Source of the DNA: Chitinophaga vietnamensis
Lineage (GTDB): Bacteria; Bacteroidota; Bacteroidia; Chitinophagales; Chitinophagaceae
DNA length: 64,000 nt
Reading direction: 5' to 3'
NCBI RefSeq assembly: GCF_902167635.1
Contig: NZ_CABHMS010000007.1
Span: 1-64,000, forward strand
A program made the translations under genes and the position numbers. Position 1 is the stretch's first letter. Each line of letters opens with the position of its first letter. Positions 1-64,000 of the stretch are shown here, one piece after another. The notes below the pieces were generated by a model. The model saw nothing but the letters and a program-made list of their open reading frames with translations, was not told where the DNA came from and ran no database searches.

Positions 1-311
1 TACCAATATGTTGCCCCTACGGGGCATATTGATATTTGTTCTTTGTGTTTCTACCAATATGTTGCCCCTACGGGGCATATTGATATTTGTTCTTTGTGTT
101 TCTACCAATATGTTGCCCCTACGGGGCGTATGGTGTTTGTTATTCGTGTTTCTACCAATATGTTGCCCCTACGGGGCATATTGATGTTTGTTCTTTGTGT
201 TTTACCGCTATGCCGCCCCTACGGGCATATACGTTCCGCCCCGTAGGGGCGAAATATTGGTAGCATTGGTGCATCTCCGCGCCAGCGCCCCATCGGGGCG
301 CCATATTGGTG
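1..311. repeat. Degenerate tandem array of ~51-bp palindrome-bearing units
   Basis: Four direct units begin at 1, 52, 103 and 153 (period 50-51 bp), with a degraded fifth at 203. Each carries ACCAATATG followed by the hairpin GCCCC-TAC-GGGGC. Two further copies of the hairpin and the word AATATTGGT/ATATTGGT lie in inverted orientation at about 236-262 and 286-311. The open frames across the array are by-products of the repeat (they read YQYVAPTG again and again) and are not called as genes. The array continues off the left edge, so its full size is unknown. Similar GCCCCTACGGGGC repeats are, as far as I recall, common in Bacteroidota genomes. It lies past the 3' end of the gene at 322 and may act as a transcript end. 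Confidence 0.9.
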
Positions 312-321
312 GGCCTATCAT

Positions 322-2559
322 CTACTCCACAAAAATCTCATCGCAACAAATCGCGGGGCGTTTACCCGCCACATGCCTCCACGCCGGCAAGGCCGCGGGG
401 CATTGCGCGCTCACCCTGATATAACGGGCATTTGCACTCACCGGGAAATTAAAATGTTTGATCTGCACTTCGTAATCTTCCGCGGGCACAGGAATATCCT
501 GCTGGCCCGCTACCGTGTAATGCTGGCCATCCGCGGAGGTTTCCACCAACACATGCGCCGGATGGAAAATATAATGCCGGGGATCGAACAGGAAATTCAT
601 GCTTACCTGCTGTATCTTTTTGCTGCTGCCGAGGTCCACGGTAGCGATCATATCTTTATCATAAGTGTACAGCCAATTATAGCTGAAATCTTTGCCGCCG
701 GGAAGTCCGTCGGTAAGCGTGCGTTCCCCTTTGGGCGTGTATTCCGGCGTATAGGCATTGGCCAGTTTCACTGGGGCGCCAAAGGCCAGGCCTTGTACCC
801 AGGCACGGTTGAAGAGCGCCTGCCATTCCTGCGCATAGGTATCCGGTGAAGCGCCGCCTTCTGATAGTTCCTTTACCATGGCCGTTTTGCAGGCGGCCAC
901 AAAATGTTGTACCCTGGCGGGCCATTTCGGATTAACCTTAAAGCTGTTGCCATCGGGCAGCAGGTAGCCAAATTTATCGGTGCCATAGGAGCGCGATTGT
1001 TGCAATACCGTGTACTCCAGTGGCAGCCGGACCTTCAGCACACGTTTGAGCAATACGGAATCACTGCCGGCAGCAGCTTCGGCTTTGTCGAGCAATACGG
1101 AATATTGATCGATCTTTTCGGGCGACAAATAATCCTTCGCACTATACACCGGGCTGCCGTAGATATCCAGTACGGCATGCGTCGATTTTACGGCAGCGCT
1201 GAGCGCTTCCTGGTATTGTTGTATATAAGGGCCGGCAGCGCCATAATAGCTCTTGAAGAAAGCCTTGTTGAGGGCCGCCATATCAGCATTGGGCTGCCAT
1301 AACAGTGACGCCTGTACGTAGCTGTTGTATTCGGCCATATCGCCGTAAGTGTCGCCGCTGCCTTGTGAAAATACGCCCTGCACATGATGCGCGGCAAAGT
1401 ATTGCAGGTTGGCCTGCAAATGCGTATAGTCCGGAAAAGGAGCGAGGTAATTGGTGAACTGCGTGGTATAGTCCCAGATGAACAGATGATCGGTGAGCGC
1501 TTCCCATCCTTGCAGGTGGTTGCGGAACGCCGCAGCGGAAGGCGCCGTGGCCAGCGGCTCCTGACGATATGCATCAATGGTGCTCAACATGATATAAACA
1601 TTGGGCGCAGGCTTTGTTTTCGGCGGTTTCGCCGTATAGCCATAGGCCAGTGTGGTGAAGCGCTGCTCCGGGAATTGTTGTGCAATGCGGTTCACGAAAC
1701 GGATCAAAGAGCCGGCAGCACTGCCTTCCGCGGCATCGGCTGCACGGCATTGATCGCAGGTGCAGGCGCCAGGGCCATCTTCTGCGGCGATGGACCAATA
1801 CATCGCATCGGGATTTTCCCTGATCGCCTTTTTGAAATAAGCCACAGCCAGTTCAAATACTTGCGGGTTGCTCAAACAAAGCTGCATGGGCTGGCGTTTT
1901 CCATCTACCAGCGAAAAATATTCCGGATGTTCCGCGAAATATGTTTTAGGCGGCACTATCTTGAAAAAGGAATGTCCCCAAACGCCCCACAAGTCCTCAA
2001 AGCGATGCAGACCGTGCCAGTCGAGGTATTCGGGATCGGTGGAAGCAGGGTAGTAGGTTTCGCGGTAAATAAAAGCGGGTTCCCGGAGATCGTTCAATGA
2101 TCCGGGCAATTGTATATTTTTTTCCTTGGGCACATAGGCGGGTACATCGGCGTCCTTACGGCAATGCATATACGTTTCCAATACATAATACACGCCATGC
2201 AACACGCCCTGGCCGCCGCCACCGCGGATGTACAGGTTTTTGTTATGCATGCCGGCGAAGAAGCCATCCGCCTTTATTTTGTCGGGGCCGCTGCTATGAT
2301 TGGTTTGACCAATAAATACTGCGGGCTCTTGCTGATAGCTACCTTCCGGCACGATGGGTAGCCGGGCGCCGGATATCTTGTTCACCATATCCTGAAACAC
2401 GGTGGCAGCCTTGCTTTCCGCCTTGGTAGGCGTCGCCGGCGTAACAATCACATAAGCGCTCTTGCCGCCGGATACCAGGCTGATCTCGTTTTCGGGCGGC
2501 GTACAACTGTGCACCACCAGCATCGAGGCTAATAATAAACTATTCATCTTCACTAACAT
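322..2559 (-). CDS. DUF4838 / alpha-glucuronidase-like lipoprotein with C-terminal F5/8-type domain
   Basis: The protein is about 745 residues. I place the start at the ATG at 2559, not the TTG at 2604: it gives a lipoprotein signal peptide (Lys, hydrophobic run, then VVHSC, Cys about residue 19). After the signal comes an alpha-glucuronidase N-terminal-like segment (TKAESKAATVFQDMV), then a DUF4838-like core containing the CTCDQC cysteine cluster, and a C-terminal discoidin-like carbohydrate-binding segment (VDLGSSKKIQQVSM ... ARYIRVSA). The layout resembles outer-membrane-anchored glycan-acting proteins of Bacteroidota. No reaction can be assigned, because DUF4838 has no firmly known activity that I can confirm from sequence. 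It is divergent from the histidine kinase at 2658 and stands alone. Confidence 0.8.
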   Translation of the reverse strand: MLVKMNSLLLASMLVVHSCTPPENEISLVSGGKSAYVIVTPATPTKAESKAATVFQDMVNKISGARLPIVPEGSYQQEPAVFIGQTNHSSGPDKIKADGFFAGMHNKNLYIRGGGGQGVLHGVYYVLETYMHCRKDADVPAYVPKEKNIQLPGSLNDLREPAFIYRETYYPASTDPEYLDWHGLHRFEDLWGVWGHSFFKIVPPKTYFAEHPEYFSLVDGKRQPMQLCLSNPQVFELAVAYFKKAIRENPDAMYWSIAAEDGPGACTCDQCRAADAAEGSAAGSLIRFVNRIAQQFPEQRFTTLAYGYTAKPPKTKPAPNVYIMLSTIDAYRQEPLATAPSAAAFRNHLQGWEALTDHLFIWDYTTQFTNYLAPFPDYTHLQANLQYFAAHHVQGVFSQGSGDTYGDMAEYNSYVQASLLWQPNADMAALNKAFFKSYYGAAGPYIQQYQEALSAAVKSTHAVLDIYGSPVYSAKDYLSPEKIDQYSVLLDKAEAAAGSDSVLLKRVLKVRLPLEYTVLQQSRSYGTDKFGYLLPDGNSFKVNPKWPARVQHFVAACKTAMVKELSEGGASPDTYAQEWQALFNRAWVQGLAFGAPVKLANAYTPEYTPKGERTLTDGLPGGKDFSYNWLYTYDKDMIATVDLGSSKKIQQVSMNFLFDPRHYIFHPAHVLVETSADGQHYTVAGQQDIPVPAEDYEVQIKHFNFPVSANARYIRVSAQCPAALPAWRHVAGKRPAICCDEIFVE

Positions 2560-2598
2560 TGCGGTAATGGCCGAAAGGTGTTTCAATAATCCGGCCAG

Positions 2599-2629
2599 TT
2601 TCAAATCACGTTGAATATGAGTATGTTTG
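2599..2629 (+). promoter_or_regulatory. Bacteroidota-type promoter for the histidine kinase gene
   Basis: TTTC at 2599-2602, a 19-bp spacer, then TATGTTTG at 2622-2629. This fits the Bacteroidota sigma-A pattern TTTG-N19-TAnnTTTG with one mismatch in the upstream box. Transcription would start near 2635, about 23 bases before the ATG at 2658. Confidence 0.6.
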
Positions 2630-2657
2630 AATACATTTACGACGAAATTATGCAGAA

Positions 2658-3608
2658 ATGATGAAGCAACAACAAACTTTCACGATCCTGTTGGCAGATG
2701 ATGGCCCTGGCCAGCTCTTCTCACTGGAACCTGTGCTGGAAGCGGATCATCGCGTAATCATCAAAGTTGCTACCCTGGCGGATGTGGCCTCTCATCTGCC
2801 TGTTCATCTCATCATTATGGATGCATCAAAAGGCATCGATATGGCGCCGCAGTTGCAGCACATCCCGCTGCTGCTGCTGCATGCGCCGCTGGATACGCGT
2901 TTGGCTCAACTGCAAGTGGATATGTTTGAACGCATGTACCATGAGCAACAGGAAAAAGAAACGCGCATCCGGCAGCAGGAGCAGTTCATGTACATGGCCG
3001 TGCATGATCTGAAGTCGCCACTGGCCAGTATTGTAGCCTTATTAGGATTGGTGAATGAGGATGAACAGGTACAAGGCGCACCAGACCTGAAAGAGTATAT
3101 GCAGATCGTGATGGGGGCTACGCACCATCTTACAGATATGGTTGCATCTATCCTCGATTATACCCGGCAAACCGCTGCACCATTGCAAAAAGAGCATGTA
3201 TCCGTAGCGGAATTGCTACAAGGCTTGTCTGTGCCGGCACACATACGCATGAGCATCGCGTCGCAGCTGCCGGTATTGTATACCTACCGCGATCGCCTGC
3301 AGCAAGTGTTTCAGCAGCTGGTATCGCATGCTGTGCTGCACATGGATAAGCCCCGGGGGGAGATTATGATCGGGGGAGCAGCGCAGGACGATTACTATGC
3401 GTTTTTTGTAAGAGACAACGGGCCTGGCCTCACCCGTATTGATACAGATCTTGTCTTCAAATTATTTGAGCGGGTAGAGAAAGATGGTAAAACAAGTACC
3501 CGTTTGAATCTTTTCAAACTGTTGGTAGAAGAACAAGGCGGCAAAGTGTGGGTGGATACGCGACCCGGCGAAGGCAGCACCTTTCATTTCCTCTGGCGCA
3601 GGTATTGA
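2658..3608 (+). CDS. Small sensor histidine kinase with N-terminal receiver-like domain
   Basis: The 316-residue protein has no membrane segment. Residues about 8-85 resemble a receiver fold: an acidic pair in LLADDG and a candidate phospho-Asp in LIIMDASKG. A helical linker follows, then a HisKA dimerisation domain with the phosphorylatable His near residue 116 (MAVHDLKSPLAS). The C-terminal HATPase has clear G1 (VRDNGPGL), F (VFKLFERV) and G2 (RPGEGSTFHF) boxes. The N box is unusual: the normal Asn is not visible in QLVSHAVLHM, where His occupies the equivalent place, which may weaken ATP/Mg binding. The gene stops two bases before the stop of the convergent GAF/PAS gene at 3611. The signal and partner are unknown. 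Confidence 0.85.
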   Translation: MMKQQQTFTILLADDGPGQLFSLEPVLEADHRVIIKVATLADVASHLPVHLIIMDASKGIDMAPQLQHIPLLLLHAPLDTRLAQLQVDMFERMYHEQQEKETRIRQQEQFMYMAVHDLKSPLASIVALLGLVNEDEQVQGAPDLKEYMQIVMGATHHLTDMVASILDYTRQTAAPLQKEHVSVAELLQGLSVPAHIRMSIASQLPVLYTYRDRLQQVFQQLVSHAVLHMDKPRGEIMIGGAAQDDYYAFFVRDNGPGLTRIDTDLVFKLFERVEKDGKTSTRLNLFKLLVEEQGGKVWVDTRPGEGSTFHFLWRRY

Positions 3609-3610
3609 TC

Positions 3611-4429
3611 TCACTCTTCAAATATCCATAGTCTGCCGCTTATCTGCTGTGTGTTTACGGGCAGGCAGGATACTTTACAGGTTTTATTTTCCGGATCATC
3701 GAACTGCCATATCCAGTTACGTATCTCATTATCGGGAGATGCAAAGAGGCGGATGGCTTCTTTGTAAATATCCTGGGTATTGGTGGTGCGGTTGCGCAAT
3801 TGTGTGAGCGCATCGGAGAGGATCACGGGCAGTTGTTCGCCGGGGCCGGGCAGCTTCAGCAGCTGTGCGCCTTGCTGGTTCACCCATCCGGAAAAGCCGT
3901 CGTTGTCGATGAATACCAGCGCATGCGGGATAGTATGCATGATAGCGGCAAAACGTTGTGATAGCTTCCGCAGATAGGATTGCTGCTGTGATTGCAGCCG
4001 CAGCTCTTTCATGCGCAGGCGTATTGTTTCCACGCAGGCGGTGAAAGCATCATCGAACGTTTGCATGGCATGCCAGCCAAGGAGTATCACGCTGATATCA
4101 GGCGTGGTGCTGCTAACAGGTATGAGCACGGCAGAGGCGCAATGTTGCAGCAGCGCTTGTATGGCGGTACTTTCCTGTGGTACGTCTTTCCACCAGATGG
4201 TTTTGAAACCATTCTGATGCAACAGTTTCCTGACGGGGCCGGCTTGAATCACCTTGCCGTTGATGGTAAGGGGTTCGTCTGTCAGCTCCAGTTGCAGTAC
4301 TACATCGGCATCCATCAATTGTTTCAACAGATCGAGGCTGAAGGCCGGAAGAGGGGATGGTTGTTTGTCCTTGTCCCAATGGGCGGTTTGATTAATAAAA
4401 TGCAATGCTTTGCGTTCCCAGGAGTCCAC
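3611..4429 (-). CDS. GAF/PAS sensory protein without recognisable output domain
   Basis: The 272-residue soluble protein appears to have a GAF-like first half (residues about 1-135, ending in VLIPVSS and VILLGW strands). A coiled-coil linker follows (about 135-160, RMKELRLQSQQQSYLRKL), then a PAS-like domain (about 160-272, HALVFIDNDGFSGWVNQQGAQLL ... WIWQF). There is no kinase, cyclase or DNA-binding domain. It may pass its signal to a partner, possibly the convergently encoded kinase at 2658. That link is inferred only from proximity. The domain calls rest on fold-like sequence patterns and are moderately sure. Confidence 0.65.
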   Translation of the reverse strand: MDSWERKALHFINQTAHWDKDKQPSPLPAFSLDLLKQLMDADVVLQLELTDEPLTINGKVIQAGPVRKLLHQNGFKTIWWKDVPQESTAIQALLQHCASAVLIPVSSTTPDISVILLGWHAMQTFDDAFTACVETIRLRMKELRLQSQQQSYLRKLSQRFAAIMHTIPHALVFIDNDGFSGWVNQQGAQLLKLPGPGEQLPVILSDALTQLRNRTTNTQDIYKEAIRLFASPDNEIRNWIWQFDDPENKTCKVSCLPVNTQQISGRLWIFEE

Positions 4430-4489
4430 GTGAATGATTTATGAGGGATAAAAACGAGGGTTATCTTGACCATCATAAATATAAAAAAT

Positions 4490-4534
4490 AATGGCGAATG
4501 AAAAGCCCTTTTTACGGGCCTTTCATTCGCCATT
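4490..4534 (-). terminator. Hairpin terminator downstream of the YncE-like gene
   Basis: The arm AATGGCGAATGAAA (4490-4503) pairs with TTTCATTCGCCATT (4521-4534), extended by GCCC/GGGC around a T-rich loop. It sits just past the stop of the minus-strand gene ending at 4552 and before the next minus-strand gene. Confidence 0.7.
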
Positions 4535-4551
4535 CATCATTATTTTCCTTG

Positions 4552-5541
4552 CTATTTGGTCACTTTCAGTACCTGGAAGCTGCCAGGAGCCGCTTGAGGC
4601 TTGGCGCCGGCGGCGGCAGCCAGCAGATCGGCGGTGGGCAGGTATACGGCATGTGTAGCCGGATCTACCACCAGTGTGCGTGCGCCTTTTTTGGTAGGCA
4701 CGTTTACAGGTGCGCTGTATTTATCGGCTGATTGCTCTTTGATCACGGTGAGGGTGCCTTCGCCGTTGGCGGCGAAGATATTGTGTTCTGCTTCGTCGAA
4801 CGCTACGCCATCGCAGCCGTCGCCGATTGGCAGGGTGGTCACTACTTTACCGTTGGTGGCGTTCATCACTACGAGCAGTTTGTTATCGCAACCGGCAAAG
4901 AGGCGTTTGGTTTTGGTGTCGATAGCGAGGCCGGTAGGCGCTTCGCCCTTGCCGAGCGGCCAGTGCGCGCCGGCAGTGAAGGTGGTCGCATCTACCACTA
5001 CGATCTCGCTTTTATCTTCCAGGTTCACATAGATCTTGCCGGCATCATCGCTCACGGCTGTTTCCGGGCGACCGCCAACCGGGATGGTATGCACTACCTG
5101 GTCGGTAGCCGGATCGATCACGCTCAGGTCTTTACTTTTACCATTGCAAACGATGATCTTTTTGGAGAAAGCATCATACAAGATGGCATCGGGGTTCTCG
5201 CCTGTTTTCACTTCACCCAGCACTTTGTTGCTGTGGATATCGAATACAGTAGCGGTATTCAGCTTGCCGTTAGTAGTATAACCTTTATGGAAGGCAGGCG
5301 CAAAACCGATACCATGCACGCCGGTGGTGTTAGGGATCACGCCAACGGAATCGCCGCTGTTCTTGTCCAGGATATTGACCTGCGTGCCGTGAGAGGCGTA
5401 CAGCTGCTGCGTAACAGGGTTCAGGGCTATGTAATCCCATTTGCCATCGCTTTTGATATGGAAGGTACTGGCTACATGCCAGGACTGAGCCTGTGTGGCA
5501 CAGGCGGCCAGCAGTGCGGCCGACAGGAAAAGTGCTTTCAT
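4552..5541 (-). CDS. YncE-family exported beta-propeller protein
   Basis: The start is the ATG at 5541, not the upstream extension to 5625, because it places a clean signal peptide first (MKALFLSAALLAACATQAQ). The mature protein is about 310 residues of repeated blades of the YVTN/NHL type, with motifs such as IDPATDQVVHTIPVGGRPE and VDATTFTAG. These are typical of YncE-like seven-bladed propellers that fold in the periplasm or at the cell surface. No catalytic residues are evident. Propellers of this kind usually bind partners or ligands, and no ligand can be named here. It is divergent from the small-protein/metal-efflux operon at 5666, so it may share regulation with it, but nothing in the sequence proves that. 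Confidence 0.85.
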   Translation of the reverse strand: MKALFLSAALLAACATQAQSWHVASTFHIKSDGKWDYIALNPVTQQLYASHGTQVNILDKNSGDSVGVIPNTTGVHGIGFAPAFHKGYTTNGKLNTATVFDIHSNKVLGEVKTGENPDAILYDAFSKKIIVCNGKSKDLSVIDPATDQVVHTIPVGGRPETAVSDDAGKIYVNLEDKSEIVVVDATTFTAGAHWPLGKGEAPTGLAIDTKTKRLFAGCDNKLLVVMNATNGKVVTTLPIGDGCDGVAFDEAEHNIFAANGEGTLTVIKEQSADKYSAPVNVPTKKGARTLVVDPATHAVYLPTADLLAAAAGAKPQAAPGSFQVLKVTK

Positions 5542-5630
5542 ATGAACATATACGTTAAGGTTACAAATCTCGAAGGCGATTCTGTATGTAATCTGTAGTC
5601 TGGCATCTTTCCGTATATTCTTCATTTTAA

Positions 5631-5661
5631 TTTAACCCGCAATAAAATTTTATTACTTTTG
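5631..5661 (+). promoter_or_regulatory. Bacteroidota-type promoter of the metal-efflux operon
   Basis: TTTA at 5631-5634, 19-bp spacer, TACTTTTG at 5654-5661 (exact TAnnTTTG). The expected transcription start, about 4-7 bases downstream, coincides with the GTG at 5666, so the first gene could be translated from a leaderless mRNA. Confidence 0.6.
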
Positions 5662-5665
5662 TCCT

Positions 5666-6061
5666 GTGCTGAAGATAAGAGCCATACTATTGTTAAGCAT
5701 CTATCTGCTGAACTTCACAGAATGCAACCAGCTGTTGAAGATACCCGTGTTCTTTGCCCACCTGCATGAGCACCGGATGGAAGACCCGCACATCTCCATC
5801 ATCACATTTATCAAACTGCATTATTTCAGTGGTAATATTCACGACAAGGATTATGACCGCGATATGGAATTGCCATTCAAAACGCATGACTATATCGGTT
5901 ATGCTGTGATGCCCGCCATCGCGCCACCGGTGAGCTATACCGTTACCGTGCCGTATAGCGGCGATATCCGCATCAACTATCCTTCTTATCTTAACAAGAT
6001 GCGCCCGGTGATCCCCGGCGCCGATATCTGGCAACCTCCCCGGACCTTCACTGCCGCTTAA
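5666..6061 (+). CDS. Small conserved exported protein preceding the metal-efflux genes
   Basis: 131 residues from a GTG start. The N-terminus is a signal-peptide-like hydrophobic run (ILLLSIYLLNF), followed by TECNQLLKIPVFFAHLHEHR and several His/Asp-rich stretches (HIHDKDYDRDMELPFK, a HEHRMED patch) that could bind metal. I recall small proteins with the same TECxxLLKxPxxxxHxxEH pattern next to CusA-type genes in other Bacteroidota, but I know of no assigned function. It is the first gene of the operon and is followed 115 bases later by the CusA-TolC fusion. A metal-linked role is inferred from the His content and context only. Confidence 0.75.
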   Translation: MLKIRAILLLSIYLLNFTECNQLLKIPVFFAHLHEHRMEDPHISIITFIKLHYFSGNIHDKDYDRDMELPFKTHDYIGYAVMPAIAPPVSYTVTVPYSGDIRINYPSYLNKMRPVIPGADIWQPPRTFTAA

Positions 6062-6176
6062 TCGTCTTTACCATAAACATTTATTACCTTTTCAACACGT
6101 TACTTGACGTGAACAGGTACATTTATTGACATGTGCCCTGCGCAGCGCTCCTGCACAGGCATATAATCCATGGGAT

Positions 6177-9100
6177 ATGCTCAACCGCATTATTCAGTTT
6201 TCCATACGGAACAAGCTGATTATAGGACTATTTATTCTAGCGCTGGTGGCCTGGGGCAGCTACCAGTTTACATTGTTGCCGATCGATGCCGTCCCGGACA
6301 TTACCGATAACCAGGTACAGGTTATAACGGTAACGCCTGCACTGGGAGCCCCCGATGTGGAACGCCTCATCACCTTCCCGATAGAACAGGCCAACAGCAA
6401 CATTCCCGGCCTGAAGGAGATACGCAGCTTCTCCCGTTTCGGCCTCTCGCTCGTCACCATCGTTTTCTCCGATAATACCGATGTGTACTGGGCGCGGCAA
6501 CAGGTGTCCGAACGCCTGCAACAAGTGCAGGCCTCCTTACCAAAAGATGTAGGCACGCCTGAACTGGCGCCGGTAACCACCGGCCTCGGAGAGATCTATC
6601 AATATGTGGTGAAACCAAAGCCCGGCTACGAAAACCGGTATGATACCCGCATGCTGCGCAGCATACAGGACTGGATCATCCGCCGCCAGCTGCTTGGCAC
6701 GCCCGGCGTGGCCGACGTATCCAGCTTCGGCGGTGTGCTCAAACAATATGAAGTGGCCGTAAACCCCGCCAAACTCAAAGCCTTCAATGTAACGCTGCCG
6801 GCGCTCTTCGATGCGCTGCAGCAAAACAATCAGAATACCGGCGGCGCTTACATCGAGAAAGGCCCTACGGCACTTTTCATCCGCAGCGAAGGCCTCGCAG
6901 GGTCCATAGAAGATATCGCCAACATCGTTGTGAAAACTTCTGAAAAAGGCCTGCCCGTGCTGGTGCGCGACGTGGCCACCGTGAAGATCGGCGGCGCCAA
7001 CCGCTATGGCGCCATGTGTTACAACGATCAGGGCGAAGTAGCCGGCGCAGTTGTGATGATGCTCAAAGGCGGCAACTCATCTGCCGTCATCAAAGAAGTG
7101 AAAAAGAAAGTAGCCGCTATCAGTAAAACATTACCGGAAGGCGTGGAGATAAAACCCTTCCTCGACCGTTCTAAAATGGTGAATCACGCCATCAGCACCG
7201 TGAAGAAGAACCTGATGGAAGGCGCGCTGATCGTGGTGTTGGTGCTGGTGTTCTTCCTGGGCAATTTCCGCGCAGGGCTGATCGTGGCATCGGTAATACC
7301 GCTGTCCATGCTCTTCGCCGTGATATTGATGAACGCTTTCGGCGTAAGCGGTAACCTCATGAGCCTCGGTGCGCTCGACTTCGGCCTGATCGTAGACGGC
7401 GCCGTCATCATCGTGGAAGCCGTGCTGCACAAGCTCACGCAGGGGCGCGACTATGCAGGGGTGCAGCGGGTAGACCAGCAACATATGGATAACGAGGTGA
7501 GCACAGCCGCCTCGCGGATGATGAATGCCGCTGTATTCGGGCAGGTCATCATCCTGGTAGTATACCTGCCGATCCTTACACTGCGCGGCATCGAAGGAAA
7601 GATGTTCCGCCCGATGGCGCAAACCGTGTCCTTTGCGGTGCTCGGCGCTTTCTTCCTCTCGCTCACCTATGTGCCCATGATGAGCGCTTTGTGCATCAAT
7701 AAAAAAATATCCCACAAGCAAACGCTGGCCGACCGTATGATGGCATGGCTGGAAAAGGCCTACGGGCGCATGTTACAGCGTGTGATACATTTCAGGAAAA
7801 CGATGATCCTCACCTGCCTGGTATTACTCGCCTGCGCCGTGTGGTTATTATCAACGATGGGCGGCGAATTTATCCCGCAGCTGGAAGAAGGCGACTTTGC
7901 CGTGGATACCCGCGTGCTTACCGGCAGCAGTTTACATACCACCATCAACAGCACGCAACAGGCCGCCAGCGTACTGCTGAAGCACTTCCCCGAAGTGCAG
8001 CAGGTAGTAACGAAGATCGGCAGCGGAGAAATACCTACCGACCCGATGCCGATCGAAGCGAGCGATATGATGGTGATCCTGAAAGACAAGAAAGAATGGA
8101 CTTCTGCCAAAAGTTTTGATGAACTGGCAGAGAAGATGGGAGAGCAGATGGCTACTGTGCCCGGCATTACCACCGGTTTTCAATATCCTGTGCAGATGCG
8201 TTTCAATGAACTGATGACTGGCGCCCGTCAGGATGTGGTGTGCAAGATATTCGGTGAAAACCTCGATTCGCTGGCCATCTACGCGGAAAAGCTGGGCGCG
8301 CTGTCCAGCACCATACGCGGCGCAAAAAGTTTATACGTAGAAAAAGTAACGGGCATGCCGCAGATCGTAGTGAAATATAAACGCCCGCTCATCGCGCAAT
8401 ACGGCCTCAATATCGCTACGGTGAACCAGGTGCTGAATACTGCTTTCGCAGGACAAAGCACCGGTTATGTATTCGAAGGCGAGCAGCGTTACGACCTCGT
8501 GGTGCGCATGGACAGCAGTTTGCGTACACAGGCCGAAGATGTGCGCCAGTTGCTTATCCCCGCACCCAATGGGCAGCAGCTGCCACTGGGCCTGCTGGCG
8601 GATATCGAGGTGGTGGATGGTCCTAACCAGATACAGCGCGAAGATGCCAAACGCCGCATCATCGTTGGTTTCAATGTACGTGGCCGCGATGTGCAGAGCG
8701 TGGTGGAAGAGCTGCAGGCCAAAGCAGGCCGCCAGCTGCATTTGCCGCCGGGTTACTTTATAACTTATGGCGGCGCCTTTGAGAACCTCGCTGCCGCAAA
8801 AGCGCGTTTGGGTATAGCCGTTCCCGTTGCCCTGCTGCTGATATTCCTCTTGTTATATTTTGCATTCGGTTCTATCCGGCAAGGGCTGCTGGTATATTCC
8901 GCCATCCCGCTCTCGGCCATCGGCGGGGTGCTGGCGCTGTGGGTGCGGGGCATGCCTTTCAGCATCTCCGCAGGCATCGGCTTTATTGCCTTGTTTGGCG
9001 TGGCAGTGCTCAACAGCATTGTATTGATCAGTCATTTTAACCGTTTGAGAAAAGATGGTATGGAAGATATGATGGAGATTATTTCACAAGGCACGAAAGA

Positions 9101-10535
9101 TCGTTTGCGTCCCGTGCTGATGACGGCCATGGTGGCCTCTCTTGGCTTCCTGCCGATGGCGCTGAGCACCGGCGCCGGCGCAGAAGTGCAACGCCCGCTC
9201 GCCACTGTGGTGATCGGCGGGCTGGTGACCTCTACGATCCTCACTTTGCTTGTGCTGCCCTCCCTTTACCTGATGTTCGGAAAAGGCCGCAGCAGCAAAG
9301 GTGGCGGCGTAGCGGCAGTTGTCATATTGTTGTTAGTATCTGGCACGCCTGCCTTTGCACAACAGCGCATTCCGCTGCCGGCTGCACTGGACATGGCCGC
9401 GAAACACAATTATGCCTTACAGGGCAAATCCCTGCAAACGCAGCAACAGCAGGCCTTGCAGCGATCGGGATTCGATCCTTCCAAAGCCATGCTGGGTGCA
9501 GAGTATGGGCAGATGAACAGTATCGCCAATGATACGCGTATTGGTATCACGCAGACTATCAGCTTTCCTTCTGTATATACCAGCCAACGCAAAGCTTTGC
9601 AGGAAAATTACCGCGCCGCCATGGCCGACCGCCAATGGTCGGAACGAGAGATACAGATCGCAGTGAAACAAAGCTACTACCAACTGTTATGGCTATACGA
9701 AAAAGAAAGACTGCTGCATTATGCAGACAGCATCTATGCTTTGTATGTCAATAAAGTAGAACTGGGCTTGAAGCTGGGAGAGAACAATATCGTGGAAACC
9801 ACGGCAGCACGGCAACAGAGCAGCCAGGTGAAACATCAGCTGCAACAGTTGCAACCCGATATCCAGATCGCCTTGCAACAGTTCAACTTTCTGCTGGGCG
9901 AAGTCACCGTGCAATATGCCCCGGAACCTGCGCCGCTGCAATATACGCCGGTCCTCAGCGCCGATACCAGCTGGATCGCGCAACATCCGCTGTTACAGCG
10001 GCAACAGCATCTTACCCAAGCGGGCGCTCATCTCTATCAAAAAGAAAAAAGAAAACAGCTTCCTGATCTGATGTTGGGATACAGTAATCAATCGATTATC
10101 GGTTACCAGCGCGAGAATGGCGCCGAAACCTACTATGGCGGCGGCAAGCGTTTCTCTGCGGTGCAGGCGGGGGTGGGCATCCCGCTGTTCAACAGCGGCA
10201 ACCGTGCGCTCATCAAAGCCAGCGCGCTCAATTACCAGCAACTGAAGATAGCCGAGGAGGCTACCCGCGTGCAGCTGCAAAACAGCTATGCCAGCGCATT
10301 GGCCAATTACCGCAAACAGGCCGATAACCTGCGCTATTACCGCGATACCGCCCTCGCCCAGTCACAGCAATTACTCGATGCCGCCGCGCAGCAGATCGCG
10401 AATGGCAACATCGGTTTCCTGGAATGGGTGCTGCTGGTAAACCAGGGCATCGGCGTACAGAACGATTACCTCAATGCAGAAGATAATTACAACCAGGCTG
10501 CCTTCCAGCTGGAAAAGATCACAGGCACGAATTAA
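6177..10535 (+). CDS. CusA/CzcA heavy-metal RND pump fused to a TolC-like outer-membrane factor
   Basis: About 1,452 residues from the ATG at 6177; the upstream 17-codon extension lacks the family's normal MLNRIIQFSI start. Residues 1-1040 are a full HME-type RND transporter: first TM helix, two large periplasmic loops, two sets of TM helices, and the proton-relay motif DFGLIVDGAVIIVEA in TM4. A further hydrophobic segment ending in AFAQQ (about residues 1042-1062) looks like an internal signal/TM sequence. Residues about 1065-1452 are an outer-membrane efflux protein domain with long coiled-coil helices and the repeat typical of TolC (GVGIPLFNSGNRALIKA). Known relatives export Cu/Ag or Zn/Co/Cd; which metal cannot be told here. 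The adaptor follows 14 bases downstream. Confidence 0.93.
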   Translation: MLNRIIQFSIRNKLIIGLFILALVAWGSYQFTLLPIDAVPDITDNQVQVITVTPALGAPDVERLITFPIEQANSNIPGLKEIRSFSRFGLSLVTIVFSDNTDVYWARQQVSERLQQVQASLPKDVGTPELAPVTTGLGEIYQYVVKPKPGYENRYDTRMLRSIQDWIIRRQLLGTPGVADVSSFGGVLKQYEVAVNPAKLKAFNVTLPALFDALQQNNQNTGGAYIEKGPTALFIRSEGLAGSIEDIANIVVKTSEKGLPVLVRDVATVKIGGANRYGAMCYNDQGEVAGAVVMMLKGGNSSAVIKEVKKKVAAISKTLPEGVEIKPFLDRSKMVNHAISTVKKNLMEGALIVVLVLVFFLGNFRAGLIVASVIPLSMLFAVILMNAFGVSGNLMSLGALDFGLIVDGAVIIVEAVLHKLTQGRDYAGVQRVDQQHMDNEVSTAASRMMNAAVFGQVIILVVYLPILTLRGIEGKMFRPMAQTVSFAVLGAFFLSLTYVPMMSALCINKKISHKQTLADRMMAWLEKAYGRMLQRVIHFRKTMILTCLVLLACAVWLLSTMGGEFIPQLEEGDFAVDTRVLTGSSLHTTINSTQQAASVLLKHFPEVQQVVTKIGSGEIPTDPMPIEASDMMVILKDKKEWTSAKSFDELAEKMGEQMATVPGITTGFQYPVQMRFNELMTGARQDVVCKIFGENLDSLAIYAEKLGALSSTIRGAKSLYVEKVTGMPQIVVKYKRPLIAQYGLNIATVNQVLNTAFAGQSTGYVFEGEQRYDLVVRMDSSLRTQAEDVRQLLIPAPNGQQLPLGLLADIEVVDGPNQIQREDAKRRIIVGFNVRGRDVQSVVEELQAKAGRQLHLPPGYFITYGGAFENLAAAKARLGIAVPVALLLIFLLLYFAFGSIRQGLLVYSAIPLSAIGGVLALWVRGMPFSISAGIGFIALFGVAVLNSIVLISHFNRLRKDGMEDMMEIISQGTKDRLRPVLMTAMVASLGFLPMALSTGAGAEVQRPLATVVIGGLVTSTILTLLVLPSLYLMFGKGRSSKGGGVAAVVILLLVSGTPAFAQQRIPLPAALDMAAKHNYALQGKSLQTQQQQALQRSGFDPSKAMLGAEYGQMNSIANDTRIGITQTISFPSVYTSQRKALQENYRAAMADRQWSEREIQIAVKQSYYQLLWLYEKERLLHYADSIYALYVNKVELGLKLGENNIVETTAARQQSSQVKHQLQQLQPDIQIALQQFNFLLGEVTVQYAPEPAPLQYTPVLSADTSWIAQHPLLQRQQHLTQAGAHLYQKEKRKQLPDLMLGYSNQSIIGYQRENGAETYYGGGKRFSAVQAGVGIPLFNSGNRALIKASALNYQQLKIAEEATRVQLQNSYASALANYRKQADNLRYYRDTALAQSQQLLDAAAQQIANGNIGFLEWVLLVNQGIGVQNDYLNAEDNYNQAAFQLEKITGTN

Positions 10536-10549
10536 AAAAAATTAGTATC

Positions 10550-11683
10550 ATGGAAAAATACCTGGCAGGTTTGATGATATTGCTCGCCGCCTGCGGCGAC
10601 GCCCGCCAGCCAAAGGCGGCAGAACAAACGAACAATAATAGTAACACCGTTACCCTCAACGATGATCAGCTGAAGAATGCACACCTGACCATCGCTGCAC
10701 CACAGCAATTGAAGATCAGCCGCACCATTCATCTGAATGGCCTGATCGACGTGCCGCCGCAAAACCTGGTGAGCATCAGCGCGCCGCTGGGCGGTTATGT
10801 GAAACAGCTGAAACTATTGCCTGGCATGCACGTCACGAGAGGCGAAGTATTGGCCGTACTGGAAGATATACAGTTCATCCAGCTACAGCAGGACTACCTC
10901 GCTGCCAACGCCAAATTACAGTTCCTCGAACAGGAATACCACCGGCAAAAAGAATTGAACCTCAACAAAGTGAGCAGTGATAAACTGTTTCAGCAGGTGC
11001 AGGGAGAATATACGGCGCAGCAGGTAACGGTGCGCGCGCTCTCTGAAAAGCTGGCGCTGATCGGCATCCGCGCGGATCGTCTCAGCGAACAGAATATTTC
11101 GCGCAGCATACCCGTCACCGCGCCGATCAATGGTTACGTGGCTACGGTGAAAGTGAATACCGGGAAATATATAAGTCCTACTGAGGTGATCTGTGAGCTC
11201 ATCGATCCCTCCGATATTCATCTCAACCTGAACGTTTTTGAAAAAGATATCAACGCGCTGCAAGTGGGGCAAACCGTAAAAGCCTTTACCAATGAGCATC
11301 CGGAAGATATTCATGAAGCGAAGATCATCCTCGTTACCCGCAACCTCGATGCAGAGCGGGCCGGCGAAGTGCATTGTCATTTTGAAAAATATGATACGAA
11401 ACTGGTGCCTGGCATGTTCATGAATGCAGATGTAGCAGTGAGCGGCGAAGAAGTGCAGGCCGTTCCGGATGATGCCGTACTGCGCTGGGAGAACAAGAAC
11501 TATGTGTTCATCGCCCGCGATGCGCACACCTTTGAACTGTGGCCGGTGGAGAAAGGCGCTTCCAGCAACGGTTATACCGCTATCACCAGCCCAGGCGGAA
11601 AAGCGCTCCCGCAGGAGAAAATAGTAACGGCTAACGCCTACACGCTATTGATGAAGATGAAAAATAAAGTAGAAGAAGAGTAA
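10550..11683 (+). CDS. CusB/CzcB-like periplasmic adaptor of the RND efflux system
   Basis: The 377-residue lipoprotein has a lipobox (LLAAC, Cys about residue 15). It has the membrane-fusion order: a beta-barrel/lipoyl half (SISAPLGGYVKQLKLLPGMHVTRGE), a coiled-coil hairpin (about 105-160, QLQQDYLAANAKLQFLEQEYHRQ), the second lipoyl half (VTAPINGYVATVKVNTGKYI), and a beta-barrel with C-terminal membrane-proximal domain. It bridges the RND pump and the outer-membrane factor. It is the last gene of the efflux operon, and as the outer-membrane factor is fused to the pump, these two genes could encode the complete tripartite system. No Met/His metal-chaperone extension is visible at the N-terminus. 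Confidence 0.92.
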   Translation: MEKYLAGLMILLAACGDARQPKAAEQTNNNSNTVTLNDDQLKNAHLTIAAPQQLKISRTIHLNGLIDVPPQNLVSISAPLGGYVKQLKLLPGMHVTRGEVLAVLEDIQFIQLQQDYLAANAKLQFLEQEYHRQKELNLNKVSSDKLFQQVQGEYTAQQVTVRALSEKLALIGIRADRLSEQNISRSIPVTAPINGYVATVKVNTGKYISPTEVICELIDPSDIHLNLNVFEKDINALQVGQTVKAFTNEHPEDIHEAKIILVTRNLDAERAGEVHCHFEKYDTKLVPGMFMNADVAVSGEEVQAVPDDAVLRWENKNYVFIARDAHTFELWPVEKGASSNGYTAITSPGGKALPQEKIVTANAYTLLMKMKNKVEEE

Positions 11684-11689
11684 TTGAAA

Positions 11690-11798
11690 ATTTACGGATT
11701 TACGGATTTTGGGATTTACGGATTTTCGAATTTGAGAATGGGGCCTTATTTTCGTCCATCAAATCCGAAAATTCGTAAATCAATAAATACCAAAATAT
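11690..11798. repeat. Imperfect inverted repeat built from GGATTT/ATTTACGG words
   Basis: Left half has repeated ATTTACGGATTT words ending GATTTTCGAATTTGA; right half is TCAAATCCGAAAATTCGTAAATC. The halves can pair imperfectly around GGGGCC. It fills the space between the adaptor gene and the HAD gene, both on the plus strand, and probably ends the efflux transcript. Confidence 0.6.
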
Positions 11799-11800
11799 TT

Positions 11801-12445
11801 ATGGCTTTTATTTTTGACATGAACGGCACAATGATCAATGACATGACCTATCACCTGGAAGGATGGTATAACATGTTACAGCGGCTGGGTGCTAACCTTG
11901 ATAAAGAAGCGGTACGTGGGCACATGTATGGCAAGAACGAGGAATTGTTGACCCGTGTTTTCGGAAAAGATCATTTTACATTGGAAGAGATGCGGGAAAT
12001 TGCGCATGAGAAGGAAGTACTGTACCAGCAAGCGTTCCGGCCGCATCTCGCGCTGATCGAAGGTCTGCCTGCGTTTCTCGACCAGGCGGTGGCGAAACAT
12101 ATTCCCATGGCAATTGGTACGGCCGCTGATACTTTCAATATCAACTATGTGCTGGATAACCTGGATATCCGCCACTATTTCAAAGCGGTGATCAGCGCGG
12201 CGGATGTTACGCACAGCAAACCTGATCCCGAGGTTTTCCTGAAAGCCGCTGCTGCCATTGGTGTTGAACCTGGCCGCTGTATCGTATTTGAAGATGCGCC
12301 TAAAGGCGTGGAAGCCGCCGCCAACGCCGGTATGAAAGCAGTGGTACTAACAACTATGCATACACGCGACGAATTTGCCGCATACAATAATATCATCGCA
12401 TTCGTGAATGACTACACTGATCCGGTATTGCAACAATTATTATAA
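11801..12445 (+). CDS. HAD-superfamily hydrolase, beta-phosphoglucomutase-like, with altered motif I
   Basis: 214 residues from the ATG at 11801. The longer frame from 11684 only translates the upstream repeat. It has HAD motif I (FDMNGT, nucleophile Asp6), a helical cap (about residues 15-80), motif II (IGTAAD), motif III/IV (HSKPDPEVFLKAA ... VFEDAPKGVEAAANAGM). The subfamily resembles beta-phosphoglucomutase and sugar phosphatases. The Asp two residues after the nucleophile, the usual general acid/base, is Asn8. That should reduce or change phosphatase/mutase chemistry unless another residue replaces it. The substrate is unknown. It is followed by a strong palindromic terminator shared with the convergent phosphatase gene. 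Confidence 0.85.
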   Translation: MAFIFDMNGTMINDMTYHLEGWYNMLQRLGANLDKEAVRGHMYGKNEELLTRVFGKDHFTLEEMREIAHEKEVLYQQAFRPHLALIEGLPAFLDQAVAKHIPMAIGTAADTFNINYVLDNLDIRHYFKAVISAADVTHSKPDPEVFLKAAAAIGVEPGRCIVFEDAPKGVEAAANAGMKAVVLTTMHTRDEFAAYNNIIAFVNDYTDPVLQQLL

Positions 12446-12464
12446 GGGATTTTGGGATTTTGGA

Positions 12465-12531
12465 ATTTATGGATTTAATTGGAGCGGAGATGAACAATGT
12501 AGTCATCTCCGCTCCAATTAAATCCATAAAT
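12465..12531. terminator. Perfect 29-bp palindromic bidirectional terminator
   Basis: The arm at 12465-12493 (ATTTATGGATTTAATTGGAG..., ending GCGGAGATGA) is exactly complementary to 12503-12531, with a 9-base loop. Weaker GGATTT/AAATCC pairing extends both sides. It lies between two convergent genes and would stop both transcripts. Confidence 0.85.
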
Positions 12532-12556
12532 CCGTAAATCCATAAATTCAAAAATT

Positions 12557-14401
12557 CTATTTCCGGATGCCAAAGCACTGGAGCATCTTGGCATAGATCT
12601 CATTGTTTTCGTATACGCCTCTGAACAGTTGGGAGTTAGGACCGTAGGCAAATACCATCACGGGGATACCGGTATGGTCGTTGGTGGCGAAGTGCCCGCG
12701 CAGCTGGCCGGTAGCGATATCGCCATCCATGAGGGCAAGGCCGCTGGTTTCATGGTCTGCTGTTACGATCACCGTGGTTTGTTTATCCTGGTCGGCAAAG
12801 CGCAGCGCTTCTCCGATGGCTTCGTCGAAGTCGAGCATTTCACGTACGAGGTAGTCCAGGTCGTTGAAGTGGCCGCCATGATCGATGCGGGAGCCTTCCA
12901 CCATCAGGAAGAAACCTTTGCCGGAGGCGTTCAGTTGCTGCAAAGCCTTTTTCACAGCGCGTTTGAGGTAGTCGCCGCGCCCTTGTTGCATGGAGCCTAC
13001 CGCTTTATTGCTGAGGATCACCAGGGTCCTGTTTTTCGTTTGTGCGTTCCAGTTATCCAGGTTATCCACTACATAAACGCCTTTGGCGGCGAGCTGTTGC
13101 TGCCATTGCGGGCCGAGGTCCTGGTCAAAATCTTCCTTGCCGCCACCTACCGCGAGTTGGAGCGGGCTGGTGGTGAGCGCCTGCGCCAGGAGACGGGTGC
13201 TGTCGCGGTCGGTGGTATGACCGTAGAAAGACGCCGGTGTAGCCCCGGTGATTTCTTCGGTCACTACCACGCCGCTCTGGATGCCTTTCGGCGCAAGGGT
13301 TTCAGAGAGCACAGGGATAGATACGTATGTTTTGTCCATACCGATCTCGCGGTTATTGGTTTTGACGCCGGTGCCCATGGCGGAGCCGCCGGCGGCGGAA
13401 TCGGTGTGGTAGTTGTCTATGGATTGTGTTTTGGAAAGCCCCAGCTGCTTCATTTTAAAGAGGCTGAGGGCGCCTTTGTTGGCCGTGTAACCGGCAAACA
13501 TCTGCGCAAGGCCAGTACCATCGCCGATCATCAGGATCACGTTTTTGGAACGTACCTGTGTAGCATCGGAGGCGTAGGTAGGCGTATATATTTCGTGTAC
13601 AGGAAGCCCGGCCACAGTGGTTTTGGCGGTATTGCTGATCACGTCGTAGAGTTCTGTGGGCTTATCGGTGCCGATGATGTCTACACCGAGGTCCATTAAT
13701 TTATAGTAGCAGCTTTTGGAAGAAGGGGCGCCCCAGAAGCGGAAAGGATAGCCTTGTGCATGCGCTTTGTCGATCACCTGTTTTACTTTTTCGAGATCGG
13801 CGGGGGTAAGGGTGCCTTTGCCGTTCCATTTTGAGTAATTGGTGAAACTCACACTGACCATAGCGATGCGGGGTTTCAGGCTGGCAGGGTAGGTGCTGTC
13901 TGGCCGTCCATCAAAGAAAAAGAGTGGATCGTACTGGTTCCATTCAGCAGCCGGTGGCACATTACCGGAGAGCACGATCTTCACTGCTTCCGGGTTTACG
14001 CTACGGTCGAAGTACTGGCGGTACGGTATTAGCAGCTCCTGCAGGGCTTTGAGCGTAGAGCGGCCTTCAGTTTTTATATCTACCAGCAATTGCATCGGGC
14101 TGCCATCCGGGTAGGCTTTACCGTTATTAACGGCAAACTGACGCACTACAGGCAGCAGGTACATTTCCTTGAAAGTGCGGAAGGCCTGGATATCTTTATG
14201 GTCATGTGCTACATACAGCACACCATCTTTCAAATGTATATCAGCTTCAATAGAACCGAAGCGGAGAGAAGCGGCCTCGTAGAAGGGAGTACTCCGCTCA
14301 TAATCATTGTGGGAGTGGGCCTGCGCGATACTGTATGTTTTCGTTTGTGCGTGCACGTTAATAGCGAGTATCAGCGCCGGGAGAAGAAACAGCTTTTTCA
14401 A
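12557..14401 (-). CDS. Fused glycerophosphodiesterase-like and alkaline phosphatase protein
   Basis: 614 residues with a signal peptide (MKKLFLLPALILAINVHAQ). Residues about 25-260 are a GDPD/PI-PLC-like TIM-barrel phosphodiesterase (QAHSHNDYER, SIEADIHLKDG, YVAHDH). Residues about 285-614 are an alkaline phosphatase: metal-binding MIGDGTG, nucleophile motif HTDSAAGGSAMGTG, EGSRIDHGGH, and TADHETSG. The two halves would act in sequence outside the cytoplasm: open a phosphodiester such as a glycerophosphodiester, then release phosphate from the monoester. It is the last gene of the sigma/FecR/SusC/SusD cluster, which suggests that the SusCD pair imports or captures an organophosphate. This link is inference. 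Confidence 0.9.
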   Translation of the reverse strand: MKKLFLLPALILAINVHAQTKTYSIAQAHSHNDYERSTPFYEAASLRFGSIEADIHLKDGVLYVAHDHKDIQAFRTFKEMYLLPVVRQFAVNNGKAYPDGSPMQLLVDIKTEGRSTLKALQELLIPYRQYFDRSVNPEAVKIVLSGNVPPAAEWNQYDPLFFFDGRPDSTYPASLKPRIAMVSVSFTNYSKWNGKGTLTPADLEKVKQVIDKAHAQGYPFRFWGAPSSKSCYYKLMDLGVDIIGTDKPTELYDVISNTAKTTVAGLPVHEIYTPTYASDATQVRSKNVILMIGDGTGLAQMFAGYTANKGALSLFKMKQLGLSKTQSIDNYHTDSAAGGSAMGTGVKTNNREIGMDKTYVSIPVLSETLAPKGIQSGVVVTEEITGATPASFYGHTTDRDSTRLLAQALTTSPLQLAVGGGKEDFDQDLGPQWQQQLAAKGVYVVDNLDNWNAQTKNRTLVILSNKAVGSMQQGRGDYLKRAVKKALQQLNASGKGFFLMVEGSRIDHGGHFNDLDYLVREMLDFDEAIGEALRFADQDKQTTVIVTADHETSGLALMDGDIATGQLRGHFATNDHTGIPVMVFAYGPNSQLFRGVYENNEIYAKMLQCFGIRK

Positions 14402-14500
14402 AATTTGTAGATTTTCGGATTTTCGAATTTTCGGATTTCCTGATCTGAGATACAGTAAAATAAAATCCCAAAATCCGAAAATCCGAAAATTCTCACATAT
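14402..14500. repeat. Imperfect inverted repeat of GGATTTTCG words between SusD and phosphatase genes
   Basis: The left part (GATTTTCGGATTTTCGAATT) pairs imperfectly with AAATCCGAAAATCCGAAAATT on the right. It sits between two co-directional genes, so it may reduce rather than stop transcription into the phosphatase. Confidence 0.6.
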
Positions 14501-14503
14501 TTT

Positions 14504-16021
14504 TTACCAGCCCTGGTTCTGCGCGATCTTGCCGCCGCTGGCGTCAATTTCACGTTGTGGAACAGGCCATACGGCGTTTACCACTGGATCGAAGGTACGG
14601 GCGGGCCATATTACTTTCACGGGATCGTAACCATGGAGTGGTTTTGCGTAGGCTGCCTGTGCATCGCCCCATCTTACGAGATCGCGGTGGCGGTCGGCCC
14701 ATTCGCCGGCCAGCTCGCATCTTCTTTCGTGTTTGAGGTTGGCCATGGTGGCGCCGGTGATGGGTGCAAGACCAGCACGTTTACGGATCATGTTGATCTC
14801 GTTATCTGCATTCTTGCCTTGCATCAGCTCTGCTTCTGCTTTGATGAGCAGCACTTCTGCGTAGCGGAGCAGCGGCGGATTCAGCGCTGTGGTGGGGTGG
14901 TCGCCATTGCGGCTGAGATAAGTGCCGATTGGATCTTTATAACCAAATGGCTCCATATACTTACGGAACTGATAACCGGAACGGCTGTTGCTGGATTGAT
15001 ATACCATTGAGTCGCCGAAGTATTTGAATTTGTCGCCCGGTTGCAGGATGGTGGCAGCGAGGCGTTTATCGCCCGGCTCATATTCCTGTACCAGTTCACG
15101 GGTAGGCATGTAATAGCCCCAGCCATTGTATTTGCCCCAGCCGGTGAGTTCGAGCATTACACCCGGCAGGATGCTGCCCCAGCCGCTGTTACCAGCTGCG
15201 GTGCTGTAAGCGGACCAGATGTATTCAGATGTCCAGTTGTTAGCGATGGTGAACACATCAGAGAAATTATCCAACAGGCGGTGTTTGCCGCTGAGGATCA
15301 CAGAGTCGGCATATCTTTCTGCGTTCGCATAATCTTTCTTATACAGATATGTTTTAGCGAGATAGGCAAAGGCCGCCGTTTTATGTGCGTGGCCGTAGTC
15401 TTCCGGCTTGTAAGTATCGAAGTAAGGCAACAGCTCTGCTGCGTGCTTCAGGTCAGTGATAATGGAGTCGTAGTTCACGTTTACGTTAGCTGCTCTCGGT
15501 ACTACAACGCCTGGAGTAGGATTGTATTTGCTTACGATAGGAACCCCTGCGCGGCTGTCGCCATAGTTATAGGCCAGCTGGAAGTACATCAGGCCGCTAA
15601 GGAAGTAAGCTTCGCCAAGATAGCGTTGTTTCAGCTGTGCATCCATATTGATGCCGGGTACATAGCGCAGCACATCGTTGGCGCGTTTGATCACGATATA
15701 GCGCAATGACCATTGGCCCTCAGTATAACTGCCACCAATAAACGAAGGATTGAAGTTTTTGATATTCTCGGCTTCCGGTTTACCACGGCCTACTACCATG
15801 TCATCACTGGCATCGATGAACCAGAAACATCCACGTCCGTAGAAGTTCTCATCATCAAATTGATCGTATGCAGCATTCATGCCGCTGGTAGCATCCTGCG
15901 ATGTTTTCCAGAAATTAGCCAGCGAAGGAGAGCCTTCCGGCACAACGTCCAGCTTTTTATTACAAGCACTTGTAAGGGCAATACCAGCAAGTGCAGAAAG
16001 GGTATAAATGAGCTTTTTCAT
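14504..16021 (-). CDS. SusD/RagB family nutrient-binding outer-membrane lipoprotein
   Basis: The 505-residue protein has a lipobox (LTSAC, Cys about residue 20) followed by the SusD pattern: an N-terminal SusD-like region (DATSGMNAAYDQF ... FYGRGCFWFIDASDD), TPR-like helices (SGLMYFQLAYNYG, KTAAFAYLAKTYLYKKDY), and the C-terminal RagB region ending YAEVLLIKAEAELMQG and RKRAGL. SusD proteins sit on the outer face of the outer membrane as a lid over a SusC channel. The SusC gene is 21 bases upstream on the same strand, so the two form the usual pair. The ligand is not evident; the phosphatase downstream suggests a phosphorylated compound. Confidence 0.95.
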   Translation of the reverse strand: MKKLIYTLSALAGIALTSACNKKLDVVPEGSPSLANFWKTSQDATSGMNAAYDQFDDENFYGRGCFWFIDASDDMVVGRGKPEAENIKNFNPSFIGGSYTEGQWSLRYIVIKRANDVLRYVPGINMDAQLKQRYLGEAYFLSGLMYFQLAYNYGDSRAGVPIVSKYNPTPGVVVPRAANVNVNYDSIITDLKHAAELLPYFDTYKPEDYGHAHKTAAFAYLAKTYLYKKDYANAERYADSVILSGKHRLLDNFSDVFTIANNWTSEYIWSAYSTAAGNSGWGSILPGVMLELTGWGKYNGWGYYMPTRELVQEYEPGDKRLAATILQPGDKFKYFGDSMVYQSSNSRSGYQFRKYMEPFGYKDPIGTYLSRNGDHPTTALNPPLLRYAEVLLIKAEAELMQGKNADNEINMIRKRAGLAPITGATMANLKHERRCELAGEWADRHRDLVRWGDAQAAYAKPLHGYDPVKVIWPARTFDPVVNAVWPVPQREIDASGGKIAQNQGW

Positions 16022-16042
16022 TTTCTTGTGTTGCTTGATAGT

Positions 16043-19000
16043 TTAGAAATTCAGGTTCAGACCTACAAGGAAACCTCTTGCCTGCGGATAACGGCCCAGG
16101 TCAATACCGTAAGTATCGGTACCTACTTCAGGATCCATGCCGCTGTATTTGGTGAAGGTGAACAGGTTGTTAGCGGTAACGTATACACGCAGTTTGTTGA
16201 TGCCTGCACGTTTGATCAAGGCATCGGGCAATGTATAACCGAGTGTCACGTTTTTCACGCGCATATAAGAACCATCTTCGATGTACCAGTCGGAAGTAGT
16301 ACCGAAGTTACCGTTAGGATCGGTGATGGATACACGTGGAATGTTGGAGCCGGTATTGGTTGGCGTCCAGGCGTTCTTCACATCGGCGAGCAGGTTGTAA
16401 CCCTGGCCTGTTACGAGTGGCGCAAGACCGGTGTATTTGAGGGCATTGAAGATTTTGTTGCCATGTACGCCCTGTAAGAAAATGTTGATGTCAAAACCTT
16501 TGTAGCTGCCGTTGAAGCTCAGGCCATAAGTGAATTTAGGATAAGGAGAGCCAACGAATTGTCTGTCGAGGTTGTCGATCTTGCCATCGCCGTTGGCATC
16601 TACAAATTTCAGATCACCCGGACGTGCTTTGGGTTGTATTTTATTACCGTTCTTATCTACATAAGCATCAATCTCTGCCTGGTTCTGGAAGATACCGGCT
16701 GTTTTCACTACATAGTAGGAATAGAGCGGATGACCTACTTCTATTCTAACCGGGGTGATGGAACTGCGGATATTGATATCGGAAGTAGGTAATACTTTAT
16801 CATCAAATCCGAGCGACAATACTTTGTTGTTAATAGTGGAAAGATTACCGCTGATGCTGTATTGGAAGTCGCTGCCCGCTTTGCTGTTGTAGGTCAGCCC
16901 CAGCTCGATACCATTATCTCTTACTTCGCCTACGTTAGACCAGGTACCTTTAGGCACGCCGTCTGTGCTCAGTGGTGCGCGCTGACGCAGCATGTCTTGT
17001 GTTGTTTTAATATAGTAGTCAGCGTTCAATGTTAACCTGTTGTCGAGGAAACCTGCATCCAGGCCGATATTGGTTTGACGGGAGCTGGCCCATTTGATAT
17101 TGAGGTTAGCAATGGCGCTTTCAGCATAACCACGGGAGATGGTAGATCCTGTACCAAAGTAAGTGTTGGTTTTTAACAGCAGCGGATTTACAGCACCTGA
17201 TGGAAGACTGGCGAGGTTACCGAGTTTACCAACGTTACCGCGGATCTTTAGGAAGCTGAGCGCATGATCGATGTAGAGATTCTTTATGAAGTCTTCGTTG
17301 GTGATCACCCAGCCGGCAGAAGCAGAGTAGTAGCTGGCGTAGCGGTTCTGCGGCGCTACCAATGAAGAACCATCACGGCGGCCGATGAGTGATAACAGAT
17401 ACCTGCCCTTGTAATCATAGTTCGCACGTGCGAAGTAAGATTCCAACGCGGATTTTTCGATCCCACCCCAGAAGCCATTCGGATCTACGCCGTCAGCATT
17501 TTGTGGGTAACGAAATTCGGGCCGTTCGTCGTTGAAGCCAGTTACCAACAGATCGAAATATTCACGTTTAGACTGTTGATAGCTGTAACCTGCCACTACA
17601 TTTACGCTATGGCCACCAAAATGTTTGTCGTAAGTCAGTGTTTGCTCTGCGAGCAGATCGTTGGAATTGCTATTGTATTGTTCGAGATTGTTGAAGTCGA
17701 ATTTCTTTCCTGTTTCGAGTACGCGTGAAGTGAAAGTTTTATCTGTTTCAAAAACTTTGTTTATTGCAAGGTTGGAGCGGAAAGTCAGGTCTAATGGCAG
17801 TTTAACCTCGATATAAGGATTGATCAGCAAAAAGTTTTTAGGTTTTTTGCTATCCAGTCTTTTCAGGTAAGCAACGGGATTGATCACATCGCCATAAGCA
17901 TTGGCCCACGCATCAGGCAAGCCGTTGTAGGAGCCGTCAGCTTTGTAAGGCGTTACGCTGGGCGTATAGTACATGGCGGTGAGGAGCGCGCCGGTATAAG
18001 CGTTGGTAGTGTTAGCGCCGTTACCGTTGGAGAAAGCATAGGAGAGATTCTCACCGATCTTCAGCCAGGGATTGAACTGGTGCTCGGAATTGAGGCGGAA
18101 ATTATAACGTTCGTTAAAGGTATTGATCAGGATACCGTCTTGCTTGCGGTAACCGAAGCCCATGAAGTATTTGGATTTATCATTACCGCCGCTGAGGTCT
18201 GCGTTGTATTCCTGTACCATGGCGCTTTGCGTGATAGCGTCGAGCCAGTTGGTGCGGGTGATGTTGCCATCCGGGTTTTTAGCAGGATCATAGGCCGGGT
18301 TCCTGGCTACGCCGGCGTTGTCATAAGCCTGGTTCATGACATTGTTGAATTCAGCTGCATTCAGCACTTTCAACATTTTATAGGTATGCTGCACGCCCAT
18401 TTTAGCATCCAGGTTGATGCTCATCTTACCCTGTTTGCCTTTTTTGGTGGTGATGAGGATTACACCGCCGGAGGCGCGTGCGCCGTAAATGGCCGCAGCA
18501 CCGTCTTTCAGCACAGTCATCGATTCGATATCAGCCGGGTTGATCAAACCATCATAGATAGTACCATCTACTACATACAAAGGGTTTTCACCGTTGATAC
18601 CGCCTGTACCGCGGATATATACTTTAGGAGCGGAGGTAGGGTCGCCGCCCTGGTTTTGTACTACCACGCCGGGAGCCTTGCCCTGCAATGCTTCTTCCAC
18701 GCTGTTTACAGAACGGGAGGAGAGCTTGTCGAGCTTCACATCTGTGATAGCGCCGGTGATCTTGGTTTTGCTCTGTGAGCCATAACCTACTACCAGCACC
18801 TGGCTCAGCTCTTTGCTGCTCACTTCCATGGTTACATTGATTGGCGCGCCATTGAAGGTAGCCTCTACTGTTTTATAACCTACCATAGAGATGCTGAGGA
18901 TCACATCGCCGGTATTGGCCGTGCTGATGGAGAAGTTACCGTTTACATCGGTGATGGCGCCTTTGGTAGTGCCTTTGATCACTACTACTGCGCCGATGAG

Positions 19001-19426
19001 CGGGCCGTTGGCATCCGATACCTTTCCCGTGATCTTGCGCTCCTGGCGTGTTTCGCCTGGTGTAGCGCTACTCCCGGGATAGATGAGGATGGTGTTCTGG
19101 CGTTCTTCAAACTGCAAGCCTGTATTGCTCAACAGGTCAGACAGGATATGCGATACGGTTTCATTTTTCCAGGAATGCTGTGCTACCTGCACGTTGGCCA
19201 ATGCGCGCTGGTCGAAAGAGATCTTTACGCCTCCCTTCTTTTCCAGCGTGGAAATGGCATTCGTAAGACTACCCGTTTTTACTTGCATGCCGGGAACTAC
19301 ATTTTTGAGTGCCTGGCTGTAGGCAGAATAGCTTTCAGCAAAAGGAGCGGTTGCCAGCAATAGCAAAAGCAACGGCTTGATCCCTTTCCGCGGATGCCTG
19401 AGATGATGACGCAGTGTTGATTGCAT
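16043..19426 (-). CDS. SusC/RagA TonB-dependent outer-membrane transporter with signalling domain
   Basis: 1,127 residues. Signal peptide to about residue 38, then an STN (secretin/TonB N-terminal) domain at about 48-105, the module that contacts FecR-type anti-sigma factors. A carboxypeptidase-regulatory-like domain (about 130-215) follows, then the plug (VLVVGYGSQSKTKITGA ... YGARASGGVILITTKKG) and a 22-strand type barrel ending in an aromatic residue (VGLNLNF). It takes up a ligand held by SusD with TonB energy. Because the FecR and sigma genes lie directly upstream, the cluster fits trans-envelope signalling in which ligand binding activates its own transcription. Confidence 0.96.
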   Translation of the reverse strand: MQSTLRHHLRHPRKGIKPLLLLLLATAPFAESYSAYSQALKNVVPGMQVKTGSLTNAISTLEKKGGVKISFDQRALANVQVAQHSWKNETVSHILSDLLSNTGLQFEERQNTILIYPGSSATPGETRQERKITGKVSDANGPLIGAVVVIKGTTKGAITDVNGNFSISTANTGDVILSISMVGYKTVEATFNGAPINVTMEVSSKELSQVLVVGYGSQSKTKITGAITDVKLDKLSSRSVNSVEEALQGKAPGVVVQNQGGDPTSAPKVYIRGTGGINGENPLYVVDGTIYDGLINPADIESMTVLKDGAAAIYGARASGGVILITTKKGKQGKMSINLDAKMGVQHTYKMLKVLNAAEFNNVMNQAYDNAGVARNPAYDPAKNPDGNITRTNWLDAITQSAMVQEYNADLSGGNDKSKYFMGFGYRKQDGILINTFNERYNFRLNSEHQFNPWLKIGENLSYAFSNGNGANTTNAYTGALLTAMYYTPSVTPYKADGSYNGLPDAWANAYGDVINPVAYLKRLDSKKPKNFLLINPYIEVKLPLDLTFRSNLAINKVFETDKTFTSRVLETGKKFDFNNLEQYNSNSNDLLAEQTLTYDKHFGGHSVNVVAGYSYQQSKREYFDLLVTGFNDERPEFRYPQNADGVDPNGFWGGIEKSALESYFARANYDYKGRYLLSLIGRRDGSSLVAPQNRYASYYSASAGWVITNEDFIKNLYIDHALSFLKIRGNVGKLGNLASLPSGAVNPLLLKTNTYFGTGSTISRGYAESAIANLNIKWASSRQTNIGLDAGFLDNRLTLNADYYIKTTQDMLRQRAPLSTDGVPKGTWSNVGEVRDNGIELGLTYNSKAGSDFQYSISGNLSTINNKVLSLGFDDKVLPTSDINIRSSITPVRIEVGHPLYSYYVVKTAGIFQNQAEIDAYVDKNGNKIQPKARPGDLKFVDANGDGKIDNLDRQFVGSPYPKFTYGLSFNGSYKGFDINIFLQGVHGNKIFNALKYTGLAPLVTGQGYNLLADVKNAWTPTNTGSNIPRVSITDPNGNFGTTSDWYIEDGSYMRVKNVTLGYTLPDALIKRAGINKLRVYVTANNLFTFTKYSGMDPEVGTDTYGIDLGRYPQARGFLVGLNLNF

Positions 19427-19480
19427 AGTGATTGGTATTAAAGATTGAATGCTGTTGTGGTGACTGTTGTATAGAGATAA

Positions 19481-20425
19481 TTAATAAACTTCGTACTGGT
19501 GATCCCCCGTTTTTTTGAAATGTACTTTTGGCGCTACACTGACAGTGGAGATCACATCCAGTTTCTGTTCCAGCGTCATGTTGCTGGTAAGACTGAGGTT
19601 CAGCCTTCCCTGTCCGAGGTTGAGATGGCTGCTGAACTGCACGCCATAGAAGCTTTCCAGCTCCCACAGCGCTTGTTGAAGCGTGCTGTTATATAGTATA
19701 AGGTCCCCTTTGGTGGAGGCATTGAGCACCGCGGTATCTGTGTGACAGATGAGGGCAGTTTCATGATAATAGAACAATTGCTGCGCGGCCTGCAATGTGC
19801 CCAATACCTGGCGTTCGGTGGTCACCTGTACCTTTCCGCTGGCAACGGCGATCCTGGACGGTTGCCCCTTGATATTGCGTACCAGGAACGAGGTGCCTAA
19901 TACATGTACCTGCAAGGGCCCTGATGCTACGGTGAAAGGCTTTTGCTGATCCTGATGTACATCAAAAAATACCTGTCCCTGCACTTTTACGGTACGGTCA
20001 TGAGCACTGAACTGCTTTGGATATTCCAGTACGGATGCGGCGCTGAGCCATGCATGCGTACCGTCAGGCAAGATGATATCCTTGCTTTCGCCAATGCCGG
20101 TGCGGTATTGCAGCCAGGCGAGGGCAGGGGCTTTGCTTTGCGAAGGATGTTGATGCCACCACCAGGCGCCTGCGATACATAAAGGCAGTAATACCGCAGC
20201 AGCAGCCAGTGAGCGGCGCAACCAGGTAATACGGCGTTTCGGCGCCGCGCCGATATGCTGGAACACCGCTGATTTCACGGCGTCCTGTGTTTCCTGTGGC
20301 AAAGACGCCGGTGTTTCATCGGCGGCCATCTTATCCAACCAGGTGAAGAGCATCACCACTTCATCTGTGCTGCATTTGCCTTCCCGGTATTTTTTCAGTA
20401 AACGGTATATCTCTTCCTGATCCAC
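19481..20425 (-). CDS. FecR-family anti-sigma factor
   Basis: 314 residues starting at a GTG; an in-frame stop lies directly upstream. The N-terminal cytoplasmic sigma-binding part is about residues 1-80, followed by one TM helix (about 88-108, SLAAAAVLLPLCIAGAWWW). The periplasmic FecR domain (about 120-215) contains GESKDIILPDGTHAWL and VKVQGQVFFDVH, and a C-terminal DUF4974-type domain (about 250-314) receives the signal from the STN domain of the transporter. Its partner should be the sigma factor encoded at 20534 and its transporter the SusC gene 54 bases downstream. Confidence 0.95.
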   Translation of the reverse strand: MDQEEIYRLLKKYREGKCSTDEVVMLFTWLDKMAADETPASLPQETQDAVKSAVFQHIGAAPKRRITWLRRSLAAAAVLLPLCIAGAWWWHQHPSQSKAPALAWLQYRTGIGESKDIILPDGTHAWLSAASVLEYPKQFSAHDRTVKVQGQVFFDVHQDQQKPFTVASGPLQVHVLGTSFLVRNIKGQPSRIAVASGKVQVTTERQVLGTLQAAQQLFYYHETALICHTDTAVLNASTKGDLILYNSTLQQALWELESFYGVQFSSHLNLGQGRLNLSLTSNMTLEQKLDVISTVSVAPKVHFKKTGDHQYEVY

Positions 20426-20533
20426 TATCTGATCGATTTAGCAGATGATCATGTTGTTCATCTGTAGTAAAGTCACACGTCAGAAAACAGATAACTATTC
20501 CCTTATTGCACTTAACAATTAGGTAACATTGGA

Positions 20534-21085
20534 TCAGAGAAAGAAAGAAAGGAAAGAAGATCTCAATTGTAGTTTCAGCCGCTGGTTAGCGGTATTGAGC
20601 TGGTTGCGGACAGTTTGCTCTGAAGAGCCGGTGATGCCGGCGATTTCCGCTACAGACTTATGTTCGAAGCGGCTCATATGAAATACCTGGCGTATGCGGG
20701 GAGGCAGCATGCCTACATGCTGTTGCAGCTGCGTATATATTTCTTTGGTATGTAACTGGTCGGTGGCGTTGACGGTATTTTCGTGTAAGAGTGCGGCAAA
20801 CTGATGCTCATGCCGGGCGCGGATGTCTTCCCGGCGCAAAGCATTGAGGATACGGAGTTTCAGCAGGAACACCAGGAAGGCCTCCGGTTGCCGGGGCGCC
20901 GGTATGGTGCTGCGTTTCTCCCATAATTCAATAAAAAAATTCTGTAACACATCTTTCGCCATTGCCTCATCGTCGATAATGCTGCAAGTGTAGTGCATCA
21001 GCTTATCCCAATGGGTGTTGAAAATGCGCTCAAAAGCGGCAGCATCGCCACTTCGGAAATCTTCCCATAATTTGCTGTCAGACAT
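20534..21085 (-). CDS. ECF RNA polymerase sigma factor (FecI-like)
   Basis: 183 residues from the ATG at 21085. I prefer this to the start at 21118 because the minus strand reads AAGGGGAATTT just before it, a rare good ribosome-binding site here. Region 2 is at about 10-75 (FERIFNTHWDKLMHYTCSII, DVLQNFFIELWEKR) and region 4 at about 120-170 (RIRQVFHMSRFEHKSVAEIA and GSSEQTVRNQL helix-turn-helix). It directs polymerase to the downstream SusCD-phosphatase genes, presumably under control of the FecR protein encoded next. Confidence 0.95.
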   Translation of the reverse strand: MSDSKLWEDFRSGDAAAFERIFNTHWDKLMHYTCSIIDDEAMAKDVLQNFFIELWEKRSTIPAPRQPEAFLVFLLKLRILNALRREDIRARHEHQFAALLHENTVNATDQLHTKEIYTQLQQHVGMLPPRIRQVFHMSRFEHKSVAEIAGITGSSEQTVRNQLNTANQRLKLQLRSSFLSFFL

Positions 21086-21275
21086 AAATTCCCCTTTACA
21101 CGTAAAACAGATAAGCACGTCAAAGGTAGGGTCAAAGCTGCTATACTATCCCCTCGCGATTTTATGTTTATGTTAATTGTTGCCCCTGCTTCATGAACGT
21201 GGTAAATCGATTTAGACTTGGTTTTTACAAGAATAAAGATATATGTTTCAATAAACGAAAGCAAGAAAAAAAGAA

Positions 21276-21821
21276 TTATAATGTTGGCCAGTTGCGTACG
21301 AGTTCATGTAACAGTTTTTGCCCCTCGGGCCATTCGCCCAGCCCGGAATCTGCATTAATATGTCCTTTGGCGCCCAGGTTCACAAAGCGGCTGCCCCAAC
21401 TTTGGGCAAACTGCTTGCTCCGGGCAATACTGCAATAAGGATCATTGGTGCTGGCCACCACAATATTACGGAAAGGTAATTTGATCATCGGCACAGGGCT
21501 GAAGCCTGTAGCCACTTTGGGAAAGTCGGCCCGCTCCGCATCCGCCGGGGCTACCAGCAAGGCGCCGGTGATATGAAGCCTTGTTTGCCGCGCCCAATGC
21601 GCCACCGCCATACAAGCGAGGCTATGCGCAGCAATCACCACCTGCGGCCCGGCCGCCTTTACATCTTCTTCTATCTGCGCCACCCAGTCGGCACATACCG
21701 GCGCGCTCCAGGAACGCTGCTCAATACGCTTTGTGCCGGGAATCGCTTGCTCCCAGAGGCTTTGCCAATGCGAAGGACCAGAACCGTCAAGGCCCGGCGC
21801 TGTAAGAACACTTATCTCCAT
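21276..21821 (-). CDS. RBBP9/YdeN-family alpha/beta hydrolase
   Basis: 181 residues, the usual size for the family. It starts with the typical VLTAPGLDGSGPSHWQSLWE. The nucleophile Ser is in AAHSLACMAVAHW (GHSLG-like), the acid in ASTNDPYC, and the His in KGHINADSGLGEWPEG, all matching RBBP9/YdeN serine hydrolases. It is cytosolic with no signal peptide. The physiological substrate of bacterial members is unknown. It is a single gene with a long (~170-base) presumed 5' leader carrying a hairpin. Confidence 0.9.
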   Translation of the reverse strand: MEISVLTAPGLDGSGPSHWQSLWEQAIPGTKRIEQRSWSAPVCADWVAQIEEDVKAAGPQVVIAAHSLACMAVAHWARQTRLHITGALLVAPADAERADFPKVATGFSPVPMIKLPFRNIVVASTNDPYCSIARSKQFAQSWGSRFVNLGAKGHINADSGLGEWPEGQKLLHELVRNWPTL

Positions 21822-21867
21822 AAGATAAAGGCGTGGTTAGTAGTGAAAGATAATAAGATAAAAATAA

Positions 21868-21891
21868 AAAGGTCGAAAGAATTCGACCTTT
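21868..21891 (-). promoter_or_regulatory. Hairpin in the 5' leader of the RBBP9-like gene
   Basis: AAAGGTCGAA (21868-21877) pairs with TTCGACCTTT (21882-21891) around a 4-base loop, flanked by A/T-rich bases, about 47 bases upstream of the ATG at 21821. It resembles a terminator, but no gene ends here, so it may be a leader element or attenuator. The rest of the 346-base gap (21822-22167) holds only the promoter-like element at 21990-22006. Confidence 0.5.
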
Positions 21892-21989
21892 ATTGCTAAA
21901 TTCCACGTTATGGCACTCAGGTCCATAAAAAGTTCATCAGTTATAGATAATTGATATTGTCGGTATTGTTGGCTTTTTGAGAGAATAGT

Positions 21990-22006
21990 ATTTGTATACA
22001 AATGTA
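21990..22006 (-). promoter_or_regulatory. Promoter -7 box overlapped by a 14-bp palindrome
   Basis: On the minus strand TACATTTG (22006 to 21999) matches TAnnTTTG exactly. It is overlapped by the perfect palindrome ATTTGTATACAAAT (21990-22003), which could be an operator for a dimeric repressor. The upstream box is only weakly present. Confidence 0.4.
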
Positions 22007-22167
22007 TGTGATGCTAAAACCATTGTCAAGTATTAGCAGAGATATTTTTATAAAAGCCGGAAAATAGCCGTGGTGGCCTATCTTAGGCTGTCAAGATAAT
22101 TATACTGTCTCCCCTGTTATAAAATTCTGAAATTATTGATTACTTTTTTGGGAGAATCTGATACAAT

Positions 22168-22974
22168 ATGCCACGTTCATTTTTTTCCTGCCTCATCATC
22201 GTGATGGGTGGCGCCTGGCTGAATACTGCGGCCGCACAATCGTCTCCACGAACCTTAACGGTTACACTCGATTATTATTATAATCATGAATTTAAAAAAG
22301 ATAAATCAGGCAATACCCAACGCTGGCACTATACCTGGGAAGACCAGGCCAGCAGCGGTTATTCCATATGGGGCCATATCTTCGACTCGCTCGGCGTAAA
22401 GCGGGATACCCTCGCCGCAGCGCCTACAGCGGCCAATTTGCAGCATTCCGATATTTATATGATCACCGATCCGGATACAGAACAGGAATCCCCTTCACCG
22501 AATTACATGAATGAAAAAGATGCAGCAGCCATCTACAACTGGGTGAAAGCCGGCGGCGTATTGGTTTTGCTGGAAAACGATTCCCTCAACGCGGAGTTCA
22601 CGCATTTCAATATTCTCGCAGAACGTTTCGGCATTCACTTCAATGGCGACAGCCGCAATCGTGTACAGGGCCGTCAATGGGAGCAAGGCGCCTTCCTGAT
22701 CCCGCCGCATCATGAAATTTTCCCGCATGTGCAGAAAGTGTATATCAAGGAATTATCCTCCCTCCGCATACAAGCGCCTGCCCGCGCGGTGTACAAGGAT
22801 GGCGACCATGTGATCATGGCCGTTGCCAAAGTAGGCAAAGGCGCCGTATTCGCCGTTGGCGACCCCTGGTTCTATAACGAATACACGGATGGCAAACGTT
22901 TGCCCGCCGACTACCAGAACTATGAAGCCGCTGTTGATCTCAGCGCATGGCTCATCAGGCAGGCCAGGAAATAA
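22168..22974 (+). CDS. Exported DUF4350-like protein
   Basis: 268 residues with a signal peptide (LIIVMGGAWLNTAAAQ). The body looks like a class-I glutamine-amidotransferase-like alpha/beta fold of the DUF4350/GldG type: SDIYMITDPDTEQES, YNWVKAGGVLVLLENDS, AKVGKGAVFAVGDPWFYNEY. I recall a similar segment attached to GH88/GH105-type unsaturated uronyl hydrolases in Bacteroidota (starting YYYNHEFKKDK...), here encoded without a hydrolase domain. If so it is a free-standing version, perhaps structural or sugar-binding. No catalytic Cys is visible. It ends 6 bases before the convergent queG gene. Confidence 0.65.
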   Translation: MPRSFFSCLIIVMGGAWLNTAAAQSSPRTLTVTLDYYYNHEFKKDKSGNTQRWHYTWEDQASSGYSIWGHIFDSLGVKRDTLAAAPTAANLQHSDIYMITDPDTEQESPSPNYMNEKDAAAIYNWVKAGGVLVLLENDSLNAEFTHFNILAERFGIHFNGDSRNRVQGRQWEQGAFLIPPHHEIFPHVQKVYIKELSSLRIQAPARAVYKDGDHVIMAVAKVGKGAVFAVGDPWFYNEYTDGKRLPADYQNYEAAVDLSAWLIRQARK

Positions 22975-22980
22975 TAAAAA

Positions 22981-23895
22981 CTATTGTTGTAAAAAATCAA
23001 GGTTCCTGCGGATACCCGCGTATTTGCTGCGTTTCAAGGGAGAGTGGCGGAAGATATGTTTGAACGCTTCTTCGCTCAACTCTTCCCAATCTTTGGTAGT
23101 GAAGTTCAATATTTCAGGGATAGGCGTAAACTCGGCCTCCTGGTGCGCTTTGGCGAAACGGTTCCAGGGGCATACATCCTGGCAGGTATCGCAGCCAAAC
23201 ATCCAGTTGTCGAACTGTCCCTTCATCTTCTCAGGGATCAGCTGATCTTTCAGCTCTATTGTAAAATAAGAGATACAACGACTGCCGTCTACCACGCCAG
23301 GGGCCACCAGTGCGCCGGTAGGGCAGGCATCCAGGCAACGGGTGCAGCTGCCGCAATAATCGCCCACCGGGCTGTCGTATTCCAGTGGTATATCCGTGAT
23401 GAGGGTGGCGATAAAAAAGAAGGACCCCGCTTGCTTGTGGATCAGGTTTCCGTTCTTGCCGATCCAGCCCAGGCCGCTGCGCTGCGCCCAGCTGCGTTCC
23501 AGCACCGGCGCGGAATCCACGAAGCCGCGGCCCTGCACCGGCCCTATATGCTCCTGCATGCGCAGCAGCATGGTTTTGAGCCGGGCACGTATCACCTCAT
23601 GGTAATCTTTGCCGTAAGCGTACTTGGAAATTTTAGGAACATCTGCCCGCTGCTGCTCCGAAGGAAAATAATTGAACAGTAAAGTGATCACCGACTGCGC
23701 CCCTTCTACCAGTTTCCGCGGATCTATGCGCTTGTCGAAATGGTTCTCCATATACTGCATAGAACCATGCATACCTTTGCCCAGCCAGGATTCCAGCCTG
23801 CGGGCATCCTCATCCAGCTGCACCGCCCGCGCAATCCCGCAATGGTCAAAACCCAGCTCCCGCGCCAGCGCCTTTATGAAAGTAGTATGTGTCAC
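22981..23895 (-). CDS. queG: Epoxyqueuosine reductase
   Basis: The 304-residue cytosolic enzyme carries out the last step of queuosine synthesis in tRNA, reducing epoxyqueuosine with cobalamin and two iron-sulfur clusters. Both ferredoxin-like clusters are visible ([16 protein letters not shown] and [13 protein letters not shown]). Also present is the family segment [21 protein letters not shown], including the conserved acid. Length is a little under the Escherichia coli form, as in many Bacteroidota. Translation starts at GTG (23895). The start is 8 bases from a long inverted repeat. Confidence 0.95.
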
Positions 23896-23902
23896 AAAGC
23901 AA

Positions 23903-23973
23903 AATTACGAATTACGAATTAAGAATTACGGACCACGCTACGGGTCGTAATTCTTAATTCGTAATTCGTAATT
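23903..23973. repeat. Long inverted repeat of AATTACG words in a divergent promoter region
   Basis: The arm 23903-23934 (AATTACGAATTACGAATTAA...GACC) pairs with 23943-23973, with one bulged base and an 8-base loop. Unlike most of the window's palindromes it lies between two 5' ends (queG and the DUF3857 gene at 24023), so it cannot be a simple shared terminator. A TATCTTCG box (23984-23991) just right of it could be the -7 element for the gene at 24023. Confidence 0.75.
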
Positions 23974-24022
23974 CAAATTATTTTATCTTCGCCCCGGCAT
24001 TTTATCCCTGCCCCTAAACTGT

Positions 24023-26044
24023 ATGCGCCTTATATCTGTTGTGTTTGTCGCCTGTACCTTCTTGTGTTTGACAGCCCTGAATGTCTTCTCACAAGATAGC
24101 AGCAAACTGAAATTTGGAAAAGTATCAAAAGAAGAGTTTAACGTCCAACGTGTCGAAAAAGACACAGGAGCCCACGCTATCGTGATCTCCGAAATCGGCT
24201 CCTCCGCATTCGAAACAACGGGAGGCAGCCTCCAGCTGGTCTTCAAAGTTCATCGCCGCCTCAAGATCGTAGACAAGAACGGCTATGACTACGCCACCAT
24301 CCGCATTGGCCTGTATAAAAGCGATGGCAGGGAAGAAGAAAAACTGAGCAACCTCAAAGCAGCTGCCTATAATCTCGAAAATGGCGAAATCGTAGAAACG
24401 AGAATGGAGAATAAAAACGTTTTCTCCGATGCAGTAAGCAAGAACTATAACGTGAAGAAATTCGCTATACCGGCCGTGAAAGAAGGGTCGATCATCGAAT
24501 ATTCCTATACGATCACCTCGCCCTACTTCCAGCACCTGCGCCCCTGGACCTTCCAGAATGATGTGCCCACCCTGTGGAGCGAATACAGCGTAAGCCTGCC
24601 CGAGTATTTCGATTATGTGCAGATAGGACAAGGCTTTGAAGACTTCGCCGTGAAAACGAAGACTTCCTCCCGCACCACCTTTTCCTTCCGCGACGATTCG
24701 CGCGGCGCCACCGGCCCCTCGCAAACGTTTACCGTTACGCCAAACGTCACCACCTACCGCTGGGCACTGCGCAACGTAGCGCCTATCAGGGATGAAAATT
24801 ATATCACCACCATCGATAACTATGTCAATAAAATAGAGTTCCAGCTGGCATCTGTCAACTGGCCCGAACAAGCGCCCAAGCCTTTTATGAGCACCTGGCC
24901 CAAGCTCATGGAAGACCTGCTCAAAGACGAGGACTTCGGCAGTGCACTGGATAAAAATAACGGCTTCCTCGCCGATGCAGTAGATGAAGCCATCAAAGAT
25001 GCCAAAACCGATAAAGAAAAAGCAAACAAGATCTATAACTGGGTACGCAGCAATTTCACTTGTACTGATCACTCTTCGCTATGGATGAAGAAATCGCTGA
25101 AATCCTTGCTCCACGATAAATCCGGCAACGAAGCCGAGATCAACCTGCTGCTTACCGCCATGCTCAAACGTGCGAAACTGGATGCAAGCCCTATCATCCT
25201 CAGTACCCGCGATCACGGTTACGTATATCCGTACTACCCGCTGCTGTCGCGCTTTAACTATGTGATCGCCGGCGTGAACACCGGAGATGAGTTTATCAGC
25301 ATGGATGCCTCGCATCCCTTGCTGGGCTTCGGTAAGCTGCTCGGTAGCGCCTACAACGGCGATGCCCGTATCGTTAATACCGATGCTACGCCTATGGTCT
25401 ATTCACCCGACTCCCTGCGCGAACAGGCCTTTACCAGCGTCGTGTTCCACAAGATCGAGAACGGTGAACTGTACGGCGAATTCCAGCAAAGGCCCACCTA
25501 TCTTAACTCTTACGGCATCCGTAATACCGTGAAGGAGAAAAAGAAAGAAGAATATTTTAAAACGGTAGAGAAGAATTACAATGGAGATGTAGAGTTATCA
25601 GATACAGAGATCGAAGGGTTGGACGACCTGGAATCCCCGGTGCTCGTGAGATACAACTTCAAATACAAAATAGGGGAGGACGATGTACTATACCTCAACC
25701 CCTTGTTCGGAGAGGCTTACAAGCATAATATCTTCAAGTCGATGGAAAGAAAATTCCCTGTAGAGATGAATGCCGTTTACGACGAAGTATATTCTTTCAA
25801 CATGCAGGTGCCTCCGGGATATGTGGTGGACGAACTGCCCAAACCCGCTGTGGCCAAGTATAACGAAGATGAAGGCTTCTTCCAGTACCTGATCCAGCAA
25901 TCAGATGACCGCATCCAGCTGCGTTGCCGTGTGAAACTTGCCAAAGCTGTTTTCCCGCCGGAGGAATATCCCACCCTGCGCCAGTTCTTCGACCTGGTAG
26001 TGAAAAAACAGGCAGAACAGATCGTCTTAAAAAAGAAAAAATAA
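24023..26044 (+). CDS. DUF3857 / transglutaminase-like exported protein lacking the catalytic Cys
   Basis: 673 residues with a signal peptide ending VFSQ. DUF3857 lies at about 55-240 (beta-rich; KVHRRLKIVDKNGYDYA, GSIIEYSYTITSPYF). A transglutaminase-core-like region sits at about 310-450 (KANKIYNWVRSNF, LILSTRDHGY-type motif, SRFNYVIAG), and a DUF2569/C-terminal beta domain closes the protein. Where active relatives have GDCK, this one has KSGNEAEINLLLTAML with no Cys, so it is probably not an enzyme. It is followed 3 bases later by a paralogue with an intact Cys, suggesting that they work together. Function unknown; such proteins are common in Bacteroidota envelopes. Confidence 0.85.
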   Translation: MRLISVVFVACTFLCLTALNVFSQDSSKLKFGKVSKEEFNVQRVEKDTGAHAIVISEIGSSAFETTGGSLQLVFKVHRRLKIVDKNGYDYATIRIGLYKSDGREEEKLSNLKAAAYNLENGEIVETRMENKNVFSDAVSKNYNVKKFAIPAVKEGSIIEYSYTITSPYFQHLRPWTFQNDVPTLWSEYSVSLPEYFDYVQIGQGFEDFAVKTKTSSRTTFSFRDDSRGATGPSQTFTVTPNVTTYRWALRNVAPIRDENYITTIDNYVNKIEFQLASVNWPEQAPKPFMSTWPKLMEDLLKDEDFGSALDKNNGFLADAVDEAIKDAKTDKEKANKIYNWVRSNFTCTDHSSLWMKKSLKSLLHDKSGNEAEINLLLTAMLKRAKLDASPIILSTRDHGYVYPYYPLLSRFNYVIAGVNTGDEFISMDASHPLLGFGKLLGSAYNGDARIVNTDATPMVYSPDSLREQAFTSVVFHKIENGELYGEFQQRPTYLNSYGIRNTVKEKKKEEYFKTVEKNYNGDVELSDTEIEGLDDLESPVLVRYNFKYKIGEDDVLYLNPLFGEAYKHNIFKSMERKFPVEMNAVYDEVYSFNMQVPPGYVVDELPKPAVAKYNEDEGFFQYLIQQSDDRIQLRCRVKLAKAVFPPEEYPTLRQFFDLVVKKQAEQIVLKKKK

Positions 26045-26047
26045 TTT

Positions 26048-27958
26048 ATGCCGAAACATTGCATATCCATCATCTGTTTGTTGACAATGCTCGCTGGCAG
26101 CGCATTTGCCGGTGAGCCCCTATACCCCGCCAGCGCCATCCCAGCCGCCCTGAAGAAAGACGCGCATGTAGTGGTGCGCACAGATGAAACAGCCTACGAG
26201 ATCAGCGATCCCGGCAACATGCGGTACACACATCACTATGTGCTCACCGTGCTCGATGAAGGCGGTGCGGATGATGTAAAATTCAGTGAAGACTATAGCA
26301 AGAATTTCGATATCCGCTCTATCAGTGGCGCGCTTTATGATGCAGAAGGCAAACTGGTGAAACGCCTGAAACAGAGTGATATCAAGGATTTCGGCTCGCC
26401 CGGCGAAGCCAGTCTGATGACCGACACCCGCTACAAGGTACACGAGTTCAATTACAACGTATATCCGTATACGGTAGAATACGAAGTGGAGATGAAAGTG
26501 AAATCTGCGTTCTACATGCAACGCTGGATACCACAGGTGCACGACGACTGGACCATTGAACAGGCGCAGCTGACAATAACCACCCCGGCGGATTTCAAAC
26601 TGATGTACCGTAACTACCTGTATAACGGTCAGCCGGAAACTGCGACAGATAAGGACCTCAAAACCTACAAGTGGACCGTAAAACAAGTACCGGCGCTGAA
26701 AGAGGAGAACTATGCCGCAGAGATTTACAAACGTACCACCTGTGTATTGTTGGCCGCCGGCCAGTTCCAGATGGATCGCTACCAGGGCAGCCTCAACTCC
26801 TGGAAAGACTTCGGCGCTTTCGGTTACCAACTCAACGAAGGCCGCGATGTGCTGCCCGATAACATGAAACAGAAAGTGCATCAACTTACCGATGGCCTCT
26901 CTACAGAAAAAGAAAAGATCAGCGTACTGTATAAATATCTTCAGCAGAACTACCGTTACATCAGCATACAGCTCGGCATCGGCGGCTTGCAAACCTTCGA
27001 CGCTGTTACTGTCAACAAAACGGGATATGGCGATTGTAAGGCGCTCTCCAACTATATGATGGCCATGCTCAAGGAAGCGGGCATCCGTTCTAACTGCGTA
27101 TGGATAAGGGCGGGAGAAACGGAACGTTCCTTCCCGGAAGATTTCCCGCTCGACTGGTTCAACCACGTGATCCTTTGTGTACCTGGTAAAGATACTACCT
27201 GGCTGGAATGCACCAGCGGTATCCTGCAGCCGGGATACCTGGGTTCCTTTACGGCCAACAGGCCGGCCTTGCTCCTCGATGCGCAAAGCAGCCAGCTGGT
27301 ACATACGCCGGCTTACGGCATCGAACAAAACCAGCAGTTGCGCCGTATCGATGCCGTGGTAGCGGCATCCGGCGATATCGACATTACGGCTGTCACGCTG
27401 CGTACCGGCGAGTTACAGGATGATCAGCGTGCAGAGTTACATTACCTCAGCCGCGAAAAGCGCCTGGAGCGGCTCAAAAGCTCCCTCGATCTTTCCAGCT
27501 ACGATATTGTAGATTATAATTGCAAGGAACTGGAAACAGCGCTGCCCTCCATCGAAGAGCAACTGAAGATAGCCGGTCACAGCTACGCTACGGTAACGGG
27601 TAAACGAATGTTCCTCGTGCCTGATATCCTGAGCCGCACCTCCATCAAACTCGACAAAGATACTGCGCGACAATCGCCCATCCGTTTCATCACCTCCACC
27701 CGCATCGTCGATACTGTCGTGATCAAAATACCGGAAGGCTACAAGCTGGAAACACTTCCCGCGCCTGTCATGATGAAGAACAAATTCGGCGCCTACACCT
27801 CCATGCTCTCCGTAAAAGATAACACGATCACGTATATACGAAAACTGGAACACTACGCAGGCTCCTTCCCGCCCTCCGATTACCCTGAACTGCTCAAATT
27901 CCGCAACACCATCTACAAAGCCGACCGGAGCAGGGTAGTGCTGGTAAAGGAGGAGTAA
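26048..27958 (+). CDS. DUF3857 / transglutaminase-like exported protein with intact GDCK motif
   Basis: 636 residues with a signal peptide (IICLLTMLAGSAFA). It has the same architecture as the gene before it: DUF3857 at about 55-225 (YTHHYVLTVLDEGGADD, YNVYPYTVEYEVEMKV), then a transglutaminase core at about 290-400 with KTGYGDCKALSNYMMAML (Cys about residue 331), RAGETERSFPEDFPLDWFNHVILCV (candidate His) and a following Asp/Glu. It could therefore be a cysteine peptidase/transglutaminase-fold enzyme acting in the envelope. The substrate is unknown. The stop codon is followed one base later by the 98-bp arm of a large palindrome. Confidence 0.85.
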   Translation: MPKHCISIICLLTMLAGSAFAGEPLYPASAIPAALKKDAHVVVRTDETAYEISDPGNMRYTHHYVLTVLDEGGADDVKFSEDYSKNFDIRSISGALYDAEGKLVKRLKQSDIKDFGSPGEASLMTDTRYKVHEFNYNVYPYTVEYEVEMKVKSAFYMQRWIPQVHDDWTIEQAQLTITTPADFKLMYRNYLYNGQPETATDKDLKTYKWTVKQVPALKEENYAAEIYKRTTCVLLAAGQFQMDRYQGSLNSWKDFGAFGYQLNEGRDVLPDNMKQKVHQLTDGLSTEKEKISVLYKYLQQNYRYISIQLGIGGLQTFDAVTVNKTGYGDCKALSNYMMAMLKEAGIRSNCVWIRAGETERSFPEDFPLDWFNHVILCVPGKDTTWLECTSGILQPGYLGSFTANRPALLLDAQSSQLVHTPAYGIEQNQQLRRIDAVVAASGDIDITAVTLRTGELQDDQRAELHYLSREKRLERLKSSLDLSSYDIVDYNCKELETALPSIEEQLKIAGHSYATVTGKRMFLVPDILSRTSIKLDKDTARQSPIRFITSTRIVDTVVIKIPEGYKLETLPAPVMMKNKFGAYTSMLSVKDNTITYIRKLEHYAGSFPPSDYPELLKFRNTIYKADRSRVVLVKEE

Positions 27959-27959
27959 C

Positions 27960-28163
27960 GCGAAGGTTGTCTGGCTCAGGATTATACTGATTGAAAGGAT
28001 TACCAGGATTTTTTTTATCAGGATTAATAAAGATTAAAAAAGGATTCGCGAAGATCAAATTGAAATGATCTTCACAAATCCTTTTTTAATCTTTATTAAT
28101 CCTGATAAAAAAAATCCTGGTAATCCTTTCAATCAGTATAATCCTGAGCCAGACAACCTTCGC
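27960..28163. repeat. 98-bp-arm palindrome filling a convergent intergenic gap
   Basis: The arm 27960-28057 pairs with 28066-28163 with two mismatches and an 8-base loop. It fits between the stop of the plus gene (27956-27958) and the stop of the minus gene (28164-28166). Word content: CTCAGGATTA, GAAAGGATTACCAGG, T-run, ATCAGGATTAATAAAG. It shares sequence with the repeat at 30572-30754. It would be a very strong bidirectional terminator, and it may be a dispersed repeat element. Confidence 0.92.
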
Positions 28164-29450
28164 TTATTTTTCTCTTACGCTGATAGAAATATGTCTGTCT
28201 TTCTTCCTTTCTTCGTCTGGTGCGGTGGCTGCGGCTTTGGCGAATTGTGAGCCATAGCCTTGGGCGCCCAGCAGTTGTGCGGCGTCGGCGTTGAGTTTTT
28301 TCAGTGAGGACTCTACGGCTTCGGCACGTTGTCCGGAGAGTTTGAGGTTGATGGTGCTATCGCCGGTGCGATCGGTGTAGCCGCCGATCTTGATCTTTGT
28401 TTTAGGGAAGGCCTTGAGGATGGCGGCGATGTTGCCTACCTGTTTCATGCTTTCCTCGGTCAGTTCGGCGCTGCCGGTTTTGAAGTTGAGGTTATCGAAA
28501 TCAAACCATACATCTTTGCCTGGTTTGCGTGAATCATCTTTGAGGAAGGTCACCAGCTGGTCTTCGATACCGCCTTTATAAGCATCGAGTGTGGTGCCGT
28601 CGGGCAGTGTCACTTTGATGCTTTCGCGTGTCTCGGTGGTAGTGGGTGTAGCTACCTGTGAACTGGCGGTGGAGTCGGTGAGCTGGCCGGTGGTAACACT
28701 GTCGCTGGTGCCGCTGCCGGTATTATGACCGCCGCCACAGCCGCGCATCAGGTACCATAACAGGATGATGGCTACCAGTATGAGTAATAAAGACCATATC
28801 CAACGATTGCTGCTACCTTGTTTAACGGTGTTAATGGTGGCATTGGCAGCATTGCTGGCGCCCGCACCGAAGCTGGATGCAAGGTTGCCTACTTTTTTGC
28901 CAAGATCGCCCAAGCTGGCCAGTCCTAATATGCCCGCGAGGTTCAGGCCACCGGGAAGCGCGCCCAGTATCTTGTCTTTCTGCGAATTGAGGAACGACAT
29001 CAGGCCGCCGGCATTCAGGTTGTTCTGTGCGGCATATTGGCCTACTGTGCCCAAAGTGGCCGGTGCAGCGGATTGCAGCAGGGTGCTGGCCGATGATTCT
29101 TTAATGCCTGCATAGTTGGCCAGCATACTGGTGATAGAGCTTACCTTGTCGCCAAATAAATTTCTCAGCATATCGGCGCCCTTGCTGAGTATGCCCCCGG
29201 CGCCTCCCTGTAAGGCGCTGGTAACGCTGTTAGGATTGGCGTCGCCGGCCGCTCCCTTCACGAGGTTCAGTAATCCGCCAGCATCTCCCGTGGAATCGGC
29301 CTTATGGAACAATCCTGATAATACAACAGGCACTACGCCTGTCAACGCCTTCTGTATTCCCCCTTCACTCTCTCCTAATTGTGAGGATGCCTGACTGATT
29401 ACATTACTGTTAAAAAGATTTTTTGCACTTTCTAATAAGTCAAAAGACAT
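28164..29450 (-). CDS. DUF937 - transmembrane - OmpA-family peptidoglycan-binding protein
   Basis: 428 residues from the ATG at 29450; the upstream extension is not protein-like. Residues about 1-140 are a DUF937 domain (SFDLLESAKNLFNSNVIS, GIQKALTGVVPVVLSGL), known from YidB-like cytosolic proteins. A Gly/Ala-rich segment and one TM helix follow (about 213-232, WSLLLILVAIILLWYLM), then a Ser/Thr-rich linker. The C-terminal OmpA domain (about 310-428) has the peptidoglycan-binding pattern FKTGSAELTEESMKQVGNI and GGYTDRTGDSTINLKLSGQRAEAV. With no signal peptide, the TM helix would put DUF937 in the cytosol and OmpA in the periplasm. Role unknown. Confidence 0.9.
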   Translation of the reverse strand: MSFDLLESAKNLFNSNVISQASSQLGESEGGIQKALTGVVPVVLSGLFHKADSTGDAGGLLNLVKGAAGDANPNSVTSALQGGAGGILSKGADMLRNLFGDKVSSITSMLANYAGIKESSASTLLQSAAPATLGTVGQYAAQNNLNAGGLMSFLNSQKDKILGALPGGLNLAGILGLASLGDLGKKVGNLASSFGAGASNAANATINTVKQGSSNRWIWSLLLILVAIILLWYLMRGCGGGHNTGSGTSDSVTTGQLTDSTASSQVATPTTTETRESIKVTLPDGTTLDAYKGGIEDQLVTFLKDDSRKPGKDVWFDFDNLNFKTGSAELTEESMKQVGNIAAILKAFPKTKIKIGGYTDRTGDSTINLKLSGQRAEAVESSLKKLNADAAQLLGAQGYGSQFAKAAATAPDEERKKDRHISISVREK

Positions 29451-29733
29451 AATTGTAGGGTTTAATGATGAAGAAAAATATCGGGAACGGCTTTGCCGCT
29501 GGTCGAAATTCACAGACGATCGCTTCGGATTTCTATAACAATAAAGCATCCCGTCTTGTTTGAAATATCGCTACAATTATTGGTCTATGACTGGTTTACA
29601 GAGATATCTGTTTGATAATCAATTTTGAAGAAGAAGTTTTTTGATTTAGAGCAAACTAACATATTATAAAAATCACAACGATGTTACGGCCAAAACAAAA
29701 AGATTAAAGCATAACTTTAAAGAAAGACGGATC

Positions 29734-30582
29734 ATGAGAAATGGACTACTCATCGCACTCGCCTTTGTGGTAGCAGGTTTCACAGCCTGTAAACACGGCG
29801 GCGGCAACGACAGGAAGATTACTATTGCCTATGTAAACTGGGCCGAAGGCATAGCCTTGACACAACTTGCCAAAAACCTGCTGGAGAAAAAGGGTTATAC
29901 CGTGACCCTTAAAAATGCAGACGTAGCCCCGGTATTCGCCGCGGTAGCCGGTGGCGACGCCGACGTTTTTATGGACACCTGGATGCCCGCCACCCACAAA
30001 GATTACATGGACAATTTCGGCAGCAAGGTCACCATCCTCAACACCAACTTCGACGGCGCTAAAACAGGTCTCGTAGTACCGGACTATGTCAACATCAACA
30101 GCATCGAAGAACTCAACGCTGCCAAAAAACACTTCGGTGGTAAAATAATCGGCATAGATGCCGGCGCTGGCATCATGAGCAAAACACAAGATGCTATCAA
30201 AACATACCACCTCGATCTCCAACTGCAATCTTCCAGCGAAGCAGCCATGATGGCCACTCTCAAAAAGTGCATCGACGAAATGCAACCCATCGTCATCACC
30301 GGATGGGCGCCACACTGGATGTTCGCACGCTATAAACTTCATTTCCTCGAGGACCCTCTGAACACCTTCGGCAGCGAAGAAAAAATACTCACCATCGCCA
30401 ACAACGAATTCAGTGTACGCGATACCGTCGCCGTCAACTTCTTCCGCAAATTCCAACTCAACAGCCAGCAACTCGGCTCCCTCATGGGCTCCCTCGCCGA
30501 TGCCGATGGCAAAGAAGACGCCGTCATCGAAAGATGGACCTGGGAGAACGCCGAATGGATAAAAAATATGGCTCAGGATTAA
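29734..30582 (+). CDS. Glycine betaine/choline-type ABC substrate-binding lipoprotein (OpuAC)
   Basis: 282 residues with a lipobox (AGFTAC, Cys about residue 19). The OpuAC fold begins ITIAYVNWAEGIALTQLA. Aromatic residues suited to a quaternary-amine cage are visible in VNWAEG, FMDTWMPATH and TGWAPHWMFARY. It would bind glycine betaine or a related osmolyte in the periplasm for an OpuA/ProU importer. No permease or ATPase gene is nearby, so the transporter parts are elsewhere or absent. Its last codons (AQD, stop) lie inside the arm of the palindrome at 30572-30754. Confidence 0.92.
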   Translation: MRNGLLIALAFVVAGFTACKHGGGNDRKITIAYVNWAEGIALTQLAKNLLEKKGYTVTLKNADVAPVFAAVAGGDADVFMDTWMPATHKDYMDNFGSKVTILNTNFDGAKTGLVVPDYVNINSIEELNAAKKHFGGKIIGIDAGAGIMSKTQDAIKTYHLDLQLQSSSEAAMMATLKKCIDEMQPIVITGWAPHWMFARYKLHFLEDPLNTFGSEEKILTIANNEFSVRDTVAVNFFRKFQLNSQQLGSLMGSLADADGKEDAVIERWTWENAEWIKNMAQD

Positions 30583-30754
30583 ATGATTAGAAGGATTAGC
30601 AGGATTTTTTTACAGGATTAACAAAGGATTCACGAAGATTATTTCGAAGATCTTCGCGACGATAGCCCCTCGTTAATCTTCTCATCAATCTCCTTAAATC
30701 TTTATTAATCCTGTAAAAAAATCCTGCTAATCCTTCTAATCATTCAATCCTGAG
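30572..30754. repeat. CTCAGGATT-family palindrome overlapping both flanking stop codons
   Basis: The left arm from 30572 (CTCAGGATTAAATGATTAGA...) pairs with the right arm ending at 30754. The outer ~50 bp match almost perfectly and the centre (about 30625-30700) is diverged. It has the same word order as the palindrome at 27960-28163: CTCAGGATT, AAGGATTA, CAGGATTTTTTT, ACAGGATTAA. The left arm contains the stop of the OpuAC gene and the right arm contains the stop and the codons for SGLND of the PDZ protein. Confidence 0.85.
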
Positions 30755-33060
30755 AAAGACAGCCTTCGCTGGTTTCTAAATATTTCCACTTTCTCCCCGC
30801 TATGCTTCTCCGCTGCGCGCAGCAGGTCTTTGATGTTGTTCACTGGCGTATTGCCTACTTTCAGGATTACATCGCCGGCTTGCAGTCTGGCATTGAAGGC
30901 CTTGGGCGTTTCCACAATATATACGCCGTTATTGTCAGGAAGGCCGGTGGCGGAACGTTCGCCGAGTGTTTCTATGTTCTTGATCTTGCCGCCTTTCCAG
31001 TTGATGATCTTGCCTTGTGCTTCGCTGCTGTGGCGTAATACGGGGAGGGGCGGGCGCTGGGCAATCGCTTTCAGGGCAGGAGAGGTAACGCCGAAATCAG
31101 TGGTGGAAAAATTTTTGAATCCAATGGCTAATGCAGGAGAGGTGCGGCTCACGCGGTAGTCGCCGGTGGCAGGCTGCACGAACTGCGGATCGCCGGCATG
31201 TGAATGTGCATCGGTGCCGCTGGACTGCGCTGCTGCTAAAGCGCGACTGTCGGGGAAGAGGTTATAATCGATCTCGTCGCCCCAATAACGGATGCCAATG
31301 GGCTTATAATCGCTGGTAACAATATTATGCCGGAAGTTATCGTGGCTATCCTGAAACCACACATGCGGATGAAAAGAGTTGTTAAGCATAATGTTGTTTT
31401 CTACGGTACGGTAAAATCCTTCGCGCAGTTTGAGGCCGCCGTTCAGGCAAACGTTTTCATAGATATGGTAGTTGGAGGAACCATCGTCCAGGTCTATATC
31501 CCAGCCATGATCGCAGCGGAAACGATTGTGATAAAGCACATTGGTGTACATGGCATCCTGCTTTACCATCCAGGGATGTATTGCGGCAAGACTATCCATC
31601 TCTTTCCGGTCGGGATACCACCAGCGGTCGCGGCCCCAGGAGTTGAAAGCGCCATGGTCGCCGGTTTCCAACACCGTGTTGAATACGTCGTTATATTCGA
31701 TCAGGTGCCCGCCCCAGGTGCCTTCACTAACGTTGATGCCTGCACGCGGAACATCATAAATGGTATTATGGGAAATGACCAGGCGCATCGACATCGATAT
31801 CTGGATGCCCGCACTTTGTTTTTCTATGCGCCCGGTACGATAGATGAGGTTATCGACAGCGGTGCAGGAATCAGGATAGTGGCTGGTTTTAGGGCCGGCA
31901 AGGGTATCTGTCTCCTCAAATTTTCTCGATTGATTGTATTCAAACAAAGGAGAGCGCACCGCGTCAGGATTACCGACAAAGCAGATGCCGCTGGCGCCTG
32001 CATCATGAATATGATTGCCGGAGATAAGATGATGACGGTTATAATTACTGAGGAAGATGGCATTGCCGCCGTTGTGATCAAATTCGCAATCATGGATGGT
32101 GCAATAGGCCGCGCCATCCAGCAGTATAGCGCCGCCACGGTAGATGGCCCAGTCGCTGCGCAACAGAGGTTCTCGTGTATCCATGAACGTTGGTGCAGTG
32201 TGCGCAAAGCGAAGCCCTTCGATGCTTACATTTTTTACGGGCGCCGCTGCACTGCCTTTAAGTACGATCACCTCCTTGTGCCTGGAAACCGTAACAGTGG
32301 CCTTTTTCAGGTCAAGGCCAGCTGCAGGCTTGTAGTAAAGTATTTTATGAGCGGCATCATAATACCATTCATGAGGCGCATCTAGTTCTTCAAATATATT
32401 CTCTACAAAGCGGTATTGGTGGTGCATCCCCATCTGGCGGTTATTCTGATAGCCGCCTTCGAGCTGTAAGGCGCCATCAGCATTTACCCCGGTGATACGG
32501 TAATGATAACCGCCCCATTCAGCGGCATGCAAGGCATGTACGTAGCCGCCCTCGGGGTGTTGCCATGTTTTTACACGCGCCGGGCTGATGGCATCGGCAG
32601 CAGTGCCATTATAATGCTGTGCGCTACTGTCGTAATTAGGATAACGGGCGCGTACCTGCTGCCGGTCATTGATATATAACTGATCAAACTGGAAAGGCAG
32701 GTCCAGGGCTGCTTTATAGATGCCGTTCTTCCACGGTTCCCATTGCACTTTTACTGGCAGTCCGCCACTCAGCGTAGCTTTGCCATCGCCGTAGAAAATA
32801 ATATGTCCTTTACCGTTAGTAAGCGTACTGCTGATCTCCAGCGGCGTTTCCAGGTAATGTGTGCCTGGCTCAAAAAATACGCGGATGTCTTTATCGGGTT
32901 GCTGTTGGTGCAGGCGTTCCAGTTCGCCTTTCAGGCGACTGGCGGTTATGCCCCGGTTGCCGGTGCTTACCTTTATATCGTAATGTTGTTGTGCATAGAG
33001 TACAGGCGTTACCGTTACTAACGTGGTCGCATATACGAGAATAGATAGCAGTCTTTTCAT
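30736..33060 (-). CDS. Exported right-handed beta-helix protein with C-terminal PDZ domain
   Basis: 774 residues with a signal peptide ending VLYAQQ. The N-terminal part (VFFEPGTHYLETPLEIS, YGDGKATLSGGLPVKVQWEPW) matches a layout seen in GH141-like and other polysaccharide-acting beta-helix proteins. The parallel beta-helix repeats run from about 265 to 620 (CTIHDCEFDHNGGNAIFLS, HLISGNHIHDAGASGI). The last ~85 residues form a PDZ domain (PKAFNARLQAGDVILKVGNTPVNNIKDLLRAAE), which may tether or present the enzyme. The catalytic activity is not provable from sequence; carbohydrate hydrolysis or lyase activity is the best guess. The final residues come from the overlapping repeat element. Confidence 0.85.
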   Translation of the reverse strand: MKRLLSILVYATTLVTVTPVLYAQQHYDIKVSTGNRGITASRLKGELERLHQQQPDKDIRVFFEPGTHYLETPLEISSTLTNGKGHIIFYGDGKATLSGGLPVKVQWEPWKNGIYKAALDLPFQFDQLYINDRQQVRARYPNYDSSAQHYNGTAADAISPARVKTWQHPEGGYVHALHAAEWGGYHYRITGVNADGALQLEGGYQNNRQMGMHHQYRFVENIFEELDAPHEWYYDAAHKILYYKPAAGLDLKKATVTVSRHKEVIVLKGSAAAPVKNVSIEGLRFAHTAPTFMDTREPLLRSDWAIYRGGAILLDGAAYCTIHDCEFDHNGGNAIFLSNYNRHHLISGNHIHDAGASGICFVGNPDAVRSPLFEYNQSRKFEETDTLAGPKTSHYPDSCTAVDNLIYRTGRIEKQSAGIQISMSMRLVISHNTIYDVPRAGINVSEGTWGGHLIEYNDVFNTVLETGDHGAFNSWGRDRWWYPDRKEMDSLAAIHPWMVKQDAMYTNVLYHNRFRCDHGWDIDLDDGSSNYHIYENVCLNGGLKLREGFYRTVENNIMLNNSFHPHVWFQDSHDNFRHNIVTSDYKPIGIRYWGDEIDYNLFPDSRALAAAQSSGTDAHSHAGDPQFVQPATGDYRVSRTSPALAIGFKNFSTTDFGVTSPALKAIAQRPPLPVLRHSSEAQGKIINWKGGKIKNIETLGERSATGLPDNNGVYIVETPKAFNARLQAGDVILKVGNTPVNNIKDLLRAAEKHSGEKVEIFRNQRRLSFSGLND

Positions 33061-33263
33061 GTGTTGGTTTGATAAGAGCTAATTTAAGTCGCCCTTAGCG
33101 CCCATGTTAATGAAAATTTAGCAGTTACTGAACGGATTTTCTGCAAAAAATGCAGTACTTTTTATGATCATCTGTCAAAATTACTGCATACCGAACATTG
33201 GATCGGCCTTTGTTGTTAGGAATACACGCGTTGATAACGTAAAAAAAGAGAAAACAGAAAGAT

Positions 33264-35864
33264 ATGAATTTAAATAATTTCACTATTAAATCGCAGGAAA
33301 TACTGCAACAAGCGCAACAACTGGCGTTCAATCATCAGAACCAGGCCATAGAAACAGGACATATCCTGAAGGCCTTGCTCGATGATCAGGACAGTCCTGT
33401 TGAGTATTTACTGAAAAAGAACGACGTGAATACGAACTTCCTCAGCACCAAGCTCAACGAACAGTTGCAAAAATATCCCCGCATGGCGGGAGGCGACGGT
33501 GGCCAGATGCTGAGTCGCGATGCCAACAATGCCATGCTTCGCGCAGGTGCGGCCATCAAAGAATTCAAGGATGAATTTGTGAGTGTGGAACACCTCTTAC
33601 TAGGTATCCTCGGCGGCAGCGATGATTCCGCTAAACTGCTGAAAGATGCCGGCCTTACAGAAAAAGGCCTCAAATCCGCTATCCGTGAACTGCGTAAAGG
33701 CGAAACCGTTAACTCGCAGACCGGCGGCGCACAATTCAATACCTTGCAGAAGTTCGCTAAAAACCTCAATGAGCTCGCCCGCGATGGCAAGCTCGATCCG
33801 GTGATAGGCCGCGATGAGGAAATACGCCGTACCCTGCACATCCTTTCCCGCAGATCAAAGAACAACCCGATCCTCGTGGGCGAACCCGGTGTCGGTAAAA
33901 CCGCCATTGTAGAAGGGCTCGCGCATCGTATCCTCAATGGCGATGTGCCCGAGAACCTTAAATCAAAAATTATCTACGCTCTCGATATGGGCGCACTCAT
34001 GGCGGGCGCCAAATACCGCGGCGAGTTTGAAGAAAGATTGAAAGGCGTAGTGAAAGAAGTGGCCGAAAGCAATGGAGAGATCATCCTCTTCATTGATGAA
34101 ATACATACGCTCATCGGCGCAGGCGCCATGGAAGGCGCGATGGATGCCGCCAACATCCTCAAACCGGCACTGGCCCGCGGTGAGCTCCGTGCCATCGGCG
34201 CCACCACCCTCAACGAATACCAGAAATATTTCGAAAAAGATAAAGCGCTGGAACGCCGCTTCCAGAAAGTGTTGGTGGATGAGCCCAGCGTGGAAGATGC
34301 CATCTCCATCCTGCGCGGACTGAAAGAAAGATATGAAAGCCACCACCATGTGCTGATCAAAGATGAAGCAATCATTGCTGCCGTGGAGCTCTCACACCGC
34401 TATATCACCGATCGCTTCCTGCCCGATAAGGCCATTGACCTGATCGATGAAAGCGCGGCCAAACTCAGGCTGGAAATGAACTCCATGCCGGAAGAACTCG
34501 ATGAACTGGAACGCAGGATACGCCAGCTCGAAATTGAAAGAGAAGCTATCAAACGCGAAAACGACGAAGAAAAACTCCGCGAGCTCGCAGAAGAAATAGC
34601 CCGCCTCGGTGAAGAACGCAATACGTTCAAAGCCAAATGGCAAGCGGAGAAAGAAGTCGTAGACCAGATACAGAACGCTAAATCAGCGATCGAAAATCTG
34701 CGCCTCGAAGCCGAACAGGCGGAACGTAACGGCGATTTCGGCCGCGTAGCCGAGATCCGCTACGGTAAGGTGAAAGAAGAAGAAAAACGTGTGGTAGACC
34801 TCACAGAAGAATTGAATAAAATATCTGCCAATCATAAACGTCTGCTCAAAGAAGAAGTAGATGCGGAAGACATCGCGGAGAACGTGGCCAAAGCTACAGG
34901 CATCCCGGTGGCCAAGATGATGCAGAGCGAAAAAGATAAATTGCTGCACCTCGAAGATGAGCTGCACCAGCGTGTAGTAGGCCAGGAAGAAGCGATCATC
35001 GCAGTATCCGACGCCATCCGCCGCAGCCGCGCAGGCTTGCAGGACCCACGCCGCCCGATCGGTTCCTTTATCTTCCTCGGTACCACCGGCGTTGGTAAAA
35101 CGGAACTGGCAAAAGCCCTCGCCGAATATCTCTTCGACGATGAAAGCATGATGACCCGCATCGATATGAGCGAATACCAGGAGAAACATTCCGTGAGCCG
35201 GCTGGTAGGCGCGCCTCCGGGATATGTAGGTTATGATGAAGGCGGTCAGCTCACTGAAGCCGTTCGCCGCAAACCTTACTCTGTAGTGCTGCTCGACGAA
35301 ATTGAAAAAGCGCACCCGGATACTTTTAACATCCTCCTGCAAGTGCTCGATGATGGCCGCCTTACCGATAACAAAGGCCGCGTGGTGAATTTCAAAAACA
35401 CCATCATCATCATGACCAGCAACATGGGCAGCCATATCATCCAGGAAAATTTCGAGGGCATCAACGACAAGAACAGGGAAGAAGTAGTGGATAAAACGAA
35501 AGAAGAAGTGATGTCGCTGCTCAAACAAACGATCCGTCCTGAATTCCTGAACAGGGTCGATGAAGTGATCATGTTCCAGCCTTTGATGCGCGATGAAATT
35601 AAAGGAATAATTAACATTCAGTTACAACAACTGAAAGACATGGTAGCAAAAAATGGCATGATATTGGAATTTTCAGACTATGCGATTGAATACCTCTCCG
35701 TACAGGGCTATGATCCGCAGTTTGGCGCAAGGCCGCTTAAAAGGCTCATTCAGAAAGAGATCATCAATTTGCTGAGCAAGAAGATACTGGCCGGCGATAT
35801 TGATAAGTCCAAACCCGTACTGGTTGATGTGTTCGACGGTGTGGTAGTAATCAGAAACAAGTAA
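33264..35864 (+). CDS. clpB: ATP-dependent disaggregase ClpB
   Basis: 866 residues, the standard length. Clp N domain (about 1-145), AAA1 with Walker [10 protein letters not shown] and Walker [15 protein letters not shown], the coiled-coil M domain (about 410-525, distinguishing ClpB from ClpA), and AAA2 with GTTGVGKTE and [13 protein letters not shown]. The pore loop [10 protein letters not shown] is intact. It threads aggregated proteins together with DnaK in the cytosol. No heat-shock operator is visible; a single-gene transcript ends at the terminator at 35895. Confidence 0.98.
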
Positions 35865-35894
35865 TTCTAAATACGACGATACATAGTTAACGAT

Positions 35895-35924
35895 AAACCC
35901 CGCGATTCTTCGCGGGGTTTTTTT
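35895..35924 (+). terminator. Rho-independent terminator of clpB
   Basis: AAACCCCGCG (35895-35904), ATTCTT loop, CGCGGGGTTT (35911-35920), then further T residues. It lies 30 bases after the clpB stop. Confidence 0.95.
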
Positions 35925-35967
35925 ATGCATCTTTCAGTAAATTTGAATAGACCAAAATATTAGCAGC

Positions 35968-36447
35968 ATGATTGGAGAAAGAGAAAAGAAATTTATGCAA
36001 TACGCTGTGGAACTGTCGCGCAAAGGAATGGAAACCGGCGATGGCGGCCCCTTTGGTTCCGTTGTAGTGCGTGGAGACGAGATAGTGGGAGAGGGATGGA
36101 ACCAGGTGCTCTGCCATAATGATCCTACCGCGCACGCAGAGGTAGTAGCTATCCGCGATGCCTGTCAGAAACTAGGCACTTTCCAGCTGCACGATTGCGA
36201 AATATTTACCTCCTGCGAGCCTTGCCCCATGTGCCTGGGCGCTATCTACTGGGCCAGGCCGCAGCGCGTATATTACGCCAATACCAGAGAAGATGCGGCC
36301 GCCATCGCTTTCGATGATTCATTTATCTACCGCGAAATAGATGTGCCCAATGATGAAAAGAAAATCCCGCTGATCCACCTGCCCGGTGAAGAAGCATTAC
36401 ATGTGTTTAAGCAATGGGAGAAGAAAGGAGACAAGAAATTATATTGA
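35968..36447 (+). CDS. guaD: Guanine deaminase, cytidine-deaminase fold
   Basis: 159 residues. Zinc/catalytic motifs are PTAHAEVVAIRDAC and TSCEPCPMCLGAIYWARP. The following FDDSFIYREID segment is characteristic of the Bacillus-type guanine deaminase, which converts guanine to xanthine and ammonia; tRNA adenosine deaminases (TadA) lack it. The fold normally forms a dimer. It is a cytosolic purine-salvage enzyme, in its own unit, with a palindromic terminator starting one base after the stop. Confidence 0.9.
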   Translation: MIGEREKKFMQYAVELSRKGMETGDGGPFGSVVVRGDEIVGEGWNQVLCHNDPTAHAEVVAIRDACQKLGTFQLHDCEIFTSCEPCPMCLGAIYWARPQRVYYANTREDAAAIAFDDSFIYREIDVPNDEKKIPLIHLPGEEALHVFKQWEKKGDKKLY

Positions 36448-36505
36448 GATTTTTTGATTGACGGATTTCTTGATTTAAATCAAAAAATCCGTCAATCAAA
36501 AAATC
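36448..36505. terminator. Loopless 29-bp palindromic terminator
   Basis: The arm 36448-36476 (GATTTTTTGATTGACGGATTT...) pairs with 36477-36505 with one mismatch and no spacer. It lies between guaD and the convergent anti-sigma gene and would end both transcripts. Confidence 0.8.
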
Positions 36506-36511
36506 ACTAAA

Positions 36512-36868
36512 TCATTTATGGTGTGTCGCAAAATGAAAACCCCAGAACAAAGCCAGTAACAGGAAGAGGATTGCCAGGATAATAACGGTAAGGTATATAT
36601 GATTTTCTGATTTCCTGCGCTGGCGGTAGCGTGAGCGCAGCTTCTTCAGCAAGCTCCATTTCATCTCGCGGAGCCATCCTGGTATCTTTTCCTTGTCTTT
36701 AATAGCGGCCAATCCCTCTAATGCTTCGCTGCAAAGATCACAGTCGGCCAGGTGCATTTCCACCTCGTGTTGTTCTTCCGGCGACAGCCTGCCCTGCACA
36801 TAGTCCAGCAGCTGCTGTTGCGAAGGACAGCCCGTAGTGATGAATATATCGTTGAAATGCTCGTTCAT
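36512..36868 (-). CDS. Zinc-finger anti-sigma-like membrane protein
   Basis: 118 residues from the ATG at 36868, preferred over the TTG at 36883. The N-terminal zinc-finger motif EVEMHLADCDLCSEAL has the H-x3-C-x2-C form of zf-HC2 anti-sigma factors. A basic stretch (KKLRSRYRQRRK) leads into one TM helix near the C-terminus (about 90-112, IYLTVIILAILFLLLALFW). The sigma factor gene ends 20 bases upstream on the same strand, so the pair is likely sigma and membrane-bound inhibitor, with almost nothing outside the membrane to sense a signal. Confidence 0.85.
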   Translation of the reverse strand: MNEHFNDIFITTGCPSQQQLLDYVQGRLSPEEQHEVEMHLADCDLCSEALEGLAAIKDKEKIPGWLREMKWSLLKKLRSRYRQRRKSENHIYLTVIILAILFLLLALFWGFHFATHHK

Positions 36869-36888
36869 ATCACGTTGATGCAAATTAA

Positions 36889-37467
36889 CTATTGTTTTGC
36901 GCGTTGTATTTTTTCCAGTAAAAGTTTCAGGTTCCGTTTGCCGTTCTGGATGTAGCTTTTCACCTGTAACAGGCTGTAGCCTGTTTGTTCAGCGATTTGC
37001 TGGTAAGATTTTTTTTGCAGATAGAACAGCTGTACACAAACTTTCTGCTCAGGATTCAGCAGATCAATTGCGCGTTCCATATGTTCCAGCATGATGTCTT
37101 TTTCCTGGTACACGCGTTTGTCTTCCTCTTCGGCGGCCATAGTTTCCATACTTTTGTCGGATATCTCTTCCTTGTATTTCATATGGTTTTGCCTTAACTG
37201 CATGAGGCAATAGTTTTTCGCCACCTGGTAGATCCAGGCGCGAAAATACTGGATTTCGTGTTTGTGGACATCGGATAATACCTTCAGGAATATTTGCTGT
37301 ACGCTGTCGCGCGCATCCTCTTCATTTTTCAGGTATTTCATGCACATACCGAGCAACAGTAAGGCATAGCGGTCGAAAAGCACACCGATCCAATCACTGT
37401 TGCCATCAGCTTTGTACCGTTGGAGTAGCTCCTGATCTGTTAGTTGTTGTATCGCTGGATTGTTCAC
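36889..37467 (-). CDS. ECF RNA polymerase sigma factor
   Basis: 192 residues. Region 2 spans about 10-90 (LFDRYALLLLGMCMKYLKNEEDARDSVQQIFLKVL, then FRAWIYQVAKNYCLMQLRQ). Region 4 covers about 130-185 (QKVCVQLFYLQKKSYQQIAEQTGYSLLQVKSYIQNGKRNL helix-turn-helix). It is probably bound by the zinc-finger protein encoded next. It starts a second sigma/anti-sigma module beside the one at 37554-39222. A shared ancestry of the two modules is possible, but the sigma factors differ clearly. Confidence 0.93.
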   Translation of the reverse strand: MNNPAIQQLTDQELLQRYKADGNSDWIGVLFDRYALLLLGMCMKYLKNEEDARDSVQQIFLKVLSDVHKHEIQYFRAWIYQVAKNYCLMQLRQNHMKYKEEISDKSMETMAAEEEDKRVYQEKDIMLEHMERAIDLLNPEQKVCVQLFYLQKKSYQQIAEQTGYSLLQVKSYIQNGKRNLKLLLEKIQRAKQ

Positions 37468-37507
37468 AGGTTAAAGATGGAAATGCCGACAAATTTCCAT
37501 AAAAAAA

Positions 37508-37557
37508 GTGATATTAAACAAAAGGCTCACCACGGTGAGCCTTTTGTTTAATATCAC
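37508..37557 (-). terminator. 24-bp palindromic terminator overlapping a stop codon
   Basis: GTGATATTAAACAAAAGGCT... (37508-37531) pairs perfectly with 37534-37557 around a 2-base centre. The TGA stop of the upstream minus-strand gene (37554-37556) is inside the arm. It separates the two sigma modules. Confidence 0.9.
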
Positions 37558-38657
37558 ATACTATCAAGCGCTTGCTGGGCCGCATTCTTCATCGATCCAT
37601 CCATTCGGATTACTTCTCTGAACATGCGGCGGGCCTTGCCCATCTGGCCTTTGCTGCGGTAGCAGATGGCGAGCTGGTAGCGGGCCATCTCCACATATTT
37701 GCCGGTGCTCACAGATTCAATACGCCGGTAGCGGTCTATCGCTTCGCTGAGGTTGCCTTGTTGCTGATATAACATCGCGGCGCGGTAGAGGTATTCATCG
37801 CTGTTTACCGGCGGCTGACTGGCAGGCGTTTCCTTTTTAGGCGCTTCTGTTTTTTTAGGTTCTGGCGCTGGTTGTTCCTTGGCCACCGTAACTTTGGCCT
37901 CGCTGTCTGCTTTTGCTTTTTCTTTTTCCTTGTCGCGCTGCTCATTTACTTTTTTGATGGAATCAGCTGCGCGGGCCAGGGCTTGTTTTTTAGCAAGACT
38001 ATCGGCCGCTGCTTTTTTACGCGCTGCAATTTTTGCAGCGGCGGCAGCTTTTATTTTGGCGGAATCCACAGCTGGCGTGGGCGCCGGAGCAGTAGCGGGC
38101 GTAGTGGCCGGCGCTGGTGTTGTTGCCGCAGTGGTATGTGTAGCCGGTGTACCTGCAGTATGATTCTCTGTAATGATGGGCTGCTGCGGAATATCCTGTG
38201 TGATGGTGGCGGCGCTGTCTTTTGGCGGGGTAGCCGCTGCCATGATCTTGGTAGCAACAGGCTGGTTGCGCAGGTGGCCGCGTAATACATAGATGCCGCT
38301 TACGCCCAGTGCTGCAAAGGCTACCAGCCAGAAGTATACCAGCAGGTTTTCTTTGTTGCGTTCCTTACGGGTGTATTTTGCTACTTTCTGTACATAGGAA
38401 ACAGGCTGTATGCTTTGATGGATATAGCGTTGCAGCTTACCGGTAAGGTCGTTGTACTGATCGAAATTGTTTTCTTTTTCCAGCGCTTGCAATGCCTCAA
38501 AGCAAAGGTCGCAGTCCGTGAGATGCTGCTCCACCAGGTGTTTTTCCACGTCGGTGAGGCGGCCTTCCATGTAACGGGGCAGCTGATCTTTGTTGAGGCA
38601 ACGGATGCCGGAAAAGATCTTTAATATTTTTTCGTTATGGGGCTGATTATTTGGCAT
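37554..38657 (-). CDS. Zinc-finger, membrane-anchored TPR protein (anti-sigma-like)
   Basis: 367 residues. Zinc finger at about 40-55 (KHLVEQHLTDCDLCFEAL), one TM helix at about 105-125 (LLVYFWLVAFAALGVSGIYVL), then a long low-complexity Thr/Ala/Pro and Lys/Ala-rich linker (about 135-275). TPR-like helices close the protein (about 285-367, YLYRAAMLYQQQGNLSEAIDRYRRIE). The N-terminus would bind the co-encoded sigma factor in the cytosol and the TPR would face the periplasm. Its start overlaps the end of the sigma gene by 11 bases, suggesting translational coupling. Confidence 0.85.
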   Translation of the reverse strand: MPNNQPHNEKILKIFSGIRCLNKDQLPRYMEGRLTDVEKHLVEQHLTDCDLCFEALQALEKENNFDQYNDLTGKLQRYIHQSIQPVSYVQKVAKYTRKERNKENLLVYFWLVAFAALGVSGIYVLRGHLRNQPVATKIMAAATPPKDSAATITQDIPQQPIITENHTAGTPATHTTAATTPAPATTPATAPAPTPAVDSAKIKAAAAAKIAARKKAAADSLAKKQALARAADSIKKVNEQRDKEKEKAKADSEAKVTVAKEQPAPEPKKTEAPKKETPASQPPVNSDEYLYRAAMLYQQQGNLSEAIDRYRRIESVSTGKYVEMARYQLAICYRSKGQMGKARRMFREVIRMDGSMKNAAQQALDSM

Positions 38658-39222
38658 AACTCTGATTCATGAATATCTTGGCAAGTTTTCCTTTGGCCGC
38701 TTTCAGCTGTGCACGCACCTTTTCACGTGTCCAGCCTTTGGCGGTGGTCAGTTCTCCGAAAGTTTTATTTTCAAGGTAAAATTGCGTGATGAGGTCGCGC
38801 TCTTCTGCGCTGAGGCGCTGTAAAGCCTGCTCCAGCTGCACGATCAGCTCCTGGCGGTCGATCGTATTGGTAGCGGCTTTGTCTACCTTGTTCTCGATAT
38901 GCAGCAGGTCCCTGCCATCTCTCGAAGGATAGAAGGGCGTGTTTTTCTCTGGCTTGCCGAGATAACCTTTTTGTATATGCAGCATCCATTCGTTGGCCTT
39001 GTAAATAGACTGTGTTTTGATGCTGGAACTCAAGCGCTGTAACAATGCAGGGAATACGATATTGGGGTCGAGGCTGGGGTTGCTGCGTAAATGAGGCAGG
39101 GTGATCGCCACCAGCAAATGACTATACCTGTCCATCAATACACCTTCTGCTTCCCGGTCTTTCTGCTTCCGGGCCCGGGATATCAATTCCTTATCCGATA
39201 AATTGGTTAACTGCTGGTGCAT
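38647..39222 (-). CDS. ECF-like RNA polymerase sigma factor
   Basis: 191 residues. Region 2 is divergent (VLMDRYSHLLVAITLPHLRSN ... SIYKANEWMLHIQKGYL). Region 4 is clear at about 130-185 (LIVQLEQALQRLSAEERDLITQFYLENKTFGELTTAKGW, then REKVRAQLKAAKGKL). It overlaps the anti-sigma-like gene at 37554, and the two are a module. What it transcribes is unknown, because no obvious effector gene is in the operon. Confidence 0.85.
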   Translation of the reverse strand: MHQQLTNLSDKELISRARKQKDREAEGVLMDRYSHLLVAITLPHLRSNPSLDPNIVFPALLQRLSSSIKTQSIYKANEWMLHIQKGYLGKPEKNTPFYPSRDGRDLLHIENKVDKAATNTIDRQELIVQLEQALQRLSAEERDLITQFYLENKTFGELTTAKGWTREKVRAQLKAAKGKLAKIFMNQSYAK

Positions 39223-39312
39223 AAACTTATTACTTTATATTTACGTATTAAAGCGGAAAAAGTTCAATCCGGAACAAGAATTTGAATAGTAAAACGGATT
39301 TATACAATTTAT

Positions 39313-40071
39313 ATGCCATATGCCATTGTTATTGTGCCAGTTGCGCCTTTGCGAGCAGAGGCGGCACACAGAAGTGAAATGATCTCGCAACTGTTATGGG
39401 GTGAATGTGTGGAGATCATCAACACCGCTCCCGGTGCTTGGGTGCAAATCAAAAACCAATATGATGATTATATCGGTTGGGCTACAGCCTCGCACCTCGA
39501 AACGATAGACTCAGCGCTATATCAGGCTCCGGTATCCGGGTACCTGCCATCATGGATTAACGAGGTAACAATGAACGGCCAGCCGATGATAGTGCCTTTC
39601 GGCTGCCTGGTCAAAAGTAACCTGCAATGGGGGAGCATCACTGTTGTCACACCACAACCGGTGCCCACTGAACTGACGTCTGCGCGTCTGGCTTCCGTTA
39701 TCAAAGATAATGCTTTCACGCATCTAAATACTGCCTACCTGTGGGGCGGACGCAGCGTGTTTGGGATCGACTGCTCCGGTTTCACACAAGGGGTTTTCAA
39801 GACGGCAGGCCTGCGCCTGCTGCGCGATGCCTACCAGCAGGCCACGCAGGGGCATGTGGTTGATTTCCTGCAGGAAGCGCAGCCTGGTGATCTCGCTTTT
39901 TTCGACAATGAGGAAGGACGCATCACGCACGTAGGTATCCTGCTCAACGATCACGAGATCATACATTCATCCGGTAAAGTACGGGTAGACCCGATCGATA
40001 ACCAGGGCATCACTAACGCCGATACCGGCATACGTTCTCACAAACTACGCATCATTAAAAGGATTTTTTGA
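39313..40071 (+). CDS. SH3 - NlpC/P60 peptidoglycan endopeptidase
   Basis: 252 residues without a clear signal peptide. Two bacterial SH3-like segments (about 5-60 with WVQIKNQYDDYIGWATASHL, and about 75-125) precede an NlpC/P60 catalytic domain (about 130-252). Active-site residues: Cys in GIDCSGFTQ, His in ITHVGILL, and polar third residue His in IIHSSGKVRV. The fold cuts gamma-D-glutamyl-diaminopimelate or similar bonds in cell-wall peptides. Lack of a signal peptide suggests a cytosolic muropeptide-recycling role, as for YkfC-like enzymes. Confidence 0.88.
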   Translation: MPYAIVIVPVAPLRAEAAHRSEMISQLLWGECVEIINTAPGAWVQIKNQYDDYIGWATASHLETIDSALYQAPVSGYLPSWINEVTMNGQPMIVPFGCLVKSNLQWGSITVVTPQPVPTELTSARLASVIKDNAFTHLNTAYLWGGRSVFGIDCSGFTQGVFKTAGLRLLRDAYQQATQGHVVDFLQEAQPGDLAFFDNEEGRITHVGILLNDHEIIHSSGKVRVDPIDNQGITNADTGIRSHKLRIIKRIF

Positions 40072-40084
40072 TTTAAGGATGTGA

Positions 40085-40139
40085 GGATTTATAAATTTAA
40101 ATGGCGCCTGCAACAGGCGCCATTTAAATTTATAAATCC
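40085..40139. terminator. Perfect 26-bp palindromic bidirectional terminator
   Basis: The arm 40085-40110 (GGATTTATAAATTTAAATGG then CGCCTG) is exactly complementary to 40114-40139, with loop CAA. It sits between the NlpC/P60 gene and the convergent ppa gene, with more GATTT/AAATC words outside. Confidence 0.9.
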
Positions 40140-40188
40140 ATAAATCAGAAAATCCGTAAATCTGTAAATCAATAAATTCCTAAATGAT

Positions 40189-40728
40189 TCAGCTTTGTTT
40201 GAAGATCTTCCTGTAGTCTTCAAAGCTCTGTTTGATGATCTCTTCTGCTTTCGCTTTGTTCTGGAATTCTTCCACGATCACGGTTTTCTTTTCCAGTGTT
40301 TTGTATTCTTCAAAGAAATGACGCATTTCTTCGATGAAGTGGGGCGGCAGTTCGGAGATGTCGTTGATATGATTTACGCTCATATCATTGGCAGCAACGG
40401 CAATGATCTTGTCGTCGGCTTCGCCGCCATCGATCATTTGCATCACGCCGATCACTTTGGCTTCGATGATACACATAGGTACGCATTCGATCTGCGACAG
40501 TACCAGGATATCCAGTGGATCATGGTCATCGCAATATGATTGAGGAATAAAACCGTAGTTGGCGGGGTAGTATACAGATGAGTATAATACACGGTCCAGT
40601 TTCAGTAATCCGCTTTCTTTATCCAGTTCATATTTGGCACGGCATCCCTTTGGAATTTCAATGATTGCATTCACGATGTGTGGCACTTCTGCTCCGGGAG
40701 TCACGCTGTGCCAGGGATTTGTCATCAT
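40189..40728 (-). CDS. ppa: Inorganic pyrophosphatase, family I
   Basis: 179 residues, normal for a bacterial soluble PPase. The substrate and Mg-binding pattern is intact: [28 protein letters not shown], and the signature [10 protein letters not shown], followed by DDKIIAV. It hydrolyses pyrophosphate in the cytosol, pulling biosynthetic reactions forward. It is a single gene; the 200-base upstream gap to 40929 holds no clear gene. Confidence 0.97.
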
Positions 40729-40928
40729 AATTTAATCTACTTTACTTTAAGGTTTATTGTTCAATACTTGCTTACTGCGGAAAAGTGAATAATCTATTCA
40801 CTTCACTATTCATGAAGATATGGTTCGGTTTCCGTGAATATTCAACACGAAATCAGCCACACATTCCTGTCCGTTTAATGCGTGGCAAAATTAAGGAACT
40901 CGCCGTTAATAGCTAAGAAAAATTATCG

Positions 40929-41420
40929 CTATTTGGCGGCGGGTGCGCTGTTACCGCCTGTGGTGGCGGAATCTGGAGGTAGTACAGCGGTGGTGGTATC
41001 AAAAGCTGCTCCGCCGTTGGCCGGGGGAATATAGTTAGGAATGATACTTTCGAATGTCAGGGAAATTTTCCACTGGCCTCCTTCTTTCACCAGTTGCAGT
41101 ACTTCTTTCTGGTGGGCGGAGGAATTGAGGATGGTGACAGATGCCTTGTCGCCGTTCTCTTCCATGTTTACCACTTCAATTTTTGCATTCCGGATCTTTT
41201 CTCTCTCAGCATCACTGCGGCGGGCATCGAAGAAGGAATACAATTGTATCACCTGTTGGGACTCTTTGGTGGCATAATCCCTGGCCTGGTCAAAGTTCGA
41301 ATCCTGTATGGCATGCATAAACGACAGTGCTACTTCCTGTGGGGTAGCCCTTTTTTTACAGCTGCTGAACAGCAGGGTGGAGAATACTGCCAGTATGAGG
41401 ATCCGACAAAAATTGGTCAT
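40929..41420 (-). CDS. DUF4878-type lipoprotein
   Basis: 163 residues with a lipobox (LFSSC, Cys about residue 21) followed by KKRATPQEVALSFMHAIQDSNFDQARDYAT, the DUF4878/NTF2-like start, and VLQLVKEGGQWKISL near the end of the domain. A Pro/Thr/Ala-rich tail follows. It is a small envelope protein of unknown function. It ends far enough from ppa to be separate. Confidence 0.85.
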   Translation of the reverse strand: MTNFCRILILAVFSTLLFSSCKKRATPQEVALSFMHAIQDSNFDQARDYATKESQQVIQLYSFFDARRSDAEREKIRNAKIEVVNMEENGDKASVTILNSSAHQKEVLQLVKEGGQWKISLTFESIIPNYIPPANGGAAFDTTTAVLPPDSATTGGNSAPAAK

Positions 41421-41504
41421 GCGGTCGATAAATTATTATATATCACGAACAAAAATAGGGGTAAACATTCAAATCTGCAAAGTCATAAATATTTTTAAAT
41501 GTAA

Positions 41505-41583
41505 GAATTTTGGAATTTGAGGATTTATCGGGGGAAGATGATCCCGGCAAAATCCTCAAATTCTCAAATTCTCAAATTCTTAC
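41505..41583. repeat. Imperfect AATTTGAG inverted repeat between two minus-strand genes
   Basis: AGAATTTTGGAATTTGAGGA on the left pairs with TCCTCAAATTCTCAAATTCT on the right around a CGGGGG/CCCGG stem. It lies downstream of phoH (minus strand), so it probably ends that transcript. Confidence 0.7.
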
Positions 41584-41604
41584 ATCAAGAAATTCCACAA
41601 TATT

Positions 41605-42561
41605 TTATGGTTCCTTATTGGCGTCGTACGCCCTGATGATGGCTTTCACGAGGCGGTGCCTTACTACGTCTTCTTCGTCGAGCTCCAGGTAGCCGATGCC
41701 GTCGATATTCCGGAGGATGCGGGTAGCTTTGTCCAGACCGGATTTCTGGTTTTTGGGCAGGTCGATCTGGGTGAGGTCGCCGGTGATGATCGCTTTGGCG
41801 GAGGCGCCGATACGGGTCAGGAACATTTTGATCTGCAGGTCCGTGGCGTTCTGGGCCTCGTCGAGGATGATGAACGAATTGTCCAGGGTACGGCCACGCA
41901 TATACGCCAGTGGCGCGATCTCGATCACGCGGTTGGTCATATAGTAGCTCAGCTTCTCTGCCGGGATCATATCGTCCAGCGCATCGTAGAGCGGGCGCAG
42001 GTACGGATCGATCTTCTCTTTCAGGTCGCCGGGCAGGAAACCAAGGCTTTCGCCAGCTTCTACCGCAGGACGGGTAAGGATGATCTTTTTGATAGCCTTG
42101 TTCTTGAGCGCGCGTACGGCCAGTGCTACGGCAGTATAGGTTTTACCGGTACCTGCCGGGCCGATAGCAAAAATGATATCGTTCTTGTCGGCCAGCGCCA
42201 CCATCTTTTTCTGATTGGCAGTGCGGGCACGTACCGTGCGTCCGTTGGGGCCAAACACCAATACTTCGTTGGGATTGCGGTCGCTGAAGTTGTCGATACG
42301 GCCACCTTCTTCGTCACCGAGGATCTGTTCGAAATAGTTTTCCGTAAGGTTTCCGTTACGTTCCAGATATTTAACGATCTGACTGATCTTTTCCTCCGCA
42401 GTGGCCACTTCTTCCGGAGACCCACTCAATTTTAACTGGGTACCCCTGGACAGGATCTTCAACAGCGGGAATTTCTTTTTCAGCAGATCCAGTTTTCCGT
42501 TATTAACACCGAAAAACTCGATGGGATTAATACTATCTAAGTTAATAATGGATTCAGTCAA
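41605..42561 (-). CDS. PhoH-family ATPase
   Basis: 318 residues. N-terminal KH-like region (about 1-110), then a PhoH P-loop domain with Walker A GPAGTGKTYTAV, Walker B NSFIILDEAQNAT and the family motif RPAVEAGESLGFLPGDLKEK. Family members act on RNA metabolism and ribosome quality, though the exact role of most is unsettled. Cytosolic. It lies 98 bases downstream of purE on the same strand; co-transcription is possible. Confidence 0.95.
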   Translation of the reverse strand: MTESIINLDSINPIEFFGVNNGKLDLLKKKFPLLKILSRGTQLKLSGSPEEVATAEEKISQIVKYLERNGNLTENYFEQILGDEEGGRIDNFSDRNPNEVLVFGPNGRTVRARTANQKKMVALADKNDIIFAIGPAGTGKTYTAVALAVRALKNKAIKKIILTRPAVEAGESLGFLPGDLKEKIDPYLRPLYDALDDMIPAEKLSYYMTNRVIEIAPLAYMRGRTLDNSFIILDEAQNATDLQIKMFLTRIGASAKAIITGDLTQIDLPKNQKSGLDKATRILRNIDGIGYLELDEEDVVRHRLVKAIIRAYDANKEP

Positions 42562-42659
42562 TCTTTCTATGATTTAATTGTCCAGGAAATGATCGGATTT
42601 TTCAATCCGAATATATTTAATTCTTGTACAACCTGGATGGCAGCCGTGTTAAGCTATCA

Positions 42660-43115
42660 CTAAATCCTGTAGCCATTCTGCTTGAACGACTCTACTTTAG
42701 CAGCGATGGCCGGGTTGCCCAGCGCCAGGATGCGTGCAGCCAGTATGGCAGCATTGCGGGCGCCTGCCTTGCCTACTGCCAGGGTACCTACCGGCAAACC
42801 GGCGGGCATCTGTACAATGGAATAAAGTGCATCAACACCACCAGGCAGTCCACCATCCAAAGGTACGCCCAATACGGGTAATGAAGTGTAAGCAGATACT
42901 ACGCCAGGTAAGGCAGCCGCCATACCAGCCGCGGCAATTATTACGCCAAAGCCCTTTTCCTGCGCCGTAACACACAATTCGCGCACCTTGTCAGGATTAC
43001 GGTGAGCGGATGCTACGATCATCTCGTTTTCAATACCAAAATATTGCAGATGTTTCTGCGACTCTTCCATGACGGGTTTATCACTCTCGGAACCCATGAT
43101 AATCATTACTTTCAT
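42660..43115 (-). CDS. purE: N5-carboxyaminoimidazole ribonucleotide mutase
   Basis: 151 residues, a normal length for class I PurE. The active-site motif is MGSESDKPVMEES with ASAHRNP, and the C-terminal GKAGARNAAILAARIL is intact. It rearranges N5-CAIR to CAIR in purine synthesis. No purK lies within the window. A TATCTTCG box on the minus strand (43158 to 43151) is a likely -7 element. Confidence 0.96.
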   Translation of the reverse strand: MKVMIIMGSESDKPVMEESQKHLQYFGIENEMIVASAHRNPDKVRELCVTAQEKGFGVIIAAAGMAAALPGVVSAYTSLPVLGVPLDGGLPGGVDALYSIVQMPAGLPVGTLAVGKAGARNAAILAARILALGNPAIAAKVESFKQNGYRI

Positions 43116-43150
43116 CTTGTAAAATTTTTGCTGACGGATGTATCTCGCTG

Positions 43151-43158
43151 CGAAGATA
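43151..43158 (-). promoter_or_regulatory. Likely -7 box of the purE promoter
   Basis: Minus strand reads TATCTTCG, one mismatch from TAnnTTTG, 36 bases upstream of the purE ATG. The upstream box is poor. No purine-repressor or riboswitch sequence is apparent. Confidence 0.4.
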
Positions 43159-43315
43159 TTGATCGTTTAACAATTTCAGAAAATAGAAAATCCACAATCG
43201 TGGATAAACAACATCGAACCATTTTATTACATTTACTTCTGCAATGGTGTTTTTTTGTCATATATTGCCTATTTTGTCCGATCGCAAGTCACAACGATAA
43301 TGATTCCGCTACCAT

Positions 43316-45964
43316 ATGAATGAAGCTATGCTGGAAGAGCATTACAAGCGCCTGCAACACCTCGAAGCCGCTATCAATGCATGTGCATGGTCAATCACCA
43401 TGGATGCAGCGGGGAACCTGATGGCCGCCAATCCGCTGGTAACACAGGCTTTACAGCTGCCCGCCCCCGTACTTCAGGGCAGGCCGCTTACCGATTTTCT
43501 CCTGCCGGCCAACGAAGGCCAGTGGGCGCACATCTGGCAATCTGCCCGTAAAGGTGAGAACATACAGGAACAGCTATGTTTCCTGATCGCCGGAAAACAG
43601 CCCCTGTGGCTGGAAGCAGCCATCAGCCCGCAAATGGACGCCCATGGCGCTCTCCAGCAATGCCTGCTCCTCGGCCTCGATATCACGGCCAGGAAATTAT
43701 CCGAGATCAGGCTCAAAGAAGATGAACAATATTTCCGGCAGATACTGGAAAATCTGCCCATCGGTCTGCAACAGTTCTCTCTCGAAGGCGATAACATCGA
43801 GATGAACAGCCGCCAGCGGCAGATATGGGGCAGCGATCATGCCTTCTTCTCCAACCCGCACTACAACTGGCTGCAAGATCCCTTCTACCGCCACAATGGC
43901 CTCGCACGCCTGTTCGAAGAAGCACGCGACGGCCGCAAAACACTCAAACGCGAAATACTGCTCAACTACTCTGAAAAACATTACGAAGGTATCACCCGCA
44001 TACATCCCATGTACTTCGACGCTACCATCTTCCCGGTGGTGGACCGCCAAAGCAACATGACCAATATCTTCCTCATCCTAGATGATATCACCGAGAAAAA
44101 ACTCGCCGAGATCAGCCTCCAGAAAAGCGAACGCCTGCTCGATAATATCATCGAAAACCTGCCTATCGGCTATATCCAGTTCGATAACTTCGGCTTTATC
44201 CGCCGCATCAATCAAACGCAACGTTTCTTCTTCAACTCGCCGCATCCCGCTGCCCGCCGGCAGTTCAACGTGATGAACGACGATTTCGCCACCATGTTCC
44301 AGCTGGATGACCTCTTCCAGCAAGCCTTGCAGGAAAACAAAACCCTGCGCGTGGAAAAGAAAGTAGACTTCTCCCGTGATGAACGATGGACCAAAGTAGG
44401 CCGTGAAGTATATCTCGATCTCACCGTATTCCCCGTGGTAGACCCGGTGGATAAAGAAAAAATAGTGGTCGTACTGGTGAATGACATCACCGATAAAAAA
44501 GAGCAGGAACTGGAGAATATAAAGAACCAGGAATTCCTGCTGCAAACCGGCGAAATAGGCAAGATCGGCGGATGGGAAATGGACATGAACACCCGCCAGG
44601 TGCGCTGGTCCAGGCAAACATATAACATCCACGGTTGCCCGGAAGGCACCGCCATGAACTTTGAAACAGCCAGGTCTTTTTACACAGAAGAATCCCGCCG
44701 CAACCTCGACCTGCTGCTGGAACAATGCGCCACCAGCGGCCGGCCCTTCGATGCGCAGCTGTCGATCATCACCGACAAACCGCAGCCTAAAAGAGTGCGC
44801 GCCATCGGCCAGCCTGCGTACGACAATGGCCAACTGGTACGCATGTACGGCGTAGTGCAGGATATCACCGAGCAATCCGAGATCAGGGACGCACTCACCC
44901 GCAACACAGAGCTGATGCGGCTTTTCTTCGATACCGTAGATATGGGATATGCTGCCATGGAACCCGATGGCAAGCTGAACTTCCTCAACCAGAAAGCGGA
45001 AAAAATGATCGGCCGCAAAGTGCAGATGGGCAGTAACATCTTTGAAGTGTTCCCGAAACTCAGCGACACCGTGTTCTACGCCAGGATGCGGGAATGCGTG
45101 AAACAAGGGGCCTCGCAATCGTTCGGCATCTATTTCCCGATCCAGGATAAATGGTACGATTTCCTGCTCACCGCCATGGAAGATGGCGGTATCTCTGTAT
45201 TCATGCGGGATATCACCGAAAGCCGCAAGATGCAGAAAGACCTGCGCAAGGCCAATGATCAATTATCCAATCTCAATAAAAATCTCCTCAATCAAAATAA
45301 ACAGCTGGAAGATTTTGCGCACATCACCTCACATAACTTGCGTGCGCCGATCGCCAATCTGAAGGCGCTCATGCAAATGCACAATGAAGCTATTTCCCCG
45401 CAGGAGCGCGAGTTGTACCTGGGCATGGTGCATGAGGTGATCAAAAAAATAGATGAAACACTGAACGACCTGGTAGAAGTAGTGCAGATCAGGAAAGATG
45501 TGAATGTAGAACGGGAGAAATTAGTATTCGCAGAACGTTTGCAGAAGGTGAAAGATATTTTACTGGTGGATATTGAGAAGAGCCATATTCATATCACCTA
45601 CAATTTTGACGAGGTGCCGGTAATCGAATATCCACGGGTGTACCTGGATAGTATCTTACAGAATTTTATCACCAATGCGATCCGTTACCGTTCGCCGGAA
45701 CGCACGCCGGCGCTGCATTTGCAGACCTCGAGAGGGCAGGAGTCCATTGTGCTTACGGTAGAAGACAATGGCGTAGGCATTGATATGGAACGTTTCGGCA
45801 ATAAATTATTCGGTTTCAGAAAAACTTTTCATAAGAACAAAGATGCAAAAGGGATCGGGCTTTTCATCACGAAAACGCAGGTGGAAGCCATGGGAGGAAG
45901 CATACGTGCAGAGAGCACCCCTGGCAACGGAACCAAATTTATTATTACATTTAGGCCCGAATAA
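43316..45964 (+). CDS. Multi-PAS sensor histidine kinase
   Basis: 882 residues, apparently no TM helix. Four to five PAS domains run from about 10 to 650, with repeated start words such as LLDNIIENLPIGYIQFD and EQYFRQILENLPIGLQQFS. One resembles PAS_3 (GGWEMDMNTRQVRWSRQTY). A coiled coil (about 640-665) leads to the HisKA domain with His near residue 673 (ITSHNLRAPIANL). The HATPase has N box FITNAIRYRSPER and G boxes VEDNGVGID and GIGLFITKTQVEAMGG. A single-domain response regulator is encoded 9 bases downstream, presumably its phosphorylation partner. The stimulus is unknown. Confidence 0.95.
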   Translation: MNEAMLEEHYKRLQHLEAAINACAWSITMDAAGNLMAANPLVTQALQLPAPVLQGRPLTDFLLPANEGQWAHIWQSARKGENIQEQLCFLIAGKQPLWLEAAISPQMDAHGALQQCLLLGLDITARKLSEIRLKEDEQYFRQILENLPIGLQQFSLEGDNIEMNSRQRQIWGSDHAFFSNPHYNWLQDPFYRHNGLARLFEEARDGRKTLKREILLNYSEKHYEGITRIHPMYFDATIFPVVDRQSNMTNIFLILDDITEKKLAEISLQKSERLLDNIIENLPIGYIQFDNFGFIRRINQTQRFFFNSPHPAARRQFNVMNDDFATMFQLDDLFQQALQENKTLRVEKKVDFSRDERWTKVGREVYLDLTVFPVVDPVDKEKIVVVLVNDITDKKEQELENIKNQEFLLQTGEIGKIGGWEMDMNTRQVRWSRQTYNIHGCPEGTAMNFETARSFYTEESRRNLDLLLEQCATSGRPFDAQLSIITDKPQPKRVRAIGQPAYDNGQLVRMYGVVQDITEQSEIRDALTRNTELMRLFFDTVDMGYAAMEPDGKLNFLNQKAEKMIGRKVQMGSNIFEVFPKLSDTVFYARMRECVKQGASQSFGIYFPIQDKWYDFLLTAMEDGGISVFMRDITESRKMQKDLRKANDQLSNLNKNLLNQNKQLEDFAHITSHNLRAPIANLKALMQMHNEAISPQERELYLGMVHEVIKKIDETLNDLVEVVQIRKDVNVEREKLVFAERLQKVKDILLVDIEKSHIHITYNFDEVPVIEYPRVYLDSILQNFITNAIRYRSPERTPALHLQTSRGQESIVLTVEDNGVGIDMERFGNKLFGFRKTFHKNKDAKGIGLFITKTQVEAMGGSIRAESTPGNGTKFIITFRPE

Positions 45965-45973
45965 TCTGCTTAT

Positions 45974-46363
45974 ATGAACCTGATCAATATGATTTTTATT
46001 GTCGACGACGACCCAATCCACCAGCAGATAGCGAAGATCATGATCGAGCGGCAAGGTATCAGCAGTAATGTCCGGGTGTTTTCAGATGCACAGGACGTGC
46101 TGGATTACCTGAGGGAAAATACGGGTGCAAGCGATGCGCTGCCCGACCTGATCCTGCTGGATCTTAACATGCCGGTGATGGATGGCTGGGAATTCCTCGA
46201 CGAATTTGCGGGCTTTCAGGCCGGCTTGCCCAAGCAGATCAGGATTTTTGTGTTAACCTCCTCTATCGATGAAAAAGACAAAGAGCGGGTACGCAGCTAT
46301 CGGTTTGTAGATGGCTATCTGACAAAACCGCTGTCTAAAGAGATTATCGCCCACCTTTCATAA
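45974..46363 (+). CDS. Single-domain CheY-like response regulator
   Basis: 129 residues. Acidic pocket in IFIVDDDPIHQQ, phospho-Asp in LILLDLNMPVMDGWEF, switch Ser/Thr in VLTSSIDE, and Lys in GYLTKPLSKE. There is no output domain. It is the partner of the kinase immediately upstream. Its last 20 bases overlap the 3' end of the convergent rpe gene. Confidence 0.96.
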   Translation: MNLINMIFIVDDDPIHQQIAKIMIERQGISSNVRVFSDAQDVLDYLRENTGASDALPDLILLDLNMPVMDGWEFLDEFAGFQAGLPKQIRIFVLTSSIDEKDKERVRSYRFVDGYLTKPLSKEIIAHLS

Positions 46364-47006
46364 CAGCAATTGTTTTTTCGGGATCGGGAGACGAGAAGAT
46401 GGCACTGCCAGCCACCAGCACGTTGGCGCCTGCCTGTATGAGCTGTGCCGCATTCTCGGGGCTCACGCCGCCGTCTACTTCCACCAGTGCATGCGCGTTG
46501 CTATCGCGTATCAGCTGGCGTATCTCTGATAGTTTATGATAGGTTTGTTCGATGAAGGTTTGTCCGCCGAAACCAGGGTTCACACTCATGATGAGCACTA
46601 CGTCGATATCCCGGATCACATTTTCCAGCAGCTGTACCGGGGTGTGCGGATTGAGCGCCACACCGGCTTTCATGCCCAGCGACTTAATCTGTTGGATATT
46701 GCGGTGCAGGTGAGGGCAGGCTTCATAATGTACAGTGAGGATATCGGCGCCGGCTTTCTGAAATTCAGCGGCATATCTTTCGGGCGCTTCGATCATCAGG
46801 TGCACATCGCAGGGTTTGCGTGCGCGCTTCTTGATCTGTGCGATCACTGGCAGGCCATAGCTGATATTCGGCACAAAGCGGCCATCCATCACATCAAGGT
46901 GAAACCAGTCGGCCTCGCTGCGGTTGACCATATCCACATCTTTTCCCAGTTCCAGGAAATCTGCTGCCAGTAAGGACGGCGCTATTAAAACAGGTGTATT
47001 TTCCAA
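46344..47006 (-). CDS. rpe: Ribulose-phosphate 3-epimerase
   Basis: 220 residues, the usual length. TIM-barrel with metal/catalytic motifs PSLLAADFLELGKDV, HLDVMDGRFVPNISYG, VHLMIEAPE, VMSVNPGFGGQTF and VEVDGGVSPENA. It interconverts ribulose- and xylulose-5-phosphate in the pentose phosphate pathway. The 3' end overlaps the response-regulator gene tail-to-tail by 20 bases. Confidence 0.97.
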   Translation of the reverse strand: MENTPVLIAPSLLAADFLELGKDVDMVNRSEADWFHLDVMDGRFVPNISYGLPVIAQIKKRARKPCDVHLMIEAPERYAAEFQKAGADILTVHYEACPHLHRNIQQIKSLGMKAGVALNPHTPVQLLENVIRDIDVVLIMSVNPGFGGQTFIEQTYHKLSEIRQLIRDSNAHALVEVDGGVSPENAAQLIQAGANVLVAGSAIFSSPDPEKTIAVMKGGR

Positions 47007-47040
47007 AACGCTCTTTTTTGATCTGTGTAAATGTAAACAA

Positions 47041-48051
47041 TTACTTGTTCAGACGTTTTAACGCCTCCTTTGCTTCTGTAAAATCTTTTTTGAAGGAAGA
47101 CGCTTTGCTGTAGTCTTCGACGGCGGATATCTTGTTGCCTGATTTTTCATGGCAGAGGGCGCGGTAATAATAGGCCCAGGCATCGGTGGGGGCTGATTTT
47201 GCGGCGAGGTTATACCAGGTGAGCGCTTCTTTCCAGTTCTGGTCGTCGAGATAGAGGTGGCCCATCGCAAGGTAGGCAGCCTCATAACCGGGATCGGCCA
47301 CTACGGCCTTCTTGAAAGCAGCGATGGCGGCGGGTTTGTTGCCCAGCTCCTGTTGAAACACGCCGATGCTGAACATCGGCTCCGCATTGGTGGAGTCTAA
47401 CTGCCATGCCTGTACGTAATATGAGATGGCCTGTGGCGCCTTTCTGCTATGGAGCAGGTCGCCCAGCTCCATCAGCGCTTCATATTCCGGCGTAGCGCCT
47501 GCGGCGTGGATGGCGGAAGTAAGATGCTGTATAGCCGTCACCGTATCTTTATGATCTTCTGCGATGCGTGCTTTCAGGTAGAAGGCTTTGTCGCGCGCAT
47601 CGGCCGTCTGTGCCAATACGCTGGCTACGCTGTCGGCAGTGGCGTACTCTTTATTTTCTATCATGGCAGTAGCGAGGCGGTATCGCAGGTAAGCATTGCC
47701 TGGCGCGGTGCCAAGCGCTTGTGCAAACATCTGCTCTGCTTTTTTGAAGTGCTCGCTCACGAGGGCGGCTTCGCCGGCGCCGGCCCAATAGTCGGTGTTG
47801 GCGGGCATCAGCGAGGCGCCCTTTTCAAAGTCTGGCTCCGCCAGCGCCGGGTGTGTATTGAACAGCAGCATGGCGCGGCGGTAATAGAGTTCGTGGTTGT
47901 TCGGAAACTGTTGCAGGGAATCTGTTACCGGCCTGATGATATCGCTGTAGAGGACGGAATCGGCGGTGCTGGCGGCTGCGCCGCCGCTGTTGCTTTGTTC
48001 ATGACAGGCAACAGCGGCCAGGCATACGAAAAGGATAGGTAGGTACTTCAT
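47041..48051 (-). CDS. TPR-repeat lipoprotein
   Basis: 336 residues with a lipobox (LAAVAC, Cys about residue 16). About eight TPR units follow, with motifs such as YRRAMLLFNTHPALAEPDFE, AYLRYRLATAMIENKEYATA and AYLAMGHLYLDDQNWKEAL. Such proteins are protein-binding scaffolds at the membrane. The gene is 42 bases after thrC on the same strand but is not an amino-acid enzyme; whether it is co-transcribed is unclear. Confidence 0.88.
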   Translation of the reverse strand: MKYLPILFVCLAAVACHEQSNSGGAAASTADSVLYSDIIRPVTDSLQQFPNNHELYYRRAMLLFNTHPALAEPDFEKGASLMPANTDYWAGAGEAALVSEHFKKAEQMFAQALGTAPGNAYLRYRLATAMIENKEYATADSVASVLAQTADARDKAFYLKARIAEDHKDTVTAIQHLTSAIHAAGATPEYEALMELGDLLHSRKAPQAISYYVQAWQLDSTNAEPMFSIGVFQQELGNKPAAIAAFKKAVVADPGYEAAYLAMGHLYLDDQNWKEALTWYNLAAKSAPTDAWAYYYRALCHEKSGNKISAVEDYSKASSFKKDFTEAKEALKRLNK

Positions 48052-48093
48052 ACAGCTGCCAAAGCTAATGGCTAAAATCTGATTTCCGAAATC

Positions 48094-49389
48094 TTACTGT
48101 AGCAACGCTTTTTTAAAGGCAGTATAATCTGCGGGCAGCAGGGTAGCGGATTTCTCTTTGCCATAGAGCTGCATCACGCGGGCCGGCGCATGTATCTCTT
48201 CCCGCAAGGATGGCGGCGCCGTGTCTTCAAACTTCACGGGGTGGGCCGTTTCCAGGAAAACGCCGGTTACATCGGGATGGGCAGACAGATATTCCTGCAA
48301 GCCGAGGTAGCCCACTGCGCCATGCGGATCAAGCATATAGTGATTCTCTTTCCAAACTTTTTCCATGGTGAGCAGGGTGTCCTTGTCATTGAAGCTATAG
48401 GCGCTGAAGCGCTCCTGTAATTTCGGCAAGCTGTTGCCGAATAACTGTAACACCCGTACGAAATTGCTGGGATCAGCTACGTCCATGGCATTGGAAAGGG
48501 TGGGAGCGGCCTTCCCTGGCTGGTATACGCCGCTGGCCATAAAGCGAGGCACCGTATCGTTGATATTGGTAGCGGCCACGAAATGCTCCACCGGCAGGCC
48601 GATAGCGGCCGCCATCATGCCCGCGCAGATATTTCCAAAATTGCCGCTGGGCACAGAGAACACCAGCTGCGGATGTGCGGCCTTCATCTGTTTCCAGGCA
48701 AGGAAATAATAAAACATCTGCGGCAGCCAACGCGCTACATTGATGGAATTGGCGGAAGTGAGCGGCCGCTTGTTTTGCAGCTCCTGGTCGAGGAAGGCGG
48801 TTTTCACCAGCTGCTGGCAATCGTCAAAAGTGCCAATGATCTCGAACGCGCTAACGTTGCCGCCCAATGTAGTGAGCTGTTTCTCTTGCAGGGTGCTTAC
48901 TTTTTTGGAAGGATAAAGTATCACCACCTGTATGCCCGGCACATTATAAAAGCCACTGGCCACGGCGCCGCCGGTATCGCCGGAAGTGGCCACCAGCACG
49001 GTTACGGGCTTGGTGCTGTTGCGGCGGAAGTAGCCAAGACAGCCCGCCATAAAACGTGCGCCTACATCTTTGAAGGCAAGGGTAGGGCCGTGAAAGAGTT
49101 CCAGTGCGTAGGTCGATTTCGAAACTTTCTGCACGGGGAAAGGGAAGTGCAGGGTGTCTGCCACAATCTTCTTCAATTGTTCTTCCGGTATTTCATCTCC
49201 CACAAACGGGCGTATCACGTTGGTACCAATCTCCTGGTCTGAATACTGATGGATATTTTTGAGGAAGTCCGGGTCCAGTGCCGGTATCTCTTCCGGAAAG
49301 TATAATCCTCTATCGGGCGCTAATCCTTGTGTAACGGCGGTTTCAAAAGATACTTTGTGCTGTGCGTTCTGAAGACTGAAGTACTGCAT
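48094..49389 (-). CDS. thrC: Threonine synthase
   Basis: 431 residues. PLP-dependent fold type II with the cofactor Lys in ALAFKDVGARFMAG. Further family features are ATSGDTGGAVASGFY, SANSINVARWLPQ and SVPSGNFGNICAGM. It converts O-phosphohomoserine to threonine. It is the last of the thrA-thrB-thrC cluster, 18 bases after thrB. Confidence 0.97.
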   Translation of the reverse strand: MQYFSLQNAQHKVSFETAVTQGLAPDRGLYFPEEIPALDPDFLKNIHQYSDQEIGTNVIRPFVGDEIPEEQLKKIVADTLHFPFPVQKVSKSTYALELFHGPTLAFKDVGARFMAGCLGYFRRNSTKPVTVLVATSGDTGGAVASGFYNVPGIQVVILYPSKKVSTLQEKQLTTLGGNVSAFEIIGTFDDCQQLVKTAFLDQELQNKRPLTSANSINVARWLPQMFYYFLAWKQMKAAHPQLVFSVPSGNFGNICAGMMAAAIGLPVEHFVAATNINDTVPRFMASGVYQPGKAAPTLSNAMDVADPSNFVRVLQLFGNSLPKLQERFSAYSFNDKDTLLTMEKVWKENHYMLDPHGAVGYLGLQEYLSAHPDVTGVFLETAHPVKFEDTAPPSLREEIHAPARVMQLYGKEKSATLLPADYTAFKKALLQ

Positions 49390-49407
49390 GAATCATTCTT
49401 TATTTTG

Positions 49408-50334
49408 TTAGTCAATCACCTTTACACCTGCTGTATTGATGCGGGACACATAAATTTTATAATCTACGCCGAGGGGCGCGTATACGCTATCCATGGTGGC
49501 GGCCACTTTGCGGGCATTCTCTTCTCCTTTGCTGAGCATGAACACCGATGGCCCTGAGCCGGAGATGCCGCCGCCGAGCGCGCCGGCCTCCTTGCATTTC
49601 AGTTTCAGTTCATAGAATGCGGGGATGAGGATGGCCCTTACCGGCTCTACGATTACATCTTCCAGGGAGCGGCTGATCAGGTCATAATCTTCCTGGTACA
49701 GCGCGGCTACCAATGCGCCTACGTTGCCCCACTGGCGGATCGCGTCGGTCATCAATACTTTTTGTTTCAGTATCTCGCGTGCGTCCGATGTCTTTACTTC
49801 TATCTGTGGATGTATCACGGTTACCCACAGTTCCGATGGCGTATGCAGGCTGGTGATATCCAGCGGGCGATAGCTGCGTACCAGCGTGAAACCCCCGAGG
49901 ATGGCCGGTGCTACGTTGTCGGCATGCGCAGAGCCACAGGCCAGTCTTTCGCCTTCCATCGCAAAACGTACCAGTTGTTTGGGCGTAAAAGGTTCGCCCA
50001 GCAATTTATTTACGCCTACCACGGCGCCCGCGCTGCTGGCGGCGCTGGAGCCAATGCCGCTGCCGGGATGTATATGTTTGAATATCTCTATCTCTATGCC
50101 GGTGTCGGGTTTTTCATATTTCTGTAACAGCGCCTGAACGGCTACGCCAGCTACATTCTGTGAGGTTTCCAGGGGAAGATCGGCGCCGTGGATCGCGGTA
50201 ATACGGATGCCGGGTTCACTGCTCCTGCGTAAGATCATTTCGTCGCCGGGGGCGTCCATGGCCAGTCCTATCACATCAAAACCGCATGCTACGTTGGCAA
50301 CGGTGCCGGGCGCAAATACTTTTATACAATCCAT
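49408..50334 (-). CDS. thrB: Homoserine kinase
   Basis: 308 residues, GHMP-kinase family. ATP-binding motif HPGSGIGSSAASSAGAVVG, start motif KVFAPGTVANVACGFDVIG, and GGGISGSGPSVFML near the C-terminus are intact. It phosphorylates homoserine. It lies 38 bases after thrA and belongs to the same cluster. Confidence 0.97.
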   Translation of the reverse strand: MDCIKVFAPGTVANVACGFDVIGLAMDAPGDEMILRRSSEPGIRITAIHGADLPLETSQNVAGVAVQALLQKYEKPDTGIEIEIFKHIHPGSGIGSSAASSAGAVVGVNKLLGEPFTPKQLVRFAMEGERLACGSAHADNVAPAILGGFTLVRSYRPLDITSLHTPSELWVTVIHPQIEVKTSDAREILKQKVLMTDAIRQWGNVGALVAALYQEDYDLISRSLEDVIVEPVRAILIPAFYELKLKCKEAGALGGGISGSGPSVFMLSKGEENARKVAATMDSVYAPLGVDYKIYVSRINTAGVKVID

Positions 50335-50372
50335 AAATTAATAATTGATTTTTATGTTTACAAGCACATTTT

Positions 50373-52817
50373 TTATAAACGTGCACTGCGGATGATGTCG
50401 GCAAAGATGCCGGAGGCGGTTACGTCCGCGCCGGCGCCGGCGCCCTTCACGATCAGCGGCTGCTCTTTGTAGCGGCTGGTGGTATACAGCACGATATTAT
50501 CTTTTCCTTCCAGCTGGTAAAAAGGATGATCGGGCGATACACATTGCAGGCCTACCGATGCCTGGCCATCCACATAGCTGGCCACGAACTTGAGGCGTTT
50601 CCCTGCGGATTCTGCTTCTTCGCGCAGCCGTTGGAAATGGGCGGCATGGGTGTCCAGTTCCTCGTAGAAACCGGCGACAGACGGCGCATCCAGGCAGGCT
50701 GCCGGCAGGAAGGAGTGATTGGTGATATCTTCCATCTCTATCGCCGCGCCGCTCTCCCTGGCAAGGATGAGTATCTTGCGCATCACATCTTTCCCGCTGA
50801 GGTCTATGCGCGGATCCGGTTCGGTGTAACCCTCGTCCTGCGCGGCTTTCACCACTTCGCGGAAACTGGCGCCATTTACGAAATGATTGAATACGAAATT
50901 GAGACTGCCGGATAATACTGCTTGTATGCTATGCACTTTGTCGCCACTCCTTACGAGATCGTTGAGGGTGTTGATCACCGGCAAGCCTGCGCCCACATTG
51001 GTTTCGAAGAGGAAGGAGGCATTGTATTTACGCGCCAGGTCTTTCAGCTTCTTATAATATTCATAGTCGGAGGAGCAGGCAATTTTGTTGCAGGTAACTA
51101 CCGAGATGCCGTGTTGCAGGAACTCGTGATAGGTAGCTGCTACTTCTGCGCTGGCGGTATTGTCTACAAATACGCTGTTGCGCAGGTTGAATGATTTGAT
51201 CTGCTGTACCAATGCGTTCATATCCATGGGATCGCCCTGTGGGAGCGCGTTACGCCAGTCGTGCAGCCCGATGCCATATTCGCTGAGCAGCATGTTTTTG
51301 CTGTTGGCGAGGCCGGCAACCCTGATCTGGAGGCCCAGTTCCTGTTGCAGGTAATCCTGCTGTTGCTGTAGCTGTTCCAGCAGTTTGCCGCCTACGTTAC
51401 CAACACCTGCTATGAAAAGGTTGACCTGTTTGAGTGGTGCTTCGAAGAACGCTTCGTGGATGAGGTTGAGCGCTTTTTTTACATCCGCTTTGTTGATCAC
51501 TGCGGAGATATTTTTTTCGGTAGATCCCTGTGCGATGGCCCTTACGTTTACGCCGTTACGACCGAGGGTGCCGAACAGTTTGCCGCTGGTGCCGTGATGG
51601 TTTTTCATTTTGTCGCCCACTACGGCTACAATGCAGAGATCTTTTTCTACCAGTAAAGGTTCGATACGTTTCTCCTGTATCTCTTGCGCAAACTCGCTGT
51701 CCACAGCGGTTTTGGCCTTGAGCATATCGGTGTCATGAATGCCGACAGTGATAGAGTGTTCGGAAGAGCTCTGGGTGATGAGGATTACGTTGATGCGTTC
51801 CCGTAGGAGCGATTCGAACAATCTTTTTGAGAAGCCGGGGATGCCCACCATGCCGCTGCCTTCGAGGGTGAGCAGCGCGATGTGCTGTATGCCGGAGATG
51901 CCGGTTACCGGGAAGCTGCGGTCCGCGCCGTCATGTATCAGCGTGCCGTGGTCTTCCGGGGCAAAAGTATTTTTGATCCATACGGGGATGCGTTTGTCCA
52001 TCACCGGTTGGATGGTAGGTGGATAGATCACTTTGGCGCCGAAGTGCGACAGCTCCATCGCTTCGGCATAGGAGATGTGCGCGATGGGGATGGCTTGCGA
52101 TACGAGGCGCGGATCGGCGGTCATCATGCCGCTTACATCTGTCCAGATATCGAGTACGCTGGCATGTACGGCGGCGGCGAGGATGGCGGCGGTGTAGTCG
52201 GAGCCGCCGCGGCCCAGCGTGGTGGTTTCGCCTTCGGGCGTAGCGGCCACGAAGCCGGGGAATACAATGTAGTCGGCCGTTTGCTGTGCAAAATACTGAC
52301 TGATATGATGGTTGGTGGCGACGAAGTTAACGGTGGCATGGCCGAAGTTGTTATCGGTCACGATCAGCTCGCGGCTGTCTTTGCAGGTGGCGGAGAGACC
52401 TTGCTGTTTTAATTTCTCTGCTACGATGGTGCAGGAGATGAGTTCGCCGAAGCTCATGATCTTGTCTAATGAGCGGGGACTGAGTTCACCTACCTGGAAG
52501 ATGCCATCACAAAGGTTTTCGAGGGCATTCAGTTTTTTCTTGAGCTGGCTGATAAGGCCGCTCTGCATGGTGATAGGGAACAATTCGCGGATAGCGTCGA
52601 GGTGGCGGGCTTCTATTTCCTGTAGTACGGCCTTGTATTGTTCCTGGCCTTCTCCGGCGAGCTGTCCGCAACGTATAAGCTTGTCTGTTATGCCGCCCAT
52701 GGCGGATACTACGATGGCATATTTTCCTGCCGGTTTATATTTTTTCAGTATGAGGCAAACTTGTTCTATCGCTTTGGCGCTGCCGACGGAGGTGCCGCCG
52801 AATTTTAGTACTTGCAT
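50373..52817 (-). CDS. thrA: Bifunctional aspartate kinase / homoserine dehydrogenase
   Basis: 814 residues, close to the enterobacterial ThrA length. Aspartate kinase half (about 1-300): MQVLKFGGTSVGSAKAI start and ATPEGETTTLGRGGSDYTAAI. Two ACT-type regulatory domains occupy about 310-460. The homoserine dehydrogenase half (about 470-814) has a NAD(P)-binding IAGVGNVGGKLLEQL and the GAGLPVINTLNDLVRSGD and EGYTEPDPRIDLSGKD motifs. It feeds threonine, and through homoserine also methionine. Preceded by a candidate attenuator leader. Confidence 0.97.
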   Translation of the reverse strand: MQVLKFGGTSVGSAKAIEQVCLILKKYKPAGKYAIVVSAMGGITDKLIRCGQLAGEGQEQYKAVLQEIEARHLDAIRELFPITMQSGLISQLKKKLNALENLCDGIFQVGELSPRSLDKIMSFGELISCTIVAEKLKQQGLSATCKDSRELIVTDNNFGHATVNFVATNHHISQYFAQQTADYIVFPGFVAATPEGETTTLGRGGSDYTAAILAAAVHASVLDIWTDVSGMMTADPRLVSQAIPIAHISYAEAMELSHFGAKVIYPPTIQPVMDKRIPVWIKNTFAPEDHGTLIHDGADRSFPVTGISGIQHIALLTLEGSGMVGIPGFSKRLFESLLRERINVILITQSSSEHSITVGIHDTDMLKAKTAVDSEFAQEIQEKRIEPLLVEKDLCIVAVVGDKMKNHHGTSGKLFGTLGRNGVNVRAIAQGSTEKNISAVINKADVKKALNLIHEAFFEAPLKQVNLFIAGVGNVGGKLLEQLQQQQDYLQQELGLQIRVAGLANSKNMLLSEYGIGLHDWRNALPQGDPMDMNALVQQIKSFNLRNSVFVDNTASAEVAATYHEFLQHGISVVTCNKIACSSDYEYYKKLKDLARKYNASFLFETNVGAGLPVINTLNDLVRSGDKVHSIQAVLSGSLNFVFNHFVNGASFREVVKAAQDEGYTEPDPRIDLSGKDVMRKILILARESGAAIEMEDITNHSFLPAACLDAPSVAGFYEELDTHAAHFQRLREEAESAGKRLKFVASYVDGQASVGLQCVSPDHPFYQLEGKDNIVLYTTSRYKEQPLIVKGAGAGADVTASGIFADIIRSARL

Positions 52818-52867
52818 GTCAAATAAAGTTTATACGTAGAAATGGTCCGGGTCCTTTCCGGTTGTGT

Positions 52868-52920
52868 ACCACCTGTGTGGTCGTTGGATGATATGTGAAA
52901 ACTAACCCCGCAGTGGGGTT
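52868..52920 (-). promoter_or_regulatory. Tandem hairpins in the thrA leader (candidate attenuator)
   Basis: On the transcript, AACCCC-ACTGC-GGGGTT (52920 to 52904) coincides with the end of the Thr/Ile-rich leader frame and is followed by AGTTTT. A second stem ACCAC-ACAG-GTGGT lies at 52881 to 52868. The 3' GGTGG could alternatively pair with CCACC inside the Thr/Ile codon run, giving the mutually exclusive folds that attenuation needs. This is inference from pairing by eye. Confidence 0.5.
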
Positions 52921-53012
52921 GTAATAATGGTGGATGTAATGGCAATAGTGCGGGTGCATTCCCGATAGGAGGCGGGAGCGGAGGAGATCAGATATGTAGA
53001 TACTGCTTGCAC
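52902..53012 (-). CDS. Candidate threonine/isoleucine leader peptide (thrL-like)
   Basis: A 36-residue frame from a GTG at 53012 to TAG at 52902-52904. In its last 17 residues, positions 20-32 read T-R-T-I-A-I-T-S-T-I-I-T-T: ten of thirteen residues are Thr or Ile, the two amino acids that control thr operons in enterobacteria. The stop falls at the descending arm of a hairpin, and thrA begins 84 bases later. A weak promoter (53037-53067) gives a 5' end near 53030. The only soft point is the non-ATG start; the overlapping ATG frame at 52819-52959 reads these codons out of phase. Confidence 0.6.
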   Translation of the reverse strand: MQAVSTYLISSAPASYRECTRTIAITSTIITTPLRG

Positions 53013-53036
53013 TATTGAAATATGACGATTGTGTAA

Positions 53037-53067
53037 CAAAAGTCTATCTTTTCACTGGTAAATAAAA
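53037..53067 (-). promoter_or_regulatory. Candidate thrA-operon promoter
   Basis: Minus strand: TTTT (53067 to 53064), 19-bp spacer, GACTTTTG (53044 to 53037). One mismatch in each box against TTTG-N19-TAnnTTTG. Leader length to thrA would be about 210 bases. Confidence 0.45.
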
Positions 53068-53246
53068 GCACCCGTTCGATATTTTGAAATGTTTTAAAAA
53101 ATGGATGTTCTATTAGTATTTGATTATAATTTTCGATTTATTTTAGATGATAAGATGATTTTGTGCTGATTTGGTTCGATTTGTTTGATGGTTGGATAGA
53201 TTTAAAAATGCGTTTTTATGACATTTTGATGACAAATTATTGTTTG

Positions 53247-53277
53247 TTTGGTTTATTTCAAAATATCCTTACCTTTA
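53247..53277 (+). promoter_or_regulatory. Promoter-like element upstream of a possible small transcript
   Basis: TTTG (53247-53250), exactly 19 bp, TACCTTTA (53270-53277): only the last base departs from TAnnTTTG. The expected start is near 53283. It lies in a long A/T-rich gap (53050-53611) without a convincing gene. Confidence 0.5.
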
Positions 53278-53282
53278 ATCGT

Positions 53283-53426
53283 CTAAACTATATATCCTTG
53301 TCGGAATCGTTGAAATATACTTCCAATAGTCAGCTCCGCTACTATTTTCTCATGGCCACCCTCGCCATGGATTCGACTTTGGCATAACCCTCTGAAACGG
53401 CCTGTACGGGCCGGTCTTCCTGTTTT
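53283..53426 (+). ncRNA. Candidate small RNA or hmgA leader transcript
   Basis: A ~140-base transcript would run from the promoter at 53247-53277 to a weak terminator-like hairpin CGGCC-TGTACG-GGCCG (53398-53413) followed by a T-rich tract (53414-53426). Inside is an 11-codon frame MATLAMDSTLA (53352-53387) and a small ATGGC/GCCAT hairpin. It could be a small RNA, a small peptide mRNA or an upstream leader of hmgA. It is weak evidence: only promoter, hairpin and spacing. Confidence 0.3.
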
Positions 53427-53433
53427 TATACCG

Positions 53434-53441
53434 TAACTTTG
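53434..53441 (+). promoter_or_regulatory. Exact TAnnTTTG box upstream of hmgA
   Basis: TAACTTTG matches the -7 element exactly. The upstream box is not recognisable at 19 bp. It would give a ~165-base 5' leader before the hmgA ATG at 53612. Confidence 0.45.
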
Positions 53442-53611
53442 TAGTAGTCTTTCCGTACCTGCTATTTCAGTTCATGTATATATCTCTACTCGTAAATTTT
53501 TTATTAACGATCAACATAGCGTATTACGTTGTGCATCATTGATCATACACCAGAGCAATTAGATCATACACCATTACAATCCCGTTTTGAAAAAATTCTC
53601 AAAAACCAGTT

Positions 53612-54769
53612 ATGCCACATTATCATAAGCTAGGACAGATACCACATAAGCGCCATACACAGTTCCGCAAGCCCGACGGCAAGCTGTATTCGGAGCAGTT
53701 GTTCTCTACGGAAGGCTTTTCATCGCACTCTTCTTTATTGTATCATTGTCATCCGCCCACCGAGATCGTAAAGGTAGAAGAGCCTTATTCCGTAGCGCCG
53801 CGCGTGGCAGAAGAAAAAATGCTGAAACACCGCAGCTTCCAGGGGTTCAACATCGCGGCGGAAGATGATTTCCTGAAAAGCCGCAAGGCCGTGCTGGCCA
53901 ACAGCGACCTGCACATCGTACTGGCAGCGCCAAGGCACAGCATGAAAGATTATTTCTATAAGAATGCCGATGCAGATGAAATGATCTTTGTGCATGAAGG
54001 CAGCGGCCTCCTCAAAACGCAATACGGGCAGCTTACTTTCGGCTATGGCGATTACCTCGTGATACCAAGAGGCACGATCTACCAGATCAGCTTCAGCAAT
54101 GAAAACAATCGCCTTTTCATCGTGGAATCGTTTAGCCCTATCCGTTATCCGAAACGTTACCTCAGCAAATACGGGCAACTGCTGGAAAATTCACCTTATT
54201 GCGAGCGCGATATCCGCCAGCCGCAAAACCTGGAAACCATCGACCAGGAAGGTGATTTTGTCATCAACGTAAAAAAGAAAGGCGTGATGTATCCCATCCA
54301 TTACAAACACCATCCCTTCGATGTTGTTGGCTGGGATGGATGCGAATACCCCTTTGCCTTTTCCATCCACGATTTTGAGCCGATCACCGGCCGTGTGCAT
54401 CAGCCGCCTCCGGTGCATCAAACTTTTGAAGGCAATAATTTCGTGGTATGCTCCTTCTGCCCCCGTCTGTTCGATTACCATCCGCTGGCCATTCCTGCGC
54501 CCTATAACCACAGCAATATCGACAGCGATGAAGTGCTGTATTATGTAGATGGCGATTTCATGAGCCGCAAACATGTAACGAGAGGCATGATCACCCTGCA
54601 TCCGGCGGGCATCCCGCACGGGCCGCATCCCGGTGCAGTGGAGAAGAGCATCGGCGCAAAAGAAACAAAAGAACTGGCAGTGATGGTGGATACTTTCCAT
54701 CCGCTGCAAATAACGGAAGCCGCTCTCGGCATCGAAGATGCCGGTTACGTCATGAGCTGGGCAGAATAG
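53612..54769 (+). CDS. hmgA: Homogentisate 1,2-dioxygenase
   Basis: 385 residues, of the shorter bacterial type. It opens the homogentisate ring to maleylacetoacetate in tyrosine/phenylalanine breakdown. The cupin iron-binding region is visible: HHPFDVVGWDGCEYPFAFSIHDFEP, VHQPPPVHQTFEG, and near the C-terminus HPAGIPHGPHPGA with the His/Glu ligands. The start PHYHKLGQIPHKRHTQFR is typical. Followed by hppD, which makes its substrate. Confidence 0.96.
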   Translation: MPHYHKLGQIPHKRHTQFRKPDGKLYSEQLFSTEGFSSHSSLLYHCHPPTEIVKVEEPYSVAPRVAEEKMLKHRSFQGFNIAAEDDFLKSRKAVLANSDLHIVLAAPRHSMKDYFYKNADADEMIFVHEGSGLLKTQYGQLTFGYGDYLVIPRGTIYQISFSNENNRLFIVESFSPIRYPKRYLSKYGQLLENSPYCERDIRQPQNLETIDQEGDFVINVKKKGVMYPIHYKHHPFDVVGWDGCEYPFAFSIHDFEPITGRVHQPPPVHQTFEGNNFVVCSFCPRLFDYHPLAIPAPYNHSNIDSDEVLYYVDGDFMSRKHVTRGMITLHPAGIPHGPHPGAVEKSIGAKETKELAVMVDTFHPLQITEAALGIEDAGYVMSWAE

Positions 54770-54815
54770 GTCAAATACCAACCAACATTATTAAAACCAA
54801 AACAATTTGAACGTC

Positions 54816-55946
54816 ATGGAAACAGCAACAGTAAATGCTTCCAGCCTTACGGGTCAGCAGGATTTTTTACCGCTCAATGGTACCGACTATGTAGAATTCT
54901 ATGTAGGCAATGCCAAACAGGCGGCACATTATTATAAGACCGCTTTCGGTTTTCAGTCGGTAGCCTATGCAGGCCCCGAAACCGGCGTGAAAGACCGCGC
55001 CTCCTATGTGCTTGTGCAGAACAAACTGCGCTTTGTGCTCACCACGCCCTTGCAGCCGGACAATGAGATGGCCCGCCACATCGCCGAACATGGCGACGGC
55101 GTAAAAGTGCTGGCGCTTTGGGTAGATGATGCCCGTTCCGCTTTTGAAGAAACCGTGAAACGCGGCGCCAAACCATACCTGGAGCCGGTTGTAGAGAAAG
55201 ATGAATTCGGCGAAGTAGTGCGCAGCGGTATTCATACCTATGGCGATACCGTGCACATATTTGTAGAACGCAAAAATTACAAAGGCCTTTTCCTGCCGGG
55301 TTACAAGGAATGGAAAACAGCTTACAACCCCACTGATACCGGTCTTCAATATGTAGATCACTGCGTAGGCAATGTGGGTTGGAATGAAATGAATACCTGG
55401 GTAGAATTCTACGAGCGCACCATGGGCTTCCGCAATCTCATCTCCTTTGATGATAAAGATATCTCTACGGAATATTCTGCGCTCATGAGCAAAGTAATGA
55501 GCAATGGCAATGGCCGTGTGAAATTCCCGATCAACGAGCCTGCCGAAGGAAAGAAGAAATCGCAGATCGAGGAGTACCTTGATTTTTATGGCGGTCCGGG
55601 CGTACAGCACGTGGCCATCGCCACCAACGATATTATCCACACGGTGTCTGAACTGCAGCAGCGTGGCGTGGAATTCCTGAAGGTGCCGGCCTCTTATTAT
55701 GAAACGCTGCTCGACAGGGTGGGCAAGATCGATGAGCAGGTAGCGCCGTTGCAGGAGCTGGGTATCCTGGTAGACCGGGATGATGAGGGATACCTGCTGC
55801 AGATCTTTACCAAGCCTATCCAGGACAGGCCGACTGTTTTCTTTGAAATTATTCAGCGTAAAGGGGCGCAGTCTTTTGGTAAAGGCAATTTCAAGGCTTT
55901 GTTTGAATCCATTGAAAGGGAACAGGCGCTGCGTGGCAACCTCTGA
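54816..55946 (+). CDS. hppD: 4-hydroxyphenylpyruvate dioxygenase
   Basis: 376 residues from the ATG at 54816; the TTG at 54807 is not needed. Two VOC-type halves with the Fe ligands: QYVDHCVGNV, GVQHVAIATNDI and a C-terminal Glu in PTVFFEIIQRKG. It makes homogentisate from 4-hydroxyphenylpyruvate. It lies 46 bases after hmgA; the pair is terminated at 56028-56063. Confidence 0.97.
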   Translation: METATVNASSLTGQQDFLPLNGTDYVEFYVGNAKQAAHYYKTAFGFQSVAYAGPETGVKDRASYVLVQNKLRFVLTTPLQPDNEMARHIAEHGDGVKVLALWVDDARSAFEETVKRGAKPYLEPVVEKDEFGEVVRSGIHTYGDTVHIFVERKNYKGLFLPGYKEWKTAYNPTDTGLQYVDHCVGNVGWNEMNTWVEFYERTMGFRNLISFDDKDISTEYSALMSKVMSNGNGRVKFPINEPAEGKKKSQIEEYLDFYGGPGVQHVAIATNDIIHTVSELQQRGVEFLKVPASYYETLLDRVGKIDEQVAPLQELGILVDRDDEGYLLQIFTKPIQDRPTVFFEIIQRKGAQSFGKGNFKALFESIEREQALRGNL

Positions 55947-56027
55947 TGCAATGTTTTTCGTTTGTTACGCTACCTGTTGAATAACCCTTAAATTCCGCTG
56001 AAAGGTTACAACAAATTTCAGCCTGCT

Positions 56028-56063
56028 AATCCGTTCCGGCTCTGACCGGAACGGATTTTTTTT
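56028..56063 (+). terminator. Rho-independent terminator of hmgA-hppD
   Basis: AATCCGTTCCGG (56028-56039), loop CTCTGA, CCGGAACGGATT (56046-56057), then a T run. The rest of the 295-base gap to 56242 shows nothing else. Confidence 0.95.
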
Positions 56064-56241
56064 ATTATTTTAAATAAATTATTATTACTTTTAATATATA
56101 AATAGAGATAAATATAAGACGGGGTATATGGATGAGATGGCGGCCGATTAACATATTAATAACGAGTTTACAGGGTTCAACAGGCAGGCTTTGGCATAAT
56201 TTTGTGAACGAGAGTACGCATTTCAAAAAAAATCATAACCT

Positions 56242-57051
56242 ATGCACAAAACAGTTACCCACGGGGTTGCCTGCGCCATGCTGCTGGCCTCCGTAACTTT
56301 TATGTCTTCATTTAAAAATGACGATGGCACATCAGGTACTTACCTGAAAAAGATCTCTTCCGCTTCCGGCCAGACTACGCTGGAATACAACAGTGACAAA
56401 ACCATCCGGAAGATCGTGCAGCATCACAAAACAGAGAATGCCAGCTACACCGACGTTACATTGCCGGTGTACGAAAATGGCCATCTTGTAAAGACAATGC
56501 TCGCAGATGATGAGAACGCCAGTTCTGGCGACCTTTACGCGGCTTATGACTATGTACAAGGCAGCGACAAGATCGCGAAAGTGAGCTTCTATCGCGATAA
56601 TGCCGTGTACACCTACGATTCACTGGCATATGATGCCAATGGCAGACTGGCCTTCCGTTACCAGTTCAGCAAAGTGCCCGGCAAAGGCGCCTGGGAAAAC
56701 AGCGGTTATCAGCAATTTACCTGGAACGACAAAGGCGATGTGGAACGCATGGACAATTACGGCAAACAGCCCGGCTATAGCAAATTTGTGAACACTTCCA
56801 GCATTAACTACACTTACGACGACCGTCAGAACCCGCAATTGCAGCAACCTGCACTCGCTTTTGTGCTGGATGCCAATGCAGCCAACCTCTCGGCGCACAA
56901 CATCCTGTCCGAGAATTTAAGCACGCCGCATTCCTCCCGCGTGATCACCAACACCTACGTATATACGTATGCCGGACGCTACCCTGTTCGCGCTACCTAT
57001 AACTCCGGTGCAGATCAGGGAATCGTAAAACTGGAATGGGCAAAGTTGTAG
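56242..57051 (+). CDS. Exported YD-repeat-like hypothetical protein
   Basis: 269 residues with a signal peptide-like start (GVACAMLLASVTFM). The body is beta-rich with YD-like strands (LEYNSDKTIRKIVQHH, YDSLAYDANGRLAFRYQF, FTWNDKGDVERMDNYG, NTYVYTYAGRYPVRATY), resembling the DUF4595-type proteins of Bacteroidota. No catalytic motif is seen. Function unknown; envelope location likely. Confidence 0.7.
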   Translation: MHKTVTHGVACAMLLASVTFMSSFKNDDGTSGTYLKKISSASGQTTLEYNSDKTIRKIVQHHKTENASYTDVTLPVYENGHLVKTMLADDENASSGDLYAAYDYVQGSDKIAKVSFYRDNAVYTYDSLAYDANGRLAFRYQFSKVPGKGAWENSGYQQFTWNDKGDVERMDNYGKQPGYSKFVNTSSINYTYDDRQNPQLQQPALAFVLDANAANLSAHNILSENLSTPHSSRVITNTYVYTYAGRYPVRATYNSGADQGIVKLEWAKL

Positions 57052-57111
57052 TGAAAGAAGAATGACTTAACTTTACAGGCAATATAACCAGTAATTGTTT
57101 CGTTTTTTTCT

Positions 57112-57300
57112 ATGACCAATCAAACGCTGTTTGGAATTTTGTTTCTGTTGGGTGGAGTTTTTCAGGCTTTTACGGCAATTCTTATCTATCAAGGTCACAA
57201 ACATTACCTGTTAAGATTTGCCAGTAAAAAAGTAAGTATAGTGATTTATATTATCTTAGCACTGTTGTTATTTTTCCTGGCCTACATCAACCTGGTATAA
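57112..57300 (+). CDS. Small two-helix membrane protein
   Basis: 62 residues with two clear TM helices (about 5-25, LFGILFLLGGVFQAFTAILIY, and about 42-60, VSIVIYIILALLLFFLAYI). It is separated from the L,D-transpeptidase gene by 23 bases and may be co-transcribed. No family recognised; a role at the membrane cannot be specified. Its ORF quality and spacing support a real gene. Confidence 0.55.
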   Translation: MTNQTLFGILFLLGGVFQAFTAILIYQGHKHYLLRFASKKVSIVIYIILALLLFFLAYINLV

Positions 57301-57323
57301 AATTTAAATTTGTTGTATTTGAT

Positions 57324-58073
57324 ATGAAGCGACTTGTTCTCGTCCTGATGATGATATTGACAGGCGGCAGTTTATTTGCCCAGCAATCCTTCCTCGATAA
57401 CCAAAAAATGTTTCCCAAGGTAGGAGAGGCTTACCGCGAAAAGGAAGAACTGCTGAAAAAAGAATTTGAGAAGAAAGGACTGACTTATCCCGCAAAATAT
57501 ATTTTCATCCGTTCCTTCAAGCTCGACAGCGAAATGGAGATCTGGGTGAAAAACAATGCAACAGACACTTTCCGTCTTTTCAAGTCCTACCGGGTGTGCA
57601 CGCTCTCCGGAAGAATGGGGCCGAAACGTAAGGAAGGCGACCGCCAGGTGCCGGAAGGATTTTATTATATCAATGATTTCAATCCAAACAGCAATTATCA
57701 TCTGTCGCTCGGCATCAATTATCCTAACTTTTCCGACCGTATCCTGAGTGACCCGAAAAAACCGGGCAGCGAAATTTATATCCATGGTAACTGTATTACC
57801 GTTGGCTGTATCCCGCTGACAGACGAATTTATCGACGAGGTGTACATCCTCGCGGTGAATGCCAAGAATGCCGGCCAGGATTTCATTCCTGTGCATGTGT
57901 TCCCCGTGAAGTTCGGTAATGTTCGTTCTATGGATTATCTTGGTACGGTATCGCTCAATGATAATTCTTCCCAGCAATTCTGGGTAGAATTGAAAACTGC
58001 CTACGATTATTTCGAAAAGCATCACCGCCTGCCGGTAGTGCTCATCGACGACAAAGGCAAATATATTATGTAA
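57324..58073 (+). CDS. L,D-transpeptidase family protein (YafK/YkuD-type)
   Basis: 249 residues with a signal peptide (VLVLMMILTGGSLFAQQ). The catalytic region is IYIHGNCITVGCIPLTDEF: the HG...GC arrangement of YkuD/YafK domains, with catalytic Cys in VGC. The upstream LFKSYRVCTLSG and DRQVPEGFYYI fit the fold. Such enzymes cross-link or attach to peptidoglycan stem peptides in the periplasm, and the YafK-like branch includes hydrolase members. Followed by a strong terminator. Confidence 0.9.
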   Translation: MKRLVLVLMMILTGGSLFAQQSFLDNQKMFPKVGEAYREKEELLKKEFEKKGLTYPAKYIFIRSFKLDSEMEIWVKNNATDTFRLFKSYRVCTLSGRMGPKRKEGDRQVPEGFYYINDFNPNSNYHLSLGINYPNFSDRILSDPKKPGSEIYIHGNCITVGCIPLTDEFIDEVYILAVNAKNAGQDFIPVHVFPVKFGNVRSMDYLGTVSLNDNSSQQFWVELKTAYDYFEKHHRLPVVLIDDKGKYIM

Positions 58074-58094
58074 GCTGAGTTTTTCAGATATATC

Positions 58095-58138
58095 AACAAA
58101 GGGGTGGACAACGGTCAGTAGTCCACCCCTTTGTTTTT
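58095..58138 (+). terminator. 15-bp-stem terminator after the L,D-transpeptidase gene
   Basis: AACAAAGGGGTGGAC (58095-58109) pairs perfectly with GTCCACCCCTTTGTT (58121-58135), followed by T residues. Confidence 0.95.
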
Positions 58139-58220
58139 AGATACGTTCTTATTTAATATTAATTTGGATTTTAGAGAATTTTTTTGAAACTTGTCCAAAG
58201 GTCAAATCAATTTACTATTT

Positions 58221-58796
58221 ATGCACAGAAGAGACGCAATCAGGAATGTGGCGATTTTGTTGGGTACAGCCATTTCCGCTTCCACGTTATCAGCTCTGGA
58301 GAGCTGCACAGGTTCCGCACCGAAAAACTATGAACTCAATAAGCCACAAACCAAAGCGTTGCTGGCAGAAATAGCGGAAACGATCATACCCACCACCGAT
58401 ACGCCCGGCGCCAAAGCGGCGAAAGTAGACGATTTCATCATCACCATGATGAACGATTGCTACAAAAAATCAGACCAGGAGGTATTCCTCCAGGGATTGA
58501 AAAAGATCGACGAGGCCAGCGATAAGAAATTCAAGAAGACTTTCATGGACCTTACACCGGATCAACGCACGCAGCTCCTGACAGATATCGACAAGGAACG
58601 CGTTGAATACAACAAACGTAAGGACAAAAAAGAGGGCGATCCTACCCATTACTTCCAGTATCTGAAAGAGCTGACCCTGCTGGGGTATTTCACCTCCGAA
58701 CCCGGGGCTACCAAAGCATTGCGCTATGTGCCGGTGCCCGGCAAATTCGAAGGTTGCATCCCTTATAAAAAAGGTGATAAAGCCTGGGCGGTCTGA
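58221..58796 (+). CDS. Gluconate 2-dehydrogenase subunit 3-like protein with Tat signal
   Basis: 191 residues from the ATG at 58221; the TTG at 58191 is unlikely. It begins HRRDAIRNVAILL, a twin-arginine signal, followed by a lipobox-like ALESC. The gluconate_2-dh3 domain is recognisable (LLAEIAETIIPTTDTPGAKAAKVDDFI). In this family subunit 3 carries the Tat signal and pulls the large flavoprotein across the membrane with it. Both downstream GMC proteins lack a signal peptide, as expected. No cytochrome subunit is in the window. Confidence 0.9.
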   Translation: MHRRDAIRNVAILLGTAISASTLSALESCTGSAPKNYELNKPQTKALLAEIAETIIPTTDTPGAKAAKVDDFIITMMNDCYKKSDQEVFLQGLKKIDEASDKKFKKTFMDLTPDQRTQLLTDIDKERVEYNKRKDKKEGDPTHYFQYLKELTLLGYFTSEPGATKALRYVPVPGKFEGCIPYKKGDKAWAV

Positions 58797-58859
58797 TCCG
58801 CGGTTATCTTCATATAGCCGTCCACGTTATTACATTACATCTCCTTAAAAAGACATTCC

Positions 58860-60557
58860 ATGAATTTGAATATAAAAGCGCAAGAGCAAAACACCTACGA
58901 TGCCATCGTTATCGGTTCGGGTGTGAGTGGTGGATGGGCCGCCAAAGAATTGACCGAAAAAGGCCTGAAAGTGCTGATGCTGGACCGTGGTAAAAAGCTC
59001 GAGCATGTGAAAGACTACGACACCGCCACTAAAGATCCCTGGGAGTTCCCCCACCGCGGACGTATCACCGTTGATCAACGCGAAACGCATCCCAAGCTGA
59101 GCCGCGACTATCCTTATAGTGAACACAACGAAAAATACTGGATCAACGATTCCCAGAGTCCATATAACGAAGTGAAACGCTTCGACTGGTACCGCCCGGA
59201 TATCGTAGGTGGCAAATCCATCATGTGGGGTCGCCAATCGTACCGCTGGAGCGATATCGATTTTGAAGCGAACCTGAAAGATGGCATCGCCGTGGATTGG
59301 CCAATCCGCTACAAGGACATTGCGCCCTGGTACGACTATGTAGAAAAATTCGCCGGCATCAGCGGACAGCGCGAAGGCCTGCCACAGCTGCCCGACGGCC
59401 AGTTCATGCCCGCCATGGAAATGAACTGCGTAGAGAAAGATGTGAAGAAAAGTGTAGAAAGCAAATTCAAAGGCCGTATCATCACCATGGGGCGTGTGGC
59501 TAACATCACACAACCATTGCCCGGCCGTGAAAAATGCCAGTTCCGCAACCTGTGCAGCCGCGGATGCCCCTTCGGCGCTTATTTCAGCACGCAATCATCC
59601 ACGCTGCCCGCAGCCATGGCTACCGGCAACCTCACGCTGCGCCCCGATTCCATCGTTCACTCCATTATCTACGATGAGAAAAAAGGCAAAGCTACCGGCG
59701 TGCAAGTGATCGACAAGCATACCAAGGAAATGGTAGAATATTACGCGAAGATCATCTTCGTAAATGGCTCTACCCTCGGTTCAACCTTCGTACTGATGAA
59801 CTCCATCTCCACCCGTTTCCCTAATGGATTAGGCAACGACAGTGGCCAGCTGGGTAAAAACCTGATGGATCACCACTTCCGCACCGGCGCTTCCGGCACG
59901 GCAGAAGGCTATGATGATAAATATTATTTCGGCCGCCGTGCAAACGGTATCTATATTCCGCGTTATCGTAACATCGGCAGCGACAAGCGCGATTACCTCC
60001 GTGGCTTCGGCTACCAGGGCGGCGCAGGCCGCGGCGGATGGGCGCGCGGTATCGCTGAAATGGGCGTGGGTAAAGACTTTAAAGAAATGCTTACCGAACC
60101 AGGCCAATGGTCTATGGGCCTCGGCGGTTTCGGCGAATGTCTGCCTTATGAAGATAACAAGGTAACCCTCGACACATCCACCAAAGATGCATGGGGCCAG
60201 CCTGTTCTCAAATTCGATGTGGAGTTCAAAGAGAATGAAAAGAAAATGCGCGTGGATATGATGAACGACGCCGCCGAAATGCTCGAAGCAGCAGGGCTCA
60301 AGAACGTGAAGACCTATGACAATGGCTCCTGGCCAGGCATGGCGATCCACGAGATGGGCACCGCACGCATGGGCCGCGATCCTAAAACATCTGTCCTCAA
60401 TGGCAACAACCAACTGCACGCCGTTCCGAACGTGTTCGTAACAGACGGCGCCTGCATGACCTCCGCCGCCTGCGTGAATCCTTCACTGACCTACATGGCA
60501 TTGACTGCACGCGCTGCCGACTACGCCGTGAAAGAACTTAAAAAAGGGAACATCTAA
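58860..60557 (+). CDS. GMC oxidoreductase, gluconate-dehydrogenase large-subunit type (first copy)
   Basis: 565 residues. FAD-binding GxGxxG (AIVIGSGVSGGWAAKEL) at the N-terminus and the C-terminal catalytic pattern EMGTARMGRD with ACVNPSLTYMALT. A conserved Cys trio sits at 226, 232 and 236 (CQFRNLCSRGCPFGAY). The spacing resembles the 3Fe-4S ligand loop of bacterial FAD-dependent sugar dehydrogenases; that match is an inference. Expected to oxidise a sugar or polyol in the periplasm with electrons passed on, but substrate unknown. Confidence 0.93.
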   Translation: MNLNIKAQEQNTYDAIVIGSGVSGGWAAKELTEKGLKVLMLDRGKKLEHVKDYDTATKDPWEFPHRGRITVDQRETHPKLSRDYPYSEHNEKYWINDSQSPYNEVKRFDWYRPDIVGGKSIMWGRQSYRWSDIDFEANLKDGIAVDWPIRYKDIAPWYDYVEKFAGISGQREGLPQLPDGQFMPAMEMNCVEKDVKKSVESKFKGRIITMGRVANITQPLPGREKCQFRNLCSRGCPFGAYFSTQSSTLPAAMATGNLTLRPDSIVHSIIYDEKKGKATGVQVIDKHTKEMVEYYAKIIFVNGSTLGSTFVLMNSISTRFPNGLGNDSGQLGKNLMDHHFRTGASGTAEGYDDKYYFGRRANGIYIPRYRNIGSDKRDYLRGFGYQGGAGRGGWARGIAEMGVGKDFKEMLTEPGQWSMGLGGFGECLPYEDNKVTLDTSTKDAWGQPVLKFDVEFKENEKKMRVDMMNDAAEMLEAAGLKNVKTYDNGSWPGMAIHEMGTARMGRDPKTSVLNGNNQLHAVPNVFVTDGACMTSAACVNPSLTYMALTARAADYAVKELKKGNI

Positions 60558-60559
60558 TT

Positions 60560-60657
60560 ATTTTGTTATTTGGTTATTTGATTATTTGGTTATTTAAACT
60601 TCCGGACTATCATCGGAGTTTAAATAACCAAATAATCAAATAACCGAATAACAAAAT
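60560..60657. repeat. Long near-perfect inverted repeat between the two GMC genes
   Basis: The arm 60560-60605 (ATTTTGTTATTTGGTTATTT...) pairs with 60613-60657 with one mismatch and one bulge. It sits between co-directional paralogues and may act as a partial terminator. Confidence 0.85.
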
Positions 60658-60671
60658 TCCAAAATGGTTTT

Positions 60672-62369
60672 ATGAATCTTAATATAAAAGCTGAGAAAGA
60701 AAATACTTATGACGCCATTGTGGTAGGGTCGGGGATCAGTGGTGGATGGGCTGCTAAAGAGCTTTGTGAGAAAGGCCTGAAAACATTGGTGCTGGAACGT
60801 GGCCGCAATGTGGAGCACGTAAAAGACTACAAGACTGCTATGATGGCTCCCTGGGAGTTTCCCCACCGTCTGCATCATACCAACGAGATGCGTGAGAAAC
60901 ATCCCATCCAGAGCCGCTGCTATGCCTTCGATGAAGCCACACAGCAATACTGGGTGAACGACCTGGAAAATCCTTACAACGAAGTGAAGCCCTTCAACTG
61001 GTTGCGTGGCTACCATGTGGGCGGACGTTCCCTCATGTGGGGCCGTCAGGTATATCGCTGGAGCGACCTCGATTTTGAAGCGAACGCAAAAGACGGGCAC
61101 GGCGTAGATTGGCCGATCCGTTATAAAGATATTGCACCCTGGTATTCATACGTGGAGAAATTCGTTGGCGTGAGCGGACAGCACGAAGGGCTGGCACAGC
61201 TGCCTGATGGCGAGTTTCTGCCGCCGATGGAAATGAACTGCCTCGAGAAACATGTGGCGGCACGCGTCAAGGAAAAATTCAATGACCGCATCATCACCAT
61301 CGGGCGTGTAGCGCACCTGACCAAAGGCATGAAAGACCGTGGACCTTGCCAGTTCCGTAACCTCTGCGCCCGCGGATGCCCATTCACCGGCTATTTCAGC
61401 AGCAATGGCGTTACGTTGCCTGCCGCTGCCGCCACCGGCAATCTCACGCTGCGCCCGGATTCTATCGTGCTGGAAGTTTTGTACGATAAAGATAAAGGCA
61501 AAGCTACCGGCGTACGCGTGATGGATGCGCATACACAGCAAACTGTAGACTACTACGCCAAGATCGTTTTCCTGAATGCCTCTACACTGGGCACCACCTG
61601 GGTCATGCTCAACTCTGTGTCCGACCGCTTCCCGAACGGGTTTGGTAACGACAGCGGCCAGTTGGGCCATAACCTGATGGATCATCATTTCGGTGTGGGC
61701 GCCGGCGGTGATTTCGATGGTTTTGAAGATCAGTACTATGATGCAGGCCGCAGGCCCAATGGTATCTATATCCCGCGCTTCCGTAACGTGAACGCACAAA
61801 CGCTGCGCAAAGATTATGTGCGCGGCTTCGGCTACCAGGGCGGCGCAGGAAGAGGTCGCGGCACCAGCTGGGAGGGCATCGGCGCACAACTCAAAGCTGC
61901 GCAGGAAGTGCCTGGGCACTGGAGCATGGGCATCGGCTCATGGGGCGAGCATCTCCCTTATTACGAGAATAAAGTATCTCTCAACAAAAACAAAAAAGAT
62001 AAATTCGGTCTGCCTACGCTCGACATCGACTGTGAATTTAAAGAGAATGAAAAGGCGATGCGTAAAGACATGCAGGAAAGCGCCAAGGAAATGCTGGAAG
62101 CTGCCGGTCTGAAAAACGTATATGGTTACGATGGCGCGCCGCCTCCGGGCCACTGTATCCACGAGATGGGCACCGCGCGTATGGGCAAAGATCCGAAAAC
62201 CTCTGTGCTCAATGGTTTCAACCAGGTGCATGACGCGAAGAATGTATTCATCAGCGATGGGGCCTGCATGGCTTCTTCCTCCTGCGTAAATCCTTCTATC
62301 ACTTATATGGCCCTCACCGCCAGGGCCTGTGATCATGCCCTGAGTGAACTGAAGAAAGGAAATCTTTGA
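60672..62369 (+). CDS. GMC oxidoreductase, gluconate-dehydrogenase large-subunit type (second copy)
   Basis: 565 residues, the same length as the first GMC protein and clearly a paralogue (N-terminus MNLNIKAEKENTYDAIV versus MNLNIKAQEQNTYDAIV). The FAD site, the Cys trio at 226/232/236 (CQFRNLCARGCPF) and the C-terminal EMGTARMGKD...CVNPSITYMALT are intact. No signal peptide, so it would need subunit 3 for export. Two flavoproteins with one subunit 3 suggest alternative or mixed complexes. From 60817 onward the gene lies within the perfect palindrome that mirrors it at 62448. Confidence 0.93.
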   Translation: MNLNIKAEKENTYDAIVVGSGISGGWAAKELCEKGLKTLVLERGRNVEHVKDYKTAMMAPWEFPHRLHHTNEMREKHPIQSRCYAFDEATQQYWVNDLENPYNEVKPFNWLRGYHVGGRSLMWGRQVYRWSDLDFEANAKDGHGVDWPIRYKDIAPWYSYVEKFVGVSGQHEGLAQLPDGEFLPPMEMNCLEKHVAARVKEKFNDRIITIGRVAHLTKGMKDRGPCQFRNLCARGCPFTGYFSSNGVTLPAAAATGNLTLRPDSIVLEVLYDKDKGKATGVRVMDAHTQQTVDYYAKIVFLNASTLGTTWVMLNSVSDRFPNGFGNDSGQLGHNLMDHHFGVGAGGDFDGFEDQYYDAGRRPNGIYIPRFRNVNAQTLRKDYVRGFGYQGGAGRGRGTSWEGIGAQLKAAQEVPGHWSMGIGSWGEHLPYYENKVSLNKNKKDKFGLPTLDIDCEFKENEKAMRKDMQESAKEMLEAAGLKNVYGYDGAPPPGHCIHEMGTARMGKDPKTSVLNGFNQVHDAKNVFISDGACMASSSCVNPSITYMALTARACDHALSELKKGNL

Positions 62370-62447
62370 TCATTTGATTTATTTTAATTGCATAAAGGCC
62401 CCCGCGGTACCGCGGGGGCCTTTATGCAATTAAAATAAATCAAATGA
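62370..62447. terminator. Palindromic terminator at the centre of the inverted duplication
   Basis: Between the two mirrored stop codons, 39-base arms: TTTGATTTATTTTAATTGCA... then AAAGGCCCCCGCGG / CCGCGGGGGCCTTT. The GC-rich stem followed by TTTAT is a normal terminator for the gene at 60672, and its centre is exactly the symmetry axis of the larger palindrome. Confidence 0.85.
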
Positions 62448-64000
62448 TCAAAGATTTCCTTTCTTCAGTTCACTCAGGGCATGATCACAGGCCCTGGCGG
62501 TGAGGGCCATATAAGTGATAGAAGGATTTACGCAGGAGGAAGAAGCCATGCAGGCCCCATCGCTGATGAATACATTCTTCGCGTCATGCACCTGGTTGAA
62601 ACCATTGAGCACAGAGGTTTTCGGATCTTTGCCCATACGCGCGGTGCCCATCTCGTGGATACAGTGGCCCGGAGGCGGCGCGCCATCGTAACCATATACG
62701 TTTTTCAGACCGGCAGCTTCCAGCATTTCCTTGGCGCTTTCCTGCATGTCTTTACGCATCGCCTTTTCATTCTCTTTAAATTCACAGTCGATGTCGAGCG
62801 TAGGCAGACCGAATTTATCTTTTTTGTTTTTGTTGAGAGATACTTTATTCTCGTAATAAGGGAGATGCTCGCCCCATGAGCCGATGCCCATGCTCCAGTG
62901 CCCAGGCACTTCCTGCGCAGCTTTGAGTTGTGCGCCGATGCCCTCCCAGCTGGTGCCGCGACCTCTTCCTGCGCCGCCCTGGTAGCCGAAGCCGCGCACA
63001 TAATCTTTGCGCAGCGTTTGTGCGTTCACGTTACGGAAGCGCGGGATATAGATACCATTGGGCCTGCGGCCTGCATCATAGTACTGATCTTCAAAACCAT
63101 CGAAATCACCGCCGGCGCCCACACCGAAATGATGATCCATCAGGTTATGGCCCAACTGGCCGCTGTCGTTACCAAACCCGTTCGGGAAGCGGTCGGACAC
63201 AGAGTTGAGCATGACCCAGGTGGTGCCCAGTGTAGAGGCATTCAGGAAAACGATCTTGGCGTAGTAGTCTACAGTTTGCTGTGTATGCGCATCCATCACG
63301 CGTACGCCGGTAGCTTTGCCTTTATCTTTATCGTACAAAACTTCCAGCACGATAGAATCCGGGCGCAGCGTGAGATTGCCGGTGGCGGCAGCGGCAGGCA
63401 ACGTAACGCCATTGCTGCTGAAATAGCCGGTGAATGGGCATCCGCGGGCGCAGAGGTTACGGAACTGGCAAGGTCCACGGTCTTTCATGCCTTTGGTCAG
63501 GTGCGCTACACGCCCGATGGTGATGATGCGGTCATTGAATTTTTCCTTGACGCGTGCCGCCACATGTTTCTCGAGGCAGTTCATTTCCATCGGCGGCAGA
63601 AACTCGCCATCAGGCAGCTGTGCCAGCCCTTCGTGCTGTCCGCTCACGCCAACGAATTTCTCCACGTATGAATACCAGGGTGCAATATCTTTATAACGGA
63701 TCGGCCAATCTACGCCGTGCCCGTCTTTTGCGTTCGCTTCAAAATCGAGGTCGCTCCAGCGATATACCTGACGGCCCCACATGAGGGAACGTCCGCCCAC
63801 ATGGTAGCCACGCAACCAGTTGAAGGGCTTCACTTCGTTGTAAGGATTTTCCAGGTCGTTCACCCAGTATTGCTGTGTGGCTTCATCGAAGGCATAGCAG
63901 CGGCTCTGGATGGGATGTTTCTCACGCATCTCGTTGGTATGATGCAGACGGTGGGGAAACTCCCAGGGAGCCATCATAGCAGTCTTGTAGTCTTTTACGT
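62448..64000 (-). CDS. Mirror copy of the second GMC oxidoreductase gene (partial at window edge)
   Basis: Minus-strand reading is identical in sequence to the gene at 60672-62369; 517 codons plus the stop lie in the window and the first ~48 codons would lie beyond 64000. Protein features are those of the original. It should be treated as uncertain whether this copy exists in the organism: the perfect identity and zero-spacer symmetry point to a fold-back artefact at a contig end or, less likely, a real inverted duplication. Confidence 0.45.
   Translation of the reverse strand, partial: VKDYKTAMMAPWEFPHRLHHTNEMREKHPIQSRCYAFDEATQQYWVNDLENPYNEVKPFNWLRGYHVGGRSLMWGRQVYRWSDLDFEANAKDGHGVDWPIRYKDIAPWYSYVEKFVGVSGQHEGLAQLPDGEFLPPMEMNCLEKHVAARVKEKFNDRIITIGRVAHLTKGMKDRGPCQFRNLCARGCPFTGYFSSNGVTLPAAAATGNLTLRPDSIVLEVLYDKDKGKATGVRVMDAHTQQTVDYYAKIVFLNASTLGTTWVMLNSVSDRFPNGFGNDSGQLGHNLMDHHFGVGAGGDFDGFEDQYYDAGRRPNGIYIPRFRNVNAQTLRKDYVRGFGYQGGAGRGRGTSWEGIGAQLKAAQEVPGHWSMGIGSWGEHLPYYENKVSLNKNKKDKFGLPTLDIDCEFKENEKAMRKDMQESAKEMLEAAGLKNVYGYDGAPPPGHCIHEMGTARMGKDPKTSVLNGFNQVHDAKNVFISDGACMASSSCVNPSITYMALTARACDHALSELKKGNL

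What the first reader, a model, noticed from the sequence alone, without database searches (positions are those of the whole stretch)
60817..64000. Perfect 3.2-kb palindrome centred on a terminator, with a mirrored GMC gene
The last 3,184 bases form one zero-spacer inverted repeat with no mismatch where I compared it, running off the window. Perfect palindromes this long are known to be unstable in bacteria (they are cleaved by SbcCD-type nucleases and block replication), so three explanations compete. (a) Fold-back at the GC-rich terminator hairpin during library preparation or assembly, giving a false contig end; I think this most likely. (b) A molecule ending in a covalently closed hairpin, which reads as a perfect palindrome when both strands are assembled. 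(c) A genuine recent inverted duplication. The axis coinciding exactly with the terminator centre fits (a) best, and also (b) if the hairpin is a telomere.
Basis: partly seen in the sequence, partly recalled or inferred. Interest (0 to 1): 0.75.

Follow-up and report, generated by a model that had tools for sequence, protein, structure and literature searches.

The report
False mirror copy in genome assembly
The mirror-image sequence is almost certainly an assembly mistake: at a strong natural hairpin the assembly turned back and wrote the same stretch of a soil-type bacterium's chromosome twice, instead of going on into the neighbouring contig.

Summary
The palindrome is present in the sequence and far longer than seen: contig C7 bases 1-124,816 form one zero-spacer inverted repeat, 62,408-bp arms, 0 mismatches. 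The window holds one whole arm and 1,592 bases of the other.

It is almost certainly an assembly fold-back. The axis lies in a natural hairpin. Contig C10 begins 14 bases before the axis, inside that hairpin, shares 53 bases with it, then runs into other sequence. C10's first genes (GH35 beta-galactosidase, nuo operon) follow the GMC gene in relatives: in 22 of 29 loci within the 1.5-kb flank, and in 3 of 3 one-contig genomes compared gene by gene. None of these shows a mirrored GMC gene. rpe, in the arm, is present as two mirror copies here but once over cut-off in 58 of 59 relatives. The outer tip of the window's arm stops inside a 51-bp tandem array; the other arm runs through it, collinear with relatives. 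Contig ends in this assembly are enriched in inverted repeats (10 of 25 against 90 of 3,000 control windows).

A hairpin telomere and a real duplication are disfavoured. Read depth, which would settle it, was not available.

The parts
1..62408 (+). First arm of the palindrome: genuine chromosomal sequence, but this copy has no independent outer flank and its right-hand junction is probably false
   Evidence: 0 mismatches in 62,408 pairs against C7:62409-124816; the other copy continues to the rest of C7
62409..64000 (-). Visible start of the second arm, which continues to C7:124,816 outside the window
62370..62447 (.). Stretch that would be a natural palindrome even without the fold-back: left half here, right half is C10:15-53; 39-bp arms
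   Evidence: C10:1-53 = window 62395-62447; arm of 39 when C7's left arm is set against C10
62395..62422 (.). GC-rich core of the hairpin; contig C10 starts at the base corresponding to 62395
   Evidence: pattern found at C7:62395-62422 and C10:1-28, a relative of it at C2:261973-262000
60672..62369 (+). GMC oxidoreductase gene 2 (565 aa); last gene before the axis
62448..64000 (-). Mirror copy of GMC gene 2 (runs to C7:64145)
58860..60557 (+). GMC oxidoreductase gene 1 (565 aa), tandem paralogue of gene 2
46356..46988 (-). rpe (ribulose-phosphate 3-epimerase), mirrored at C7:77829-78461
   Evidence: TIGR01163 over cut-off
42672..43109 (-). purE, mirrored at C7:81708-82145
   Evidence: TIGR01162 over cut-off
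1..230 (.). Tip of the first arm inside a 51-bp tandem array; the array in the second arm is C7:124587-125013, 8.5 copies
   Evidence: (L012:7587-8013), mirrored coordinates

Best explanation
An assembly fold-back. In the living chromosome the two tandem GMC genes are followed by a strong hairpin (39-bp arms, probably the transcription terminator of GMC gene 2), then by the GH35 and nuo genes that now start contig C10. Because the hairpin reads the same on both strands, a path entering it from the left can leave it forward (to C10, true) or back along the other strand (false). The assembler, or fold-back reads given to it, took the second exit, copied 62,408 bases and stopped in the 51-bp tandem array. 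Shown: the palindrome, the two alternative exits, gene order in relatives, doubling of genes that are single in relatives, the tip in the array. Inferred: the exact step (graph traversal, scaffolding or fold-back reads) and that read depth would be single-copy.
For: C10:1-53 equals window 62395-62447, then diverges. GH35, C10's first gene, lies after GMC gene 2 on the same strand within the 1.5-kb flank in 21 of 29 unnamed relatives' loci, nuoA in 1 more, neither in 7. Of 16 named-record loci with the tandem GMC pair, 13 have at least one of three C10 genes downstream, 3 do not (the two sets share genomes). In 3 of 3 one-contig relatives examined (15 one-contig relatives were listed), C7 from about 135 kb down to the axis and then C10 are collinear on one chromosome, with some genes missing in each. 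0 mismatches in 62,408. GMC gene 2 at 77% identity or more: two places here, one in 49 of 59 relatives, none in 10. rpe: two here, one over cut-off in 58 of 59. The array tip has no match to any of the other contig ends compared. Contig ends are enriched in inverted repeats: 10 of 25 against 90 of 3,000; stricter exact-arm test 4 of 26 against 36 of 2,000. The natural junction makes words of up to 78 bases readable on both strands, none of 79 or longer among the sizes tried.
Against: No reads, depth or assembly record were available. A plain de Bruijn assembler would not be expected to write a 62-kb path twice (own knowledge), so the precise step is unknown. dnaA is on C1, which gave no support to the idea that high depth near the origin made this stretch look two-copy. 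7 of 29 loci and 3 of 16 lack the C10 genes within the flank held. purE is not strictly single in the genus: 6 of 59 relatives have two over cut-off.
Confidence: 0.95

Rival explanations
1. A genuine, very recent inverted duplication: the chromosome, or part of the population, carries a 125-kb palindrome formed by fold-back replication or repair at the hairpin.
For: Large inverted repeats do exist in bacteria: L. delbrueckii ssp. bulgaricus has repeats of 23-37.6 kbp (PMC5345009, abstract and passages). This genome gave no SbcD match and only a weak SbcC stretch, so one known barrier may be missing.
Against: C10 starts in the same hairpin and matches the ancestral order, so a real palindrome needs either a further copy of the hairpin or a mixed population. 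The only exact places of the core found in the assembly are on C7 and C10. Zero spacer and 0 mismatches in 62 kb; the L. bulgaricus repeats have a 1-8.8 kbp unique centre. No mirrored GMC hit in any of the 109 relatives' loci laid out (flanks 1.5-10 kb, some shorter).
Confidence: 0.03
2. A linear molecule ending in a covalently closed hairpin telomere at 62408, read through both strands.
For: Zero-spacer palindrome centred on a hairpin, as a read-through telomere would give.
Against: Sequence continues from the hairpin in C10 with the gene order of one-contig relatives. No match to the ResT/TelK catalytic family PF16684 in the genome; the weight is limited, since that control rang in only 1 of 14 genomes.
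Confidence: 0.005
3. The error arose in the reads (template and complement read as one molecule, or amplification chimeras) and not in the assembler.
For: Fold-back reads are documented for Nanopore and PacBio data (PMC12870357, abstract; PMC13265396, abstract and passages).
Against: 62-kb arms exceed most reads (own knowledge); contig ends cluster at hairpins across this assembly, which rather suggests failure at the assembly level. It is a sub-case of the best explanation and does not change the verdict.
Confidence: 0.3

Closest known systems
Fold-back / palindromic artefacts of reads and assemblies (PMC12870357 abstract; PMC13265396 abstract and passages; PMC6218980 search listing only; PMC7953838 passages, which name erroneous scaffolding as a source of artificial palindromes)
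   Same: Reverse-complement copy next to the original, a false junction, one arm without an independent outer flank
   Different: 62-kb arms; centred on a natural terminator-like hairpin whose expected partner contig is present in the same assembly
[quoted passage not shown] bulgaricus (PMC5345009, abstract and passages)
   Same: Tens of kilobases of inverted repeat in a bacterial chromosome
   Different: Those have a 1-8.8 kbp unique centre, were found in 5 of 5 strains, and had doubled depth in the two strains where depth is described; here the centre is empty, no relative's locus shows a mirrored copy, and the expected neighbour is a separate contig
Intrinsic (Rho-independent) terminator hairpin
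   Same: GC-rich stem-loop just after a stop codon; the joined C7/C10 stretch folds at -62.3 kcal/mol, z -15.9
   Different: The stem is long (37 pairs, 4-nt loop; 39-bp arms as DNA) and its 16-base core occurs in 0 of the 59 other genomes searched

Membership tests
Assembly fold-back artefact | Perfect reverse-complement arms with little or no spacer | tested here: met
   0 mismatches in 62,408 pairs, zero spacer
Assembly fold-back artefact | A different, biologically expected continuation from the axis exists in the data | tested here: met
   C10 starts in the hairpin; gene order as in relatives
Assembly fold-back artefact | One arm lacks an independent outer flank | tested here: met
   C7 begins inside the 51-bp array; no match to the other contig ends compared (C15 was not compared)
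Assembly fold-back artefact | Single-copy read depth over the arm and no spanning reads | not testable with these tools
   No reads available
Hairpin-telomere linear replicon | The replicon ends at the axis | tested here: not met
   Hairpin continues into C10, collinear with relatives
Hairpin-telomere linear replicon | Telomere resolvase of the ResT/TelK family encoded | tested here: not met
   0 matches to PF16684 in G000; control rang in 1 of 14, so sensitivity is weakly controlled
Natural large bacterial inverted repeat (L. bulgaricus type) | Unique central region between the repeats | tested here: not met
   Zero spacer, against 1-8.8 kbp
Natural large bacterial inverted repeat (L. bulgaricus type) | Doubled read depth | not testable with these tools
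   No reads available
Natural large bacterial inverted repeat (L. bulgaricus type) | Position at the replication terminus | tested here: inconclusive
   dnaA is on C1, contig order is not known, GC skew in the window is weak
Intrinsic terminator | Stable GC-rich stem-loop just after a gene | tested here: met
   termination itself was not tested

The most novel reading that the evidence does not exclude
Part of the culture carries a true 125-kb head-to-head palindrome, made by fold-back at the terminator hairpin and tolerated because this lineage has no recognisable SbcCD nuclease; both junctions, the normal one to C10 and the palindromic one, would then be present in the reads.
Probability: 0.02. 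Interest if true: 0.7.

Novelty: not a real feature. Interest (0 to 1): 0.08.

Why it matters
Mostly as a warning. The error adds about 62 kb (1%) to a species-representative genome, doubles normally single genes such as rpe, and probably feeds the 1.8% contamination value quoted for it (inference). Gene counts and copy-number studies using this genome would see duplications that are very likely not there. The way it was recognised is reusable: look for a second contig that begins inside the axis hairpin and test its gene order in relatives.

Tried and rejected
Hairpin telomere: searched PF16684 in the genome, none. SbcCD instability as an argument: SbcD not found, SbcC only a 58-position stretch at E 1.6e-4 on C12, none over cut-off in 21 of 21 genomes, so I do not use it; SbcD was not searched in relatives. 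High depth near the origin: dnaA is on C1, no support. Conservation of the hairpin in relatives: the core is absent from 59 of 59, and the spacers after GMC gene 2 in 16 named loci hold hairpins with arms of 4 to 17 bp within about 260 bp, so the element is not conserved. Exact-arm test of contig ends misses imperfect or cut hairpins; the alignment test was added afterwards and its threshold of 20 was chosen after seeing scores; other thresholds give 10 of 25 against 114 of 3,000 (18) to 6 of 25 against 44 of 3,000 (30). Both sets include C10's start, which is part of the finding. C14 and C15 ends were left out of both tests, and C11's start, which reads N, out. Paper searches for the same kind of contig error in bacteria gave read-level and scaffolding artefacts but I opened only four papers; a search on Chitinophaga and palindromes gave one paper, not opened.

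Full report
Observation. The window is bases 1-64000 of contig C7 (381,290 bases) of a 6,308,408-base assembly in 15 contigs. The last 3,184 bases are a perfect palindrome with its axis between 62408 and 62409; the next longest perfect zero-spacer palindrome in the window has 8-bp arms. Reading C7 on to base 174,000 shows that the palindrome covers C7:1-124,816: 62,408 pairs compared, 0 mismatches.

The axis. The centre is a GC-rich hairpin 39 bases after the stop codon of a 565-residue GMC oxidoreductase gene (60672-62369), itself preceded by a tandem paralogue (58860-60557). A DNA search of the whole assembly with 62300-62520 finds, besides the two strands of this place, the first 53 bases of contig C10, identical to window 62395-62447, and a related hairpin on C2. 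C10 thus starts 14 bases before the axis, shares the hairpin and then departs. Set against C10, C7's left arm gives a natural palindrome of 39-bp arms, which folds as RNA into 37 pairs with a 4-base loop at -62.3 kcal/mol. So two continuations exist for the same hairpin: back along C7, or on into C10.

Which is true. Close relatives named by the collection are Chitinophaga, and the genus sample of 59 further genomes was searched. C10 begins with a GH35 beta-galactosidase-like gene and then the nuo genes (names from sequence and recall, not from a family search). In 29 unnamed relatives' loci with 1.5-kb flanks, GH35 follows GMC gene 2 on the same strand in 21, nuoA in 1, and neither is within the flank in 7. 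In 16 named-record loci with the tandem GMC pair and longer flanks, 13 have at least one of the three C10 genes tested downstream and 3 do not; the remaining 64 of 80 named loci do not have this pair and were not counted. No locus of the 109 shows a GMC hit in the opposite orientation. In three one-contig relatives (3 of the 15 one-contig relatives listed) I compared all open frames of at least 150 residues: from about C7:135,000 down to the axis and on through C10 the matching genes lie in one order on one chromosome, with some genes lacking in each relative; of 9 C10 frames, 6, 3 and 9 were matched in G030, G057 and G041, the fetched stretch ending first in G030 and G057.

Copy number. GMC gene 2 at 77% identity or more occurs at two places here, at one in 49 of 59 relatives and at none in 10 (list cut at weaker matches). 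rpe is over its cut-off twice here and once in 58 of 59 relatives; in the remaining one it is split by a stop. purE is twice over its cut-off here; 6 of 59 relatives also have two, but these are of clearly different score and not mirror copies.

The outer end. C7 starts inside an array of a 51-bp unit. In the second arm that array is C7:124587-125013 and the contig goes on; in G057 the genes on its two sides are neighbours. The first arm has no flank beyond it, and the first 250 bases of C7 match none of the other contig ends compared. This is what one expects if the first arm is a copied walk that stopped at a repeat.

The assembly as a whole. Many contig ends lie in inverted repeats: by self-complement alignment 10 of 25 ends against 90 of 3,000 interior windows, by exact arms 4 of 26 against 36 of 2,000. 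Two other contig pairs overlap exactly at such sites by 49 and 64 bases (C11 end with C6 start, C4 end with C2 start), much like the 53 bases here. One dispersed palindromic element of about 186 bases accounts for several ends.

Rivals. A hairpin telomere would end the replicon at the axis, but the sequence continues in C10; no ResT/TelK-type resolvase was found (weak control). A real duplication has a precedent in L. delbrueckii ssp. bulgaricus (PMC5345009; abstract and passages), where 5 of 1368 complete genomes screened had large close inverted repeats, 3 of them at the terminus; but those have a unique centre of 1-8.8 kbp, and here C10 would need a further copy of the hairpin or a mixed population. 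The usual argument that such palindromes are destroyed by SbcCD is weak here, because SbcD was not found and SbcC only as a weak stretch. That leaves a small chance of a real palindrome in part of the culture, which I state as the novel case.

Verdict. An assembly fold-back at a hairpin; the sequence of the window is genuine up to 62408, but the junction at the axis and the second copy are not. The precise technical step cannot be told without the reads.

Noticed in passing
27969-28154 (mirror C7:96663-96848): A dispersed, near-perfect palindromic repeat of about 186 bases (176 of 186 positions self-complementary in this copy). 80 strand matches, i.e. about 40 places including the mirror copy, with only 40 of 133 candidates scored, so a lower bound. 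Weaker matches in 5 of 39 relatives, best in G027 and G034. A long palindromic repeat family in a genome without recognisable SbcD is worth a look of its own.
   Followed up: partly
G000 contigs C5 end and C4 start (L144, L128): The last 148 bases of C5 are the exact reverse complement of the first 148 of C4: two contigs that stop at the centre of the same kind of palindrome.
   Followed up: no
1-230 (array C7:124587-125013): Tandem array of a 51-bp unit with a short hairpin motif, 8.5 copies, 92% matches.
   Followed up: no
G000 C2, C3, C8, C11 (L126, L127, L131, L142, L146, L133): A second dispersed hairpin, an AGCCCTTGAAGCGCT stem with a 3-base loop, seen several times in about 497 kb scanned, also at the end of C2.
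   Followed up: no
whole genome and 20 relatives: SbcC-like proteins with long matches appear in only 5 of 21 Chitinophaga genomes searched (G007, G010, G013, G016, G020), none over the family cut-off; SbcD not found in this genome.
   Followed up: partly
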